DNA from: Comamonas suwonensis
GTDB lineage: Bacteria; Pseudomonadota; Gammaproteobacteria; Burkholderiales; Burkholderiaceae_C
NCBI RefSeq assembly: GCF_012844455.2
Contig: NZ_JABBCQ020000006.1
Coordinates: 124,001-188,000 of the forward strand
DNA: 64,000 bases
Direction: 5' to 3'
The notes beneath the pieces are model-generated. The model was given only the letters and a program-made list of their open reading frames with translations, ran no database searches and had not been told where the DNA came from. The translations under genes and the position numbers were made by a program. This document shows, one piece after another, positions 1-64,000 of the stretch. Position 1 is the stretch's first letter. Each line of letters starts with the position of its first letter.

Positions 1-2330
1 ACGGTGACGACCTTGACCAGATCGGCGTCCGATTCGAGCCGCACAATTTGCGCATCGCCCGTCGCCCCCGGCGTTTCGATCTGCGTGGCCAGCCAGCGGA
101 TCAGCGCCTGCTCGCCCTCCAGCTGGGCGCTGGCGCTTTGCAGCAGTTCGGCCAGGTGCAGGTAGTTGGTCAGGCGACGCTCGCCCCCCATGTCAACCAG
201 CCAGCGCGCGGGCAATTCAAAGCGGTACAGCGTCTGGCGCAACATAGCCAGCACGCCCAGCCGCAACCAGAGGCTGTGCAGCTCTTTCAACTGCTCGCTG
301 CGCGCATCAAAGGCCTCATCGTCGCTGGCCAGCCAGGCCAGTTCGTCAAACGACAAGCCCATCATCTGTGTCGCCAAACCAGCGCGTGCGGCCAGCCCAT
401 CCAGCGGCGTGGCCACAGCGCGCAACCACAGCAGCAAGTCCTGCGCTTCGTCGCTGGCAAACACCGAGTCCTGGTCGGACAGATAGACCGATGCCACATT
501 GCGTCTGGCCAGTGCGCGGCGCACGGCGGCAGCTTCTTTGCCGGTGCGCACCAGCACGGCGATATCGGCCGGGCGCATGGGCTGCAGCGGCTTACCGTCT
601 TCTGCAAAGCCTGTGCCTTCGTCCATCAGCCACTGCACGATCTGGCTGGCGCAAAACTCCGCCCCACGGCGGCGGATGTCGTCGTTGCTGAGTGGTGCTC
701 TGGGTTCATCGGCGCCTTCGTCCCACGCCACCGTCAGCGCGGCCATGGGCTGGCTGCCTTGCACCAGTATTTCACGGCGACCATTGGCTTTGACTGGGTC
801 AAACGGCAGCGGACTCGATGCTCCTGCGCGGAACATGAAGGCGCCTTCTCCATCCCGCGTTTCGGCCTGCACAAACCACTGGTTGACGGCATCGACCAGC
901 GCCTGTGTCGAGCGGAAGTTGGTGTCCAGCACATAGTGGCGGCCCTCGGTCGCCGTGCGGGCCTGCAGGTAGCTATAAATGTCCGCACCGCGAAAGCCGT
1001 AGATGGATTGCTTGGGGTCGCCAATCAACAGCAAGGCACTTTCCGGGCTGTTGTATGCCGTTTGATAAATCTGGTCAAACAAGCGGTATTGCAGCGGCGA
1101 GGTATCTTGAAACTCGTCAATCAATGCCACCGGATACTGGGCCAGGATGCTGGCGCGCAGGGCGGGGCCGTTGTCGCCTGCCAGCGCGGCGTCCAGCCGC
1201 TGCAGCATGTCGGCAAAGCCAAAAGTACCGGCCTGGCGCTTGAGCCACAGCAGGCGCTGCTGCACATGGACAGCGGCATGCAGGCGCAGCGCCACGCCAG
1301 GGGCAGGCAAGGCATCCAGTGCTTGCAGCAACTGCGCCAGCTCCGCAAATTCGGTGGGCAGCAGCAAGTCCATGGTCGAGCCCTTGAAGGCCTCGGCCAT
1401 GCCTTCGGGGCACAGGCGCTTGCGGGCGGAATCGCTCAGCTCCAGCAGCTGGTTCAGCGGGTCTTGTGCCCACGCAGTAATGCGGGCGAACCAGTCTGTG
1501 TAGTAGCGCGCCTGCAGCTTGCGCTTGTCCCATAGCGCGCCGCGGCCATCCAGCTCGCCTTCCACCCAGTGCAGCAGTCGCTCGGCCTTGCCCACCCAGC
1601 CATCGGCTAAGCCTTGCAACGTCTGGATCCGCACTGCTTGCGCCTGCGCAATGCAATCGGCCAGCGATCCGGCACCTGCCGCAGCCGGTACGGTTTCGCG
1701 CAGCAGCGCCTGCATGTCTTTGACCAGCGCATGCACGTCGGGCCATACGTTCAGCGCAGCTTCCAGCACTTCGCCAGACAGTGGGTAGCACTGCTGGCGC
1801 CAGTAGTCCTGTGCGGCCTCGGTCTGGCGCTGGCTTTCATCGGCCTCCAGCGCTTCATCAAACAGGTTGCCGCTGTCAAAAGCATGTTCGCGCAGCATGC
1901 GCTGGCACCAGGCGTCAATGGTGTGGATGGCAGCATCATCCATGCACTGCGCAGCCATATCGAGCCGCCATGCGGCAGTGTTGCGCGCATTGCCTTCGGG
2001 GTAAGCATCGCGTAGGTCACGCAAAAAGGTATCGTGCGCAGCCGGTTCAGCCTCGCCACGAAAACACTGCACGGCCTCAATCAAACGGGCGCGAATACGG
2101 TCTGACAGCTCACGCGTAGCCGCACGGGTGAAGGTCATGACCAGAATATCGGGGGGCATCAGCGGTCGGGTAAAGCCTTCTGCATCGCCGTGGCCCAACA
2201 CCAGCCTCAGGTAGAGCGCGGCAATGGTCCAGGTCTTGCCTGTGCCCGCACTCGCCTCGATCAGGCGCGATCCCCAGAGTGGGAAATGCAACGGCTGCAG
2301 CACATGGCCGCTCGATGGATGGGCGCTCAT
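1..2330 (-). CDS. recB: RecB, exonuclease V beta subunit (N-terminal part, cut by window edge)
   Basis: About 776 codons are visible; the frame stays open to base 1, so the C-terminal part including the nuclease domain lies outside. RecB is the 3'-5' SF1A helicase and nuclease subunit of RecBCD, which processes double-strand breaks. Visible helicase motifs in order: Walker A EASAGTGKTWT near residue 26, Walker B LIDEFQDTS near 403, GDPKQSIYGFRGAD near 431 and LDTNFRS near 465. The ATG at 2330 overlaps the recC stop (ATGA), so the two are translationally coupled. recD would be expected further left. The family assignment is firm from the motif set and the recC neighbour. Confidence 0.95.
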   Translation of the reverse strand, partial: MSAHPSSGHVLQPLHFPLWGSRLIEASAGTGKTWTIAALYLRLVLGHGDAEGFTRPLMPPDILVMTFTRAATRELSDRIRARLIEAVQCFRGEAEPAAHDTFLRDLRDAYPEGNARNTAAWRLDMAAQCMDDAAIHTIDAWCQRMLREHAFDSGNLFDEALEADESQRQTEAAQDYWRQQCYPLSGEVLEAALNVWPDVHALVKDMQALLRETVPAAAGAGSLADCIAQAQAVRIQTLQGLADGWVGKAERLLHWVEGELDGRGALWDKRKLQARYYTDWFARITAWAQDPLNQLLELSDSARKRLCPEGMAEAFKGSTMDLLLPTEFAELAQLLQALDALPAPGVALRLHAAVHVQQRLLWLKRQAGTFGFADMLQRLDAALAGDNGPALRASILAQYPVALIDEFQDTSPLQYRLFDQIYQTAYNSPESALLLIGDPKQSIYGFRGADIYSYLQARTATEGRHYVLDTNFRSTQALVDAVNQWFVQAETRDGEGAFMFRAGASSPLPFDPVKANGRREILVQGSQPMAALTVAWDEGADEPRAPLSNDDIRRRGAEFCASQIVQWLMDEGTGFAEDGKPLQPMRPADIAVLVRTGKEAAAVRRALARRNVASVYLSDQDSVFASDEAQDLLLWLRAVATPLDGLAARAGLATQMMGLSFDELAWLASDDEAFDARSEQLKELHSLWLRLGVLAMLRQTLYRFELPARWLVDMGGERRLTNYLHLAELLQSASAQLEGEQALIRWLATQIETPGATGDAQIVRLESDADLVKVVT

Positions 2331-5300
2331 GCCTGCTCTCCTGCGTGTTCGTTCGTAGTGAAGGCAGGCAAGGTCTCGGTGTGCACCTGGCTGGCCAGCC
2401 AGTCATGCAGCGGGCCATAGACCGCCTTGGCCAGCCCATGAAAGCGCAAATCTGCCATCAGCGCTTCCCATCCCGGGTAGCAGCGCGCCCAGCTGGGGTC
2501 TTCGCGTTCACCCGCCACCATATAGCCGCCTTCATAGGCTTGCATGGCAGCCAGCAAGTCATCCTTGCCTGCCGCCATCGCGCTTTTCAAAGGCAGTGGC
2601 AGCGGGGCGCTCTGCCCCTCCAGCCACAAGGCCATCAGCGCCAGCAAGCGGGTGCGGGCCTCTTCGGCCTCCAGCGGCTGCACCCAGACAATGGTGTCAC
2701 GTGCCACCACCCCCATCAGCGTGTCTTGGCCGGTAGCGGACAGAGCCAGACTGCGCACATACACGGGCAGCAGCTTGGCGGCCTGCAACTCCCCCTTGCG
2801 GTTGAGCAAAGTGCGTGGCTCCAGCGCCAGCCAGCAGCGGGCAAAGCTGTCGCACTGGCCGTCTCCCGCAGACTCGCCCCGCTCCTGCAGGCCATCAATC
2901 CAGTCATCCAGCAAAAGCCCGCCTAGCTCCATCCGCAAACGCTGGCGCGGTGCAGCCTGTGGCCACCGTTGCATCTGTTGCTGCCAGCCCAGCAGCGATG
3001 GCGTGGTCTGCGCCTGCAAGGCCTCGGCCTCACGCACACCCAGCCCCGCCAACGGCAGCGCGCCAGCGCGGGCCAGGCGCTGCACCTGGCTGTGCACTTG
3101 CGCGCTCACATCGACCTGCATGCTTTGGGCCAGCTGCGTGCGCACGCCTTGCTGCAGTTGCTGAATCAAGGCATATGCCGTCAGTCCATCGACGCTGAAC
3201 AACTCGTCGTCTTCCACTAACTCGTCCTCTTGTTCAAAGCGCACCAGCAGGCGATTGCGCAAAAAGCTGCGGGCGGGGTTGCGCAAAAAGTCGGTCAGGC
3301 GCGCCAGTGTCAGCGGGACGTCGGGGTCGGGCTCGAACGCCGGTACGACGGGCACGGCCTGCGCTTCGCTCTGCGCGTAGGCCCCATACCATTCACGGGC
3401 GAAGGTCGAAAGGCCCGAGGCCTGTTCGAAATAACGGCGGCTGAAAGGCTGAAGCGGGTGCTGCTGCGTGCGCTGATCAAGCAAGCTGCCACCACCCTCC
3501 CCCTGCCAGCCTTGCGCCAGATAGTCACGCAGCTGCGAGACCAGCACCGAAGGTGGCTGCACGCTGTTGTCGCGCACATGGCGGCCAGCCCAGCTGATGT
3601 AGAGCCTGCGACGCGCGGAGAGCAGCGCATCCAGCATCAGTTGACGGTCATCGTCTCGGCGCGCGCGGTCGCCGGGGCGCTGCTGGCCCGGTTGCGCCAT
3701 CAGGTCAAAGTCCACACGTGTGGCACGGCGCGGGTAGTCCCCGTCGTTCATGCCCAGCAAGCAAACCACCTCAAACGGAATGGCGCGCATGGGCATCAGC
3801 GTGCAAAAGGTCACCCCCCCGGCACGGAAACGCTGGTTGAGCGCTGGCTCGGACAGCGCTTGCAGCCAGGCTTCTTGCGCCACTTCCAGCGGAATAGCTG
3901 CATCAAACCCGGCTTGCTCGCAGGCGGTCTGCCAGCTGACCAAAGCAGCATCCAGTGCGGACACCAGCGCCTGGTCTTCATCGGTCTGAGCCACAAAGAA
4001 ATCGTCCAGCAGCGCACGAAAGCGCTGTGCCCACACATCCGGTACCGCAGCAACGCCCGCTACTTGCCACCACTGCAGCATGCGCGCCAGCAGACTGGCC
4101 AGTGAACCCGCCAAATCGGCCGTCAGGCCACCCACTTCGTCGTACGGCTCCATGCCCGCAAAGGTCTGTACACCGACCTCGCCGTCGACGCCCACCGCCG
4201 GGCCGCTGGCGTAGCCCAGCAGCATGCGGCGCAGGCCAAACCAGGCGCTGTTCGGGTCGCCACAAGCGGCTAGACCCAGCTGCGCACGTTGACCATGGTT
4301 GAGCCCCCAGCGAATGCCCGCACCCGCCATCCAGTGCGTGAGCTGGGGCAAATCACGGGCATCCAGCCCTACACGCGCCGCCACGGCGGGCACATCCAGC
4401 AGGTCGCACAGCTCGCTCAAGCGGCAGCGCTGCTGCGGCAGCTTCAGCAGCCATTGCAGCGCCGTCACCAGCGGGCTGCTGGCGCGCGCGCCCACGTCGG
4501 CAATGTCGAACGGGATATGACGCGCATCATGACGGCCGTACTGGCCAAACACAGCACGGATGGCGGGTGCGGCCTCTTCAATGGAGGGCAGCATCACCAC
4601 GACATCGCGCGGCGCCAGCGCGGTCTGGTCCTGCATGACTGGCTGGGCCAGCCAGTGCAGCAACTGGTCGTGCAGCACTTCCAGCTCACGCACCAAGCCA
4701 TGGGTCTGGTGGAAGACGATGGACTGGTCGTCCGCCGGAATCGCCCATGGCGGATGTTCAGCCATGGGCACCAGGTCGCGAATGCGCTGCTGCACCTGCA
4801 CCAGCAGCGGCGCGTCGGCCAGATCGTTGGCATCGGCCTCGTCATACACATCCACGCGCGGCCAGTTCCATTGCACAGCGGTATCGCTGGTGGTGTCGAA
4901 GGCATCCAGCTGGCGCACGTAATCGCGACTCTGGCGGCCCCAGGCGGCCAGCAGCGGGTGGGCATGGGCGTGCATGGCTTCGAGCGAAATCTGCGCCAGG
5001 TCCCGCCCACCTTTGTTGGCATGGCGTCGGCGCTGCTGGCGCAGCAGCTCACGACCGTCAATGGCATCGGCCCAGTGAAAGCGGCAGGGGTTGGGCACGG
5101 CAATCAGCACCTGACTGTGCTGGGCAATGCCACTCAAAAATTGCATCAGCGACAGCGGCATCTGGCTCATGCCAAACACCACCACGCGGCGCGCCAGCGG
5201 CGTCACCGGCGGCTGGCCGCTTTGCAGTGCGCCCAGAATGCGCGCCAACAAGGCGGGGCGGGTGGCTGCGCGCTCGGTGTCATTCAGCTCAGCCAGCACC

Positions 5301-6019
5301 TTGCGCCACAGCGAAGGCTGCCACAACTGGCCTTCTGGCACCGGCACATCAGGGCGGCCGGGGGTGCACAGTACGTTATCCCCTCGCTCCCAGGCGGCCA
5401 ACCAGTCAGCGCGGTAAATCTGATACTGGTCGAACAAGTCGGCCAGCTTTTCGGCCAGCTGCAGCAAGCGCTGCGGCTCACCAGGGCGCAGAAAATTGGC
5501 GATGGGGGTGAATTCAGCCTCTTCCAGACACAGGGGCAGCAGTCGCATCAACCGCCAGATCATGGGCGTCTTGTCCAGCGGCGATTCGCGGGGCACCTCG
5601 TGCTTGCCCAGAATCTGCCGGTAGCTGCGCCACACAAAACGCGCGGGCAGCTCCACCTGCGCAGCTGCGCACACGCCCTGCTCTTCGGCCATGCGCATCT
5701 TGAACCACTCGGCCATGCCGTTACTTTGTACCAGCACGATTTCGGGCTCGAGCGCCTGCAGAGGGTGGGCGGCCAGCCAAGCCATGACCGTTTCAGCCAG
5801 CGCCTCGGTCTGGTTGCCGTGCAAGGCGATCAGGCCCGGCTGCCAGTGACTTGCCGATTGCGGCGCTATTGATTGCTGCTGTGCTGCCACACACGCTCCT
5901 GTGCTTGTCTGTGCCGATGAAGCTGCAAGCTTAACGGCTGAAGACTGACGGGGTGCAGTCACTGATTCGCTATCAAAAGAAAAGCTGCTCGCGCTTTTCA
6001 GCTCTTGAGTACAGAGCAA
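2327..6019 (-). CDS. recC: RecC, exonuclease V gamma subunit
   Basis: 1230 codons. RecC is the scaffold and Chi-recognition subunit of RecBCD. The family-typical N-terminal core begins near residue 62 (GLIALHGNQTEAL) and continues with VLVQSNGMAEWFKM; the C-terminal half has FEVVCLLGMNDGDYPR. The first ~60 residues (Ser/Ala/Gln-rich) do not look like RecC and there is no other ATG before the core, so the true start may be a GTG/TTG codon or this may be a lineage-specific extension. The stop overlaps the recB start by 4 nt. The gene begins ~140 bp from the left island boundary, so the island insertion lies just upstream and may affect its promoter. Confidence 0.94.
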   Translation of the reverse strand: MLCTQELKSASSFSFDSESVTAPRQSSAVKLAASSAQTSTGACVAAQQQSIAPQSASHWQPGLIALHGNQTEALAETVMAWLAAHPLQALEPEIVLVQSNGMAEWFKMRMAEEQGVCAAAQVELPARFVWRSYRQILGKHEVPRESPLDKTPMIWRLMRLLPLCLEEAEFTPIANFLRPGEPQRLLQLAEKLADLFDQYQIYRADWLAAWERGDNVLCTPGRPDVPVPEGQLWQPSLWRKVLAELNDTERAATRPALLARILGALQSGQPPVTPLARRVVVFGMSQMPLSLMQFLSGIAQHSQVLIAVPNPCRFHWADAIDGRELLRQQRRRHANKGGRDLAQISLEAMHAHAHPLLAAWGRQSRDYVRQLDAFDTTSDTAVQWNWPRVDVYDEADANDLADAPLLVQVQQRIRDLVPMAEHPPWAIPADDQSIVFHQTHGLVRELEVLHDQLLHWLAQPVMQDQTALAPRDVVVMLPSIEEAAPAIRAVFGQYGRHDARHIPFDIADVGARASSPLVTALQWLLKLPQQRCRLSELCDLLDVPAVAARVGLDARDLPQLTHWMAGAGIRWGLNHGQRAQLGLAACGDPNSAWFGLRRMLLGYASGPAVGVDGEVGVQTFAGMEPYDEVGGLTADLAGSLASLLARMLQWWQVAGVAAVPDVWAQRFRALLDDFFVAQTDEDQALVSALDAALVSWQTACEQAGFDAAIPLEVAQEAWLQALSEPALNQRFRAGGVTFCTLMPMRAIPFEVVCLLGMNDGDYPRRATRVDFDLMAQPGQQRPGDRARRDDDRQLMLDALLSARRRLYISWAGRHVRDNSVQPPSVLVSQLRDYLAQGWQGEGGGSLLDQRTQQHPLQPFSRRYFEQASGLSTFAREWYGAYAQSEAQAVPVVPAFEPDPDVPLTLARLTDFLRNPARSFLRNRLLVRFEQEDELVEDDELFSVDGLTAYALIQQLQQGVRTQLAQSMQVDVSAQVHSQVQRLARAGALPLAGLGVREAEALQAQTTPSLLGWQQQMQRWPQAAPRQRLRMELGGLLLDDWIDGLQERGESAGDGQCDSFARCWLALEPRTLLNRKGELQAAKLLPVYVRSLALSATGQDTLMGVVARDTIVWVQPLEAEEARTRLLALMALWLEGQSAPLPLPLKSAMAAGKDDLLAAMQAYEGGYMVAGEREDPSWARCYPGWEALMADLRFHGLAKAVYGPLHDWLASQVHTETLPAFTTNEHAGEQA

Positions 6020-6129
6020 ATATTTTCAAAATATGCCTACTCGTCCGCGATAAGTGCTCTGATTTTTGAATATTCTCGTACTCGAAGCGCGTTAGCGATT
6101 GATCGAGAACAAGTGCACTCGCCATGAGA

Positions 6130-6161
6130 AAAGCCCCAGACCATTGCTGATCTGGGGCTTT
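6130..6161 (-). terminator. Rho-independent terminator left over from a disrupted tRNA-Phe gene
   Basis: Hairpin AAGCCCCAGA / TCTGGGGCTT followed on the minus strand by TTTTCT. It is nearly the same as the hairpin downstream of the intact tRNA-Phe at 28633 (28595-28626), which supports this being the original 3' flank of the tRNA used as insertion site. Confidence 0.75.
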
Positions 6162-6163
6162 AA

Positions 6164-6212
6164 ATTTGGTGGCCCGGGACGGAATCGAACCGCCGACACA
6201 AGGATTTTCAAT
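6164..6212. repeat. Left attachment repeat (attL-like): 3' fragment of tRNA-Phe
   Basis: A 49-bp direct repeat of 28630-28678 with a single difference (C at 6175, T at 28641). Bases 6167-6212, read on the minus strand, are tRNA-Phe positions ~31-76: the anticodon 3' side, variable loop, T arm, acceptor 3' strand and CCA. Identity to the tRNA stops abruptly at 6213, within the anticodon arm. An orphan 3' tRNA end at one boundary and an intact tRNA at the other is the standard signature of tyrosine-integrase insertion. Confidence 0.85.
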
Positions 6213-6879
6213 TTTTTGAACCCCAGGGGGGAAGGATTCAGACCAGACATCTATCTGCCAAGTGTCATGGAAGACATACAAGAGTCACAACCCAAGGCCG
6301 CAAAAGAGTTCACCCCACACGAGCAATTGGCACCCATTTGGAACAGGAAAACAACCTCGTCTCCCAGCCAAAAACCGGACATTTTCCGGTCACATATCCT
6401 TTTTCTATTACTAGATAAGTGCTTGCTCGCACACATCACTCACCTGACCGATTTGAGCATCAAAAAACCTCCGGAAGAACACCGCAAGCATTCTTCTTGG
6501 CATAAGCGTCATTTCCCCTCGAGTGTTGATTTCCACGCAAACTGCCACGCGAATGTGACTATCGCCAGATGCTCGAGACTGAAACAAATTTTCAGCAAAA
6601 GTCAAAGCGAATAAGACATGCGTGGCCTGGAGAACACCACGATGAACCTCGTCATGCGACTCGAGACAGGTGAGACCTCGCACACTTGATGCCAAGTCAA
6701 CTTCATGTGGCCATCCTCAACGAGCTCAGCGAAATAAGCCAACCCAGACGGCAGTCATTGCATAACGCCACGTGGACTTTGGCACGTTCGCTTTAATCCG
6801 GATATATGCCACAACATCGTCAGAAATAAAATGTATCATTTAGAAACTACTTGTTTTAATTTTAAGCTAGATTTCCAAA
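6213..6879. other. Left end of island without a recognisable gene
   Basis: 667 bp between attL and the first cassette gene. The open frames here (the largest 94 codons, minus strand 6411-6695) show no recognisable family or good ribosome site. A short hairpin ACCGGA-N5-TCCGGT lies at 6374-6390. The AT-rich stretch 6825-6879 probably holds the promoter of the cassette starting at 6880, but I cannot place the -10 and -35 boxes with confidence. Confidence 0.5.
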
Positions 6880-7599
6880 ATGAAAAGACTCGCTAAGCAA
6901 GCGCTCACAATCTCTATTCTCCTTGGTGCGATATCGGTTCAAGCACAAGAAGCTGTGACTGCAGATTTGGATAGCTGCATCAGCTCCGAAAAAATGAGCT
7001 CCACTGCAAAAGGTGCTGCAATTGGTGCCGTGACAGGGTTTCTTGGTGCTCTTGCTTCAGGCAAGCAAGATAAGGCAGCTCAATTGGCTTTGGCTGGTGC
7101 AGCAGTCGGCGGCATTGCAGGCTATGCAAGTGCCTACTACAACGCAGTTGCAACTTGCATGAAGAAAAACCCAGCTTGGATACCAGAGTCCAACATCGAA
7201 CGCAAAGGTAACTACAAAGCCATTGTTAAGGAGTTCAAATATAAGCCATCCCAAGGAGATATCTTTACCGTTCGCCCTCTGCAAATGCCTGCAACTATCT
7301 CGCAAGGCCAAAATCTTGAATTCCCAGCAAAATTTGTGGTCCTGACACCGGATGGCGGCGAAGCTCAGGCTCGAATCACTCGGAAGCTTTTTGTTGTTGA
7401 AGGCGACAAAGAAACCGAAGTCCCCTTCCCTGGTCACAGTACAACTGATCGCGTGCTCGAGAATGGTGAGCATGAAGAGTTGATACACATTCCCATGGGA
7501 GTTGATGTTCCTGCAGGTTCAAAATTCCGTTTTTCCTACAGTGTCTCTGTCAAGGGTCTGCCCGCTAATTCCGCCAGCGGCATTACGGTAGTCAAGTAA
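6880..7599 (+). CDS. Exported glycine-zipper protein, first gene of the tubulin-caspase cassette
   Basis: 239 aa. Residues 1-23 form a Sec signal peptide ending VQAQ-E, with no lipobox. Two glycine-zipper segments follow (GAAIGAVTGFLG at 45-56 and GAAVGGIAGYAS at 73-84). Such repeats normally pack into membranes or form oligomeric helices. The remaining ~140 residues look like a beta-rich domain without a name I can give. Two cysteines (33 and 93) flank the zipper and could form a disulfide in the periplasm. The ribosome site is weak. The next gene starts immediately after the stop codon with no spacer, so the two are co-transcribed. Function is unknown; an envelope anchor or pore-like component is an inference from the zipper only. 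Confidence 0.8.
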   Translation: MKRLAKQALTISILLGAISVQAQEAVTADLDSCISSEKMSSTAKGAAIGAVTGFLGALASGKQDKAAQLALAGAAVGGIAGYASAYYNAVATCMKKNPAWIPESNIERKGNYKAIVKEFKYKPSQGDIFTVRPLQMPATISQGQNLEFPAKFVVLTPDGGEAQARITRKLFVVEGDKETEVPFPGHSTTDRVLENGEHEELIHIPMGVDVPAGSKFRFSYSVSVKGLPANSASGITVVK

Positions 7600-8931
7600 A
7601 TGCTGAAGACCACTAAATTTTCTCTGATCGGTTTGGTGGTCGCCGCGTTGACCGGCTGCGCAAACCAGTCGATGCCAGGCTACCAGCAGGTCTATCAAAG
7701 CTACCAAATCCCAGATACCCTGATGCAAAGCGTGCAAGCCCGCTTCAAAGCAGAAGGACTTACCAGCGCAAAGGTTGCTCGAGATTCTGTTGGCCGCCTG
7801 CGCTTAGTCGGTAACTATCAGAATGATGACGAAGTAGAAAAAGCCTTCATCATCGCTCAATCGATTGTTGGCATTAAATCGACTTCTCCCTTCTACCCTG
7901 AAGGAGTTCAGAAATCCGCTTGGAATCGTGAATCAGCTACTGCTGTATCTAATTTTTTCAAAAATAAAAAATTACAAAAAGATTTACCACCTGGAAAGAA
8001 AAAAGCCATCGTTATTGGCATTAATAAATTTTTGGATAGCGCTCATTTGACCGATATTCAAGGTGAAGATGATGCCCGCCTGATGGGCATCATATTGGCC
8101 AATTATGGCTATGAAGTTATTTCTGTCTTGGGAGAGAAAGCAACCAAGACCAATATTGAGACACAGATTGCAAAGGTCAATGCTTCTTTGCAGCCAAATG
8201 ACAGTCTTTTCATTTATGTCTCAAGTCACGGGAATCCCCCAACACCGACACCAGAAGGCAAGGATGATCGGAGAATGTCAATCGCGGCTTATGACTCCGG
8301 CAACACGCATCCAAGCCAGTCTGTTGGACAAGATAAAACTTCTTATTTGCTAAATCTGCAAAAGACGTCAGTCAAAGACTCACTTATTCAAAACTTGGCT
8401 CAAAAGCCAACCGCTGTAACGCGTGTGATTGTGGATACCTGCTATAGCGGAGAAATCCTCAAAAACACCCCCTCCATTGGTTCCAATTACCAGAACTTTA
8501 TAAGCTCTGGAAAATTTGAAAAAGAGTCCGTTTCAATTGCTTCTTGGAGTGGAGAAAAATTTACAAGCAAAGGTATTTCTTTTATTGATGATTCAGAAAA
8601 ACCAAAAGTTTCCTCAGCAAATACCGGCGATTTTTCTTCTCGCAAAAATTACACATTTATTACTGCAACCAGTGCGGGGGAACTTTCTTATGGCCCATCA
8701 CCAAGTATTGGTACCTTTAATAGCCCACTGAATCAATCAGATGCGCTACGGGGCTCTTTTTTCACTCAATCGTTCATGGCTTACCTGAAAAATTACTCAG
8801 GGGATATTTCCAAGGCCTTTGAATCCTCTCGCCATTTCACTTCTTCCAAGGTCCTCACACAGAACCTCAAGCAAACACCTCAGCGCTTCAGCACTATCGC
8901 AGTCAATTTGGACAACATCGTTTCCAATTAA
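7600..8931 (+). CDS. Caspase-like (peptidase C14) lipoprotein with N-terminal BON-like domain
   Basis: 443 aa. A lipoprotein signal with lipobox ALTGC places acylated Cys20 at the start of the mature protein, so it should sit on the periplasmic side of a membrane. Residues ~38-100 have the pattern of a BON domain. From ~130 a caspase fold is readable: KKAIVIGINKF, EDDARLMGIILANYGYEV, then the catalytic dyad His210 in IYVSSHG and Cys281 in VIVDTCYSGE. Both catalytic residues are present, so an active cysteine protease is expected. Its GC is clearly below that of the host genes. It lies between the zipper protein and a DUF4384 protein; DUF4384 is often fused to bacterial caspase domains, which supports one pathway. 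The substrate is unknown. Confidence 0.88.
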   Translation: MLKTTKFSLIGLVVAALTGCANQSMPGYQQVYQSYQIPDTLMQSVQARFKAEGLTSAKVARDSVGRLRLVGNYQNDDEVEKAFIIAQSIVGIKSTSPFYPEGVQKSAWNRESATAVSNFFKNKKLQKDLPPGKKKAIVIGINKFLDSAHLTDIQGEDDARLMGIILANYGYEVISVLGEKATKTNIETQIAKVNASLQPNDSLFIYVSSHGNPPTPTPEGKDDRRMSIAAYDSGNTHPSQSVGQDKTSYLLNLQKTSVKDSLIQNLAQKPTAVTRVIVDTCYSGEILKNTPSIGSNYQNFISSGKFEKESVSIASWSGEKFTSKGISFIDDSEKPKVSSANTGDFSSRKNYTFITATSAGELSYGPSPSIGTFNSPLNQSDALRGSFFTQSFMAYLKNYSGDISKAFESSRHFTSSKVLTQNLKQTPQRFSTIAVNLDNIVSN

Positions 8932-8945
8932 CATCAGAGAAATTC

Positions 8946-9902
8946 ATGTCTAAAAAATTCATTAAACAAGCGCTGGCCATTGCGACCATGGCGGCCTGCA
9001 TGGGTGCACAAGCACAAGAGCCTGCATTTGCGGCCAAATCTTTGTTCTTTGGCGAAGATGGCAATGTCCAGGCTGTTGCAACCAGCAAGGTTGAAAGCGC
9101 ACCCAATGCGGTTGCCTCGAAAGAGGGCAAAACCATGGTCGTTTCAACCACAGAGAAAAAGCAAGTTGAGCGGAAAAAAGTCGTTGCGAAAAATTCCACG
9201 AAAGCCCAGCCCATTGGAGCAGCTTACTTTGTGCGCCTGAAGCGCAATAACGCTGCGCCACAAGATGTCTTGGCAACGCACGCGTTCCAAACTGGTGACA
9301 AATTTCAAGTGGGTTTGAAGGTCAACCGGCCCAGCTTTGTTTACATTTTCAACGAAGCGCCCGATGGCCAGATCACCATGCTGCATCCGCGTCCCGGTAA
9401 AAGTGCCGCGATTGACGCCATGGGCACGGTTTTTCTGCCAGGCAACGGCAGCTTCCAATTTGATGGACCTCCCGGCACGGAAAAGCTGCTGGTTCTGATG
9501 TCTCCCGACGAGGTCTTCCAGCCCAATACGGTTTTGCAGAAAATGAAGCCCGACCTTGTCACCCGCACGGTGTTGCCTCCGCCCTCCCAGCCGTCACCTG
9601 CCCACGCCAATGCTTTGGCAATAAGAACGTCAGCGCCAGCACAGAACAACTGCAGCTACACCGTGGCAGATGCGGGCAACTTTGCCAGCAAAGCCATTGT
9701 GTTCACTGAAGAGCCCCATATCGCTGCTACAGCGAATGACTGCCAAGTGAATACCACGCCAGCATTTGCCTCAAAGGCCATTGTTTTTGCCGATGACCCA
9801 CAACCGACGGCAGGCCAGCAAGTGGCCAGCTATGTGGTCAAGCCCGAAGGCACCAAGGGACAAGAGCCCCTGCTGCTGAAAATTCAGCTCGCTCACCACT
9901 GA
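8946..9902 (+). CDS. Exported DUF4384-domain protein with three FASKAIVF-type repeats
   Basis: 318 aa with signal peptide (cleavage near AQAQ-E, residue 24). Residues ~92-190 match the DUF4384 pattern (KFQVGLKVNRPSFVYIFN, then DGQITMLHP). This domain is known from bacterial caspase and serine/threonine kinase neighbourhoods. A short motif recurs three times: FAAKSLFFGED near 28, FASKAIVFTEE at 246 and FASKAIVFADD at 274, the last two exactly 28 residues apart. The repeats could be docking sites or processing sites; that is inference. The gene follows the caspase lipoprotein by 14 nt, so same operon. Predicted periplasmic. Confidence 0.8.
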   Translation: MSKKFIKQALAIATMAACMGAQAQEPAFAAKSLFFGEDGNVQAVATSKVESAPNAVASKEGKTMVVSTTEKKQVERKKVVAKNSTKAQPIGAAYFVRLKRNNAAPQDVLATHAFQTGDKFQVGLKVNRPSFVYIFNEAPDGQITMLHPRPGKSAAIDAMGTVFLPGNGSFQFDGPPGTEKLLVLMSPDEVFQPNTVLQKMKPDLVTRTVLPPPSQPSPAHANALAIRTSAPAQNNCSYTVADAGNFASKAIVFTEEPHIAATANDCQVNTTPAFASKAIVFADDPQPTAGQQVASYVVKPEGTKGQEPLLLKIQLAHH

Positions 9903-9968
9903 GCAGCGCTAGATACCCCCATGCATTTAACGCCCCCTTCTGCTGTGGGGCACATTTGTTGAAATCAC

Positions 9969-12900
9969 ATGTCAAACAATCACCTCATCGTTGGCTTGGG
10001 CGGCACCGGCGGCAAAGTCGTTCGCGCACTACGCAAAATCGTCAAGACCCATACCGATGGAAATGGCGTCAGTCCCTCGGAAGCTAACTTTGAATACGTC
10101 TATTTAGACACCTCAGAAGGCCTGCTCCACGAAACCGATCAATGGACAGTGCTGGGGCAAGACTGCTCACTAGCGCGCGCTCAGATTGGCATCTATACCG
10201 CCAGCGGCGTACGCCCAATCTTGCAAGATCCAGACTCCTATCCCGGCATGAAGGAGTGGATTGAACCGCGCAAGGTTTTTGATTTCATTGATGCTGGCAC
10301 AGCAGGGGCTGCACAAAAGCGCAAGCTTGGTCGCTTGGTGTTTGCCCAAAACGCCCGCATGATTTCGCAGCTGCTGGAAGAGCGCCTGCAATCCCTGGAA
10401 AGCAGCAGCAAAACTGCGCAAGCCACTATCCACATCATCTGCGGTTTGGCTGGCGGCACAGGAAGCGGCTTTGTGGCAGACACCGTCGCACAATTGCGTC
10501 GCCTGCGCCCCAATGATGCGGACTTCCGCATCCTTGTGTACGCACTGTTGCCTGACGAGGGCTCGACCTGGGTCAAATCCGTCTCGGGCTTTGGCACGTA
10601 CTACGCCAATGGCTATGCAGCTATTTCCGAGCTCAACGCCATGGCTGCACGCCGCTACCACCCGATCAACGTACTGGACGGCTCACGCATGAGCGGGTCT
10701 AAGTACTTCAACGGCTGTTACTTGGTGAATAACATCAATGAAAACCGCGTTCGCTTTGGCGTACAAGATGATGTGCCTCACATCATTGCGGAGTTTCTGT
10801 ACCAAAAAACGCTAAACAAGCGCTGGGAAGCCTTGGACCGCATCGAGAAGGGCGAAAACGACACCAATTTCATTGAAATGGATGACGGCCAAGCCGCGCG
10901 TGCCAAGCTGTTTATGAGCTTTGGTATCAAGCGCGTCGTAGTGCCCGAACATGAAATCAAGGAATATCTGGCGTACGGCTTTGCGGAGCAAGCAACCCGA
11001 CAGTTGATGTTCAACAACTTCCGCCAAGGCGAAGGCTTTGCCGACGAGCCCATCTATAAAGACTGGGGCGCAGAAGTTCGCAAGCCTGAAACCCGCGAAA
11101 ACTTGCTCATCAGTGATGCCCACCTCACGCTGGATCGCGGCATTTTGGAAGACGATGCCAAGGCAGGCTGGAAACTGATTGACGAGTACTGGCCTCAAGT
11201 AGCCGCTACTTTGGAAGAACAGATCAAAGCCGACAAGACCATCAAGGAAGCGGAGTGGATTCGCTCACTTCGCGTGCGCTTGTCGAGCGTGTATGACGAG
11301 ACTTTTCGTCGCTTGGGCGGCGTGCGCAAGTTCTACGAAATCAAGTCTCAAGCACGCCTGGAGATGGCGCGTCACATCGCCAGACAAATTGAGCGTGACT
11401 TCTTCAGTCGCTGGAATATTGGCGAATTGTCTTTGCTGCAACTGCGCCAGTACGTCGATGCGATCTTGGATGATCTGACACAACGCAAGAAAGAGTTTGA
11501 AGACAAAGCCCAAACCAGCTTGGCGGCCATGCAACGCCTCGAAGAAGATTTGCAGCGCCTGGTCAAAGACTTCAACGACGTTGGCACGCTGGGGCGTCTC
11601 TTCACCGACAAACGCGATACACGCTTTGCAGAAGCGCGCGAAAAACTGCAACTGCTTTTCTCCAAGAACACCTGGCGCGAAGGCTATATGTTTGGGCATC
11701 GCCTCATCCCGCTTCTGCTCGATGAGCTGACAGTCTTGCGCGGCAAGATTGATCAAATTCATGTGCAACTGAGCGAAGCTACCGACAGCATTCATACCGA
11801 GCAAAACAGCCGCCTGCGCACCGACAAGGAAGAGGTCTGCCAGACCCGCATCTTTGAAATGAATGCCGTGCGCGATCTGCTGCGCCGCATGACGCTGGAT
11901 GAGCGTGGCCAAATTGAACGCACACAACGCGTGCGCAAAGCCATCGTCGCGCTGGCGGGCGTTGAGGTTGATAGTTTCGAGAAACTGGCAGCTCGCCTGA
12001 ACCTCAACAATCTGATTACGACCCTGTCACAGCAAGCCGGCGAGATCACCGACGCCGCGCACACAGAACTGGCACACAGCGCACCCGTGATGCACGTCAA
12101 CATCATTGAGCGCCTCTCACGCCAATATGCAGTGGACTCTCAGCCGCTGAACCACTTTGTGGCCGACCTGTACCGCGAGGCAGGCAATATGGTGACATTC
12201 AACAAGGCCGAGATCGAACGCCGCGTTCCCGGCAATGAATCTGCCAGCGCCGGTCTGCAGCAAGCCATTTGCGTGATGCTGCCCGAGTGCGAAGATCAGC
12301 GCGAGTTCCGCCAGCACCTGCACAAGCTCTTTATTGACCAGAAGGATGCTGGGGCGTCTAACGTGTCCGTCATTGAAGGCCCGCTGAGCAACGAGATCGT
12401 CATCATCAAGGTCTCCTCACTCATGCCTGCTCGCTTTGTGGATGCCATGAGCTTCCTGAAGAGCCACTATGACGGCCTGTGCAAGATCCCTGACGAGCAA
12501 GTGCTACTGCACGGCGAAGGAAACGGCAGCAAGCTCCCTCCTCTGTTCGCCCCCACAGGCGTGCAATTGCAAGCACGCCGACAGCGCAAGCCATTTTTGA
12601 TGCTGGCGCGCTTGATGGGTTTGCTCAAAAACCGCGAAAACCCCACTACAGGCATGCCAGAGTGGTTTATTCAAACCACGGACGCTGACGGCCTCATCTG
12701 CATCAACGTCTTAAGCGGCGGCAATTCTTGGGAAAAGGTCTGGGAAAGCGAACAAACGCTCGCCTTGCAGCAAAGCATTGAAACTGCCGTCAAAGCCGGC
12801 ATTACCAGCGACTTCGTACACAAAGAGAAAAAAGATGAGCTCTACCAGCAGTTTGTGAAACACGTCAATGCGCGCCTGGAGCAGGCCAACCACAACGCAG

Positions 12901-12983
12901 AAGATGCCCAGTATCAAGAGCTGCGCGCCATGATTCCCCAAATCAAGGAGTTGGCCGGCATCCGTGCTGAAGCAACTGCCTAA
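9969..12983 (+). CDS. Large tubulin-like GTPase (Tubulin_2 type)
   Basis: 1004 aa, no signal peptide, so cytoplasmic. The N-terminus is a Rossmann-type nucleotide site, LIVGLGGTGGKVVRALRK (6-23), and residues 159-167 read GLAGGTGSG, equivalent to the tubulin/FtsZ signature GGGTGSG that binds the phosphates of GTP. The protein is more than twice the length of FtsZ; the ~600 residues after the GTPase domain include a charged coiled-coil stretch near 490-545 and no domain I can name. The spacing and size fit the poorly characterised prokaryotic tubulin-like family (Pfam Tubulin_2) rather than FtsZ, TubZ or BtubA/B. It begins 66 nt after the DUF4384 gene and is followed by a zinc-ribbon membrane protein. 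Likely the filament-forming or switch component of the cassette (inference). Confidence 0.88.
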   Translation: MSNNHLIVGLGGTGGKVVRALRKIVKTHTDGNGVSPSEANFEYVYLDTSEGLLHETDQWTVLGQDCSLARAQIGIYTASGVRPILQDPDSYPGMKEWIEPRKVFDFIDAGTAGAAQKRKLGRLVFAQNARMISQLLEERLQSLESSSKTAQATIHIICGLAGGTGSGFVADTVAQLRRLRPNDADFRILVYALLPDEGSTWVKSVSGFGTYYANGYAAISELNAMAARRYHPINVLDGSRMSGSKYFNGCYLVNNINENRVRFGVQDDVPHIIAEFLYQKTLNKRWEALDRIEKGENDTNFIEMDDGQAARAKLFMSFGIKRVVVPEHEIKEYLAYGFAEQATRQLMFNNFRQGEGFADEPIYKDWGAEVRKPETRENLLISDAHLTLDRGILEDDAKAGWKLIDEYWPQVAATLEEQIKADKTIKEAEWIRSLRVRLSSVYDETFRRLGGVRKFYEIKSQARLEMARHIARQIERDFFSRWNIGELSLLQLRQYVDAILDDLTQRKKEFEDKAQTSLAAMQRLEEDLQRLVKDFNDVGTLGRLFTDKRDTRFAEAREKLQLLFSKNTWREGYMFGHRLIPLLLDELTVLRGKIDQIHVQLSEATDSIHTEQNSRLRTDKEEVCQTRIFEMNAVRDLLRRMTLDERGQIERTQRVRKAIVALAGVEVDSFEKLAARLNLNNLITTLSQQAGEITDAAHTELAHSAPVMHVNIIERLSRQYAVDSQPLNHFVADLYREAGNMVTFNKAEIERRVPGNESASAGLQQAICVMLPECEDQREFRQHLHKLFIDQKDAGASNVSVIEGPLSNEIVIIKVSSLMPARFVDAMSFLKSHYDGLCKIPDEQVLLHGEGNGSKLPPLFAPTGVQLQARRQRKPFLMLARLMGLLKNRENPTTGMPEWFIQTTDADGLICINVLSGGNSWEKVWESEQTLALQQSIETAVKAGITSDFVHKEKKDELYQQFVKHVNARLEQANHNAEDAQYQELRAMIPQIKELAGIRAEATA

Positions 12984-13002
12984 GTCCATCACAAAAGAAA
13001 TC

Positions 13003-13752
13003 ATGTATCAATATAAATGCAAGTCCATTGGCGACTGCTCTGTGGCTAATAGCGGCGAGTACGTCAAAAGCGAAACCATGCTCAACGACCCTAAGTGCAG
13101 CGACTGCGGTTGTGCGCTAGAGCTTGTCGAAGGCAGCGGCAGCGGCGGGGGCAGCAAGAAAAGCGGGGCCTCCCCGAAGCTGGGGCCCATGATTGCGGCA
13201 GGCATTGCTGCCGTGGCCATCGCTGGCGGAGTTTCATGGTATTTGCTGGGCAGCAAGCCTGCCCAGAGCATCGCCATCATCCCCCCTTCCGCTGAAATAA
13301 TGGTGGAAGAAAAAGTGGTCACACCCACTGCAGAAACAGCTTCAAGCGGCCTAGCTCCTTCTGAGACCGAAACCTCTTTGGCGCGACGCGATGCCGACGA
13401 AAAGCTACGCCAAGGCGAATTCAGCGAAGCTGAGCGAAAAGCGGCCCGCTCAGCAGCCCTCGAGATGATCAAAGCTGCTGTTGCCAAGATGGGACAAGGC
13501 GACCTCAACGGCGCAGAGAAAGAGCTTCAACAAGCAAAGGAGCGTGATGCCACTGAACCGTTGATTTACTACAACTTAGCTATCGTGCACCTGCGCCAAA
13601 ACCAACCCGAAGAAGCACTGCGCCACATGGAAGCCTCTTTCATGGCTGGCTTCAAGCACTTTGAAGCCATGGACCAAGACACCGATATTGACCCTCTTCG
13701 CAAATCGCCCAAGTTTCAAGAACTGTTAAACATCTACCGCAAAAACGTGTGA
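13003..13752 (+). CDS. Zinc-ribbon, single-TM, TPR-like protein
   Basis: 249 aa using the ATG at 13003; an earlier in-frame ATG at 12964 would overlap the tubulin-like gene and only add residues before the zinc ribbon. Cys6, Cys12, Cys32 and Cys35 (with Cys37) form a probable zinc ribbon in the cytoplasm, followed by a Ser/Gly-rich linker and a transmembrane segment at ~58-82 (MIAAGIAAVAIAGGVSWYLL). The rest should lie in the periplasm: an acidic linker and a TPR-like helical domain at ~155-249 (YYNLAIVHLRQNQPEEALRH). This topology could carry a signal between the cytosolic GTPase and the exported caspase, which is inference. The stop overlaps the next start (ATGA). Confidence 0.8.
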   Translation: MYQYKCKSIGDCSVANSGEYVKSETMLNDPKCSDCGCALELVEGSGSGGGSKKSGASPKLGPMIAAGIAAVAIAGGVSWYLLGSKPAQSIAIIPPSAEIMVEEKVVTPTAETASSGLAPSETETSLARRDADEKLRQGEFSEAERKAARSAALEMIKAAVAKMGQGDLNGAEKELQQAKERDATEPLIYYNLAIVHLRQNQPEEALRHMEASFMAGFKHFEAMDQDTDIDPLRKSPKFQELLNIYRKNV

Positions 13753-14471
13753 TGAAAAAAATCCTGCGGGCATTGCCATTTACCATCCTTTTGGCTCTGG
13801 CGGCCTGCGGGAAAAACCTTGAATCTCGCATAGTTGAAGGCCACTGGGTTGCAGAGAATTTCCGCTTTTACGGTCTCAAGCTACCTATTGGCCCCGATCT
13901 GCAAATTGACGCCAAAAGTCTAAGCTTGAGCACTGGCTTGGAGCCGATTCCTTTAAACGCTGTAGAGGTTGATGGCAACGAAGTCACTCTTCAAACGTCT
14001 TTAGGGGTCGGCCTCGTTTTCAATTTTGAAAACGAGAACAGGATGTACTTCACCATCCCGATCTTGGGTGACCGTATCTACTATCAGCGCCAGCTCACTC
14101 CGTCTGTTATGCAACGCGACGTCCAGCAGGAGTCCCCCACAAAGCGCCAACCAAGCCAGGCAGAAGTAGCGACTTCCAATCAAACGCCTCGTGCACTGAG
14201 TCGCCCAGAACCAACGCTTCATACCGAGCACACAGCCTCACTAGCCACCTCACCATACCTACCAGCAACTCAGCCACAACCCAGCTACTTCACGCACGCG
14301 CTTGATTTGGTGCAAAAAAATCGCGTCAACGAAGCCATCCGTGCGCTCTCGGCAGCCCTGCAAAACACAGAAATTCAATGGAAAGAAATTGAGGCTGAGC
14401 CAGCCTTTTCTCAGCTCATTGAAGACCCACGCCTTGAGGTTTTGAGACAGAGATGGCAATCCAAGCCCTGA
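13752..14471 (+). CDS. Lipoprotein of unknown function, last gene of the tubulin-caspase cassette
   Basis: 239 aa using the ATG at 13752, which overlaps the previous stop as ATGA; a GTG one codon earlier is less likely. Lipobox LALAACG gives acylated Cys19. Residues ~20-110 look like a small beta-rich domain, 110-170 are a low-complexity Ser/Pro/Thr/Gln linker, and the last ~60 residues are helical (ALDLVQKNRVNEAIRALSAAL). The C-terminal pattern EDPRLEVLRQRW resembles the end of the preceding protein (DPLRKSPKFQELLNIY), so both may carry the same type of TPR-like module. No named family recognised. Confidence 0.75.
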   Translation: MKKILRALPFTILLALAACGKNLESRIVEGHWVAENFRFYGLKLPIGPDLQIDAKSLSLSTGLEPIPLNAVEVDGNEVTLQTSLGVGLVFNFENENRMYFTIPILGDRIYYQRQLTPSVMQRDVQQESPTKRQPSQAEVATSNQTPRALSRPEPTLHTEHTASLATSPYLPATQPQPSYFTHALDLVQKNRVNEAIRALSAALQNTEIQWKEIEAEPAFSQLIEDPRLEVLRQRWQSKP

Positions 14472-14669
14472 GAAGCTCTCACTGGACATCTGTAACCAGT
14501 ACCTCTGTCAAATTAAGAACTCAAGTTCTGGATACATAAGCGCCATCGCCTCTAGCAGGGCCTATGGTTCTTCACAAATTGATTCAGTATGGTGAGCGCG
14601 ACCGGAGGCCATAAAATTTGGTTTGCTTGTTGTCATGGGTGTCTTGCTAACCGGTCACCCCACGCACGA

Positions 14670-15056
14670 TTAGTGGATTTCAATGATGCGAATCTGTGGC
14701 CTTGCGCCTCGTCGACGCTCCGTTTCAATCAGCCCCGCCTTCTCCAACTCTACCAAGCCATGATCCAGGGCACTGCGACTACAACCAGCAAGATCAACTG
14801 CCTCCTGAGTCAGTTTGAAGTACATGGACTGCTTCACTCCTGCGAGGAACCACAGCGCTAGCGCAACCTGCGTAGTCTTTCCACCCAGACGATTGCACTT
14901 GTGCAGCCATGCAAATGGGATCGGCCTGACAAAGCGAGGTTTCCTCTCCTGCTTGATGAACACCCCAAGGTCTGCCTCAAACGTCAAGTGCTCTGCTGGG
15001 TTCGAGGCGATGGCGGCAACCTGTGCACTGGTCCGAGCCAGTTGAATGGCATTCAT
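14670..15056 (-). CDS. Small winged-helix DNA-binding protein
   Basis: 128 aa using the ATG at 15056, which lies 1 nt after the stop of the upstream DNA polymerase gene; earlier starts would run through that gene. The C-terminal half is a winged helix: KTTQVALALWFLAG, then TQEAVDLAGCSRSALDHGLV as recognition region and GLIETERRRGARPQIRI as wing. The N-terminal ~45 residues are not recognisable. Last gene of the minus-strand group 17502-14670. Likely a local transcription or replication regulator (inference). Confidence 0.72.
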   Translation of the reverse strand: MNAIQLARTSAQVAAIASNPAEHLTFEADLGVFIKQERKPRFVRPIPFAWLHKCNRLGGKTTQVALALWFLAGVKQSMYFKLTQEAVDLAGCSRSALDHGLVELEKAGLIETERRRGARPQIRIIEIH

Positions 15057-15057
15057 T

Positions 15058-16299
15058 TCATACCCCCACTTTTGCATCTTCACGCCCCAGCATTTCCACC
15101 ACCAGGTTCCACATTGGCACACCTTTGCTTTCCAGCAATCGCTCGGGTGAACGGATGATCTTGGCCTCACTGCGAAGCTTAAAGCCCTCCAGGACAACCT
15201 CCCCTGCCCACTGCATCACTGCAGAAGTCTGTGCTGCGATGTGCTCGATTTCATCAATGGGCGCTTCCACCAAAAAGGCATCGTGAACAGGTGCGCAAAC
15301 TCGAACGCCGAGTTCAACGAGCCTGATATGCGCAAGGCGCATCATCTCGGCACCATTGGCCTGCATAGGAAAGTTCTGGATGCTGCGCACCTTGGTCACC
15401 GAAGTGATGTGCAGCTTCCAACCGAACACGGTATGCAAAGGGTTCCCAAGCATTCCGTAGTCCGCAACGTTCTGGCTCCATCGCCAGAAATCAGGGAAGG
15501 CGCTTTTATGCGCATTCAGCAGTCTCTGGGCTTCAGTCTCGGGAATGTTCAGCCTTAATGCCATGCCCGGCGCACTCATACCAAACAGTACCCCCAGTGC
15601 ACAAGTTTTGAAGCGTTCCCGCACGAGTGGATGGGTATGCTTAGTCGCCTCCGCTGGAACAGCACGAGCCATCTTTGCGAATGTCATGTAGAAGTCCTCA
15701 GACAGGTACGCTGCCTGCATCCGTTTATCGCCAGACAGCACTGCTGCGATGGCCAACTCTTGCTGACTGAAATCTACATAGGCAAGTGCCCAACCGGGTT
15801 TCGGCTGAATCAAGCCTCGCATCCATGCCGGTTGCCCGAAGATGAATTGACTGCTTCGCGGTTGATTTCTCCCCGTCAGAGAACTGAAAGGAAACAACGC
15901 CGTGCGATTGCGCCCATCAGCCCCCACTGCCAACTTCAACTCGTGCAGCGTAGCCAAGGTTTTTCGCAACTGTCGCAACGGCTCAATCGTAAGAATAGCC
16001 CGAGCCATGTCCTTGAATGAGTCGTCATCTAGGCGCAATTTGCCGCTGACAGAGCGCGGCCATTGAAGGCCTCGCTCAAGCAGATACTTCTCAAAGAGCG
16101 CAGCCCGGAAGCTACCCTGTTCATACACACCAAAGTCTCCATCGACTTGGCGGATCAGCTCCGCACGCAGGGTTCCTGTGCTTTGTCGAATGGCGTCGTA
16201 AAGCACCGAGTCAATGGGTGTGCCAAGCGTTTCGGTGGACGCCGCAGCCACTGCGTAGCGCCCGCGCAGCAATGCACGATCCAGATCGATCAACTCCAT
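15058..16299 (-). CDS. Family-A DNA polymerase, polymerase-domain polypeptide
   Basis: 413 aa. All three polymerase motifs are present: motif A ALAYVDFSQQELAIAA (Asp176), motif B RERFKTCALGVLFGMS (Arg227, Lys231, Gly240) and motif C APVHDAFLVEAP (Asp340). Motif C has Ala where E. coli Pol I has Glu; the metal-binding Asp is kept. There is no exonuclease domain: the matching 3'-5' exonuclease is the preceding gene, whose end overlaps this start by 10 nt in another frame. A strong ribosome site (GGGAGG, 6 nt upstream) serves this ATG. Phage- and plasmid-type enzymes I know of carry both domains in one ~600-aa chain; 174 + 413 aa adds up to that. Confidence 0.9.
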   Translation of the reverse strand: MELIDLDRALLRGRYAVAAASTETLGTPIDSVLYDAIRQSTGTLRAELIRQVDGDFGVYEQGSFRAALFEKYLLERGLQWPRSVSGKLRLDDDSFKDMARAILTIEPLRQLRKTLATLHELKLAVGADGRNRTALFPFSSLTGRNQPRSSQFIFGQPAWMRGLIQPKPGWALAYVDFSQQELAIAAVLSGDKRMQAAYLSEDFYMTFAKMARAVPAEATKHTHPLVRERFKTCALGVLFGMSAPGMALRLNIPETEAQRLLNAHKSAFPDFWRWSQNVADYGMLGNPLHTVFGWKLHITSVTKVRSIQNFPMQANGAEMMRLAHIRLVELGVRVCAPVHDAFLVEAPIDEIEHIAAQTSAVMQWAGEVVLEGFKLRSEAKIIRSPERLLESKGVPMWNLVVEMLGREDAKVGV

Positions 16300-16814
16300 T
16301 GAGCGCCTCCCATCCTCAGGAACAGCGTCCTGAGTGCAATGACGTCGCTGGTGCAGTAAGCCAAGATCGCTCGCTTTTGCTCTTCACTCCATGGGCCACC
16401 TGCCAAGATAAGGTCCCTCATCTCGTCTTTTTCAGAAGCACCAATGGAGGCCTCCCCAAAGTACGCAAGTGCGCCTAGCAAGCCTTTGCCAGCTGGAAGG
16501 TTCTTACCGTTGGTCAGATTGCGAAACTCCGCGTAAAGGTCCACGATGGACTTAGGCTGCGACCAGCCTAGCGCGGCAAAGCAGGCCATTTCGGCAGACG
16601 CGTTGTAGGCCAAAAAGAGGGCAGATTCATCCGTCGGGAAAGGTGCAGATGACAAGAGCGCAAGCTCATCCTGCCACCAGCATTGCGTCCTGCCGGTCTC
16701 CATGTGGTGCATTGCCGCACAGACCACCTCCAGTGGGTTACCTTCCCGGCCACCGCGAGGGCGATACTCGAAGTCCACTGCAAAAGTGCCATTCGGAAAT
16801 TGTGTGCGGACCAT
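16290..16814 (-). CDS. DEDD-type 3'-5' exonuclease, detached proofreading domain
   Basis: 174 aa from the ATG at 16814, preceded by GGGGTGAG; a longer in-frame start at 16853 would overlap the upstream gene. Exonuclease signatures: TFAVDFEYRP (DxE motif), ALFLAYNASAEMACFAALGW and YCTSDVIALRTLF near the C-terminus. It corresponds to the proofreading half of a family-A DNA polymerase, with the polymerase half encoded by the overlapping next gene. Its last codons continue directly into sequence that in single-chain homologues links the two domains, so this is gene fission rather than two unrelated genes. Confidence 0.82.
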   Translation of the reverse strand: MVRTQFPNGTFAVDFEYRPRGGREGNPLEVVCAAMHHMETGRTQCWWQDELALLSSAPFPTDESALFLAYNASAEMACFAALGWSQPKSIVDLYAEFRNLTNGKNLPAGKGLLGALAYFGEASIGASEKDEMRDLILAGGPWSEEQKRAILAYCTSDVIALRTLFLRMGGAQWS

Positions 16815-16815
16815 C

Positions 16816-17502
16816 TCACTCACCCCGCAGTTGAGCCAGCAGGGGATGCTCACGATTCAAGATGAGGCGATCGCGGAAAGCCAACTCCAGCAATTGATCG
16901 AAGCTCAGATCCGGCCACTTCGGCTCTTGCGTCTGACTGAGGGCACGGAACACATCGTAGGCACCACGCATTGTGTTCGCAGAAATACGAATCCAATCCG
17001 ACTCCGCAAGCGTCACTGCTTGACCGAGGGAGACATGCCACACATTACGTCGTCCATCTGCCCCAGGCAGAGGAATTGGGACAAGATACGGTACGTCGAA
17101 CGTGGTGACAGCCAACCTCAGTTGGTATGCACGAACGTGATCGGGAATTTCTGCTGCAATCTCTGGACTAATCGCATACATGCCATCTGCACCCAGCTTG
17201 CTTCCATCCAAAAGGACGAAAACAGCCTGATGAGCAGCGTCTGGGGATACCCGAAAAAAGTGTGCCTTCGGCGGTTTTCCCACCGTGACTGTTGTCAGTA
17301 CGGGCGTCCCGCATAGAACCTCGGAGTAGGAGCTGCTTAAGCGCAAGCTCAAGACAGATTGCGAGATTTCAGAGCTTGGCTGCACTGCATGCGGGACGGT
17401 ATCACTCAATCGCAAGTCAGACAAAGAGCCCTTCGCGGGGTTTGACGCATCCGCCTCTTGGAAGGCGCAAACTTGCATCGAGTCGAGAGAGGCATTCGTC
17501 AT
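16816..17502 (-). CDS. Hypothetical protein upstream of the split DNA polymerase
   Basis: 228 aa from the ATG at 17502, preceded by a good ribosome site (AAAGGAG); the frame could extend to 17559 without such a site. The first ~60 residues are polar and the remainder looks globular, with segments such as VLTTVTVGKPPKAHFFRVS and QAVFVLLDGSKLG. No family recognised. The stop lies 1 nt before the start of the exonuclease gene, so it belongs to the same transcription unit and may act in replication of the element (inference). Confidence 0.7.
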   Translation of the reverse strand: MTNASLDSMQVCAFQEADASNPAKGSLSDLRLSDTVPHAVQPSSEISQSVLSLRLSSSYSEVLCGTPVLTTVTVGKPPKAHFFRVSPDAAHQAVFVLLDGSKLGADGMYAISPEIAAEIPDHVRAYQLRLAVTTFDVPYLVPIPLPGADGRRNVWHVSLGQAVTLAESDWIRISANTMRGAYDVFRALSQTQEPKWPDLSFDQLLELAFRDRLILNREHPLLAQLRGE

Positions 17503-17613
17503 AAGGTGGCTCCTTTCGCCATCAATCAATGAAGCCTCTATGCTCTGCCTGTCTCCCATATTTTCCCGGACATAAGGACCTCTACATCCCCCCCTTACGT
17601 CTTGCGCCCTACC

Positions 17614-18531
17614 TCATGCCGTCATCCACGGCGGGGATGGGTTCCTGTCCACTGGAAGATCATTTGGAAGAGAGCGATCAGATGCATCATGCCCACCCGC
17701 AAGCTCTGCTTCCATAAACCCCTGCGAATACACATATTCATTTATTTTTTTATCCAAAGCCCTTTTCATTAGATTTTCCAAATCCCTAGGCTTTAGCTTT
17801 AATAGCCAATCAAATGCTTGTAATTTTTTCAAAATGGATGCATTGCATGTTCCATATATTCTAAAACAAGCATCTGCTGACCGACCGATCAACTCCCTAG
17901 TCTCCTCCGTAAAATCGATATCATTAGCCTTTCCATCTTCAAAAATTTTTCTACGTCTCTGAATAAAATATGACTCCGATCTCAGCTCCAAGTGCTTCAA
18001 AGCCGTCAGCACACCTTCAGTTTTTTTATGAAATTTATCTAGAATATCAAGCCTTTTATCACTAGCCACGGCTTCTCTAAAATTTCTATCCTTCAATAGA
18101 TATCCTCCCTTGATATTAAACTCCTTCAAAGACTCGACCACAGCAGAAAGTCTATCTATTTGATCCTGCTGCAAATGAACTTTCAACTCATTACCTACTG
18201 GACCGAGGATCCACGCAAACCAAACAACAAACCGAGCCCTCCGCTCAAACTTCCTCTCCTCGCATGCACCATTAATCTCCTTCACTGGCTCCAAAAAACT
18301 ATTTGGACGCCAAGTTTGATACGCCTCCTCCAATTCAATTAATGCAGATTCAAATTTTTTATTCAAAAGAAGGCCTTTAATATATTCAAGGCCAATTAAA
18401 TCTTTATAAAAAATCTTCCATTCTTCATGAGAGGGCGAGCTCCACATGTCAATGAATTTTTTATTGCACAGAACAAATTCCGTAAAAATACAATGATTTT
18501 CTTTATTCATTAAGTACATCGAATTTTTCAT
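17614..18531 (-). CDS. AT-rich hypothetical protein
   Basis: 305 aa from the ATG at 18531 with AGGATGGA upstream; an in-frame TTG at 18561 is the alternative. Base composition is markedly more AT-rich than all neighbours, a sign of recent transfer. The sequence is mainly helical and charged (LIELEEAYQTW, VLTALKHLELRSESYFIQRRRK), with one hydrophobic stretch (FVVWFAWILGPVG near 100) too short and polar to call a sure membrane helix. No known domain. It reads in the same direction as the polymerase genes but is separated by ~110 bp. Orphan genes of this composition in islands are often anti-phage or toxin genes, but nothing here proves that. Confidence 0.7.
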   Translation of the reverse strand: MKNSMYLMNKENHCIFTEFVLCNKKFIDMWSSPSHEEWKIFYKDLIGLEYIKGLLLNKKFESALIELEEAYQTWRPNSFLEPVKEINGACEERKFERRARFVVWFAWILGPVGNELKVHLQQDQIDRLSAVVESLKEFNIKGGYLLKDRNFREAVASDKRLDILDKFHKKTEGVLTALKHLELRSESYFIQRRRKIFEDGKANDIDFTEETRELIGRSADACFRIYGTCNASILKKLQAFDWLLKLKPRDLENLMKRALDKKINEYVYSQGFMEAELAGGHDASDRSLPNDLPVDRNPSPPWMTA

Positions 18532-18706
18532 AAAAATCCATCCTGACGGTTTTTCATGCAACTAGGTGCCTGCCATCCAAGCACCTGCCTTGTTATTTAT
18601 AGTAATAGAATAACTATAGTAACGATTGATCAGCACATCAAATCCATCCGAATATCCCATCATCTTCAAACCAATATCATTAATCTGATCCTTACGGATC
18701 TCCATC

Positions 18707-18747
18707 AGCCCCAGGCGCCATCAAGCGCCTGGGGCTTTTTCTTTTTC
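18707..18747 (+). terminator. Perfect 12-bp hairpin plus T-run immediately before a small gene
   Basis: AGCCCCAGGCGC at 18707-18718 pairs perfectly with GCGCCTGGGGCT at 18725-18736, followed by TTTTCTTTTTC. It is a textbook intrinsic terminator on the plus strand, ending ~20 nt before the GTG of the small gene at 18768. No plus-strand gene precedes it, so it may end a small RNA or act as a leader attenuator. Confidence 0.8.
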
Positions 18748-18767
18748 TACCCCCCCCGGAGCTAAAT

Positions 18768-18905
18768 GTGCACCCTCTGCCTCTGTTACCCACCGTTTTC
18801 GCTGCCCTACCTACAGGACCCGGAGCTGCATTGGCCTTGGTCACGGCCGCTGTGGCTTATGTACTGACCCAACGTGAGCTAGACGCGTCTATCCGCATTC
18901 GCTAA
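18768..18905 (+). CDS. 45-aa hydrophobic peptide (probable single-TM protein)
   Basis: GTG start at 18768 with GGAG 8 nt upstream. The peptide contains one hydrophobic segment of about 22 residues (PGAALALVTAAVAYVLTQ) followed by a charged tail ELDASIRIR. It fills the space between two hairpin-plus-T-run elements. I recognise no family. The length, ribosome site and membrane segment make it plausible, but it is short and could be spurious. Confidence 0.5.
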   Translation: MHPLPLLPTVFAALPTGPGAALALVTAAVAYVLTQRELDASIRIR

Positions 18906-18925
18906 CCCCTCTCATCCCCTTGATG

Positions 18926-18963
18926 CCCCCCGTAGTCATCCGGCTGCGGGGGTTTTCGTTTTT
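18926..18963 (+). terminator. Hairpin plus T-run directly upstream of the gene at 18976
   Basis: CCCCCGTAG pairs with CTGCGGGGG (one G-U), followed by TTTTCGTTTTT. The following bases are the GGAG ribosome site and the ATG at 18976, so the terminator-like element sits in the immediate leader of the gene. Confidence 0.72.
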
Positions 18964-18975
18964 ATGGAGATTGCA

Positions 18976-19593
18976 ATGACAACATCCTTTGAAGCACCCC
19001 AAACTTTCCGCCTACTCAAGACCGATATTGCTGCCAAGTTGTCCACGCGCAGTGAAGGCGGTATCACCTATATCGTGATGGCCGACCTTGGTGATTGGCC
19101 TGATCTGCACCTTGCCGTCACAGCCAATGAAGGTGGTGGCCTGTGGAGCCGGGAAGCGGTCGCCCTCTCGACAATCGAGGCGATCATCGATGGCTTTGCC
19201 GCACAGCCTTTCCCTACGAAGGCCTTGAAGGAGGCAACGGTTGGACGCAGTGCCAATAACGCACCGTTTCTGCTTGCCGTGCTGAAGGATCTGGGATTGG
19301 CTCAATCCGCTCCTGAGAAGCACCACCACTATGTCAAGGCCGGTGATTGGTCGTCGTTTCGCAATGAGTTGCTGCTGCAAGATGGCCCCGAGATCACCTA
19401 CCCAGAAGTCATCACGGGCACTTCTGATGAAGAGGAGGCTGAAGTGTCAGGCAATGCCGTGGATACCACTTCTGCCCCTGCTTCCGATGCATTGATCACA
19501 GCCAAGCCCAAGCGCAAGAAGAAGCCTGCCAAGGCCGAATCTGAGCAGGTAGATCAAGACGAAGAGGATGGTCACGATGCTTCGGCTCAGTGA
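18976..19593 (+). CDS. Hypothetical mobile-element protein with acidic/basic tail
   Basis: 205 aa from the ATG at 18976, 6 nt after GGAG; an in-frame ATG at 18964 lies inside the T-run end and has no site. Residues 1-~130 form a compact domain (GGITYIVMADLGDWPDLHLAV, with SREAVALSTIEAIIDGF). The C-terminal ~60 residues are low-complexity, acidic with a lysine/arginine block KPKRKKKPAK, typical of nucleic-acid binding tails. It overlaps the next gene. Similar genes are, as far as I recall, common in plasmid and integrative-element backbones; the function is not known to me. Confidence 0.75.
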   Translation: MTTSFEAPQTFRLLKTDIAAKLSTRSEGGITYIVMADLGDWPDLHLAVTANEGGGLWSREAVALSTIEAIIDGFAAQPFPTKALKEATVGRSANNAPFLLAVLKDLGLAQSAPEKHHHYVKAGDWSSFRNELLLQDGPEITYPEVITGTSDEEEAEVSGNAVDTTSAPASDALITAKPKRKKKPAKAESEQVDQDEEDGHDASAQ

Positions 19594-19951
19594 TGCCTCT
19601 GCGGTCAATGCCCTCGATGACTGCGCCATGCAAGCGGTGATTCAGCAAAGGCTCATTGAACTGTCTGAGTATCAGCAACCCTTGGATGAGTTAGTCGAGT
19701 TTTGGTTGCTGGATGGCTCCGATACAGGGGCTGCATTGGAAGTCCCAACAGGTAGACCAGTGATGACAGGTTGGTCCAGCCCTGGCGGTTCATTCCTTCC
19801 TAGCTGGGACTCTCTGGTATCGCATCCATCCTGCTTTGAGATGGTGTTTGTCCTGGACGATACCGGCTATGGAGCCGTGTTCTGGATACCGAAGTCCAGC
19901 GCCGATCCAGCCTTGCTTGAACTGTGCAGCAAGCACGCAGTTGAGGCATGA
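19577..19951 (+). CDS. Hypothetical protein, overlapping its upstream neighbour
   Basis: 124 aa from the ATG at 19577 (GAGG about 9 nt upstream); an ATG at 19568 is also possible. It overlaps the previous gene by 17 nt, so the two are coupled. The sequence is acidic, with HPSCFEMVFVLDDTGYGAVFWI near the C-terminus. No family recognised. It is followed by a hairpin plus T-run and another small gene. Confidence 0.7.
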   Translation: MLRLSDASAVNALDDCAMQAVIQQRLIELSEYQQPLDELVEFWLLDGSDTGAALEVPTGRPVMTGWSSPGGSFLPSWDSLVSHPSCFEMVFVLDDTGYGAVFWIPKSSADPALLELCSKHAVEA

Positions 19952-20000
19952 CGCTATCGCTGCCAAGCCCCTCTTTCCCCAGTTTTCCCATCCCCATCGT

Positions 20001-20036
20001 GCCGACCGCCCTTTACCGGGTGGGTCGGCATTTTCT
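20001..20036 (+). terminator. Hairpin plus T-run directly upstream of the gene at 20052
   Basis: GCCGACC-N15-GGTCGGC with inner pairing GCCC/GGGT, then ATTTTCT. The ribosome site GAGGAG follows within 10 nt. Same arrangement as at 18707, 18926 and 20737. Confidence 0.75.
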
Positions 20037-20051
20037 ATTGAGGAGATCGCT

Positions 20052-20369
20052 ATGGATCACAAATTTGAGTGTGGAGCGGTGGTTGCTACTCCCGCTTCCC
20101 TCGACCTTCTCCACCAACACGGCATCAACCCTTTACTCCTCCTGTCCCGTCATGCAACTGGCGATTGGGGCGATGTATGTTCCGACGATGCCGCAGCGAA
20201 TGACGACGCTGTGCGCACAGGTACACGGCTGCTGTCCAGCTACCGCATTAACGCAACGTCGACCGTGTGGATCATCACGGAGGCCGTGTCTAACTGGGAT
20301 GACCAAGGCAATGCACTGATTGTCCCCAAGCGGCTAGCCTCCACGATCTTGCTCCCTAGCGAGTATTGA
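20052..20369 (+). CDS. Small conserved plasmid/island protein
   Basis: 105 aa from the ATG at 20052, with GAGGAG 7 nt upstream. The sequence VVATPASLDLLHQHGINPLL, RHATGDWGDV, GTRLLSSYRI and STILLPSEY fits a small protein family I know only as a frequent passenger on plasmids and integrative elements of proteobacteria; database names for it are inconsistent and its function is unestablished. It supports the mobile-element nature of this segment. Confidence 0.8.
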   Translation: MDHKFECGAVVATPASLDLLHQHGINPLLLLSRHATGDWGDVCSDDAAANDDAVRTGTRLLSSYRINATSTVWIITEAVSNWDDQGNALIVPKRLASTILLPSEY

Positions 20370-20736
20370 TCCAGTCACTCCAGACCAACGCCCGAAGAAC
20401 GGCTATGGCGGCCTTGCTGCACTACCCGCTGACGCCGAGTTTTTCAGTGAGTTCGGCATAAGACCGGACGGTCCATCATCTGCATGGGCTGCTCTGCGTC
20501 AGATAGCACTAGGTCCATGCCAGCTCTAGCGCTATGCAGTCCCGCTTGCTTGGGGCTTTCGGGGAAACAGGGATTTGGTGTACGAGCAGCTCACTTGCTG
20601 CTTTCCCTTGTGAATCAACAACTCGCGCATCGCCCACTGTCCATCCAGCTCTCGCAGTCCCTTTTCCCTTTTTTAAAAAAGGACCGCTTCTGAACAAATA
20701 GATAGGACCTGCACCATTCCTTTCAGGACCTCCTGC
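20370..20736. other. Intergenic region before the integrase
   Basis: About 370 bp with no convincing gene. It contains a short inverted repeat GACCGGACGGTC near 20462-20473 and a small hairpin with CCTTTTTT/AAAAAAGG at about 20668-20683. An excision control site or transfer origin could lie here, but nothing diagnostic is visible. Confidence 0.45.
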
Positions 20737-20771
20737 GCCGCTCCGGAAATTTCCGGTAGCGGCATTTTTTT
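20737..20771 (+). terminator. Hairpin plus T-run in the integrase leader
   Basis: GCCGCTCCGGAAATTTCCGG with closing AGCGGC (20737-20763), then ATTTTTTT. It lies 22 nt before the integrase ATG, so transcription from upstream should mostly end here unless the hairpin is controlled. Confidence 0.78.
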
Positions 20772-20792
20772 ATTCCACTTCCAGCGAGGCAG

Positions 20793-21989
20793 ATGATGGC
20801 CACAAGGACCAAATTTCAATTCACGAATCGCAACATTGCAGCGCTACCCGCTCACGAAGCAAACTCATCAGCCAAAGCCGCTGAATATTCCGATCTGGCC
20901 GTCGTTGGACTTAAAGTCATCGTGGGTACCAACGGTATCAAGCGATTCGCTTTCCGCTATCAAACACTTTCCGGTCGAAAGCGCTATGCAACTCTGGGAA
21001 CGGTTGGCGCTCTCGATGTTGCGGAGGCACGCAAGCTAGCTCTGGAAATGCGGGCGATCGTTGAACGCGGAGGAGATCCGCTGGAGGATCGAGATCGCAT
21101 CAAAACCATGCCGACGTTTTCAGAATTCGTACGCCAGGAATACCTTCCATACGCTTACCAGACCAAGCGCTCAGCCATCAACGACGAATCTAAATTTCGC
21201 CTGCATCTTGAGCCCAAGCTCGGGCATCTGCGACTGTGCGACATCACGCCACGGGATATCCAAATGCATCATGCATCCATCAAGGAGAGTCATTCTCCAG
21301 GCACTGCGAATCGCCACCTTGCCTTGCTCAGCGCAACATTCCGCAAGGCGTTGGAATGGGGTCGAGCTGACCGAAATCCTGTCGCGGGCATCAAGGCTTT
21401 TAAGGAAAACAACCAGAAGCAGCGATTCCTTTCTCCCGAAGAGATTGGACGCTTGTTTGTAGCGATGGAGTCCGAGAAGAATCAGGTGGCCGTCGCAGCC
21501 TTGAAGCTGTTGCTATTGACCGGCACACGGCGACAGGAGGCATTGTCCGCACGCTGGGAACACATCAACCTGGATCAAGGCCAATGGTGGCTCCCTCAGA
21601 CCAAAAATGGCCGTGGTCGATACGTCACGCTGTCTGATGAAGTCAAAGCGCTCCTGATGGCATTACCAAGCCGTGAATCGGGTGGATGGGTGTTTCCTAG
21701 TCGCATCGAGGGCAAGGCCTTCCACAACCCACGCAAGGCGCTGGATCGCCTGCTTAAGGCCGCCGGCATCGAACACCTACGTATCCACGACCTGCGTCAC
21801 TCGTTTGCCAGTCTGGCGGTCAACTCGGGGGCTACGTTGTATGAGGTCCAGGACCTTCTTGGGCACAGCACCTCACAGATGACCCAGCGCTATGCCCACC
21901 TTGCTGACACTGGCCGGATACGTGTGGTTGGCAAAGTCGCGGAGATGGTCAGGACTGCCGTGGTCAATAGCAGCAATGCCTTGCACTAG
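20793..21989 (+). CDS. Tyrosine recombinase / island integrase
   Basis: 398 aa (ATG-ATG start, GCGAGGC upstream). Residues 1-~100 match the DUF4102-type N-terminal domain of P4-family integrases (LAVVGLKVIVGTNGIKRFAF), followed by a SAM-like core-binding domain and the catalytic domain. Catalytic set: Arg246 in LLTGTRRQEAL, a Lys in PQTKNGRGR near 270, His332 and Arg335 in HDLRHSFASL, His358 in LLGHSTSQ and nucleophile Tyr367 in QRYAHL. All are present, so the enzyme should be active. Integrases of this type commonly use tRNA 3' ends, consistent with the tRNA-Phe repeats, though it is not adjacent to either repeat. Confidence 0.95.
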   Translation: MMATRTKFQFTNRNIAALPAHEANSSAKAAEYSDLAVVGLKVIVGTNGIKRFAFRYQTLSGRKRYATLGTVGALDVAEARKLALEMRAIVERGGDPLEDRDRIKTMPTFSEFVRQEYLPYAYQTKRSAINDESKFRLHLEPKLGHLRLCDITPRDIQMHHASIKESHSPGTANRHLALLSATFRKALEWGRADRNPVAGIKAFKENNQKQRFLSPEEIGRLFVAMESEKNQVAVAALKLLLLTGTRRQEALSARWEHINLDQGQWWLPQTKNGRGRYVTLSDEVKALLMALPSRESGGWVFPSRIEGKAFHNPRKALDRLLKAAGIEHLRIHDLRHSFASLAVNSGATLYEVQDLLGHSTSQMTQRYAHLADTGRIRVVGKVAEMVRTAVVNSSNALH

Positions 21990-22024
21990 GGTACCTGGCC
22001 GCTGAAATCAGGAGCAATGGAAAA

Positions 22025-22052
22025 GGAAGCCGATGGCTTCCTTTTTTTCCGA
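22025..22052 (+). terminator. Intrinsic terminator after the integrase
   Basis: GGAAGCC-GAT-GGCTTCC followed by TTTTTTTCC, about 40 nt after the integrase stop codon. Confidence 0.85.
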
Positions 22053-22263
22053 CACCGCCTTTTTCTTAGCTGCCCGCTTCAGGCTGCGGATTCAACCGGT
22101 CATTGAACACAGCCGGTCCTTGACGACCGCTTCACCCTCGAAACCGGCTGTTCTGCTCAACTTGCCGCATACCTGCTCGAACGGCCTGCTTCTGCGTGAC
22201 GGGACAGGCTCATGCTGACCTCAAGCCGAAGTTCGCGCTTGTTGCTTTGATCACTGCTCTAGC

Positions 22264-25263
22264 TTAAGTTGACAACAAAGATGTTGGTGAGATCTCATCG
22301 GAGATCCCTAAAACCGGGTTTGCGTCGTCGGCCAATTCATTGAGCACAGCGAACACACCGTCGAGGTCGTCGCGATATGAAGCGATGTAATTTGACATGA
22401 AGACGCATCGCTGGCTGGTCTCCAATTTCCGACCAAGGATATGCTCGCGATGTTGTTTCCAGAAGCGTCCCATCGCCTTGGCATCTAATCCACCAGGAAG
22501 TTCAGCCTTGGTTGCGACATATCCATCCGTTTCGCTGCCCGAATAGAAGGAGTTGCTTAGATTGGAAAGGCAGTAGTCAAGGAACAAAAAAACGTTGTTC
22601 TCATCGACATCCGGACTAAAGCATGTATTGAAAACGTAGTCGTTCATCAACTTGGCTATACCTCCGCCATCCTCAACTCCATCCTGGTCATAGTGTCCAC
22701 AACCCACACCTGAACCATTGGGGGGACGCGAGTTACTAAGCTGGTAGATCACAAAGGATTTAACAATAGAGCGCGCAGTAGCGACGCGCTGGGCAACGGT
22801 GATGTCACCATTGTTGGTCAAAGGGTCCTGTGCCGCATGTTCAAGCCGTGCGAAGGCTGTGCCAAGAAAGGCGCCAACTGGTGTTTCATTTGCTTCCGCA
22901 AAAAAGTTGCGCCTCGAATCGATGTAGGTTCGTTTGAACAGTGCAAAAACCCTTTGAGAAAGCTTCCTCATCCCCATCAATGCGAGCTTGCTGACTAGCC
23001 CAGACGTCGCAGCCGTCCTATCCTGATCAACGATGAGGGCTGTATGTAGGTTGTACAACTGCCCCTGGCGATCAGCAGAGCAATACAACCTGAATAACAT
23101 GAGGTCGTTCCAACCTAGGACTCCGCGATCAGGGCTAACAAGCCAGTCTAGGATCCCCTTTCCTTTATGGGCATGCTCTCCGAATATCCGCCACGCGATC
23201 TCGATAACATTCTCGGTAGTGTTAGGCAGCCTCCTCCCCTGTGTACGCCCCCAGCCGGCTCGGTCCAATAGTCGCAACAGGGAGTAGGTCGATCTCTGGC
23301 GCAATCCTCGATCGTCGTTCTCGAATGCTGAGTATTGGGGTAGATACGCAACGAGCGTCTCTATGGCGTCATGGGCGAGGGCACTGGTGAAATCGTGAGA
23401 CTGATTGACTAGCACTCTCCAAAATTGGTCATGCGAGTGCTCGCCTCGTTCCAATTCAAATTCCGCCGAGGTGAGCACTGAAGCAATGGAAGCACCCTTC
23501 CGAACTCGGTTTACGGCATCTTGGTACAGGACAAAAGTTTCCCGTGGTTCAGGCGTTGCGAAGCGCACGATAAGCTTGAGATAGCTCTCCAAGTTCCTGA
23601 GTTCTTGAAAATTGAAGCATGCGCGTGACCTTAGAACGGCTTCCTCGACATCGGAGCGTTCTTCAAGCCCCAACGCTCCAACGTCAAACAGCTGAGTCAA
23701 CAGGAACCCCGCAGAATCTTGTTGGTCCGCCACCATTGCCGAGAATGTCTCGGAGTTCTTAAAGTCTCTTTCACCGGACTTGCGATACACGGAGAAGTGA
23801 CCACTGCGCCCTTCCGTTTCTTCAGCGTAGATGCGCCTGAACAATCCGGGGTAGTTCAGATGCAGAAGCATGAGATTGATAAGGTCTCGCTTGTTGAAGT
23901 CGGTTCGACCCAGATTGGTCTTCTCGATCTGCATAAGAAGCATCGCGTTAACGAAACGCTTCAACTTACGCATGTCCCCAACAAGAGGCAGGTACTTTGC
24001 AGCTAAATCACCGTCCAGAATATCAGCCAATTCGCTGAGAACGGCACTAAGTTTGACCATAGTGTCAGAAGGTACCGAGCTCAGATGACTCTCAGCGCGC
24101 TCCCAATCGCGCCGTAAGAAGTCGCGAAGGCTGGAGCTGTCGACGAACAGGCTTAGCTTGACCGTCACAAATTTTTCTAGAAACTCGCGCGCTCTAGAAC
24201 CTTCTTCCTTGCCACCTGCAAGGAGCTCGGTGTCATAACAGAGGACATAGGTAGCCTGCGAGAGCTTGAATGTGCGCCTCGTTGCGAACAAGACGTTGTT
24301 CGTGGTCTTTGCGTCCAAGCGATCCAGGTCATCGATGACGATGATTACACGGCGTCCGATACGCCGAAGCACCTCGTCAATATCATCGAGAAGTTCATCA
24401 ACCGTCTCTTGCGAGGGCTCAAGTGAAAGCTTAAAGCCCAGGAACGAAACATCGGCCTTTCCCTTGATCAATCGGGAGTAGCGGGACGCCACCGGCTTGA
24501 ATTCAGGGGCAAAGACTTTGTTTTGGATGGTGGCAGTCAGGTCACGAATCAGACGGTCTGCAAGGTCTGGTTCAGAGGCATAACGGAGTGGCTCGAATCG
24601 ACATACGATGACCTGATCCTCCGCACTTTCCCAATAGCGCTCAGCAAGATTGATGAAGCTGGTCTTACCTACTCCCCACGGACCATCAACACCAAAGACG
24701 AGCCCTTGGTGAGCGTTGCTTGCCAGGACTGTATCTGCGAACGATTTTGCCTGGACCGCGCTCGCTAGCAGATCGTCCTTCCCGTCATCGATTTCTTCGT
24801 CCGCGATAAAGTACAGCTGCGAGGGCGCCGCCTTTGGCCTCGGCCATTGCTGCTGAAAGAGGGGGGACAACAGCACAACGCAGAGAAGGATGAGGACAAC
24901 AGGCGCCCAGTGAGGATCCGCAGATAAAAGAGCTACATGGAGTTTCGATAACCACGGCAAAGCCAGTTCGTTGGACCAAACTCCGACGCCCATCGCTACA
25001 AGCAAGTCAAGTCGAAAACTGCGGCCCATTCGTGCAGCAACCTCGAAAGCTTTTCGTTTGACCATATAAGTCAGACAGAGTCCCAGTCCGGCCAGAATTC
25101 CAGCGACCTTCGCCCAGATAGCAACGTCATTAATCTCTTGAGCGAACCTGGCGCTGAGATAGAAGGTTGACCGGCAGGTCTCCGCAATAAGAAAGCCAAC
25201 AACGAACAACCTGGCAAAAACCAGTAGCTCAGGCATCTTCATCGCCGGTTTGGTTTCGTTCAT
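22264..25263 (-). CDS. KAP-family P-loop NTPase with N-terminal membrane helices
   Basis: 999 aa from the ATG at 25263 (AGGGAG upstream). About four hydrophobic segments occupy residues ~10-150. Walker A GPWGVGKTS lies near 196 and Walker B VIIVIDDLDRLD near 307. The membrane segments plus this P-loop architecture fit the KAP family, named after eukaryotic Kidins220 and the phage-exclusion protein PifA. The C-terminal ~600 residues have no domain I can name and may be a sensor or effector. It is convergent with the integrase and divergent from the GHKL ATPase gene. KAP NTPases in islands are often linked to phage exclusion; the role here is inferred. Confidence 0.88.
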   Translation of the reverse strand: MNETKPAMKMPELLVFARLFVVGFLIAETCRSTFYLSARFAQEINDVAIWAKVAGILAGLGLCLTYMVKRKAFEVAARMGRSFRLDLLVAMGVGVWSNELALPWLSKLHVALLSADPHWAPVVLILLCVVLLSPLFQQQWPRPKAAPSQLYFIADEEIDDGKDDLLASAVQAKSFADTVLASNAHQGLVFGVDGPWGVGKTSFINLAERYWESAEDQVIVCRFEPLRYASEPDLADRLIRDLTATIQNKVFAPEFKPVASRYSRLIKGKADVSFLGFKLSLEPSQETVDELLDDIDEVLRRIGRRVIIVIDDLDRLDAKTTNNVLFATRRTFKLSQATYVLCYDTELLAGGKEEGSRAREFLEKFVTVKLSLFVDSSSLRDFLRRDWERAESHLSSVPSDTMVKLSAVLSELADILDGDLAAKYLPLVGDMRKLKRFVNAMLLMQIEKTNLGRTDFNKRDLINLMLLHLNYPGLFRRIYAEETEGRSGHFSVYRKSGERDFKNSETFSAMVADQQDSAGFLLTQLFDVGALGLEERSDVEEAVLRSRACFNFQELRNLESYLKLIVRFATPEPRETFVLYQDAVNRVRKGASIASVLTSAEFELERGEHSHDQFWRVLVNQSHDFTSALAHDAIETLVAYLPQYSAFENDDRGLRQRSTYSLLRLLDRAGWGRTQGRRLPNTTENVIEIAWRIFGEHAHKGKGILDWLVSPDRGVLGWNDLMLFRLYCSADRQGQLYNLHTALIVDQDRTAATSGLVSKLALMGMRKLSQRVFALFKRTYIDSRRNFFAEANETPVGAFLGTAFARLEHAAQDPLTNNGDITVAQRVATARSIVKSFVIYQLSNSRPPNGSGVGCGHYDQDGVEDGGGIAKLMNDYVFNTCFSPDVDENNVFLFLDYCLSNLSNSFYSGSETDGYVATKAELPGGLDAKAMGRFWKQHREHILGRKLETSQRCVFMSNYIASYRDDLDGVFAVLNELADDANPVLGISDEISPTSLLST

Positions 25264-25731
25264 TGATCGTTCTCCCTTGCGCAGCGCGATCAATTCGCGC
25301 TTTTGTTCATAATGCTGGCGACGATATCACTCTATATGTGCGCGAAAGTCTGGATTCACACTCCAAACGTTGGTCTAGCCTGAAGCGGTCGTTTAGACGC
25401 GCGAAACGAAAAGCTGCTTATGGCCGTTAGTACCTATGTGCCTGCTGTACAGATAACCGCCATAGGCCAAGCCGATGTCGCGATCGGAATGGCTGCTACC
25501 TGGCTCCTTCGCGACCTCACTTCATCTGAGCAGACGTCCGCTGCACACCTCAAACAGGCAACTTGCTGCATCTAACGCGCCAGCCAATCTAAACAGCAAC
25601 TCTCGTAAGCTGCGAATGGGTGGCATCGGCTTTTCCGTTGCGCGATGCGAGTGCGGTTGAACTAGAGGGGCTGAGCTGCTAGTTTGGCTACCGTTAGACT
25701 AGCTGGCAAATAGTCGAATTAGGAGGGCATC
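25264..25731. other. Divergent promoter region between KAP and GHKL genes
   Basis: 468 bp between two divergently read genes; both promoters should lie here. The plus-strand gene has a strong ribosome site (AGGAGGGCATC before the ATG at 25732). No convincing gene or operator is seen. Confidence 0.5.
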
Positions 25732-27690
25732 ATGGATCAGGCGTCACTGTTAGAAGATCTCCCTTATCACTACGATGAGAGATTTCTGAACAAATATGCG
25801 GGGAGCATCATCACTGATCCATCAACGGCAATCGTAGAGCTGGTCGCGAATTGCTGGGATGCTTATGCCACTGATGTCCAGATAACCCTTTCCAACAGGA
25901 AACAGGGCACACATTTCAAGATCGTTGATAACGGCAAAGGTATGACTCGCGAAGAGTTTGCCTTCATTTGGCGAACTTGGGACTACAACAGAATCAGTGC
26001 GCAAGGGCCAAAAAGCGATCCCCCTCGCGAAGTAAAGGGGCCTCCAAGATCAGTCTTTGGCAAAAACGGCAAGGGCCGCTTTGCCAGCTTCTGCTTTGCC
26101 AGCGAGTACCTGATTACCTCCAGAAAGGATGGCCAAGAATTCACTTGCAAGGTCAGTAGAACATCAACACGGCCCCTTGTGCTTGAGGAGGTTTCCTTCA
26201 CTGCTGAAGGTGTTGAGGGGCATGGGACGACCATCCACGCGACTGGGGAGATCCCATATCTCCAGCTCACTGAGGAGAAAGCCAGAGAGTTGCTTGGGAG
26301 CCGCTTCCTAGCCAACCCCGCATTTAAGGTGTTCATTGGAGGCCAAGCAATCACCTTCAACGACATCCCCAACTACCTCAGCAAGGCAGAGATTGAAGTT
26401 CAAGGTTTGGGAATTGTCACCATCTTGCAAATCGACACGAAGAAGGCTGATAAGACCACCAAGCAGCACGGCATTGCCTGGTGGGTTCAGGACAGAGCGG
26501 TAGGCCAGTGCAGCTGGAGCGCGAGCGACTACACCCGAATCCTTGATGGACGCACTACGGAAGCCAAGAGATACACCTTCATCGTGAAAGCTGACTTCTT
26601 GAACGAACACGATGCAGTCAAAGAAGACTGGAGCGGGTTCAAGGAAGACAGTGCGGTTTGGGTCAAAACCAGAGCAGCAGTCCAAGATCGCGTTTGCCAA
26701 ATTATTGACAGTACCGGCAAGGAAGAGCGAGCCAAGACCAAGGCAGCAGTCAAGGAGAAGGTAGGCTACACCATCAACAAGCTCTCGCCTATCAGCAAGG
26801 AACGAGTGACCAACTTTCTCGATGAGGTTGTTGATACTTGCCCCAACTTCGGGGAAACAGAGATCGTCCAACTGACGACCATTCTTGCAAAGCTGGAGCA
26901 ATCGAAATCCCGCTACGGTCTATTGGATATTCTTCACAAGTGCGGGCCTGACGACTACGACAACCTGCATGAAATTTTGACCGAGTGGAGCATTGGGATG
27001 GCAAAGCTGGTGCTGGACGAGATCCAGAACCGCTTGAGACTTATCAATGAACTTCGGATCAAGCTTCAGAAGGTTGGAATTGATGAAGTCCATGAACTTC
27101 AACCCCTCTTTGAGCGAGGGTTGTGGATGTTTGGTGCGCAGTTCGAATCTATCGACTTCACATCGAATGTGGGAATGACACAGGTCATCAAGTCAATCTT
27201 CAAAGACAAAGCAGGCAAAGGCACCCGCAACCGACCTGACTTCGTTGCTCTTCCCGATTCAAGCGTGGGCTTCTATGCCCGTCCCTCCTATGATGAGAAC
27301 CATGATGAGGATGGCGTTGCACACCTCGTAATCATCGACCTTAAGACAACAGGCCTACCACTCGGACGCAACGAGAAGGGACAGGTTTGGAAATATGTCA
27401 AGGAGCTTCGTTCTCGAGGCTATCTGAAGCCTACAGCCAGGGTGGATGGATTCCTGCTCGGAGACAAGATCGAAAACGGGGAAGCTGAGCCTGAGGCTCA
27501 GGGTGACTCAGTCACCATCCATCCCATGCTCTATAACACCATCTTAGTTCGTGCCGAAAAAAGGCTTTTGAACCTTCACAAGAAGGTCAAAGATGCCCCA
27601 TTCCTACTCGAACAACAAGAGTCGTTAAAGTCCTTCATGGAACCGATTCAGGTTGCTCAAATGGAGCTGGCAGAGAGCGATAACGCATGA
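25732..27690 (+). CDS. GHKL (Hsp90-like) ATPase with C-terminal PD-(D/E)xK-like region
   Basis: 652 aa. The N-terminal ATPase carries the GHKL motifs: N-box ELVANCWDAYA (36-46), G1 DNGKGM (66-71) and G2/lid VFGKNGKGRFA (108-118). The C-terminal third contains NRPDFVALP near 500, LVIIDLKTTGLP near 533 and GQVWKYVKEL near 550. That order (acidic residue, hydrophobic strand, DxK, then a helix with Q) matches PD-(D/E)xK nucleases such as the DUF4263/Shedu group. It therefore looks like an ATP-gated nuclease, which would suit anti-phage defence. The stop overlaps the next gene (ATGA), making a tight two-gene unit. The nuclease call is pattern-based. Confidence 0.85.
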   Translation: MDQASLLEDLPYHYDERFLNKYAGSIITDPSTAIVELVANCWDAYATDVQITLSNRKQGTHFKIVDNGKGMTREEFAFIWRTWDYNRISAQGPKSDPPREVKGPPRSVFGKNGKGRFASFCFASEYLITSRKDGQEFTCKVSRTSTRPLVLEEVSFTAEGVEGHGTTIHATGEIPYLQLTEEKARELLGSRFLANPAFKVFIGGQAITFNDIPNYLSKAEIEVQGLGIVTILQIDTKKADKTTKQHGIAWWVQDRAVGQCSWSASDYTRILDGRTTEAKRYTFIVKADFLNEHDAVKEDWSGFKEDSAVWVKTRAAVQDRVCQIIDSTGKEERAKTKAAVKEKVGYTINKLSPISKERVTNFLDEVVDTCPNFGETEIVQLTTILAKLEQSKSRYGLLDILHKCGPDDYDNLHEILTEWSIGMAKLVLDEIQNRLRLINELRIKLQKVGIDEVHELQPLFERGLWMFGAQFESIDFTSNVGMTQVIKSIFKDKAGKGTRNRPDFVALPDSSVGFYARPSYDENHDEDGVAHLVIIDLKTTGLPLGRNEKGQVWKYVKELRSRGYLKPTARVDGFLLGDKIENGEAEPEAQGDSVTIHPMLYNTILVRAEKRLLNLHKKVKDAPFLLEQQESLKSFMEPIQVAQMELAESDNA

Positions 27691-28436
27691 GTCAATGCAT
27701 CAACTGGATTAGGGCCTACAACCGGCTATGGCTCCTATTGGATCGAAACGGTACCCCGACCTACTACAGCGGGCCGAGCTTCCTCAGGATGGTGCAGCAG
27801 GTTGACCCAGGTTCACCCAGCTACGAGCAGTTGATTCCGCTCAGGCAGAGCCAAGGCAAGAGCACATCCCGAAAATCTTTCTACTGGGATGTCATCAATG
27901 GACTCCAAGAGCAGCAAAAGCTTCAGCTATTTCGTCTCTTCATTGATGAGTTTGAGCCCCACGCCAAAGACGATATCGAAGCCATCAGGGCCATTGTGTT
28001 TGGTGGAGGCAAAGCCGTTCCAACGACAATTGTTCCTTATGACCTTTGGAACTCAGAGAAGCTGAATAACCTTCTCAGGGACATCGACCATGCAATTGAT
28101 GCCCAGCAGTTCAACAGGGCAACAACACTTGCCTATACATGCTTGGAAGGCCTCTACAAGGCATACGTCCAAAGGCATGTCCCAGACAAGGCGAACCTCA
28201 CTGACCTTATCCAGCTTTGCAAAGCTGTGAAGGACGACATCACCGAGAAGCTGAAGGCGCGAGGCCCTTTCCCAGAGCAAATCGTCAATGCTATCCCGAC
28301 TCTGACGAATGCTGTCGCTAACTCCCGGAACGGGTTCAGCGAGTCCCACTTTGCCGAAGACTCCCACCGCTGGCTTGCCAACTTCGCCAGAGATATGACC
28401 AACTCAATTGGCAGACTTCTCCTACACTTCATTTAG
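27687..28436 (+). CDS. Abi_C-domain protein, partner of the GHKL ATPase
   Basis: 249 aa, start overlapping the GHKL ATPase stop. The C-terminal ~110 residues fit the abortive-infection C-terminal domain: ATTLAYTCLEGLYKAYV, LTDLIQLCKAV and NAVANSRNGFSESH with the conserved SRN and SH residues. The N-terminal half (WLLLDRNGTPTYYSGPSFLRM) is not recognised. Abi_C occurs in several phage-resistance proteins; the tight coupling with an ATPase/nuclease suggests a two-component defence module. Last gene before the right island boundary. Confidence 0.8.
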   Translation: MSQCINWIRAYNRLWLLLDRNGTPTYYSGPSFLRMVQQVDPGSPSYEQLIPLRQSQGKSTSRKSFYWDVINGLQEQQKLQLFRLFIDEFEPHAKDDIEAIRAIVFGGGKAVPTTIVPYDLWNSEKLNNLLRDIDHAIDAQQFNRATTLAYTCLEGLYKAYVQRHVPDKANLTDLIQLCKAVKDDITEKLKARGPFPEQIVNAIPTLTNAVANSRNGFSESHFAEDSHRWLANFARDMTNSIGRLLLHFI

Positions 28437-28594
28437 ACCATGATGCGCTGCCCAGCTGGATCACGTAAAACGAGCCATTTTTTCCTATGACTGCAATGGC
28501 CCCCGCAGCATTCCCACCAATCCCGGCATAGCGGCTATGCCAAAAACCGGCATAGCACCGGGAACCAAGGACTCTTTTCCTCAAGCACAAACAG

Positions 28595-28626
28595 AAAAGC
28601 CCTAGATCATTTCTGATCTAGGGCTT
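28595..28626 (-). terminator. Terminator of the proximal tRNA-Phe gene
   Basis: Hairpin AAGCCCTAGATCA/TGATCTAGGGCTT, followed on the minus strand by TTTCTG. Counterpart of the hairpin at 6130-6161. Confidence 0.75.
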
Positions 28627-28629
28627 CGT

Positions 28630-28678
28630 ATTTGGTGGCCTGGGACGGAATCGAACCGCCGACACAAGGATTTTCAAT
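28630..28678. repeat. Right attachment repeat (attR-like) inside tRNA-Phe
   Basis: 49-bp direct repeat of 6164-6212 (48 of 49 identical). It covers the 3' half of the intact tRNA-Phe gene. Integration reconstituted this tRNA and left the displaced 3' end at 6164. Confidence 0.85.
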
Positions 28679-28708
28679 CCTCTGCTCTACCGACTGAGCT
28701 ACCGGGCC
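28633..28708 (-). tRNA. tRNA-Phe (GAA), proximal copy, at island boundary
   Basis: 76 nt including encoded CCA. Anticodon loop with GAA, D arm GCTCAGTCGGTAGAGC and T loop TTCGATT. The acceptor stem GGCCCGG/CCAGGCC has a C5-A68 mismatch; the orphan fragment at 6167 has G at the equivalent position, which would restore pairing. The 3' half forms the right att repeat. Confidence 0.93.
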
Positions 28709-28738
28709 TTTTTTATCCAGCGCATGTGTTCGCTGAAG

Positions 28739-28772
28739 CCGTGATTATAGGCATATTTTCCGGACTCAATTC
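28739..28772 (-). promoter_or_regulatory. Promoter of proximal tRNA-Phe
   Basis: A perfect -10 box TATAAT (28744-28749, minus strand) lies 35 nt upstream of the mature tRNA. The -35 region is poorly resolved (TTGAGT at 14 nt or GAATTG at 17 nt). The same layout recurs upstream of the distal copy (TATAAT at 28983-28988). Confidence 0.65.
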
Positions 28773-28835
28773 CGACGCGGGCAGGTGACCCAGCTCATCA
28801 CGCAGCCTGGGCAGAGAAAGCTGGCCTGAGATGCA

Positions 28836-28868
28836 GAAAAGCCTCAGAACTTTGCAGTACTGAGGCTT
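28836..28868 (-). terminator. Terminator of the distal tRNA-Phe gene
   Basis: Hairpin AAGCCTCAGTACT with AGTTCTGAGGCTT in minus-strand orientation, followed by TTCTG. Same design as the proximal copy but with a different stem sequence. Confidence 0.65.
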
Positions 28869-28874
28869 TGAATC

Positions 28875-28950
28875 TGGTGGCCTGGGACGGAATCGAACCG
28901 CCGACACAAGGATTTTCAATCCTCTGCTCTACCGACTGAGCTACCGGGCC
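28875..28950 (-). tRNA. tRNA-Phe (GAA), distal copy
   Basis: 76 nt with CCA, identical in sequence to the copy at 28633 including the C5-A68 acceptor mismatch. The two genes also share a similar upstream segment (ATTATAGGCATA plus flanks), so they arose by tandem duplication of gene and promoter. Confidence 0.93.
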
Positions 28951-29034
28951 TTTTCTCAGCACCCTTGGATACTGAAGCCACGATTATAGGCATACTTTTC
29001 AGCCTCAAATCGAAACTCGCAATTTTTTTGAAAA

Positions 29035-29700
29035 TTAACCGCGTCGGTTGCGACCAAGGTCCACGCCCAGCTGTCGCAGTTTGCGATAAAGGTGGGTACG
29101 CTCAAGACCGGTCTTCTCGGCCACGCGCGTCATGGAGCCGCCTTCGCGCGCCAGGTGAAATTCAAAGTAGGCCTTTTCAAAACCATCCCGTGCTTCGCGC
29201 AGCGGTCGGTCCAGATCAAAGCCTTGGTGAGAATTGGGCAAGTTGTCTTCTGCGGCCTGTGCGGTAATGCTTGCGGTGGCTGAAGGTGTTGCGCCGTTAC
29301 TGCTTGAAGACACGGCATCAGTATTCTGGCTTGCCGTGCTGCGGGCCAGACCCTGCTCCACTGCTTTGAGCAGCTTTTGCATGGTGATGGGCTTTTCGAG
29401 GAAGGAAAGGGCGCCGATGCGCGTTGCCTCGACCGCCGTTTCAATGGTGGCGTGGCCACTCATCATGATGACGGGCATGGTGAGCTGGCCTGCGGTCGCC
29501 CACTCTTTAAGCAAGGTGACGCCATCCGTATCGGGCATCCAGATATCGAGCAGGACCAGGTCGTAGTTTTGGGTTGCTCTGGATACGCGTGCCTGCGTGG
29601 CGTTTTCTGCCACGTCCACACTATGACCTTCGTCGTTGAGGATTTCCGACAACAAATCCCGGATCCCCAGTTCGTCGTCGACCACCAGTATGTTTGCCAT
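29035..29700 (-). CDS. ntrX: NtrX-like response regulator (receiver plus Fis-type HTH)
   Basis: 221 aa from the ATG at 29700 (MANILVVDDELG). Receiver domain at 1-~120 with the acidic pocket VVDDE, phospho-acceptor Asp in LVLLDIWMPDTDG, Thr/Ser in VIMMSGHA and Lys in LEKPI. The C-terminus is a Fis-type helix-turn-helix (MTRVAEKTGLERTHLYRKLRQLG). The central AAA+ domain of sigma-54 activators is absent; a short Ser/Ala linker replaces it, as in shortened NtrX/PrrA-like regulators. It follows the NtrY kinase gene by 40 nt, so they are a cognate pair. Confidence 0.9.
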   Translation of the reverse strand: MANILVVDDELGIRDLLSEILNDEGHSVDVAENATQARVSRATQNYDLVLLDIWMPDTDGVTLLKEWATAGQLTMPVIMMSGHATIETAVEATRIGALSFLEKPITMQKLLKAVEQGLARSTASQNTDAVSSSSNGATPSATASITAQAAEDNLPNSHQGFDLDRPLREARDGFEKAYFEFHLAREGGSMTRVAEKTGLERTHLYRKLRQLGVDLGRNRRG

Positions 29701-29740
29701 GTGTCTAAAGCCTATTGCTGTGCATTGTCCAGAGGCGCAA

Positions 29741-32065
29741 TCAAGCGTCCGCCTCTGTGCGATCGTTGGGTACAAATGATAGCGACACTCGCGCGCCTTG
29801 AACTACCCCGTCTTCCTCTCGATTACCCAGGTCTACTCTTGCGCCGTGTTCATCTGCAATTTTCTTGACGACAGCTAAGCCAAGACCCGTTCCGCGAGTT
29901 TTGGTGGTGACATAGGGCTCGAAAGCTCTTTGCAAAATATTAGGAGCAAAACCCGTGCCACTGTCGCTGATGCTCAGGCGCACGCGCTGAGCCGCATCGT
30001 TCCAGCGGGTTTCGATTGTGACGGAGCCCGGAGTCTGCCCTGTTTCCTGGGCTCTCTGCGCAGTCGCATCTTGTGCATTTTGCAAAAGATTGTGGATGAC
30101 CTGACGCAATTGCTGGCTGTCGCCTTGAATCAAAGGGCAGGTTTCGTCCAGCGATACGTCCACACGCACCGTCGCATTCTCTTCGCCATAGAGCTGTAAA
30201 ACATCTGCAACCAGTGCATTCAGGTCCAGCGGCTGCAGATTGGCGGCGGGCAAACGCGCGTATTCGCGGAACTCGTCGACCAGCCGCTTCATGGCGGCAA
30301 CCTGATCGACGATGGTTTTGACGGACTTGGCCAGCAGCGCTTGCTCTGTGGGCTGGAGCTTGTCCGTCAGCTTCATGGCCATACGCTCGGCAGACAGCTG
30401 TATCGGGGTCAGCGGATTCTTGATTTCATGGGCGACGCGGCGAGCCACTTCACCCCACGCCTGTGCACGCTGGGCCGAGACAATTTCGGAAATATCGTCA
30501 AACACTAGCAGGCGCTGATCTTCGGGTAGCTCTGCACCACGCATGACAAGGCTTGTGGTGTTGTGCACCACATCGCCATTGCCGCTGCCGCCATCCAGCT
30601 CATAAACCTGCTGCCAGCGGTCGCGGCCTTGCTCGCCAGAGACATCGCCGAGGAAGATGTCGAACTGCTCCTGCACCACACGGGCAAAGTCTTGCAAGCC
30701 CGAGACGTCGCCCAGGCGCTTGCCCTGAAACACCGCCATAGGCGCACGCAGAATGCGTGTGGCACCCGGATTGCTGAGCACAATGCGCCAGTTTCTATCG
30801 AGCACGATGACGCCCGATGTGAGGTTGTCCAGAATAGTCTGCAGATTGCTGCGAGCCGCATCGAGCTGGAGCAAGTTGCGGTTGGCGTCAGCGCGGGCAT
30901 CGGCCAGTTGCTGCGTCATGACAGCGAAAGAGCGTGTCAGTCCGCCAATTTCATCCCCAGTTTGCAGCGCGGGTTTGGGCCGCAAATCACCACGCGCCAC
31001 ATCACGCATGCCCTGCGCCAGCAGCAGCAAAGGCTTGGCGAGCTGATTGCCCAGCACCACGGCCAGTACCACCGCACCAAACACCGCTAAAAACAGCGCC
31101 AGCGTCAGCGTGCCGATATACATGCGCTGCAATCCAGCGCGAGCAAGTGCCCGCTCCTGGTATTCGCGATTAGCCTCTTGCACAGCCAGTGCATTGATGA
31201 CCAGTGTCTCTGGCAGCGGGATCATGGCCTGCAGATAGCGAGCTTCTTCCAACAGGTTGACCGTAGAGTTGGGGACCAGCGCCAGCGTGCGCACCTTGGC
31301 ATTGATAGCGGTTTTTTCGACGGGCGCATCCCCTGCATCGTCCAGTCCTTCGATACTGGCAACTGCACGCTGGCCGCCTTGTTCACGCAAGTTGCGTAGC
31401 TGCTGTGGAGTGGGGCGATCGGGTGCCAAACTGAATTGCGATTGCCCGGCGCTGGCAATGGCTTTACCCGATGCATTCCAAAGCACCACATCCGTCGCAC
31501 CAATCTGGTCCCGGATGCGCTCCAGCATCAAAGCTGCACCAGCATCCGAAACCTGGGACAACTGGATGCCCGCAGTGCGGGTGTTGTTGGCCATATCGTT
31601 GGCCACCGTATCCAGCGTAGAACTGGCCAGACTCACACCCGCAGACAACGCACCTTCAACCTTGACATCAAACCAGCTCTCAATGGAGCGCGAGACAAAC
31701 TGGTAAGACACCACATAAATAAGCAAACCCGGCAGCAAGCCCACCAGCATGAAGATGCCTGCCAGCTTGAGCAGCAGCCGGCTGCCAAAGCGCCCGCGCT
31801 TGAGCCTCAGTGCCAGCCGCAGGCCGCCCCACAACAGCACCAGCAGCAGCAGACCTGCAGCCACCACATTGGCGGCAAACAGCCAGTTGTAATTGCGTTC
31901 GTAAGCCAGGCGGTTGTTGGTCGCCATGGTCAGCAAGAACAGCAGCAAAACGCCGACCACCACCATCAGGACCACACCCGTACCCACGGCCCAGCGCGTG
32001 GTGCGTGACCAGCGCCCTACAGTTGCCGTGCTGCCTTCCGCGTCCAGATGCTGAAAATCGGCCAT
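29741..32065 (-). CDS. ntrY: NtrY-like membrane sensor histidine kinase
   Basis: 774 aa. Three N-terminal hydrophobic segments (~25-48, 62-85, 100-120), a periplasmic sensor region, a further TM near 320, HAMP (NQLAKPLLLLAQGMRDVARG), a PAS domain (~395-500), the H-box VARRVAHEIKNPLTPIQLSA (His near 545) and a HATPase domain with NLLQNAQDA, DSGTGFAP and GTGLGLAVVKK. The layout is that of NtrY, which with NtrX controls nitrogen and redox/envelope responses in proteobacteria. The start overlaps the DUF4390 stop by one base (TGATG). Confidence 0.93.
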   Translation of the reverse strand: MADFQHLDAEGSTATVGRWSRTTRWAVGTGVVLMVVVGVLLLFLLTMATNNRLAYERNYNWLFAANVVAAGLLLLVLLWGGLRLALRLKRGRFGSRLLLKLAGIFMLVGLLPGLLIYVVSYQFVSRSIESWFDVKVEGALSAGVSLASSTLDTVANDMANNTRTAGIQLSQVSDAGAALMLERIRDQIGATDVVLWNASGKAIASAGQSQFSLAPDRPTPQQLRNLREQGGQRAVASIEGLDDAGDAPVEKTAINAKVRTLALVPNSTVNLLEEARYLQAMIPLPETLVINALAVQEANREYQERALARAGLQRMYIGTLTLALFLAVFGAVVLAVVLGNQLAKPLLLLAQGMRDVARGDLRPKPALQTGDEIGGLTRSFAVMTQQLADARADANRNLLQLDAARSNLQTILDNLTSGVIVLDRNWRIVLSNPGATRILRAPMAVFQGKRLGDVSGLQDFARVVQEQFDIFLGDVSGEQGRDRWQQVYELDGGSGNGDVVHNTTSLVMRGAELPEDQRLLVFDDISEIVSAQRAQAWGEVARRVAHEIKNPLTPIQLSAERMAMKLTDKLQPTEQALLAKSVKTIVDQVAAMKRLVDEFREYARLPAANLQPLDLNALVADVLQLYGEENATVRVDVSLDETCPLIQGDSQQLRQVIHNLLQNAQDATAQRAQETGQTPGSVTIETRWNDAAQRVRLSISDSGTGFAPNILQRAFEPYVTTKTRGTGLGLAVVKKIADEHGARVDLGNREEDGVVQGARVSLSFVPNDRTEADA

Positions 32066-32721
32066 CAGGGTGCAGCCTCCAGTGCCTGGGTGCGAGAGAG
32101 CTGCAAATTCCAGCCCGAGCGACCCAGAGCGCCGATCTGCAGGGGTCTGGGCAGCGAAGAGAGGTCGACTCGAAAGCGTAGTTGCACGGAAACGCCATAG
32201 GTTGAGCTGAGTTGCGCAGGCTCCAGAATCTTCCAGCGGTTAATGCGCTGAATGGCAGCCACAGCATCCTCCAGCTGTTCATAGGTCTGCCCCAGCGCCA
32301 GCCCCGTTCCGGAGCTGGTAAAGGCCGTATTGGAGATATGCAGGCGCCAGCGCCGTGTGAGCGGCTGGTGCGTAAGGCGGAAGTACCGCGTTGCCACACC
32401 CAGTTGCTGATCAGACCAGTACCAGCGCTCTCGCTGCACCTGTGCATCAGCAACGAAATACATGGGAATGCCCTGTCGCAGAGCATCTTCCACTTGACCG
32501 GGCAGCTCGAATTGCAGGTTGGCAGAGAGGAAGAGGCCTTCATCAGTGCGGGTGAGCTGCATGGAGCTGATGTCCGGGATCACGGTATCGGCGTGTGCCT
32601 GCGTCAGGCTGCACCACAGCAGCAGCGCTGTAACGCAGGCCCAGGCCATACGCAGCACCGCCCCCGCCGCAGCGTTAGCGCGATTTTTCCAGCAGAGCGT
32701 AAAAAAAGCCGTCGTGATCAC
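32065..32721 (-). CDS. DUF4390 family exported protein
   Basis: Up to 218 aa, overlapping the end of rsmB by 47 nt; the internal ATG at 32649 gives a cleaner signal peptide (MAWACVTALLLWCSLTQAHA) and 194 aa, and may be the real start. The mature part fits the DUF4390 family found between rsmB and ntrY in Burkholderiales (LPGQVEDALRQGIPMYFVAD, RERWYWSDQ). Function unknown; the fixed position upstream of the NtrY kinase suggests a link with that sensor (inference). Confidence 0.88.
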   Translation of the reverse strand: MITTAFFTLCWKNRANAAAGAVLRMAWACVTALLLWCSLTQAHADTVIPDISSMQLTRTDEGLFLSANLQFELPGQVEDALRQGIPMYFVADAQVQRERWYWSDQQLGVATRYFRLTHQPLTRRWRLHISNTAFTSSGTGLALGQTYEQLEDAVAAIQRINRWKILEPAQLSSTYGVSVQLRFRVDLSSLPRPLQIGALGRSGWNLQLSRTQALEAAP

Positions 32722-34060
32722 CTAAGGGATTGTCAGACACAGAGCCGTCTTTTGCCGAATTACCGGGCAATAAATGCCCCGGAGCAGGCAAGCTGGTCAC
32801 TGTAGTGTTGCGCATAAGAAACGCTTGCATCTGCACATCGCCTTCGGACTTGAAAACGGAGCAGGTGCAATAAACCATACGGCCCCCCGGCTGCAACAGC
32901 GGCCACAGGGTATCGAGCAACTTGGACTGGATAGTGGCGAGCTGGGCCACATCGCTTTCGCGGCGCAACCAGCGCACATCGGGCTGGCGGCGAACAATGC
33001 CCGAGGCCGTGCATGGTGCATCCAGCAAAATGGCATCAAAGGGCAGGCCACCGCATTCCGACTCAAACCAGTCTTGAGGCTTGGAGGCATCGGCCACCAC
33101 CACCTTGGCTTGCAGACCCAGACGAGCCAGCGTCTCGCCAATGCGGCGCGCGCGCTCGGGGTCAATTTCCAGCGCTGTCACCTCAATGCTGCCGGGCGCG
33201 GCGTGCTCCAGCAGGTGTGCGGTCTTGCCGCCTGGGGCGGCACAGGCGTCCAGCACGCGCAGGGGGCGACCTTCAGGCAACACCATTCCGTCCAACAGCA
33301 AAGGCGCGGCGGCCTGCGCTGCACCGTCTTGTACCGAGGCCCAGCCTTCTTCAAAGTGCGGCAGTTCATGCACGGGAGCGGCATGCTCGAGTTGAAGGCC
33401 TGATTCAGCAACGGCTTTCGCATTCAAATTCATAGCTACCAGCGCTGACTGGTATTGCGCTGGTGTGCATTTTTGCGTATTCACACGCAAGGTCATGGGC
33501 GGCTGATCATTGTTGGCCGCCAGAATGGCCTGCCAATCCTGAGGATGGTCCTTTTTAAGGCGTGCTATCCACCAGCCGGGATGATTCCACACCGCGACCG
33601 GATCGCTTTCCGTGACCGAGACCAGTTCATCCCGCTCGCGCAAGAAACGGCGCAGGCAGCCGTTGATAAAGCCAGATTGCGCACGGGCAGCACCGTTCTT
33701 GGCGGCTTCAACGGCCTGATTGACCAGCGTGAACGGCGGATAAGGCGCATGGGCCTCATCCCATGCCAGTGCCAGAGCCGTGCTCAGCAAGGCGCTGACC
33801 TTGGGTGCAGGCGCACGCGATACCAGCTGTTTTTGCAGCGCCTGAGCACGGCCCAGATTGCGCAGCACCTGAAACAGCAAAGCCTGCACACCCGGACGCA
33901 ACCGCTGCGGCACCTGTGCCAGCACGGTCTTGCTGGACTGGCCACCCAGAATGCCATGCAGAGCCTTGGCCACTGCATCCAGCTGTTGCCACAGGGCAGG
34001 CGCATTGGGCGTGGCAGCACCTTGGCTGGCGTTCTTGGGTTTGGACGGCGTGGAAGTCAT
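32675..34060 (-). CDS. rsmB: 16S rRNA m5C967 methyltransferase RsmB
   Basis: 461 aa from the ATG at 34060. The N-terminal NusB-like domain (GFINGCLRRFLRERD) is followed by a SAM-dependent methyltransferase domain with RVLDACAAPGGKTAHLLE, ILLDAPCTASGIVRRQPD (PCT catalytic Cys) and MVYCTCSVFKSEGD (TCS Cys). Both cysteines of the RsmB mechanism are present. The stretch encoded by 33422-33463 resembles an intergenic repeat seen at 60172, suggesting that a short repeat became coding sequence. Last codons overlap the DUF4390 gene. Confidence 0.94.
   Translation of the reverse strand: MTSTPSKPKNASQGAATPNAPALWQQLDAVAKALHGILGGQSSKTVLAQVPQRLRPGVQALLFQVLRNLGRAQALQKQLVSRAPAPKVSALLSTALALAWDEAHAPYPPFTLVNQAVEAAKNGAARAQSGFINGCLRRFLRERDELVSVTESDPVAVWNHPGWWIARLKKDHPQDWQAILAANNDQPPMTLRVNTQKCTPAQYQSALVAMNLNAKAVAESGLQLEHAAPVHELPHFEEGWASVQDGAAQAAAPLLLDGMVLPEGRPLRVLDACAAPGGKTAHLLEHAAPGSIEVTALEIDPERARRIGETLARLGLQAKVVVADASKPQDWFESECGGLPFDAILLDAPCTASGIVRRQPDVRWLRRESDVAQLATIQSKLLDTLWPLLQPGGRMVYCTCSVFKSEGDVQMQAFLMRNTTVTSLPAPGHLLPGNSAKDGSVSDNPLGDHDGFFYALLEKSR
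33422..33463. repeat. Intergenic-repeat-like sequence inside rsmB
   Basis: ATTCAAATTCATAGCT then CAGCGCT matches the start of the repeat at 60172-60222 (ATTCAAACTTCATAGCT then CAGCGCT) with only a few differences over the first 25 bases, then drifts. It is translated in frame as part of RsmB. Confidence 0.5.
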
Positions 34061-34090
34061 GAAATGCAGGCCTGAAAATTTTGAATCAAT

Positions 34091-34128
34091 GAAAAACGCT
34101 CCCGTCTGCACAAGGCAGAGCGGGAGCG
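34091..34128 (-). terminator. Terminator of the rpoBC operon
   Basis: Minus-strand hairpin GCTCCCGCTCTGC / GCAGACGGGAGC followed by TTTTTCATTG. A second perfect stem without T-run (GATCTGAAGC-N8-GCTTCAGATC, 34144-34171) lies between rpoC and this terminator. Confidence 0.82.
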
Positions 34129-34181
34129 CGGTGCATCAGCAGTGATCTGAAGCCGTTGCCCGCTTCAGATCAGGGCTTTGC

Positions 34182-38408
<4,227 letters not shown>

Positions 38409-38530
38409 GTAACTCTTTCCCTTTTCGTCAAAAATCATTGCAGCCACCGCTGGATTTGCCTTGGTTTGAGGAAAGAACCAAGCGCAAATCCTTTGTTTTC
38501 AAGCGGTTGCAGCTCTCTGTTTAATAGGCG

Positions 38531-42643
<4,113 letters not shown>

Positions 42644-42875
42644 GAGATCTCCGGGCAAAGACATGAGTCCTGGGTCTGCGACGACTGCCCCACAGGGGTT
42701 TCCCCTGCGGGCTTGGCGGTTGGCCACTACCAACCATGGCTGACGGCGATGCGTTGCACACCGCCCGAACCAAGGCATCTTCTGCTGTCGGATTGTCAGA
42801 AGACACTAAAAAGCAGACTCCCAAAGAAACCTGCTTTCTGGTGTGTTCTTTCAGCGCGTTCCACAAGCGCCAAAG

Positions 42876-42905
42876 GCTGGAGACCCTTTTAAGAGTCTCC
42901 AGCCC
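42876..42905 (-). terminator. Hairpin in the rplL-rpoB spacer (attenuator or processing site)
   Basis: GGCTGGAGAC-N10-GTCTCCAGCC, a perfect 10-bp stem 14 bp after the rplL stop, with no long T-run. The equivalent spacer in other proteobacteria carries a partial terminator and RNase III site that lowers rpoBC expression relative to L7/L12. Confidence 0.65.
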
Positions 42906-42919
42906 TTGATTTTACTGAA

Positions 42920-43297
42920 TTACTTCAGTTCAGCCTTAGCACCGGCTTCGATCAGCTTCTTCACAGCAGCTTCAGCATCGGCCTTGGCAACGGCTTCCTT
43001 GACAGCCTTAGGAGCGCCGTCAACCAGATCCTTAGCTTCCTTCAGACCCAGGCCAGTGATTTCACGCACAGCCTTAATCACGGAAACCTTGTTCGCGCCA
43101 GCTTCCAGCAGCATGACGTTGAACTCGGTCTTTTCTTCAGCAGCAGCAGCGCCACCAGCAGCGCCGCCAGCAGCGGGAGCAGCCATAGCAGCGGCGGACA
43201 CGCCAAACTTCTCTTCAATAGCCTTGACCAGGTCGTTCAGTTCCAGAACAGTCATGCTGTCCAGGGCGGTCAAGAATGCGTCTTTATCGAATGCCAT
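42920..43297 (-). CDS. rplL: Ribosomal protein bL12 (L7/L12)
   Basis: 125 aa. N-terminal dimerisation region ([20 protein letters not shown]), Ala/Gly-rich hinge ([15 protein letters not shown]) and C-terminal factor-binding domain ([20 protein letters not shown]). Forms the ribosomal stalk with L10, recruiting translation GTPases. It follows rplJ by 38 bp. Confidence 0.98.
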
Positions 43298-43335
43298 TTT
43301 GATTTCCTAAAATTTGTTGGTTACTTGCCGAGCGC

Positions 43336-43860
43336 TTAGGCTTCGGCTGTTTCGGCTGCCACTTCGGCAGAGCCTTCGCTCTTCTTTGCCGCCAGAGCGC
43401 CCAGCACAACGGCTGTACGCGACATGGGGGACATAAGCAAGCCGCACACTTGTGCCAGCAGAACTTCCTTGGAAGGAATGCTAGCCAGTTGCTTCACACC
43501 GTCCACGTCCAGGGCTTTGCCACCGAAAGCGCCACCGCGAATTACCAACTTGTCGTTGGTCTTCGCGAAGTCGGCCACCACTTTAGCGGCTGCCACTGCG
43601 TCTTCAGAGAAGCCATAGATCAGAGGACCAGTCATCTGGTCAGCCACCACGTCAAACGCGCTACCGGCGACAGCACGGCGGGCCAGGGTGTTCTTCAACA
43701 CGCTCAGGCTCACACCCTTGCTGCGAGCATCAGCACGCAGTTTGGTCATGTCGGCGACCGTGATGCCACGGTATTCCGCGATCACAAGCGTTTGAGCTTT
43801 AGCGGCGAGGCTGGTCACTTCGTTGATGACCGCTTCTTTCTCACTGCGATTAAGACTCAA
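43336..43860 (-). CDS. rplJ: Ribosomal protein uL10
   Basis: 174 aa starting [15 protein letters not shown]. Characteristic [19 protein letters not shown] and [11 protein letters not shown]. Base of the L7/L12 stalk and translational autoregulator of the rplJL-rpoBC mRNA. Normal length. Confidence 0.98.
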
Positions 43861-44086
43861 GGTCTACTCCTTAAATGCACACTCAGGACAAGTCCCTCAT
43901 GCGCGCTCTTGTTGCAGCGACCAACTGTTTAGGAAAGAATTCCATCTGCAGCGGGATCGCCATCTGCGTTGGCCTTCGTGATTAAGTGATCCAATCACAC
44001 CAACGGTCTTGGATGACCTGCAAGAGCAACAACTCCTGCAGCCCACCACACCAGATGAGCCAGGCTCATCTGACGATTTCTAGCAA
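43861..44086 (-). promoter_or_regulatory. rplJ leader region
   Basis: 226 bp between rplA and rplJ with no gene. In other bacteria this leader contains the L10 promoter and the RNA site bound by the L10-L12 complex; inverted segments such as GTGATTAAGTGATCCAATCAC (43978-43998) suggest structure. Exact elements cannot be placed by eye. Confidence 0.5.
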
Positions 44087-44782
44087 TTACGCCGAGATGG
44101 ATTGTGTATCGACGCGAACGCCCACACCCATAGTCGACGACACTGCCACCTTGCGCAGGTACTGACCCTTGCTGGTAGCAGGCTTAGCCTTGTTCAGGGC
44201 ATCGATCAGAGCAGCCAGGTTACCTTGCAGCTTGTCGGAGTCGAACGAGCGACGGCCGATAGTGCCGTGAATGATACCGGCCTTGTCCACGCGGAACTGC
44301 ACTTGACCAGCCTTGGCGTTCTTCACAGCCGTAGCGACGTCAGGAGTCACAGTGCCAACCTTGGGGTTAGGCATCAGACCACGTGGGCCCAGGATCTGAC
44401 CCAGCTGACCCACAACGCGCATCGCGTCAGGAGCAGCGATCACCACGTCAAAGGGCATGTCACCGGCCTTGACCATAGCGGCCAGGTCGTCCATACCGAC
44501 CACGTCAGCACCAGCAGCCTTGGCTTCTTCAGCCTTGGCACCTTGAGCGAACACAGCCACGCGAGCAGTCTTACCAGTACCGTGAGGCAGCACAACAGCG
44601 CCGCGAACCACTTGGTCCGACTTCTTGGCATCCACGCCCAGTTGCACGGCCACGTCGATGGACTCATCAAACTTGGCAGTTGCAGCTTCCTTCACCAGCG
44701 CCACAGCATCAGCGAAAGCGTACAGCTTGTTGGAATCAACCTTGCCCTGGAGAGCTTTTTGCTTCTTGGTCAACTTGGCCAT
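44087..44782 (-). CDS. rplA: Ribosomal protein uL1
   Basis: 231 aa. [16 protein letters not shown] start, [14 protein letters not shown] and [15 protein letters not shown] are diagnostic. L1 stalk protein and, in known systems, translational repressor of the rplK-rplA mRNA. Starts immediately after the rplK stop. Confidence 0.98.
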
Positions 44783-45214
44783 TTACACGCCCTCCACAAT
44801 CACGCCCATCGAACGGGCAGAGCCAGCCAGCGTACGCACAGCAGCGTCGACGTCAGCGGCATTCATGTCCTTCAGCTTGGTGTTAGCAATTTCTTCCAGC
44901 TGAGCACGTGTGATCTTGCCGACCTTGTTCTTCAGAGGATTCGAAGAACCCTTGTCCAGCTTGATAGCCTTCTTGATCAGAACAGTTGCGGGAGGCGTCT
45001 TGATGATGAACGTGAAGCTCTTATCAGCAAAAGCCGTGATCACCACAGGCAAAGGCAGACCTGGCTCGACACCTTGGGTCTGGGCGTTGAACGCCTTGCA
45101 GAATTCCATGATGTTGAGGCCACGCTGACCCAGCGCAGGACCGATGGGAGGGGAAGGGTTGGCCTTACCAGCTGGCACTTGCAGCTTGATGAAGCCGACG
45201 ATTTTTTTCGCCAT
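44783..45214 (-). CDS. rplK: Ribosomal protein uL11
   Basis: 143 aa. [20 protein letters not shown] and [17 protein letters not shown] are diagnostic of L11, which binds the GTPase-associated 23S rRNA centre. Good ribosome site (AAGGAG) before the ATG. Directly coupled to rplA. Confidence 0.98.
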
Positions 45215-45284
45215 GTTGAGCTCCTTACGGGTATAACGCCACCTGCAACCTGTGCAAACAGCTCCCCGAGGTTTCTGACTCTAT

Positions 45285-45320
45285 AAAAAAGCTTCGCGTC
45301 GAGTCAAAAAACGCGAAGCC
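45285..45320 (-). terminator. Terminator between nusG and rplK
   Basis: On the minus strand GCTTCGCGT-N11-ACGCGAAGC is followed by TTTTTTAT. It separates secE-nusG from the ribosomal protein genes, so rplK should have its own promoter downstream. Confidence 0.82.
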
Positions 45321-45339
45321 CTAGATTCTATTGCGAATC

Positions 45340-45927
45340 TCAAGTTTTCTCAACTTGAGAGAATTCCAATTCCACAGGAGTTGCTCGGCCAAAGATGGTG
45401 ACCGATACGCGCAAACGATTCTTCTCGTAGTTGACTTCTTCAACCGAGCCATTGAAGTCTGCGAACGGACCTTCCTTGACGCGAATCAACTCACCCACCA
45501 TGAACTCGACCTTGTGACGCGGCTTTTCAGTGCCTTCCTGCATCTGGTCGACGATCTTGCGGATTTCTTCTTCAGAGATGGGGGCCGGACGATTCTTAGC
45601 ACCACCCACAAAGCCAGTGACTTTGCTAGTGTGCTTGACCAAGTGCCAAGTGTCATCTTCCATGACCATCTCGACAAAGACATAGCCCGGGAACAGGCGA
45701 CGATCTGTAGTGCGGCGCACGCCATTGCGCATTTCCACCACTTCTTCAGAAGGCACCAGAATGCGGCCAAACTTGGACTGCATGCCCGAACGCGCAATGC
45801 GCTCGGTAATATTACGCTCGACAGCCTTCTCCATACCCGAATAGGCATGGACGATATACCAGCGAAGATCGGGATTGGCGGATGCCGCTGCCCCACCATT
45901 CACATCTGTTTCGACAGTATCAGCCAT
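45340..45927 (-). CDS. nusG: Transcription termination/antitermination factor NusG
   Basis: 195 aa from the ATG at 45927 (GGAGGAAGTA upstream); the frame extends 13 codons into secE without support. NGN domain ([28 protein letters not shown]) and C-terminal KOW domain ([18 protein letters not shown]). Couples RNA polymerase with ribosome or Rho. The start overlaps the secE stop by one base (TAATG). Confidence 0.97.
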
Positions 45928-46310
45928 TACTTCCTCCAGCCCAAAATCAGGTCGTACAAGACCCATTCAAGCGTCTTATCGGTGAACCACAAGAACAAGG
46001 CCATCACCACTACAAAGGCAAAGACATACAAAGTCATTTGCATCGTTTCTTTGCGGGTTGGCCAGACGACCTTCTTCACTTCACGCCAAGCATCACGGGC
46101 GAAGCCGATGAAGCGCTTACCTGGCTCGGAGATCAGAAAAACGAATGCAGATAACACCAGACCAACGATCAAGGCCGACCATTGCACCAGTGCACCTTGC
46201 TTGCTCAGCAGATAAAAGCCAGCAATAGAAGCAACAACTAAAGCCGCAACCGCGGCAATTTTTGCTTTGTCAGCCATAGAACTGACTGTTTCAACCTGAG
46301 TAGTGGCCAT
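45927..46310 (-). CDS. secE: Preprotein translocase subunit SecE
   Basis: 127 aa from the ATG at 46310 (MATTQVETV); an upstream in-frame ATG at 46328 is less likely. Three hydrophobic segments as in the long proteobacterial SecE, plus the conserved amphipathic motif [18 protein letters not shown] before the last TM helix. Inner membrane, SecYEG complex. Confidence 0.96.
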
Positions 46311-46355
46311 ATTTCGTTTCAAATGCACAAAAATTGTGCAAATTCAAGACACAAA

Positions 46356-46374
46356 AGCCCGCCAAAGGCGGGCT
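46356..46374 (-). terminator. Hairpin after tRNA-Trp
   Basis: AGCCCGCC-TTT-GGCGGGCT followed by TTTGTG on the minus strand, about 25 bp after the tRNA-Trp 3' end; probably ends or attenuates the tuf-tRNA-Trp transcript before secE. Confidence 0.7.
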
Positions 46375-46398
46375 CTTGTTGATTCCACCATTAAGAGG

Positions 46399-46474
46399 TG
46401 GCAGGGGCAGTAGGAATCGAACCTACAACCTTCGGTTTTGGAGACCGACGCTCTGCCAATTGAGCTATACCCCT
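46399..46474 (-). tRNA. tRNA-Trp (CCA)
   Basis: 76 nt with encoded CCA. Acceptor AGGGGTA pairs with TGCCCCT; anticodon loop TCTCCAAAA region gives CCA. Located between tuf and secE, the classical position. Confidence 0.95.
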
Positions 46475-46483
46475 ACAAATCTA

Positions 46484-47674
46484 TTAAGCAATAATCTTGG
46501 CAACCACACCGGCACCAACAGTACGACCACCTTCGCGGATAGCGAAGCGCAGACCTTCTTCCATGGCGATAGGAGCGATCAGCTTGACAGTGATCGAAAC
46601 GTTATCACCAGGCATCACCATTTCTTTGCCTTCTGGCAGTTCGATGGAGCCGGTCACGTCAGTTGTACGGAAGTAGAACTGAGGGCGGTAGTTGTTGAAG
46701 AAAGGAGTGTGGCGACCGCCTTCGTCCTTGGACAGCACGTACACTTCGGAAGTGAACTGTGTGTGGGGCTTGATGGAGCCGGGCTTGGCCAGAACTTGGC
46801 CGCGCTGGACATCTTCACGCTTGGTGCCGCGCAGCAGCAGGCCAACGTTATCGCCAGCTTGACCTTGGTCCAGCAGCTTGCGGAACATTTCCACGCCGGT
46901 GCAAATCGTCTTGGCAGTATCTGTGATACCGACGATTTCGATTTCTTCGCCGACCTTGATGATGCCGCGTTCGATACGGCCAGTCACCACAGTGCCGCGA
47001 CCGGAGATCGAGAACACGTCTTCCACAGGCATCACGAAGGCGCCGTCGATAGCACGCTCGGGAGTGGGGATGTATGTATCCAGGGCTTCGGCCAGACGCA
47101 GGATAGCGGGTTCACCCTTGTCGGATTGGTCGCCTTCCAGAGCCAGCTTAGCGGAGCCGCGGATGATAGGAGTGTCATCACCGGGGAAGTCGTACTTGGA
47201 CAGCAGCTCGCGCACTTCCATTTCGACCAGTTCCAGCAGTTCTTCGTCGTCCACCATGTCGGCCTTGTTCAGGAACACGATGATGTAAGGAACGCCCACT
47301 TGACGCGACAGCAGGATGTGCTCGCGAGTCTGGGGCATGGGGCCGTCAGCTGCGGAGCAAACCAGGATAGCGCCGTCCATCTGAGCAGCACCAGTGATCA
47401 TGTTCTTCACATAGTCAGCGTGACCGGGGCAGTCAACGTGAGCGTAGTGACGAGCAGCAGTTTCGTATTCAACGTGCGAAGTGTTGATCGTGATACCACG
47501 AGCCTTTTCTTCGGGAGCGTTGTCGATCTGCGAGTAATCCTTGGCTTCGCCGCCGAAGTGCTTGGACAGCACAGTAGCGATAGCAGCAGTCAGAGTGGTC
47601 TTACCGTGGTCAACGTGACCGATGGTGCCCACGTTAACGTGGGGCTTTGTGCGCTCGAATTTTTCTTTTGCCAT
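46484..47674 (-). CDS. tuf: Elongation factor Tu
   Basis: 396 aa. G1 [14 protein letters not shown], effector [14 protein letters not shown]3 [13 protein letters not shown]4 NKADM and G5 SAKLALEGD region. Domain 2/3 are complete and the protein ends [11 protein letters not shown]. Sits between the tRNA Thr/Gly/Tyr cluster and tRNA-Trp/secE, corresponding to tufB of enterobacteria. Confidence 0.98.
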
Positions 47675-47749
47675 TTTTCCGACTCCGAAAAAACTAATTG
47701 ACTACAAGATGATTTCGGCGCTACCCCATTAAATGAGCGCACCAGAAAA

Positions 47750-47824
<75 letters not shown>

Positions 47825-47868
47825 AATGAAGCTGAAAACAACTTCAAAAGAATTTTTTGCTCGCAAAC

Positions 47869-47942
47869 TGGAGCGGGAGACGGGAATCGAACCCGCGTCA
47901 TTAGCTTGGAAGGCTAGGGTTCTACCATTGAACTACTCCCGC
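47869..47942 (-). tRNA. tRNA-Gly (TCC)
   Basis: 74 nt with CCA. Acceptor GCGGGAG/CTCCCGC; anticodon loop CTTCCAA gives TCC. Confidence 0.95.
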
Positions 47943-48000
47943 ACAGATTCACAACTGCACGTGATTGCCACTTTCAGCAACCGCTCTTCTTCACCATCAC

Positions 48001-48086
48001 TGGTGGAGGGGACAGGATTCGAACCTGTGTACGCGTTAGCGGGCAGATTTACAGTCTGCTGCCTTTAACCACTCGGCCACCCCTCC
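48001..48086 (-). tRNA. tRNA-Tyr (GTA)
   Basis: 86 nt with CCA and a long variable arm (class II). Acceptor GGAGGGG/CCCCTCC; anticodon loop CTGTAAA gives GTA. Confidence 0.95.
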
Positions 48087-48164
48087 GAAGAGATTTGAAT
48101 TATAGCATCGTTTTTTAACTCAAAAAGAAATCTGAAATTTCTTTTCGTTTATCTAACTTTAGCT

Positions 48165-48240
48165 TGGTGCGGCTGGCGGGGATCGAACCCACGACCCTTG
48201 GCTTCGGAGGCCAATACTCTATCCACTGAGCTACAGCCGC
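48165..48240 (-). tRNA. tRNA-Arg (CCG)
   Basis: 76 nt with CCA. Acceptor GCGGCTG/CAGCCGC; anticodon stem TTGGC/GCCAA with loop CTCCGAA gives CCG. First of the tRNA cluster in transcription order. Confidence 0.93.
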
Positions 48241-48313
48241 GAACCCGTTAGATCGCTTGCACAACCAACAACAATTCAACAGGCGCAATTATGCACGGGT
48301 TTGATCACCCAAA

Positions 48314-48934
48314 TCACAAACTCAGTCGAAATCCTAATCCAGACAAATAGACATCCACCGACATCGACCCCGCCTTGAGCAATGAGAAACTGCCTTCGGT
48401 CAGGGTCCAGCCATGGATGAGACCCACAAAAAGGGAGTGCAGGCCTAACGCAGCCTCCTCTGGCAACACTTGCAGCTGCACCGACTGCGCCTGGGCGGCT
48501 GCTGCCAGATCTCGCGCAAACTTCTCACGAGCTTCGGATGAATTTTTAACGTGTTGCAAGCGGACATCGGCCAGCTCTCCAACATATTCCATCTTGAAGA
48601 GCGCCGTTTCAAAGACCTTGCGCCTGCGCACATCCTCATCCAGACTCTCGAATACGTGCTGAATAGAGTGACGAATACGCTCTAGCGGTGGCAACTCGGC
48701 ATAGCGGTCGTCACAGATTTCATCGAAAGGCAGACATATGCGCCCCAGCATGGAAACAAAGACATCCATCTTGTCCTTGAAATGCCAGTACACAGCACCT
48801 CGCGTCGCACCTGCACGCAACGCAATATCCCCAAGCGAGGTTCGGGATACACCTTTTTCAAAAAACACCTCTTCTGCTGCATCCAGCAGCTTGGTGCGCG
48901 TCTCATCTGCCTCTGCCTTGGTTCTTCGAGCCAT
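48314..48934 (-). CDS. TetR-family repressor of the adjacent RND pump
   Basis: 206 aa. N-terminal HTH KLLDAAEEVFFEKGVSRTSL with GATRGAVYWHFKDKMDVF, the pattern of AcrR/TtgR-type repressors; the C-terminal ligand domain fits the same subfamily (GLIHGWTLTEGSFSLL). Transcribed divergently from the efflux operon with a 24-bp palindrome between them. Expected to be inactivated by pump substrates (known for the family). Confidence 0.92.
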   Translation of the reverse strand: MARRTKAEADETRTKLLDAAEEVFFEKGVSRTSLGDIALRAGATRGAVYWHFKDKMDVFVSMLGRICLPFDEICDDRYAELPPLERIRHSIQHVFESLDEDVRRRKVFETALFKMEYVGELADVRLQHVKNSSEAREKFARDLAAAAQAQSVQLQVLPEEAALGLHSLFVGLIHGWTLTEGSFSLLKAGSMSVDVYLSGLGFRLSL

Positions 48935-49016
48935 TACTCACCCTTTTCATTACTCGCCTGCAGTAATGCACGACGAGAACCGCTTGTTTTGCCCGCCTTT
49001 ACGCAGGCTTTTCAAT

Positions 49017-49040
49017 TATACATTTATGCATGTATGTATA
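49017..49040. promoter_or_regulatory. Probable TetR-type operator with overlapping divergent promoters
   Basis: TATACAT-N10-ATGTATA, a 24-bp palindrome in the intergenic region. TATAAT-like -10 boxes flank it on both strands (49037-49042 plus; 49015-49020 minus), so repressor binding would block both promoters. -35 boxes are not clear. Confidence 0.65.
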
Positions 49041-49152
49041 ATTTCTTCAACACTGATGCACAAAGTTTTCCCTAGGGATTACTCTTAAATGAGCGCTCCA
49101 ACCCGGACTGCGCTCTTTTCCTTTTTTCACAATGTCAACCGGAAGGACGTTC

Positions 49153-50466
49153 ATGCACCCGATGTATGAAGAACACAAGGCTCTCGACAATCAGCCCAAA
49201 TTTGCCGCCTCCTGCACACGCTCCATGGCCATAAGCCTTAGCCTGATTGCAGCTTTGGGCCTTGCCGCCTGCGGTGACAAAAAAGAAGATCCTCAAAAGG
49301 CACAAGCTGCAGCACAGGCGCAGCCACCCGAAGTGGGCGTGGTTACGGTATCTCTGCAAAGTGTGCCTTTGATTTCTGACCTCCCCGGCCGCCTCGAAGC
49401 CTCTCGTATTGCACAAGTTCGCGCCCGTGCAGCAGGGATCGTGCAAAAGCGTCTGTTCCAGGAAGGCTCTGACGTAAAAGCCGGCCAGCCACTTTTCCAG
49501 ATCGACAACACGCCCTACAAAGCCAACCTGCAAAGCGCCCAAGCAACACTGGCACAAGCAGAAGCCAATCTGGCTCAGGCCTCTGCCACGGCTCGTCGCT
49601 ACAAGCCCCTGGTTGAGGCCAATGCCATCAGCAAGCAAGAGTACGACACCGCCATCGCCAACGAAAAGGCAGCGCTCGCTCAAGTCGTCGCAGGCAAGGC
49701 CGCCGTTACAAATGCAAACGTCAACCTTGGCTATGCCAGCGTAACAGCCCCTATCTCCGGTCGAATTGGTCGTGCGCTGGTGACTGAAGGCGCATTGGTT
49801 GGCCAAGGCGAAGCCACGCAACTGGCAACTATCCAGCAGGTCAACCCACTGTATGTGAATCTGACCCAGTCATCTTCTGAAATCATGCGCATGCGTGAAG
49901 CGTTGGCTTCTGGCAAGTTAGCAAAAGTAGGTGACAACGCAGCCCGTGTCCACGTCTATTTGGACGATGGCAAGCAATACGCCCACACCGGCAAGCTGCT
50001 GTTTACCGATCTCTCCGTAGACCCGACAACGGGCCAAGTCAGCGTACGCGCAGAGTTACCTAACCCCGATGGAATGCTACTGCCCGGCACCTATGTACGC
50101 GTGCGCCTGGAACAAGCTCAGATTGAAAACGCGGTACTAATTCCTCAGCAGGCCGTAACTCGCAATGAAAAAGGCAACTTTGTCATGGTCGTTGCCGAAG
50201 ATGGCTCTGTGGCCCCTCGCCCCGTGCAAATCAGCCAGTCCAACGGTAACAACTGGGTTGTGACATCCGGCCTGAAGAACGGGGAAAAGGTCATGGTCGA
50301 TGGCTTGATCAAGGTTGGCATGGGTGCCAAGAAGGTCAAACCTGTGGAATTTAATGCCGCCCCGGCCGCTCAGCCACAGCCAGCACCAAAAGCACCAGAA
50401 GCACCCGCGCAAGAAAAACCCGCTGCGGCAGCTGAAGGCGCTGGCGACGCTCCAACGGCTAAATAA
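49153..50466 (+). CDS. RND efflux periplasmic adaptor (membrane fusion) lipoprotein
   Basis: 437 aa from the ATG at 49153, chosen for the GGAAGG site just upstream; ATGs at 49132 and 49162 are alternatives. Lipobox LGLAACG. Barrel-sandwich and hairpin regions are typical: RVRARAAGIVQKRLFQEGSDVKAG-type lipoyl half, coiled-coil LAQAEANLAQASATARRYKPL, and YASVTAPISGRIGRALVTEG. C-terminus is Ala/Pro-rich. AcrA/MexA/TtgA type; links the inner-membrane pump and outer-membrane channel encoded next. Confidence 0.95.
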   Translation: MHPMYEEHKALDNQPKFAASCTRSMAISLSLIAALGLAACGDKKEDPQKAQAAAQAQPPEVGVVTVSLQSVPLISDLPGRLEASRIAQVRARAAGIVQKRLFQEGSDVKAGQPLFQIDNTPYKANLQSAQATLAQAEANLAQASATARRYKPLVEANAISKQEYDTAIANEKAALAQVVAGKAAVTNANVNLGYASVTAPISGRIGRALVTEGALVGQGEATQLATIQQVNPLYVNLTQSSSEIMRMREALASGKLAKVGDNAARVHVYLDDGKQYAHTGKLLFTDLSVDPTTGQVSVRAELPNPDGMLLPGTYVRVRLEQAQIENAVLIPQQAVTRNEKGNFVMVVAEDGSVAPRPVQISQSNGNNWVVTSGLKNGEKVMVDGLIKVGMGAKKVKPVEFNAAPAAQPQPAPKAPEAPAQEKPAAAAEGAGDAPTAK

Positions 50467-50480
50467 CAGGCATACGATCC

Positions 50481-53400
50481 ATGTCTAAGTTTTTTATTCA
50501 CAGACCGATCTTTGCCTGGGTGATTGCGATTTTCGTGATCATTGCGGGCGTGATCTCCATCACAAAGCTACCGATAGCGCAGTTCCCATCGGTCGCTCCC
50601 CCTACCATCAACGTGACCGCGACCTATCCAGGCGCTACGTCACAGACCATGACGGACTCCGTACTGCAACTGATCGAGCGCGAAATCAACGGCGCGCAAG
50701 GTCTGATGTATATGGAGTCCTCGGCACCTGCGGGTGGTCAAGGTACCTTGACCGTCACATTTGCCCCCGGCACCAACCCTGACCTGGCTCAGGTGGATGT
50801 GCAAAACCGCCTCGCTCGTGTTCTGCCCCGTCTGCCACAGGTGGTTCAGGCCCTGGGCGTGCGGGTCGACAAATCCATGAGCAATTTCCTGATGATTCTG
50901 GCTTTTCAAGCCGCATCCGGGGAAACCTCTCGTGACGACATCGCCGACTATGTCAACCGAAATGTCGTGCCTGAAATCCAACGTCTGGATGGCGTCGGTA
51001 AGGCCCAGCTGTTTGCTGCGGGCCGCGCCATGCGCGTCTGGATCGATCCGGCCAAGCTGCAAGGCTTTGGGCTGTCGATCACATCCGTCAATGCAGCCAT
51101 CGCCGCGCAAAACCAGCAAATTTCTGGTGGCGCTCTGGGCGACCTGCCCAGCACTTCGGGCACAAGCACCACGGCCACCATTGTTGTACCCGGCCAACTG
51201 ACAACACCTGAGCAATTTGGCGAAGTCGTGTTGCGCTCCAACTCCGACGGCTCAACCGTGCGCCTGAAGGATGTGGCACGCATCGAGCTGGGTATCGAAA
51301 GCTACGCCTTCGAGTCCCGACTGGATGGCAAGCCTGCCGTGGCTATGGCTGTACAGCTGACTTCGACTGCCAACGCCATGGCAACGGCCACGCTGGTCAA
51401 GGCCAAGATGGCCGAGATGGAACCCTTCTTGCCTACCGGCGTGAAGTGGTCTTCACCGTATGACACCTCCAAGTTCGTGAAGATTTCCATCGAAAAGGTG
51501 GTGCATACGCTGATTGAAGCCATTGTGCTGGTGTTCATCGTGATGCTGATCTTCTTGCAGAACATCCGCTACACCTTGATTCCCACGATCGTGGTGCCTA
51601 TTGCGCTGCTGGGTACCTTTGCCGTGATGTTGATGGTCGGTCTGACCATCAACATTCTGGCCATGTTCGCCATGGTGCTGGTGATTGGTATCGTCGTTGA
51701 CGATGCCATCGTGGTTGTGGAAAACGTCGAACGCATCATGTCCGAGGAAGGCTTGTCGCCCAAGGACGCCACCATCAAGGCCATGGGCCAGATTCAAGGT
51801 GCCGTGGTTGGCATTACCGTGATTCTGGTGACTGTGTTCCTGCCACTCGCTGCATTCTCCGGTGCCACTGGCAATATCTATCGCCAGTTCTCGCTGGTGA
51901 TGGCAATCTCGATCTTCTTCTCCGGCTTCTTTGCGCTGACGCTGACGCCCGCGCTGTGTGCCACCATGCTCAAGCCCATCCCCAAGGGCCATGCACACGA
52001 CAAGAAGACCGGCCTGCTTGGCCCGTTCTACAACTGGTTCAACCGCAAGTTTGAAGCAGGTACGCAGCGCTACTCCTCCGCACTCTCCAGTGTGGTCAAG
52101 CGCTCCGTACAAGCCTTCATCGTCTATCTGGTTGTCATCGCGGGCGTGATCTTCATGTTCATGCGACTGCCAACCGCCTTCCTGCCCTCTGAAGATCAGG
52201 GCTACGTTATCTCGTTGACGCAGCTGCCTCCCGGTGCCACCCTGGAGCGCACCAGCAAGACGGTTGCAGAACTGGAGCAATTTGTACTGAGCCAGCCTGA
52301 AGTCGATCACATCATCAGCATTCTGGGCTTCAGCTTCATGGGTCAGGGTCAGAACGTGGGCCTGGCGTTCACCACACTCAAAGACTGGACTCAACGAACC
52401 GCCCCCGGTTCGGATGCCAAGTCCTTTGCTGATCGCACCATGGGTGCCATGTCCAAGCTGCGCGATGGTTTCATCTTCACGCTGGTACCGCCATCCATCT
52501 CTGAGCTGGGCAATAGCGACGGTTTCACCTTCCGCCTGCAAGACCGCAGCGGCAAGGGCCATGCTGCACTGCTGGAGGCCCGCAACCAGCTGATTGCCAA
52601 GGCCAACCAGAGCCAAGTGCTGGCTGGCGTACGCTTTGATGGCGTGGATGACGCTCCGCAATGGAAGGTCGACATCAACCGCGATGCCGTCTATGCCCAG
52701 CGCGTCAACATGAGCGATCTGGCCTCTACGCTGGCAACAGCCCTGGGGTCGTCCAACTCCACGGACTTCCCCAACAACGGGTTCATGCAGCGCGTGACCA
52801 TTCAGGCTGATGCAACTCGCCGCATGCAGCCGGAAGACGTGATGCGTTTGACCGTGCCCAACGCACAGGGCCAACTGGTCGAGCTGTCCACCATGGTCAG
52901 CGCCAAGTGGATCAGCGGCCCCATGCAGCTGACTCGCTACAACGGCTACCCCTCCATGAGCATTACTGGTCAGGCCAAGCCCGGCTTTACCAGCGGTGAC
53001 GCCATGAAGGAAATGGAACAGCTGGCCAAGGGTCTGCCTGAAGGCTTCAGCTACGAGTGGACAGGTCAGTCGCTGGACGAAAAGAAGGCTGGCTCCTCCG
53101 CCATGCTGCTCTACGCGTTCTCCATTCTGGCCGTGTTCCTGTGTCTGGCTGCCCTGTATGAAAGCTGGAGCATTCCACTGTCCGTGTTGCTGGTCGTGCC
53201 CTTGGGCGTGTTCGGCGCCGTGGCCGGTGTGCTGATGCGCGGCATGCCTAACGACATCTACTTCCAGGTCGCGCTGATTACGGTCATTGGTCTCTCGGCC
53301 AAGAACGCCATTCTGATTGTGGAGTTCGCCAAGGACCTGCATGCCGAAGGCAAAACCGCACTGGAAGCCGCACTGGAAGCGGGCCACCTGCGTTTCCGCC

Positions 53401-53660
53401 CTATTTTGATGACCTCGCTGGCCTTTATTCTGGGTGTGGTGCCTCTGTACATCGCCTCCGGTGCCAGCGCAGCCAGCCAGAAGGAAATCGGTACCGGCGT
53501 GTTCTGGGGCATGGTGATTGGCACGCCAATCTCCGTCTTCCTGGTGCCTGTGTTCTTTGTGACCGTGTTCAATCTGTTTGGCAAAAAATCCAAGCAAGAC
53601 TCCAACGCCAATCCCCCGGCAGCAACTTCTGCAGCACAGGGAGGCTCGCAACATGAATAA
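50481..53660 (+). CDS. RND multidrug efflux permease (AcrB/MexB, HAE1 type)
   Basis: 1059 aa, the usual length. MSKFFIHRPIFAWVIAIFVI start, proton-relay Asp407 and Asp408 in GIVVDDAIVVVENVERIM and Lys941 in LSAKNAILIVEFAKDL, at essentially AcrB numbering. Twelve TM segments and two large periplasmic loops are readable. Drug/proton antiporter of the inner membrane. Starts 14 nt after the adaptor gene; its end overlaps the channel gene. Confidence 0.97.
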   Translation: MSKFFIHRPIFAWVIAIFVIIAGVISITKLPIAQFPSVAPPTINVTATYPGATSQTMTDSVLQLIEREINGAQGLMYMESSAPAGGQGTLTVTFAPGTNPDLAQVDVQNRLARVLPRLPQVVQALGVRVDKSMSNFLMILAFQAASGETSRDDIADYVNRNVVPEIQRLDGVGKAQLFAAGRAMRVWIDPAKLQGFGLSITSVNAAIAAQNQQISGGALGDLPSTSGTSTTATIVVPGQLTTPEQFGEVVLRSNSDGSTVRLKDVARIELGIESYAFESRLDGKPAVAMAVQLTSTANAMATATLVKAKMAEMEPFLPTGVKWSSPYDTSKFVKISIEKVVHTLIEAIVLVFIVMLIFLQNIRYTLIPTIVVPIALLGTFAVMLMVGLTINILAMFAMVLVIGIVVDDAIVVVENVERIMSEEGLSPKDATIKAMGQIQGAVVGITVILVTVFLPLAAFSGATGNIYRQFSLVMAISIFFSGFFALTLTPALCATMLKPIPKGHAHDKKTGLLGPFYNWFNRKFEAGTQRYSSALSSVVKRSVQAFIVYLVVIAGVIFMFMRLPTAFLPSEDQGYVISLTQLPPGATLERTSKTVAELEQFVLSQPEVDHIISILGFSFMGQGQNVGLAFTTLKDWTQRTAPGSDAKSFADRTMGAMSKLRDGFIFTLVPPSISELGNSDGFTFRLQDRSGKGHAALLEARNQLIAKANQSQVLAGVRFDGVDDAPQWKVDINRDAVYAQRVNMSDLASTLATALGSSNSTDFPNNGFMQRVTIQADATRRMQPEDVMRLTVPNAQGQLVELSTMVSAKWISGPMQLTRYNGYPSMSITGQAKPGFTSGDAMKEMEQLAKGLPEGFSYEWTGQSLDEKKAGSSAMLLYAFSILAVFLCLAALYESWSIPLSVLLVVPLGVFGAVAGVLMRGMPNDIYFQVALITVIGLSAKNAILIVEFAKDLHAEGKTALEAALEAGHLRFRPILMTSLAFILGVVPLYIASGASAASQKEIGTGVFWGMVIGTPISVFLVPVFFVTVFNLFGKKSKQDSNANPPAATSAAQGGSQHE

Positions 53661-55089
53661 GACCTTGCTACCCGTAGCACTGGCCGGCGCGCTGCTGGCC
53701 AGTGGCTGCTCCTTCATCCCCACGCTGGATCGCCCTGCCGCCCCGGTGGCAGAGCATTTCTCTGCCGCCAATGAGCAGGCGGGCGCTACAGCCGCAGCGG
53801 ATATTCCCTGGCAGCAGTTCTTTACGGACCCTCGTCTGCAGCAAGTCATTCAACTGGCGCTGGACAACAACCGCGACCTGCGTGTGGCTGTGCTCAATAT
53901 CGAGAAAGCTCAGGCCCAGTACCAGATTCAGCGTGCAGCCCAGTTCCCTGAATTCGGCGTTGCCGGCAGCGCCAGCCGCCAGCCCAGCACCATCACGGGC
54001 AGCTACGGCAACTCGTACATGGTGGGCTTGTCCATGCCCAGCTGGGAGATTGACTTCTGGGGCCGCATCAGCAGCCTTAAGCAGCAAGCTCTGGCCCAGT
54101 ATCTGGCGACAGAAGAAGGCCGCAAGGCCGCGCAGATCAGCCTGATTGCCAATGTCGCCAACACCTGGCTCAACCTGCAGGCGGATGAAGAGCTGCTGGC
54201 CATTTCGCGCCGCACTCTGAGCACACGCGAGCAGTCCATCAAGCTGACCAAGCTGCGCCTGGATGCAGGCGTGACTTCCGAGCTGGACTACCGCCAGGCT
54301 CAGTCGCTGACCGAAAGCGCACGCGCCACCCTGGCCCAGCAGGCTGGTCAGCGCGAGCGTGATGTCAACGCCCTGACCCTGCTTGCAGGCCAGTCCCTGC
54401 CTGCCGATCTACTCATCAGCATGCAAGACAAACAGCTGCGCGAGCTGCCTGCACTGGCCGATGTGCCATCGGGCCTGCCCTCTGAGCTGCTGCTGCGCCG
54501 CCCTGACATCCGTCAGGCCGAGCAAAGCATGATTGCCGCCAACGCCAGCATTGGTGCGGCACGCGCGCTGTTCTTCCCGAACATCTCGCTGACCGCATCG
54601 GCGGGTTTTGTGAACTCGAAAGTCTCTGACCTGCTCAGCTCTGACTCTGCCGCCTTCACCATTGCGCCTTCGCTGTATCTGCCTATCTTCAACGCTGGCC
54701 GCAACCGCGCCAACCTGAAAGTGGCAGAGACCAACGAGAAAATTGCCGTGGCGCAATACGAGGGCTCCATCCAGTCGGCCTTCCGCGAAGTGTCTGACAC
54801 GCTGGTGAACCGCCGCTCCCTGAAAGATCAGCTCGATGCCCAGTCGCGCCAGCTGGAAGCCGAGCAAGTTCGCTACAAGCTGTCTGACCTGCGCTACACC
54901 AACGGCGTGGCCAGCTACCTGGACTTGCTGGATGCACAGCGCTCGCTGTTTGCACTCGAGCAATCCGTGGTGCAAGTGCGCTTGGCGCAGCTGCAAAACC
55001 AGGTCAACCTCTACAAGGTTCTGGGTGGCGGCTGGACTGAGCCTGTGGCCAGCAGCAACGCTGCTGCCCCAGCGACGGGCACCCCATAA
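53653..55089 (+). CDS. Outer-membrane efflux channel lipoprotein (OprM/TtgC type)
   Basis: 478 aa from the ATG at 53653, 8 nt inside the permease gene, with GGGAGG upstream. Lipobox LLASGCS. Two OEP repeats: PWQQFFTDPRLQQVIQLAL with GLSMPSWEIDFWGR..., and the second repeat with LRRPDIRQAEQ and LFFPNISLTASAG. TolC-like trimeric channel completing the tripartite pump. Confidence 0.96.
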   Translation: MNKTLLPVALAGALLASGCSFIPTLDRPAAPVAEHFSAANEQAGATAAADIPWQQFFTDPRLQQVIQLALDNNRDLRVAVLNIEKAQAQYQIQRAAQFPEFGVAGSASRQPSTITGSYGNSYMVGLSMPSWEIDFWGRISSLKQQALAQYLATEEGRKAAQISLIANVANTWLNLQADEELLAISRRTLSTREQSIKLTKLRLDAGVTSELDYRQAQSLTESARATLAQQAGQRERDVNALTLLAGQSLPADLLISMQDKQLRELPALADVPSGLPSELLLRRPDIRQAEQSMIAANASIGAARALFFPNISLTASAGFVNSKVSDLLSSDSAAFTIAPSLYLPIFNAGRNRANLKVAETNEKIAVAQYEGSIQSAFREVSDTLVNRRSLKDQLDAQSRQLEAEQVRYKLSDLRYTNGVASYLDLLDAQRSLFALEQSVVQVRLAQLQNQVNLYKVLGGGWTEPVASSNAAAPATGTP

Positions 55090-55113
55090 GCCGCAGTTTT
55101 TGCTGCCATCCAC

Positions 55114-55138
55114 AAAGGCGTCTTCGGACGCCTTTTTT
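55114..55138 (+). terminator. Terminator of the RND efflux operon
   Basis: AAAGGCGTC-TTCG-GACGCCTTT with a following T-run, a UUCG tetraloop hairpin 25 nt after the channel stop codon. Confidence 0.88.
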
Positions 55139-55283
55139 CATGGTCACCACAAATTGCCCTAGGTTGATCCAACTCAACTCCTTTATGCAGCGATCGTCAA
55201 CCCGTATCGTCGTGCAGTGGCATTCTTAACCCTCACTTCTATAATGGTTTGTTAAACCCTATCCCACGATCTCAGAGGACTTC

Positions 55284-56126
55284 ATGAGCGAGCAACACCA
55301 CGAAGAAGCCCATACCGGCCCCATCAAAAAACCCAAGCAGCTGTTGCTGGCTGTCCTCTTCTCGTTTGTGGTGCCCATTTTTGTAATCATCGGCCTGGTC
55401 AAGTTCGTGACCTCCTCAGAGACAACAGGCCCTGGCACCGGCAATCCCGAAATGGCCAAGGCCGTGCGCCTGCAAAAAGTGGGCACGATTGAGATCCGTG
55501 ATGCCAACCGCCCCCTGCGCGGTGGTGAAGAAGTCTACAAATCGCAATGCGCGGCCTGCCACGCCACTGGCGCAGCCGGTGCTCCCAAGTTTCAGGACAC
55601 TGCGGCCTGGGGCCCACGTCTGAAGCAAGGTCTGGACACACTGGTCCACTCAGCTCTGGCTGGCAAGGGTGCCATGGCAGCCCAAGGCGGTGGCGAATTC
55701 AATGACACCGAAATTGCCCGCGGCGTGGTCTACATGACCAATGCCGCTGGTGGCAGCTTCCCTGAGCCCAAGCCCCCTGCCGGTGCGGCGGATGCCGCCA
55801 GTGGTGATCCAGCAGCCGCCGAACCCGCTGCAGCGCCTGCCGCTGAAGCCGCTCCCGCAACGGCTGCACCAGCGCCAGCTGCTGCATCGAATGTAGGCAA
55901 GAGCATCTATGACACAACCTGCATGGCCTGTCACAGCAGCGGCGTGGCCGGTGCACCCAAGTTTGGTGACAAGGCGGCTTGGGCGCCCTTCATCGCCAAG
56001 GGTATGGACGATATGGTGAAAAAAGCCACACAAGGCGTGGGTGCCATGCCACCCAAGGGCGGCTCTACCGCTTCTGATGCAGACTTCAAGGCCGCCATCC
56101 AGTACATGGTGGACGCAGCCAAGTAA
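55284..56126 (+). CDS. Membrane-anchored di-haem cytochrome c (c5-like)
   Basis: 280 aa. One N-terminal TM anchor (LLLAVLFSFVVPIFVIIGLV) with no cleavage site, then two class-I cytochrome c domains with haem sites CAACH (near 91) and CMACH (near 212), each followed by a conserved GAPKF-D--AW-P segment and a distal Met. The domains are joined by a ~50-residue Ala/Pro linker. Electron carrier in the periplasm; the partner is not visible in this window. Both repeats are alike, so the gene arose by internal duplication. Confidence 0.92.
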   Translation: MSEQHHEEAHTGPIKKPKQLLLAVLFSFVVPIFVIIGLVKFVTSSETTGPGTGNPEMAKAVRLQKVGTIEIRDANRPLRGGEEVYKSQCAACHATGAAGAPKFQDTAAWGPRLKQGLDTLVHSALAGKGAMAAQGGGEFNDTEIARGVVYMTNAAGGSFPEPKPPAGAADAASGDPAAAEPAAAPAAEAAPATAAPAPAAASNVGKSIYDTTCMACHSSGVAGAPKFGDKAAWAPFIAKGMDDMVKKATQGVGAMPPKGGSTASDADFKAAIQYMVDAAK

Positions 56127-56158
56127 ACAGCGCCACAGTGGCTTAGCGGCTCACGCTT

Positions 56159-56198
56159 CAAACCATAAAACCGGTCTTGCGCCGGTTTTATGGTTTTT
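56159..56198. terminator. Bidirectional terminator
   Basis: AAACCATAAAACCGG-N7-CCGGTTTTATGGTTT with T-run on the plus strand and A-run on the other side; serves the cytochrome gene and the convergent gene at 56235. Confidence 0.85.
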
Positions 56199-56202
56199 GG
56201 TC

Positions 56203-56245
56203 TCTAGCGCTTGATAGATAAGCGCAAGCAGCTATCAATTTTGCA
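56203..56245. repeat. Intergenic repeat (AGCGCTTGATAGATAAGCGC type)
   Basis: AGCGCTTGATAGATAAGCGC followed by AGCAGCTATCAATTTT; the inverse of the element at 60172-60222. It overlaps the end of the convergent gene at 56235, so it may encode its last residues. Confidence 0.6.
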
Positions 56246-56792
56246 TAGCCTCTGGACTCAGCACAAAGCCAAACTGTGCGGGCAACAAGGCGCTGCTCGC
56301 CTCCTGCACCTCGGGCAAATCACCGCGTTCCAGCGCATTGGCGGCATCCAGCATGTCAAGGCTGTGCACCATGCCCAGACCTTGCGGCAGGGCGAGGAAC
56401 AGTCGCCCCAGTTCATCCATCACTACCTGCTGCACCTGCGCCACTGACAGCTCCTGTCCGGTGTGGCTGTGCAGCTGCAGACCTTGCTCTGTGCTGCGCA
56501 AACGCCATATCCACGGGGCAGATTCCAACTCCACATACACGCGCTGGGGACCATTCTGAAAGTACCAGCGCCCATCAGCCTCGGCCAGATAGTTGCGGGC
56601 AATAAAGTCCGCCAGCTTTTCATGGCGCAGCGCATTGCCCTTGGCACCGGGTTGACCGCTGTTAAAAGCACCACAGGCCTGCGCCTGATCGTCACGCAGC
56701 CACCATTGCCCGCGTGCATCCAGGCCCAGCCAGCCACTGCAGGCGGGCACATTGGGCCACTTGGCCATGGCCTGCTTCACGATGTCATCCAT
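56235..56792 (-). CDS. Conserved hypothetical protein with FQNGPQRVYVELE motif
   Basis: 185 aa, starting 3 nt after the stop of the upstream hydrolase gene with a strong AAGGAG site inside that gene. Sequence MDDIVKQAMAKWPNVPACSGWLGLDARG and WYFQNGPQRVYVELESAPWI is characteristic of a family in Burkholderiales with a DUF designation I cannot give with certainty. No catalytic motif is obvious. Soluble. Function unknown; coupled expression with the hydrolase is clear. Confidence 0.85.
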   Translation of the reverse strand: MDDIVKQAMAKWPNVPACSGWLGLDARGQWWLRDDQAQACGAFNSGQPGAKGNALRHEKLADFIARNYLAEADGRWYFQNGPQRVYVELESAPWIWRLRSTEQGLQLHSHTGQELSVAQVQQVVMDELGRLFLALPQGLGMVHSLDMLDAANALERGDLPEVQEASSALLPAQFGFVLSPEAMQN

Positions 56793-56795
56793 TGG

Positions 56796-57806
56796 CTATC
56801 TCTCCTTGTTGTGTTGCGGCGCGGTGACCCACTGTGCCAGCCACTGGGTCACCGCCTGCGACATGGCCTGCACATGGGCCGGCCATGCGCCGCTGGCAAA
56901 ACCTGCATGCCCGCCATGGGGTGGCTGCCACAGCTGCACCGATGCACTTACGTCACTCACCGTGGGCAGACTGTGCGCGGGCACAAACGGGTCATTCAGC
57001 GCATTGAGCAGCAGCAGCGGCACAGCCACCTGCTTGAGCAGGGGCTTGGCCGATGCACGAGTCCAGTAATCATCCGCGTTTTTGAAGCCGTGCACCGGTG
57101 CGGTAAACACATCATCAAACGCATGCAGCGTGCGCGCGCGCAGCAGTGCGGCCTTGTCAAACGCCCCCGGCGACTGCTGCCATTTACCCAGCGCCTTGGG
57201 CACCAGCGTGCGCATGAACATGGGCGTGTAAATCCAGCGGTTCAACCCCCGCCCCAGACTGATGCCACCCGCCACTAAATCGAGGGGAGCGCACACCACC
57301 GCAGCCCCTTGGATAAGCTGCGCCGCCGCCTGCTGCTGCACCCCAGCCCAGCGCGCCAGTGAATTGCCGCCCAGCGATATGCCCATGGCCAGCAAATCGC
57401 CGCTAGCGCCTTGCTGCAGTCGCCTCAAAATCCAGTCCACCTCATCCACATCCCCCGAGTGGTAGGCGCGCAGCAGTCGGTTGGGCTCGCCGCTACAACC
57501 GCGAAAATGTGGCACCGCCAGTCGCCAACAGCGCTGCGCACAGGCCAGCGCTGTTGCCTTGGCATAGTGACTGGACGATGAGCCTTCCAGCCCATGAAAC
57601 AGTACCAGCGTGGGCGCATTCGCAGCCACTGCATGGCTTGAGAAATCGACATCAATAAAGTCACCGTCCGGCGTATCCCATCGCTCACGCCGCCACGGCT
57701 GTGGCAGCGCGCCCTTGGCCTGATAGCGAGCGCAGAGCGATGCCCAGATGGTCTGAACATGGCCCCCGGGCTGCCACCAAGGGGCACGGAATTGTTCAAA
57801 GCTCAT
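56796..57806 (-). CDS. YheT-type alpha/beta hydrolase
   Basis: 336 aa from the ATG at 57806; an upstream extension to 57995 lacks family similarity. APWWQPGGHVQTIWASL at the N-terminus, oxyanion region LVLFHGLEGSSSSHYA, nucleophile elbow AMGISLGGNSLARW (Ser), Asp in NALNDPFVP and His in HGGHAGF complete the triad. YheT/EMB8-type hydrolases probably act on esters or lipids, but the physiological substrate is unknown. Confidence 0.92.
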   Translation of the reverse strand: MSFEQFRAPWWQPGGHVQTIWASLCARYQAKGALPQPWRRERWDTPDGDFIDVDFSSHAVAANAPTLVLFHGLEGSSSSHYAKATALACAQRCWRLAVPHFRGCSGEPNRLLRAYHSGDVDEVDWILRRLQQGASGDLLAMGISLGGNSLARWAGVQQQAAAQLIQGAAVVCAPLDLVAGGISLGRGLNRWIYTPMFMRTLVPKALGKWQQSPGAFDKAALLRARTLHAFDDVFTAPVHGFKNADDYWTRASAKPLLKQVAVPLLLLNALNDPFVPAHSLPTVSDVSASVQLWQPPHGGHAGFASGAWPAHVQAMSQAVTQWLAQWVTAPQHNKER

Positions 57807-58041
57807 GCCTGCCCCAGCCAGTCCCGCAGCTCTGGCTGCAAGCCATTCTTTGGCGCCGCACGCCAGATAAGCTCTGACGGCACGACCTGAATACCCGGCG
57901 GGCACCTGATGGGGAAAAAGTGAACATGCTTGCAATGCTAGCGCCACGCGGCGTCGGACAGGAGCACAGGTTCTGGGCGCACGTGCCAATATCAAGCCCT
58001 TATGCTATGGTTTCCGCATCTATTTCGTGACTGGAAACTCC

Positions 58042-58659
58042 ATGAAACGCTGGCTCCTGATCATTGCGACTGCTGCCTCCATGCTCTCCCTCACGGGCTG
58101 CGGCTATAACGACTTTCAGCGTCTGGACGAAAAATCCAAGGCCGCATGGGGCGAGGTTCTGAACCAGTACCAGCGCCGCTCAGACCTGATTCCCAACATC
58201 GTCGCCACCGTCAAGGGCGAAGCCAGCTTTGAGCAAGACACGCTGACCAAGGTCATCGAAGCGCGCGCCAAAGCCACCTCCATTCAGGCCACGCCCGAAC
58301 TCATCAACAACCCTGAAGCCTTCAACAAGTTCCAGCAGGCTCAGGGCGAACTCTCAGGCGCACTGTCTCGCCTGATGGTGGTGGCAGAAAGGTATCCAGA
58401 CCTCAAGGCCAATCAGGCTTTCCGCGATCTGCGCGTGACATTGGAAGGCACGGAAAACCGCATCACCGTGGCCCGCAACGAATACATAGGCACCGTGCAG
58501 GCCTACAACATACTGGCGCGCAGCTTCCCAACCAACATCACTGCCAAGGTGTTCGGCTACGCCGTCAAACCCACCTTTACTGTCCAGAACGAGGCTCAGA
58601 TTTCTCAGCCACCGGCTGTGGACTTCTCTCAGCCTGCGGCTCCAGCCACCGCCAAGTAA
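58042..58659 (+). CDS. lemA: LemA family lipoprotein
   Basis: 205 aa from the ATG at 58042; a GTG at 58027 is possible. Lipobox LSLTGCG, then YNDFQRLDEKSKAAWGEVLNQYQRRSDLIPNIV, the LemA signature, and conserved RITVARNEYIGTVQAYN. LemA proteins are helical-bundle membrane-associated proteins of uncertain role; they are commonly encoded next to TPM-domain proteins, as here. Confidence 0.94.
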   Translation: MKRWLLIIATAASMLSLTGCGYNDFQRLDEKSKAAWGEVLNQYQRRSDLIPNIVATVKGEASFEQDTLTKVIEARAKATSIQATPELINNPEAFNKFQQAQGELSGALSRLMVVAERYPDLKANQAFRDLRVTLEGTENRITVARNEYIGTVQAYNILARSFPTNITAKVFGYAVKPTFTVQNEAQISQPPAVDFSQPAAPATAK

Positions 58660-58683
58660 GCCATACGCGCTCACAAGGTTTAC

Positions 58684-59616
58684 ATGCAAAACAAGGCTCT
58701 AACCCTTATCCATCAAGCGCTTACAGCTCTTGTTTTGGCATGGCTTACGCTTTTTGCAGCCCTACCCGCACTGGCCCAAACAACGAACGGCGGAGTAGGA
58801 TCACAACTCAAACCCGTGCCGGAACTCTCAGGCCGGGTCATCGACCAGACCCACACCCTCAGCAGCAGCGATGTGCAAGCGCTGAGCGAAAAGCTCAAAA
58901 CACTGGAAGACGAAACGGGTGCACAGGTAGCAGTGCTGATGGTGGCAACCACCGCGCCTGAAGATATTGCTTCCTACACCTGGCGTGTCGCCAGCAGCTG
59001 GAAGCTGGGGCGCAAAGACATTGGCGACGGCAGCCTCATCGTCGTGGCAAAAGACGACAGGCGCATGCGCATCGAGGTAGCGCGCAAGCTGGAAGGGGCG
59101 ATTCCCGATATTCAGGCGGGCCGCATCATTGATGGCGCCATGAAGCCGCACTTCCGCGCCGATGATTATGCGGGCGGGCTTTCTGCCGCCATCGATCAAA
59201 TGAGCCTGCTGATTCGCGGTGAGAAGTTGCCAGCCCCGGCCCAGCAGCAAAGCCAGAGCAGCTCTTTGTCGCAAAACCTGGACTTTCTGCTGCCGCTGCT
59301 GTTATTCGGCTTCCCCATCGGCATTGCCATTGCCCGTTCTCTCTTTGGCCGGGGACTGGGCTCGCTGATTATGGGTGGCATCACCGGTGCAGCGGCCTAT
59401 TTCATCACCACCAGTATGCTGGTGGCGGGAGTGGCCGCCTTCATCGGACTGATGTTTACGCTGTTGTCCAACCTCTCGCGAGGCGGCGGCGGTCCTTACA
59501 TCAGCTCTGGCGGCGGAGGTGGCGGGAGCAGTGGCGGTGGTTTCAGTTCCGGGGGCGGCTTCAGCTCTGGTGGTGGTGGCAGCTTTGGGGGCGGCGGCGC
59601 TTCGGGAGATTGGTGA
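58684..59616 (+). CDS. TPM-domain (YgcG-like) membrane protein
   Basis: 310 aa. Signal peptide to ~32, TPM domain at ~48-180 (GRVIDQTHTLSSSDVQALSEKL, GAQVAVLMV, YAGGLSAAIDQM), two TM segments (~200-260) and a C-terminal Gly/Ser-rich tail with repeated GGGFSSGG. This is the standard LemA partner architecture. The role is uncertain; phosphatase activity has been reported for some TPM proteins. 24 nt after lemA. Confidence 0.92.
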   Translation: MQNKALTLIHQALTALVLAWLTLFAALPALAQTTNGGVGSQLKPVPELSGRVIDQTHTLSSSDVQALSEKLKTLEDETGAQVAVLMVATTAPEDIASYTWRVASSWKLGRKDIGDGSLIVVAKDDRRMRIEVARKLEGAIPDIQAGRIIDGAMKPHFRADDYAGGLSAAIDQMSLLIRGEKLPAPAQQQSQSSSLSQNLDFLLPLLLFGFPIGIAIARSLFGRGLGSLIMGGITGAAAYFITTSMLVAGVAAFIGLMFTLLSNLSRGGGGPYISSGGGGGGSSGGGFSSGGGFSSGGGGSFGGGGASGDW

Positions 59617-59617
59617 G

Positions 59618-60160
59618 ATGAGCAATATTTTCCATCGCCTTGCACGTCTGGTGCGCCATCGCTGGGCCGAGCAACATTTGCGCAAGTCCCTGCCCGCCTC
59701 CACCCTGCGCGAGCTGGAGCTGCTGATTGCCAAAAGCGAGCTGGGCCACAGCGGCCAGGTACGCATTTGCGTTGAAGCAGGCCTGCCCTGGAGCTATATC
59801 TGGCGCGATGCCACGCCTCGCCAACGGGCGCTGTCGCAGTTTGCCAAGCTCCGTGTCTGGGATACCGAACACAACAACGGTGCCCTCATCTATTTGCTGC
59901 TGGCCGATCACGCCATCGAAATCGTCGCCGACCGTGCGCTGGATCGCACCATGAGTGCCGAGCAGTGGCAGACCCTGATCAGCGATATGCAATCGGCCTT
60001 CAAGGGCGGGCATTTCCATGTGGGGCTGGTCACGGCGCTGGAGCGGGTCAGCCGCCAGCTACAGACGCACTTTCCACGCAAATCCAGCCATATCGCTGAC
60101 TCACGCAATCTGCCCGATGCGCCGGTGGTCGAGCGCCACCTGCCACACCGAGATCGCTGA
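59618..60160 (+). CDS. Second TPM-domain protein (cytosolic type)
   Basis: 180 aa from the ATG at 59618, 1 nt after the previous stop. No signal peptide. TPM-like core: LELLIAKSELGHSGQVRICVEAG, RVWDTEHNNGALIYLLLAD and HAIEIVADRALDR. Third member of the lemA-TPM-TPM operon. Confidence 0.88.
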   Translation: MSNIFHRLARLVRHRWAEQHLRKSLPASTLRELELLIAKSELGHSGQVRICVEAGLPWSYIWRDATPRQRALSQFAKLRVWDTEHNNGALIYLLLADHAIEIVADRALDRTMSAEQWQTLISDMQSAFKGGHFHVGLVTALERVSRQLQTHFPRKSSHIADSRNLPDAPVVERHLPHRDR

Positions 60161-60171
60161 GGCCTGTCAAG

Positions 60172-60228
60172 ATTCAAACTTCATAGCTGTCAGCGCTTAT
60201 TTATCAAGCGCTAGAAGCTAAAAAGCTG
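60172..60228. repeat. Intergenic repeat (CAGCGCTTATTTATCAAGCGCTAG type)
   Basis: ATTCAAACTTCATAGCTGTC then AGCGCTTATTTATCAAGCGCT and AGAAGCTAAAAAGCT. Contains an AGCGCTT/AAGCGCT palindrome and an imperfect outer inverted repeat. Related copies: 56203, 61345 (degenerate) and within rsmB at 33422. Confidence 0.65.
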
Positions 60229-60229
60229 T

Positions 60230-60901
60230 TTAACCCAGCACATTACGCCCATAAGGCGAACACAACCACAGCACGGCAGCCACATTGATCAGCACCATGA
60301 GCCAGAACTCCTGCTGGAAACGGGTTTTGCTGCTTTTATGACGCAGCCACTGCTGGGCCAGCAAAGCGCCAGGCCAGCCACCCACCAACGCCATGGTCTG
60401 CAGCATTTTCTCTGGCGTGCGCCACTGGCCTTTCTGGGCAGACCATTTGTCTTGCCAGTAAGCCATGAAGGTCAGCACGCTCAAGCCCGCATACACCAGC
60501 CAGATGAAGCGCGGCACGCTCCAGATGCTGGCCGCGGTCAGCATCAAGACCAACCACAGAAGCAGCACGCCGTAGCTGAAACGGCTGGAGGCGTGCCAGC
60601 CCTGGGGCGCTCTGGCTTCTGAACGAGATGCGGGGCGACGGCTACGTGGCGCGGCTTTTGGGGCAGCGGCCACCGAAGTGGCAGCGCGCCACGCCACCCT
60701 GAGCGCACGTTTTTTGCCTTGCTCCATGCCCACAGCAAACTCCAGCCGCAGGCCGGGCCTGGGCCGCTGATCGGCAGAAGGACGCGGCTCAAAGGCACTG
60801 ATATGCACAAAGAGCCGCCCGCCGTCATCGGCCTCGATCCAGCCAAAGCCCCGGTCATCGTTCCATTGACTCAAAGTGCCGCCATAGCGCATGTCTCTCA
60901 T
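60230..60901 (-). CDS. Cold-shock domain plus DUF1294 membrane protein
   Basis: 223 aa (ATG at 60901; ATG at 60892 also possible). N-terminal cold-shock/OB domain GTLSQWNDDRGFGWIEADDGG and RLFVHISAF with RNP-like residues; basic linker (RSRRPASRSEAR); then a DUF1294 domain with ~3 TM helices (AYWQDKWSAQKGQWRTPEKM, GGWPGALLAQQWLRHKSSK). The fusion of a nucleic-acid binding domain to this membrane domain is known in proteobacteria; function unknown. Confidence 0.92.
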   Translation of the reverse strand: MRDMRYGGTLSQWNDDRGFGWIEADDGGRLFVHISAFEPRPSADQRPRPGLRLEFAVGMEQGKKRALRVAWRAATSVAAAPKAAPRSRRPASRSEARAPQGWHASSRFSYGVLLLWLVLMLTAASIWSVPRFIWLVYAGLSVLTFMAYWQDKWSAQKGQWRTPEKMLQTMALVGGWPGALLAQQWLRHKSSKTRFQQEFWLMVLINVAAVLWLCSPYGRNVLG

Positions 60902-61039
60902 GTCTTTCCCTTGTTGTTTTGCCGTACTGAATTCCGCGCCATCGTCAGAAGGCTGGCCTGTTCTTCACAGAATCAAGTCAACAAACCCTGCGCCTGTGTT
61001 AGTTTCAGGGCAGTCGTCTCTTTTAAGAAAGCACATCGC

Positions 61040-61309
61040 ATGAAGAAATCCTTGTTCTCTCTGGCCATCGTCAGCGCCGCCTTGGCGCTTAGCGCCTGCT
61101 CCTCCATCAGCCCCAAGGGCGCGGAGACACCAACGGCATACGACTACGCTTTGAGCTGCAAGCTCAAGGAAGATGACCCGAAGAAGTGCGAAGCCCAGAT
61201 ACGCGCCCTGTGCGATGACCCCAGCAAAGCCGTAGTACGCAAGTCACGCCATGTGGATCCCTTGGACAACTCCGTGGTCTACGCCTATCAGGCGGCTTGC
61301 AACGGCTAA
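61040..61309 (+). CDS. Small lipoprotein of unknown function
   Basis: 89 aa from the ATG at 61040; longer in-frame starts upstream lack support. Lipobox LALSACS. Four later cysteines (LSCKLKEDDPKKCEAQIRAL, then LCDD and ACNG) could form two disulfides. No family recognised. Divergent from the CSD-DUF1294 gene, with ~140 bp between. Confidence 0.78.
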   Translation: MKKSLFSLAIVSAALALSACSSISPKGAETPTAYDYALSCKLKEDDPKKCEAQIRALCDDPSKAVVRKSRHVDPLDNSVVYAYQAACNG

Positions 61310-61344
61310 TTCACACACCTGCCGCCGGAATTTTGGTTATTTTT

Positions 61345-61392
61345 GAGCTCTAGCCCTTATATATCCAGCGCTACGCGCTTCCATATCAAGAG
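61345..61392. repeat. Degenerate copy of the intergenic repeat
   Basis: GAGCTCTAGCCCTTATATAT then CCAGCGCTACGCGCT resembles the 60172 element with several changes, located between a small lipoprotein gene and the atpC terminator. Confidence 0.45.
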
Positions 61393-61403
61393 CAAACAGA
61401 CAT

Positions 61404-61435
61404 AAAAAAAGCCACCGCATGCGGTGGCTTTTTTG
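61404..61435. terminator. Terminator of the ATP synthase operon (bidirectional)
   Basis: AAAAAAGCCACCGCATGCGGTGGCTTTTTT, a perfect self-complementary stem with T-runs on both strands, about 32 nt after the atpC stop. Confidence 0.9.
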
Positions 61436-61466
61436 TGCCGAAGTTCCATGCCCGAAGGCATGTTCA

Positions 61467-61883
61467 TCAACGCTTCTGGCGGAACTTGCGCAGAGCAGCC
61501 ACTTGGGCGGCCAGCACGGCCAGCTCGGACTGAGCCTTGGCCAGGTCCAGTTCGCTCTTGGCGTTCTTCAGAGCTTCTTCTGCCGAGGCCTTGGCCGCGT
61601 TGGCCTTTTCCTCGTCCAGATCCTTGCCGCGGATAGCGGTGTCGGACAGCACGGTCACGCAGTTGGGTTGCACTTCCAAAATGCCACCGGCCACGAAGAC
61701 AAATTCTTCGCTGCCATCAGGCATTTCGATGCGCACCGAACCCGGCTTGATGCGGGTGATCAGCGGTGTGTGGCGGGGGAAAATGCCCAGCTCGCCCGCT
61801 TCACCGGGCAAAGCGACAAAACGCGCTTCACCGGAGAAGATGGACTCTTCGGCACTGACCACATCAACGTGGATGGTGTTCAT
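61467..61883 (-). CDS. atpC: ATP synthase epsilon subunit
   Basis: 138 aa. [20 protein letters not shown] start, [19 protein letters not shown] and [16 protein letters not shown] are typical of F1 epsilon; the C-terminal helical domain ([20 protein letters not shown]) is present. Rotor subunit regulating F1. Last gene of the operon. Confidence 0.97.
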
Positions 61884-61964
61884 CTTTGCTCCTAGAAAAG
61901 GTTAAAAACTGGTCCTAAAACCTCCACGCCCCCAAGCCAGAAACGCCAAGCAAGGGCCGCCCCG

Positions 61965-62030
61965 CAGCGAGGGCGTTGTCCCCCTCCTTAAAGAGAGGGG
62001 GAAGCGGCAAAGCCGCTCAGGGGGTGAAAG
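61965..62030. repeat. GC-rich intergenic repeat inside the atp operon
   Basis: CCCCCTC-TTAAAGA-GAGGGGG followed by AGCGGCAAAGCCGCT and CAGGGGGTG: two stacked hairpins between atpD and atpC. I know similar elements from Comamonadaceae intergenic regions. On the transcript they could affect the atpD-atpC mRNA. Confidence 0.65.
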
Positions 62031-62034
62031 TCAA

Positions 62035-63468
<1,434 letters not shown>

Positions 63469-63478
63469 TTAAAGCCGT

Positions 63479-64000
63479 TTACACAGCGGCTGCGCCTGCC
63501 ACGATTTCCGACAACTCGGTCGTAATCGCTGCCTGACGCGTCTTGTTGTAGATCAGCTTCAACTCGCCAATGACACTACCTGCGTTGTCGGTCGCGGCCT
63601 TCATGGCCACCATGCGCGCCGATTGCTCGGACGCCATGTTTTCCGCAACGGCCTGGTACACGAGGGACTCTACGTAACGAACCAGCAGTTCGTCGATGAC
63701 GGTTTGAGCGTCAGGCTCGTAGATGTATTCCCAAGCAGTACCGGTCTTCTCGGCTTGCATCTTGTCGGACGACAGGGGGAGCAGCTGCTCCACCACCGAC
63801 TCCTGCTTCATGGTGTTGATGAACTTGGTGTACGAGAGGTACACCGCGCTCAACTTGCCTTCAGCATATTGGTCCAGCAACACCTTGACAGGCCCGATGA
63901 GCTTGTCGAGATGAGGCGTGTCGCCCAGGCCTGTAGCGTGGGAGACCACCTTGGCACCGACTCGGTTCAGGAAACCCATTCCCTTGCCGCCAATGGCCAC
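63479..64000 (-). CDS. atpG: ATP synthase gamma subunit (C-terminal part, cut by window edge)
   Basis: 173 codons visible; the frame runs off the right edge, so the N-terminal part (roughly 115 residues) is missing. The C-terminal helix [20 protein letters not shown] and [19 protein letters not shown] are diagnostic of F1 gamma, the central rotor shaft. Any ATG at the window edge is internal, not the start. Confidence 0.95.

Follow-up and report, generated by a model that had tools for sequence, protein, structure and literature searches.

The window analysed here (the whole stretch of 64,000 nucleotides) carries six plus-strand genes between positions 6880 and 14471, here called A to F. The list of open reading frames agrees with the places given to them in the first-pass annotation and with a largest gap of 66 nt (between C and D), but the ATGA overlap claimed there is in fact a TGATG at the junction of E and F. 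Gene A (6880-7599, +) encodes a putative exported glycine-zipper protein of 239 aa, as judged from its open reading frame, a signal-peptide-like N-terminus, a Pfam match to Gly-zipper_YMGG (2.1e-5) and a weak NCBIfam resemblance to the glycine-zipper region of OmpA-type lipoprotein models; a tRNA-Pro called inside this gene is taken as spurious. Gene B (7600-8931, +) encodes a lipoprotein of 443 aa with a BON-like part (Pfam YscD BON-like, 0.0015) and a metacaspase domain (Peptidase_C14, 7.3e-18, 65.5 bits against a cut-off of 21.4), in which Pfam, alignment and structure model point to Cys20 of the lipobox, His210 and Cys281. Gene C (8946-9902, +) encodes an exported DUF4384 protein of 318 aa with a signal-peptide-like N-terminus (DUF4384, 6.5e-13), and gene D (9969-12983, +) a Tubulin_2/FtsZl1 protein of 1004 aa with GGTGSG at residues 162-167 (Tubulin_2, 4.6e-53, 181.2 bits against a curated cut-off of 27). 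Gene E (13003-13752, +) combines a zinc ribbon (C-x5-C-x19-C-x2-C), one transmembrane (TM) helix and TPR (TPR_2, 4.9e-7; TPR_END_plus of NCBIfam is also over its cut-off). Homologues of E begin at a position corresponding to the ATG at 13003, which is therefore a more likely start than the GTG at 12964 and would leave 19 nt between D and E. Gene F (13752-14471, +; GTG 13749 is the start given by the ORF tool) encodes a lipoprotein with no Pfam match, whose C-terminus weakly resembles TPR_END_plus of NCBIfam. The signal peptides and lipoboxes assigned to A, B, C and F come from a reading of the sequence by eye. The part identities proposed earlier hold for C14, DUF4384, Tubulin_2 and TPR_2, all over the Pfam cut-off, whereas the Gly-zipper_YMGG and BON-like matches fall below it.

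Together, the six genes form a single mobile cassette, conserved in several genera. The order A-B-C-D-E is retained in 13 of 13 relatives' loci with enough contig, and C-D-E in 15 of 15; a homologue of A lies upstream of the caspase in all 13 loci whose contig extends there, and a homologue of F was recognised in 11 of 15. By reading, all six genes are present on a Paraburkholderia plasmid (locus L053). The flanks of relatives' cassette loci are mostly unshared, and the gene order is more than chance because it recurs in distant genera. The distances of A, B, C and E track those of D (r = 0.78-0.96 in 13 loci, with L014, L017 and L021 left out); without the window and L009 (11 loci) r is 0.87-0.92, and 0 of 999 permutations reached such values. 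The tree leaves out L021 and L038, and L052 was not counted as independent. An order check across genomes thus found co-occurrence in order with parallel partner distances, which upholds the earlier proposal of a single conserved system; the GTP loop and the caspase residues, described there as intact, are likewise kept in homologues and not lost.

By its domain, GTP loop and helical C-terminal part, D belongs to the FtsZl1/Tubulin_2 family. The GGTGSG loop is invariant in 24 of 24 aligned homologues, and the motif GG(G/T)TG(S/T)G is present in 119 of the best 120 of 792. A structure model of middling quality (pLDDT 77.5, pTM 0.55), which carries no information on filaments, has long helices at residues 489-536 and 549-615 and then a mixed helix/strand part; the long helices would correspond to the long coiled coil expected in this family after the FtsZ-like domain. 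To our knowledge, no molecular function is known for FtsZl1 tubulins.

The link between tubulin and zinc-ribbon membrane protein, already suspected from the window, proved to be a constant companionship. In all 32 evaluable loci of the clade, the tubulin is followed directly by a gene for a four-cysteine zinc ribbon with a membrane helix, a combination encoded by 0 of 460 other genes in the control; the count of loci leaves out L038, where the tubulin runs off the contig, and a broken copy in G294 (L050), and the regexes for the adaptor and for the lysine motif described below were written after examples had been seen. The four cysteines of E are invariant in 17 of 17 aligned proteins, while the outer part is exchangeable between loci and may be TPR, vWA-like or PBP+OmpA. 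In 19 of 23 E-type proteins, the part before the TM helix carries a higher net charge than the part behind it, a bias that fits a ribbon lying on the inner side. Two readings were rejected: the adaptor as a trait of all Tubulin_2, since the same pattern matched in 0 of 8 outgroup loci, and an apparent E-F fusion in L011, which crosses unread bases. Two outgroup Tubulin_2 loci have other cysteine-rich proteins next door. Since 6 of 33 loci of the tubulin clade are without any caspase in the stretch examined, the caspase is not the tubulin's sole partner.

Protein B has the C14 domain over the cut-off and the His-Cys dyad by which metacaspases and orthocaspases are recognised. Lipobox Cys, His and catalytic Cys are invariant in 21 of 21 proteins of alignment A2 (which leaves out L014 and L017), and among the best 120 of 262 B homologues SHG is kept in 120 and the Cys motif in 118. 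The structure model consists of an alpha/beta part (39-105), a p20 part (134-290) and a p10 part (from 350), joined by a linker (292-348) with pLDDT below 50, i.e. modelled as disordered; by fold it is closest to a Geobacter protein, MALT1 and metacaspases. A Ser two residues before the His and an Asp two before the Cys are invariant in the aligned B proteins, and the same two positions are described in the Lys pocket of the plant metacaspase AtMC4, in the part of that source used here (PMC7206013). These pocket residues are compatible with a predicted cleavage after Lys or Arg, although they are only suggestive of it.

The p20-p10 linker of B contains a lysine motif (residues 321-332, FTSKGISFIDDS; 8560-8595, +), the lysine of which, Lys324, lies at Cys281+43. 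The same motif occurs three times in C, namely directly past the signal peptide (residues 28-39, FAAKSLFFGEDG; 9027-9062, +), at residues 246-257 (FASKAIVFTEEP; 9681-9716, +) and at residues 274-285 (FASKAIVFADDP; 9765-9800, +). A linker Lys is found at catalytic Cys+43/44 in 111 of the 118 Cys-motif holders among the best 120 of 262 B homologues, and all three C sites are present in 117 of the best 120 of 178 C homologues. Sites 1 to 3 of C have conservation shares of 0.86, 0.64 and 0.83, against 0.33-0.38 in the stretches between them; the tail of C past site 3 is also conserved (0.66). An acid-type form of the motif occurs in 23 of 23 cassette C proteins, in 0 of 69 A, D, E and F proteins and in 1 of 246 neighbours, and its regex matches 11 of 22 B proteins, no more. 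In six methylotroph caspases the lysine is at +76 to +83. For comparison with DUF4384 proteins from other loci, 30 loci were fetched, 29 of which gave a DUF4384 match; the full acidic form is absent from 28 of these and was therefore rejected as a general property of DUF4384, and the one protein that has it adjoins a tubulin. The core [SATG]K[AGSD][ILVM] by itself is common, being found somewhere in 16 of the 29. A general property of caspases was likewise rejected, since the BON-caspase of G083 (L106), with no tubulin in sight, is without the Lys form. In the matching region this protein has an Arg-containing TRSL.

The motif could alternatively be a shared docking strand instead of a cleavage site, in which case the B linker and C would bind the same surface and C would be a tethered inhibitor or scaffold. 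A beta-strand would fit the shape of the motif (aromatic, Ser/Ala, Lys, small, hydrophobic, Phe, acidic), and a caspase-DUF4384 fusion in G264 has a like sequence near its end. Moreover, the B linker upstream of the motif is about as conserved as the motif itself (0.59 vs 0.60); because a conserved linker precedes the motif, which is no island, the B lysine may be structural or part of a docking strand. We nevertheless consider docking rather unlikely, as the near-invariant Lys (0.96) and Ile (0.97), the linker modelled as disordered and the fixed step from the catalytic Cys speak against it, and the first cut in AtMC4 is likewise at a linker lysine according to the portion of PMC7206013 consulted.

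Our preferred reading, for which we hold belief and doubt to be evenly balanced, is that the cassette works as a switch spanning the inner membrane: a cytosolic GTPase of the tubulin family would act, via the zinc-ribbon membrane adaptor, on a predicted lipid-anchored periplasmic caspase. On the cytosolic side, E would sense the state of the tubulin (polymer or nucleotide) with its zinc ribbon, and its periplasmic TPR end, together with F, would meet B. The latter may be kept inactive by its linker, Lys324 of which would occupy the active site as Lys225 does in AtMC4; once activated, it would cut after Lys324 and at the three matching sites in C, and C would therefore be both substrate and competitor. 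Protein A and the BON-like part of B might hold the complex at the envelope, and candidate outputs are lysis, shedding, envelope repair or defence. The D-E, E-B and B-C contacts are inferred.

Among known systems, the FtsZl1 operons (PMC2875224) are similar in the Tubulin_2 domain, GTP loop, long helices and further C-terminal part of the tubulin and in having exported or membrane partners, whereas the present cassette differs in its caspase, DUF4384 protein and zinc-ribbon/TM adaptor. Makarova and Koonin (2010, PMC2875224) predicted these operons, with vWA, P-loop GTPase, kinases and OmpA proteins, to be membrane-remodelling; the words 'caspase' and 'zinc' are absent from the main text of that paper, and no vWA, P-loop GTPase or OmpA match was found in the six cassette genes (Pfam, E 0.001). 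AtMC4, as far as covered by the sections of PMC7206013 used, shares with B the p20-linker-p10 order, a conserved linker lysine and the Ser and Asp of the Lys pocket, but B is a predicted exported lipoprotein with a BON-like domain and its partner C has three copies of the linker motif. In bacterial orthocaspases, DUF4384 and FGE-sulfatase are accessory domains of caspases according to the parts of PMC8283722 and PMC3501461 consulted, whereas here a tubulin operon encodes the caspase and the DUF4384 protein as two separate exported proteins; in the main texts, 'tubulin' and 'FtsZ' are absent from PMC3501461 and 'tubulin' from PMC8283722. Terms for autocleavage do not occur in PMC7935541. Among open-licence PMC papers, with supplementary files outside the scope, no paper joining Tubulin_2 and caspase was found. 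The zinc-ribbon/TM gene after the tubulin and the lysine motif common to the caspase and the DUF4384 protein are new here.

Following the idea of Makarova and Koonin, the tubulin might instead organise membrane parts in an envelope-remodelling or surface-maturation machine, with the caspase as maturase of C and other exported proteins and no signalling by the tubulin. Related loci with vWA-like, OmpA/PBP- and ABC/FtsX/FGE-type partners would agree with this, as would the BON-like, glycine-zipper and lipoprotein parts of the cassette; in addition, a Synechocystis Tubulin_2 mutant is impaired in phototaxis and the protein is placed with pilus proteins, in the part of PMC9880817 consulted. Such a machine appears improbable to us, since its rarity (4 of 399 order genomes have a relative of D, and 8 of 398 phylum genomes have Tubulin_2) speaks against general housekeeping and no convincing exported target emerged outside the cassette: a relaxed DNA pattern gave 46 matches in the window's genome (11 in the control), of which 30 were inspected, 16 being in frame and two of these 16 having a hydrophobic N-terminus by a crude test.

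The cassette sits in a tRNA-Phe island. An attachment-like repeat on the left (6127-6212), a copy of the tRNA-Phe 3' end and flank, is 90.7% identical over 86 bp to its right copy (28593-28678), which lies in and beside the tRNA-Phe gene (28633-28708), and a tyrosine integrase is encoded at 20793-21989 (+; Phage_integrase, 1.1e-32). That the cassette shares its island with conflict genes, as the first-pass annotation had it, is true of the window, where neighbours resemble PifA/KAP, AbiJ (weakly) and RTasPolA, but not of a congener, where the cassette block is 99.8% identical (flanks 95-97%) and the shorter island, by our own reading of ORFs of at least 80 aa, showed besides the cassette ORFs of 115 and 105 aa and two transposase-like ORFs. 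Assignment to a known defence system by library was rejected, as PADLOC-DB 2.0.0 gave no confident match to the six genes (a caspase model for B, 13.7 bits, E 0.0067; nothing for the other five). Phage carriage of the tubulin was rejected as well, since none of 47 viral stretches matching a pattern from tubulin alignment A1 encodes a relative. Thermus and Meiothermus plasmids carry Tubulin_2 in multigene, possibly defensive loci with vWA and brxL genes, but these loci lie on a distant tree branch, have no annotated caspase in the stretch and give no zinc-ribbon adaptor by pattern; no vWA or Lon-protease-type match was found in our six genes or ten neighbouring genes scanned. Anti-phage abortive infection, in which a disturbance of the tubulin by the infecting phage would lead the caspase to kill the cell from its periplasmic side, would suit the patchy, mobile cassette (the caspase in 1 of 52 other genus genomes searched; an island with integrase), its defence-like neighbours and the distant plasmid loci, but in view of the congener island, the PADLOC result and the viral scan we regard it as improbable.

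Returning to the transmembrane switch, we tentatively propose, leaning somewhat towards doubt, that the FtsZl1 tubulins of this clade form the cytosolic half of a general relay across the membrane, with the zinc-ribbon/TM adaptor as universal plug and swappable outer heads; here the output would be a periplasmic metacaspase zymogen, the activation site of which has been copied three times into a partner substrate. If true, a tubulin-family protein would control proteolysis in another compartment, of which no description was found in the open-licence PMC literature searched. The motif common to B and C points to a candidate for the natural substrate of a bacterial caspase, and the adaptor behind every evaluable tubulin of the clade offers a concrete, testable answer to the question of FtsZl1 function.

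The six open reading frames that the first-pass annotation had described on the plus strand between 6880 and 14471 were all found as described. A Pfam-type domain search assigned a glycine zipper to gene A (below threshold), Peptidase_C14 to the BON-like metacaspase lipoprotein B, DUF4384 to C, Tubulin_2 to the Tubulin_2/FtsZl1 protein D and TPR to the zinc-ribbon protein E, and gave no match for the lipoprotein F. Translation of E most probably begins at 13003; the E-F junction reads TGATG instead of the ATGA overlap proposed earlier.

The set recurs as a block in other genera. A profile search of genome contigs with a 24-row tubulin alignment yielded 76 stretches matching the peptide pattern, from which 30 loci were obtained; as the scan demands exact peptide patterns, it favours the near clade. 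The gene order of the window was found in 15 loci (L009-L023) from Agitococcus, Burkholderia, Paraburkholderia, Caballeronia, Janthinobacterium, Massilia, Duganella, Zoogloea and metagenome-assembled genomes (MAGs): A-B-C-D-E in all 13 loci with sufficient contig (L021 has D broken into two parts) and C-D-E in 15/15, with F recognised in 11 of the 15 (in L011 its place runs into unread bases). In two Janthinobacterium loci (L012, L015) another gene, belonging to one cluster and encoding a MORN-repeat protein in L012, follows E where F would be. By reading, the full set is also present on a 1.09-Mb Paraburkholderia plasmid (L053), and the genes flanking cassette loci are mostly not in common. 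Between-locus distances of A, B, C and E follow those of D (r 0.78-0.96, 13 loci; r 0.87-0.92 in the 11 loci remaining without the window and L009, a value reached by 0/999 permutations). In the Methylococcaceae (L027-L031, L033, and L038 as far as its contig end) the DUF4384, caspase, tubulin and zinc-ribbon genes are retained, in an order that differs from that of the cassette and with two additional genes in between. The six-gene type forms a single branch of the tree (95/100) and this methylotroph type a separate one (100/100). The placement of several further rows, which form long branches, is unsure. L023, titled a Chitinophaga pinensis MAG, carries a cassette that nests with Zoogloea and is probably a misbinned contig.

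A constant companion of the tubulin is the gene directly 3' of it, whose product has four spaced cysteines, mostly C-x5-C-x(16-19)-C-x2-C (a few wider), followed by one hydrophobic helix. When all ORFs of at least 60 aa starting -120 to +300 nt from the tubulin end were considered, this fixed pattern, which was drawn up after examples had been seen, occurred in 32/32 evaluable loci (window, L009-L037, L047, L053), including L035 with a short frame and L032, where the contig ends within the gene. Among 461 other non-overlapping genes from the counted loci the single match was the adaptor of L021 itself, which follows the broken tubulin of that locus, leaving 0/460, and the pattern occurred in 0/8 outgroup Tubulin_2 loci, two of which (L102, L103) have cysteine-rich neighbours with other spacing. 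The outer part of this adaptor differs: TPR in the cassette and the methylotrophs, PBP_like_2 and OmpA in L037, small domains in L024, and a vWA-like part in L025 (without a vWA match in Pfam) that clusters with the VWA protein of L034. L025, L026, L034 and L036 represent a sister type with vWA-like, ABC ATPase, FtsX permease or FGE-sulfatase neighbours (not all in each) and no caspase in the stretch examined; the last three families, assigned by cluster, are among the genes that follow in L025, L026 and L034, and in L036 an FGE protein lies near the tubulin. On Thermus and Meiothermus plasmids (L054, L055), vWA and brxL genes adjoin Tubulin_2.

Using our own profile, we found a caspase near the tubulin in 25 of 33 loci (window, L009-L038, L047, L053) and none in the examined stretch of six (L025, L026, L034-L037); L017 and L032, where contigs end, fell outside the test. 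The Bacteroidota caspase of L024 (374 aa) has a signal-peptide-like start. In the 5.4-Mb genome G264, three of four caspases lie within about 9 kb of the sole tubulin; this locus (L047/L105) places one tubulin amid three caspases with signal-peptide-like starts, DUF4384 and OmpA-like genes and two zinc-ribbon/TM proteins; by eye, one of these two carries an F-like domain and sigma-factor-like genes lie nearby. The exported caspase module occurs alone too, since L106 (genome G083) has a BON-caspase with, by eye, glycine-zipper, OmpA-like and sigma-like neighbours and no tubulin in the stretch. The lipobox Cys and the catalytic His and Cys of B are kept in 21/21 sequences, and SHG is kept by every one of the best 120 of 262 homologues, the Cys motif by 118 of them, one of the misses being a 257-aa fragment. 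The residue after the lipobox Cys is Ala in 21/21; in E. coli, Ala at this position directs lipoproteins to the outer membrane, where B would go under the same rule.

A short lysine motif links B and C. C has three copies of approximately [FY]-x-[SA]-K-[AGS]-[ILM]-x-F-x-[DE]-[DE], one directly behind the signal peptide and two near the C-terminus, and B a single copy between p20 and p10. The core [SATG]K[AGSD][ILVM] is found in 22/22 cassette and methylotroph caspases (at Cys+43 in 16, at +76 to +83 in six). In 111 of the 118 caspases that retain the Cys motif (best 120 of 262) the lysine motif lies at +43 or +44, and in three of the other seven a proline precedes the lysine; for C, where the best 120 of 178 homologues were compared, the core is present at the first site in 120 and at all three in 117. 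An acid-type expression matched C in 23/23, B in 11/22, A, D, E and F in 0/69 and other neighbours in 1/246 (75,539 aa); a slightly stricter one gave means of 0.3 matches in shuffled C (46 in real) and 0.39 in shuffled B (10 in real). The 29 DUF4384 proteins taken from elsewhere in the order include 16 with the bare core and one with the acid-type motif, namely the G264 caspase-DUF4384 protein adjoining a tubulin. Conservation at the C sites is 0.86, 0.64 and 0.83 versus 0.33-0.38 for the intervening stretches, with the tail beyond the third site also conserved (0.66). In B, Lys324 (0.96) and Ile326 (0.97) are conspicuous, but conservation of the upstream linker is close to that of the motif, so a short motif is not proven by B on its own. 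In the B model, linker residues 292-348 have pLDDT <50, and p20 and p10 are mostly confident.

The cassette lies at one end of a genomic island of roughly 22 kb in tRNA-Phe (6127-28678), bracketed by two copies of the tRNA-Phe 3' end (6127-6212 and 28593-28678; 90.7% over 86 bp) and containing an integrase (20793-21989). The same island holds a family A DNA polymerase (15058-16299; PADLOC RTasPolA-type match), a KAP-family NTPase (22264-25293; PifA-type, 7.2e-31) and, adjoining tRNA-Phe, a HATPase protein followed by one with a weak AbiJ match (25732-28436). A congener, G420, also has an island at this site, shorter but with the same cassette block; because the block (8,436 bp) is 99.8% identical and the flanks 97.3% and 95.1%, it probably moved recently between the two organisms. 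A relative of D occurs in 4/399 genomes of the order, its own included; the other three are full length (G264), broken (G294) and weak (G240), and the G294 tubulin (L050), which comes from the family of the window's organism, is also shortened. The cassette-caspase profile matched 49/399 order genomes at E 1e-10, at 573 bits in its own genome and 67 in the next, nearly all matches spanning the caspase domain alone; the caspase is present in 2/53 genomes of the genus, its own included. The cassette may be a defence system: its patchy occurrence, the PifA, AbiJ (weak) and RTasPolA types among its island neighbours and the link of distant tubulin relatives to brxL favour this reading, although the PADLOC result for the cassette itself, a single weak caspase-domain match, speaks against it.

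No tubulin-caspase system was found in searches of the open literature, covered as listings and beginnings of abstracts apart from the papers cited; the main text of PMC2875224 lacks the words 'caspase' and 'zinc', and PMC3501461 the words 'tubulin' and 'FtsZ'. The partners of the FtsZl1 operons described in 2010 (vWA, GTPase, OmpA) are absent from the six genes, which sets the cassette apart from those operons; if every FtsZl1 operon counts as one kind, the cassette would be a variant of it.

According to PMC7206013, a linker lysine of the plant type II metacaspase AtMC4 occupies the active site and is cut upon activation, and the pocket includes a Ser at position -2 from the His and an Asp at position -2 from the Cys. 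Both positions are invariant in B and its aligned relatives. By this analogy Lys324 (catalytic Cys281+43) would act as a zymogen lock of B, and B may cleave C at the three sites resembling the Lys324 motif. Judging from the adaptor, the tubulin D would be the controlling input.
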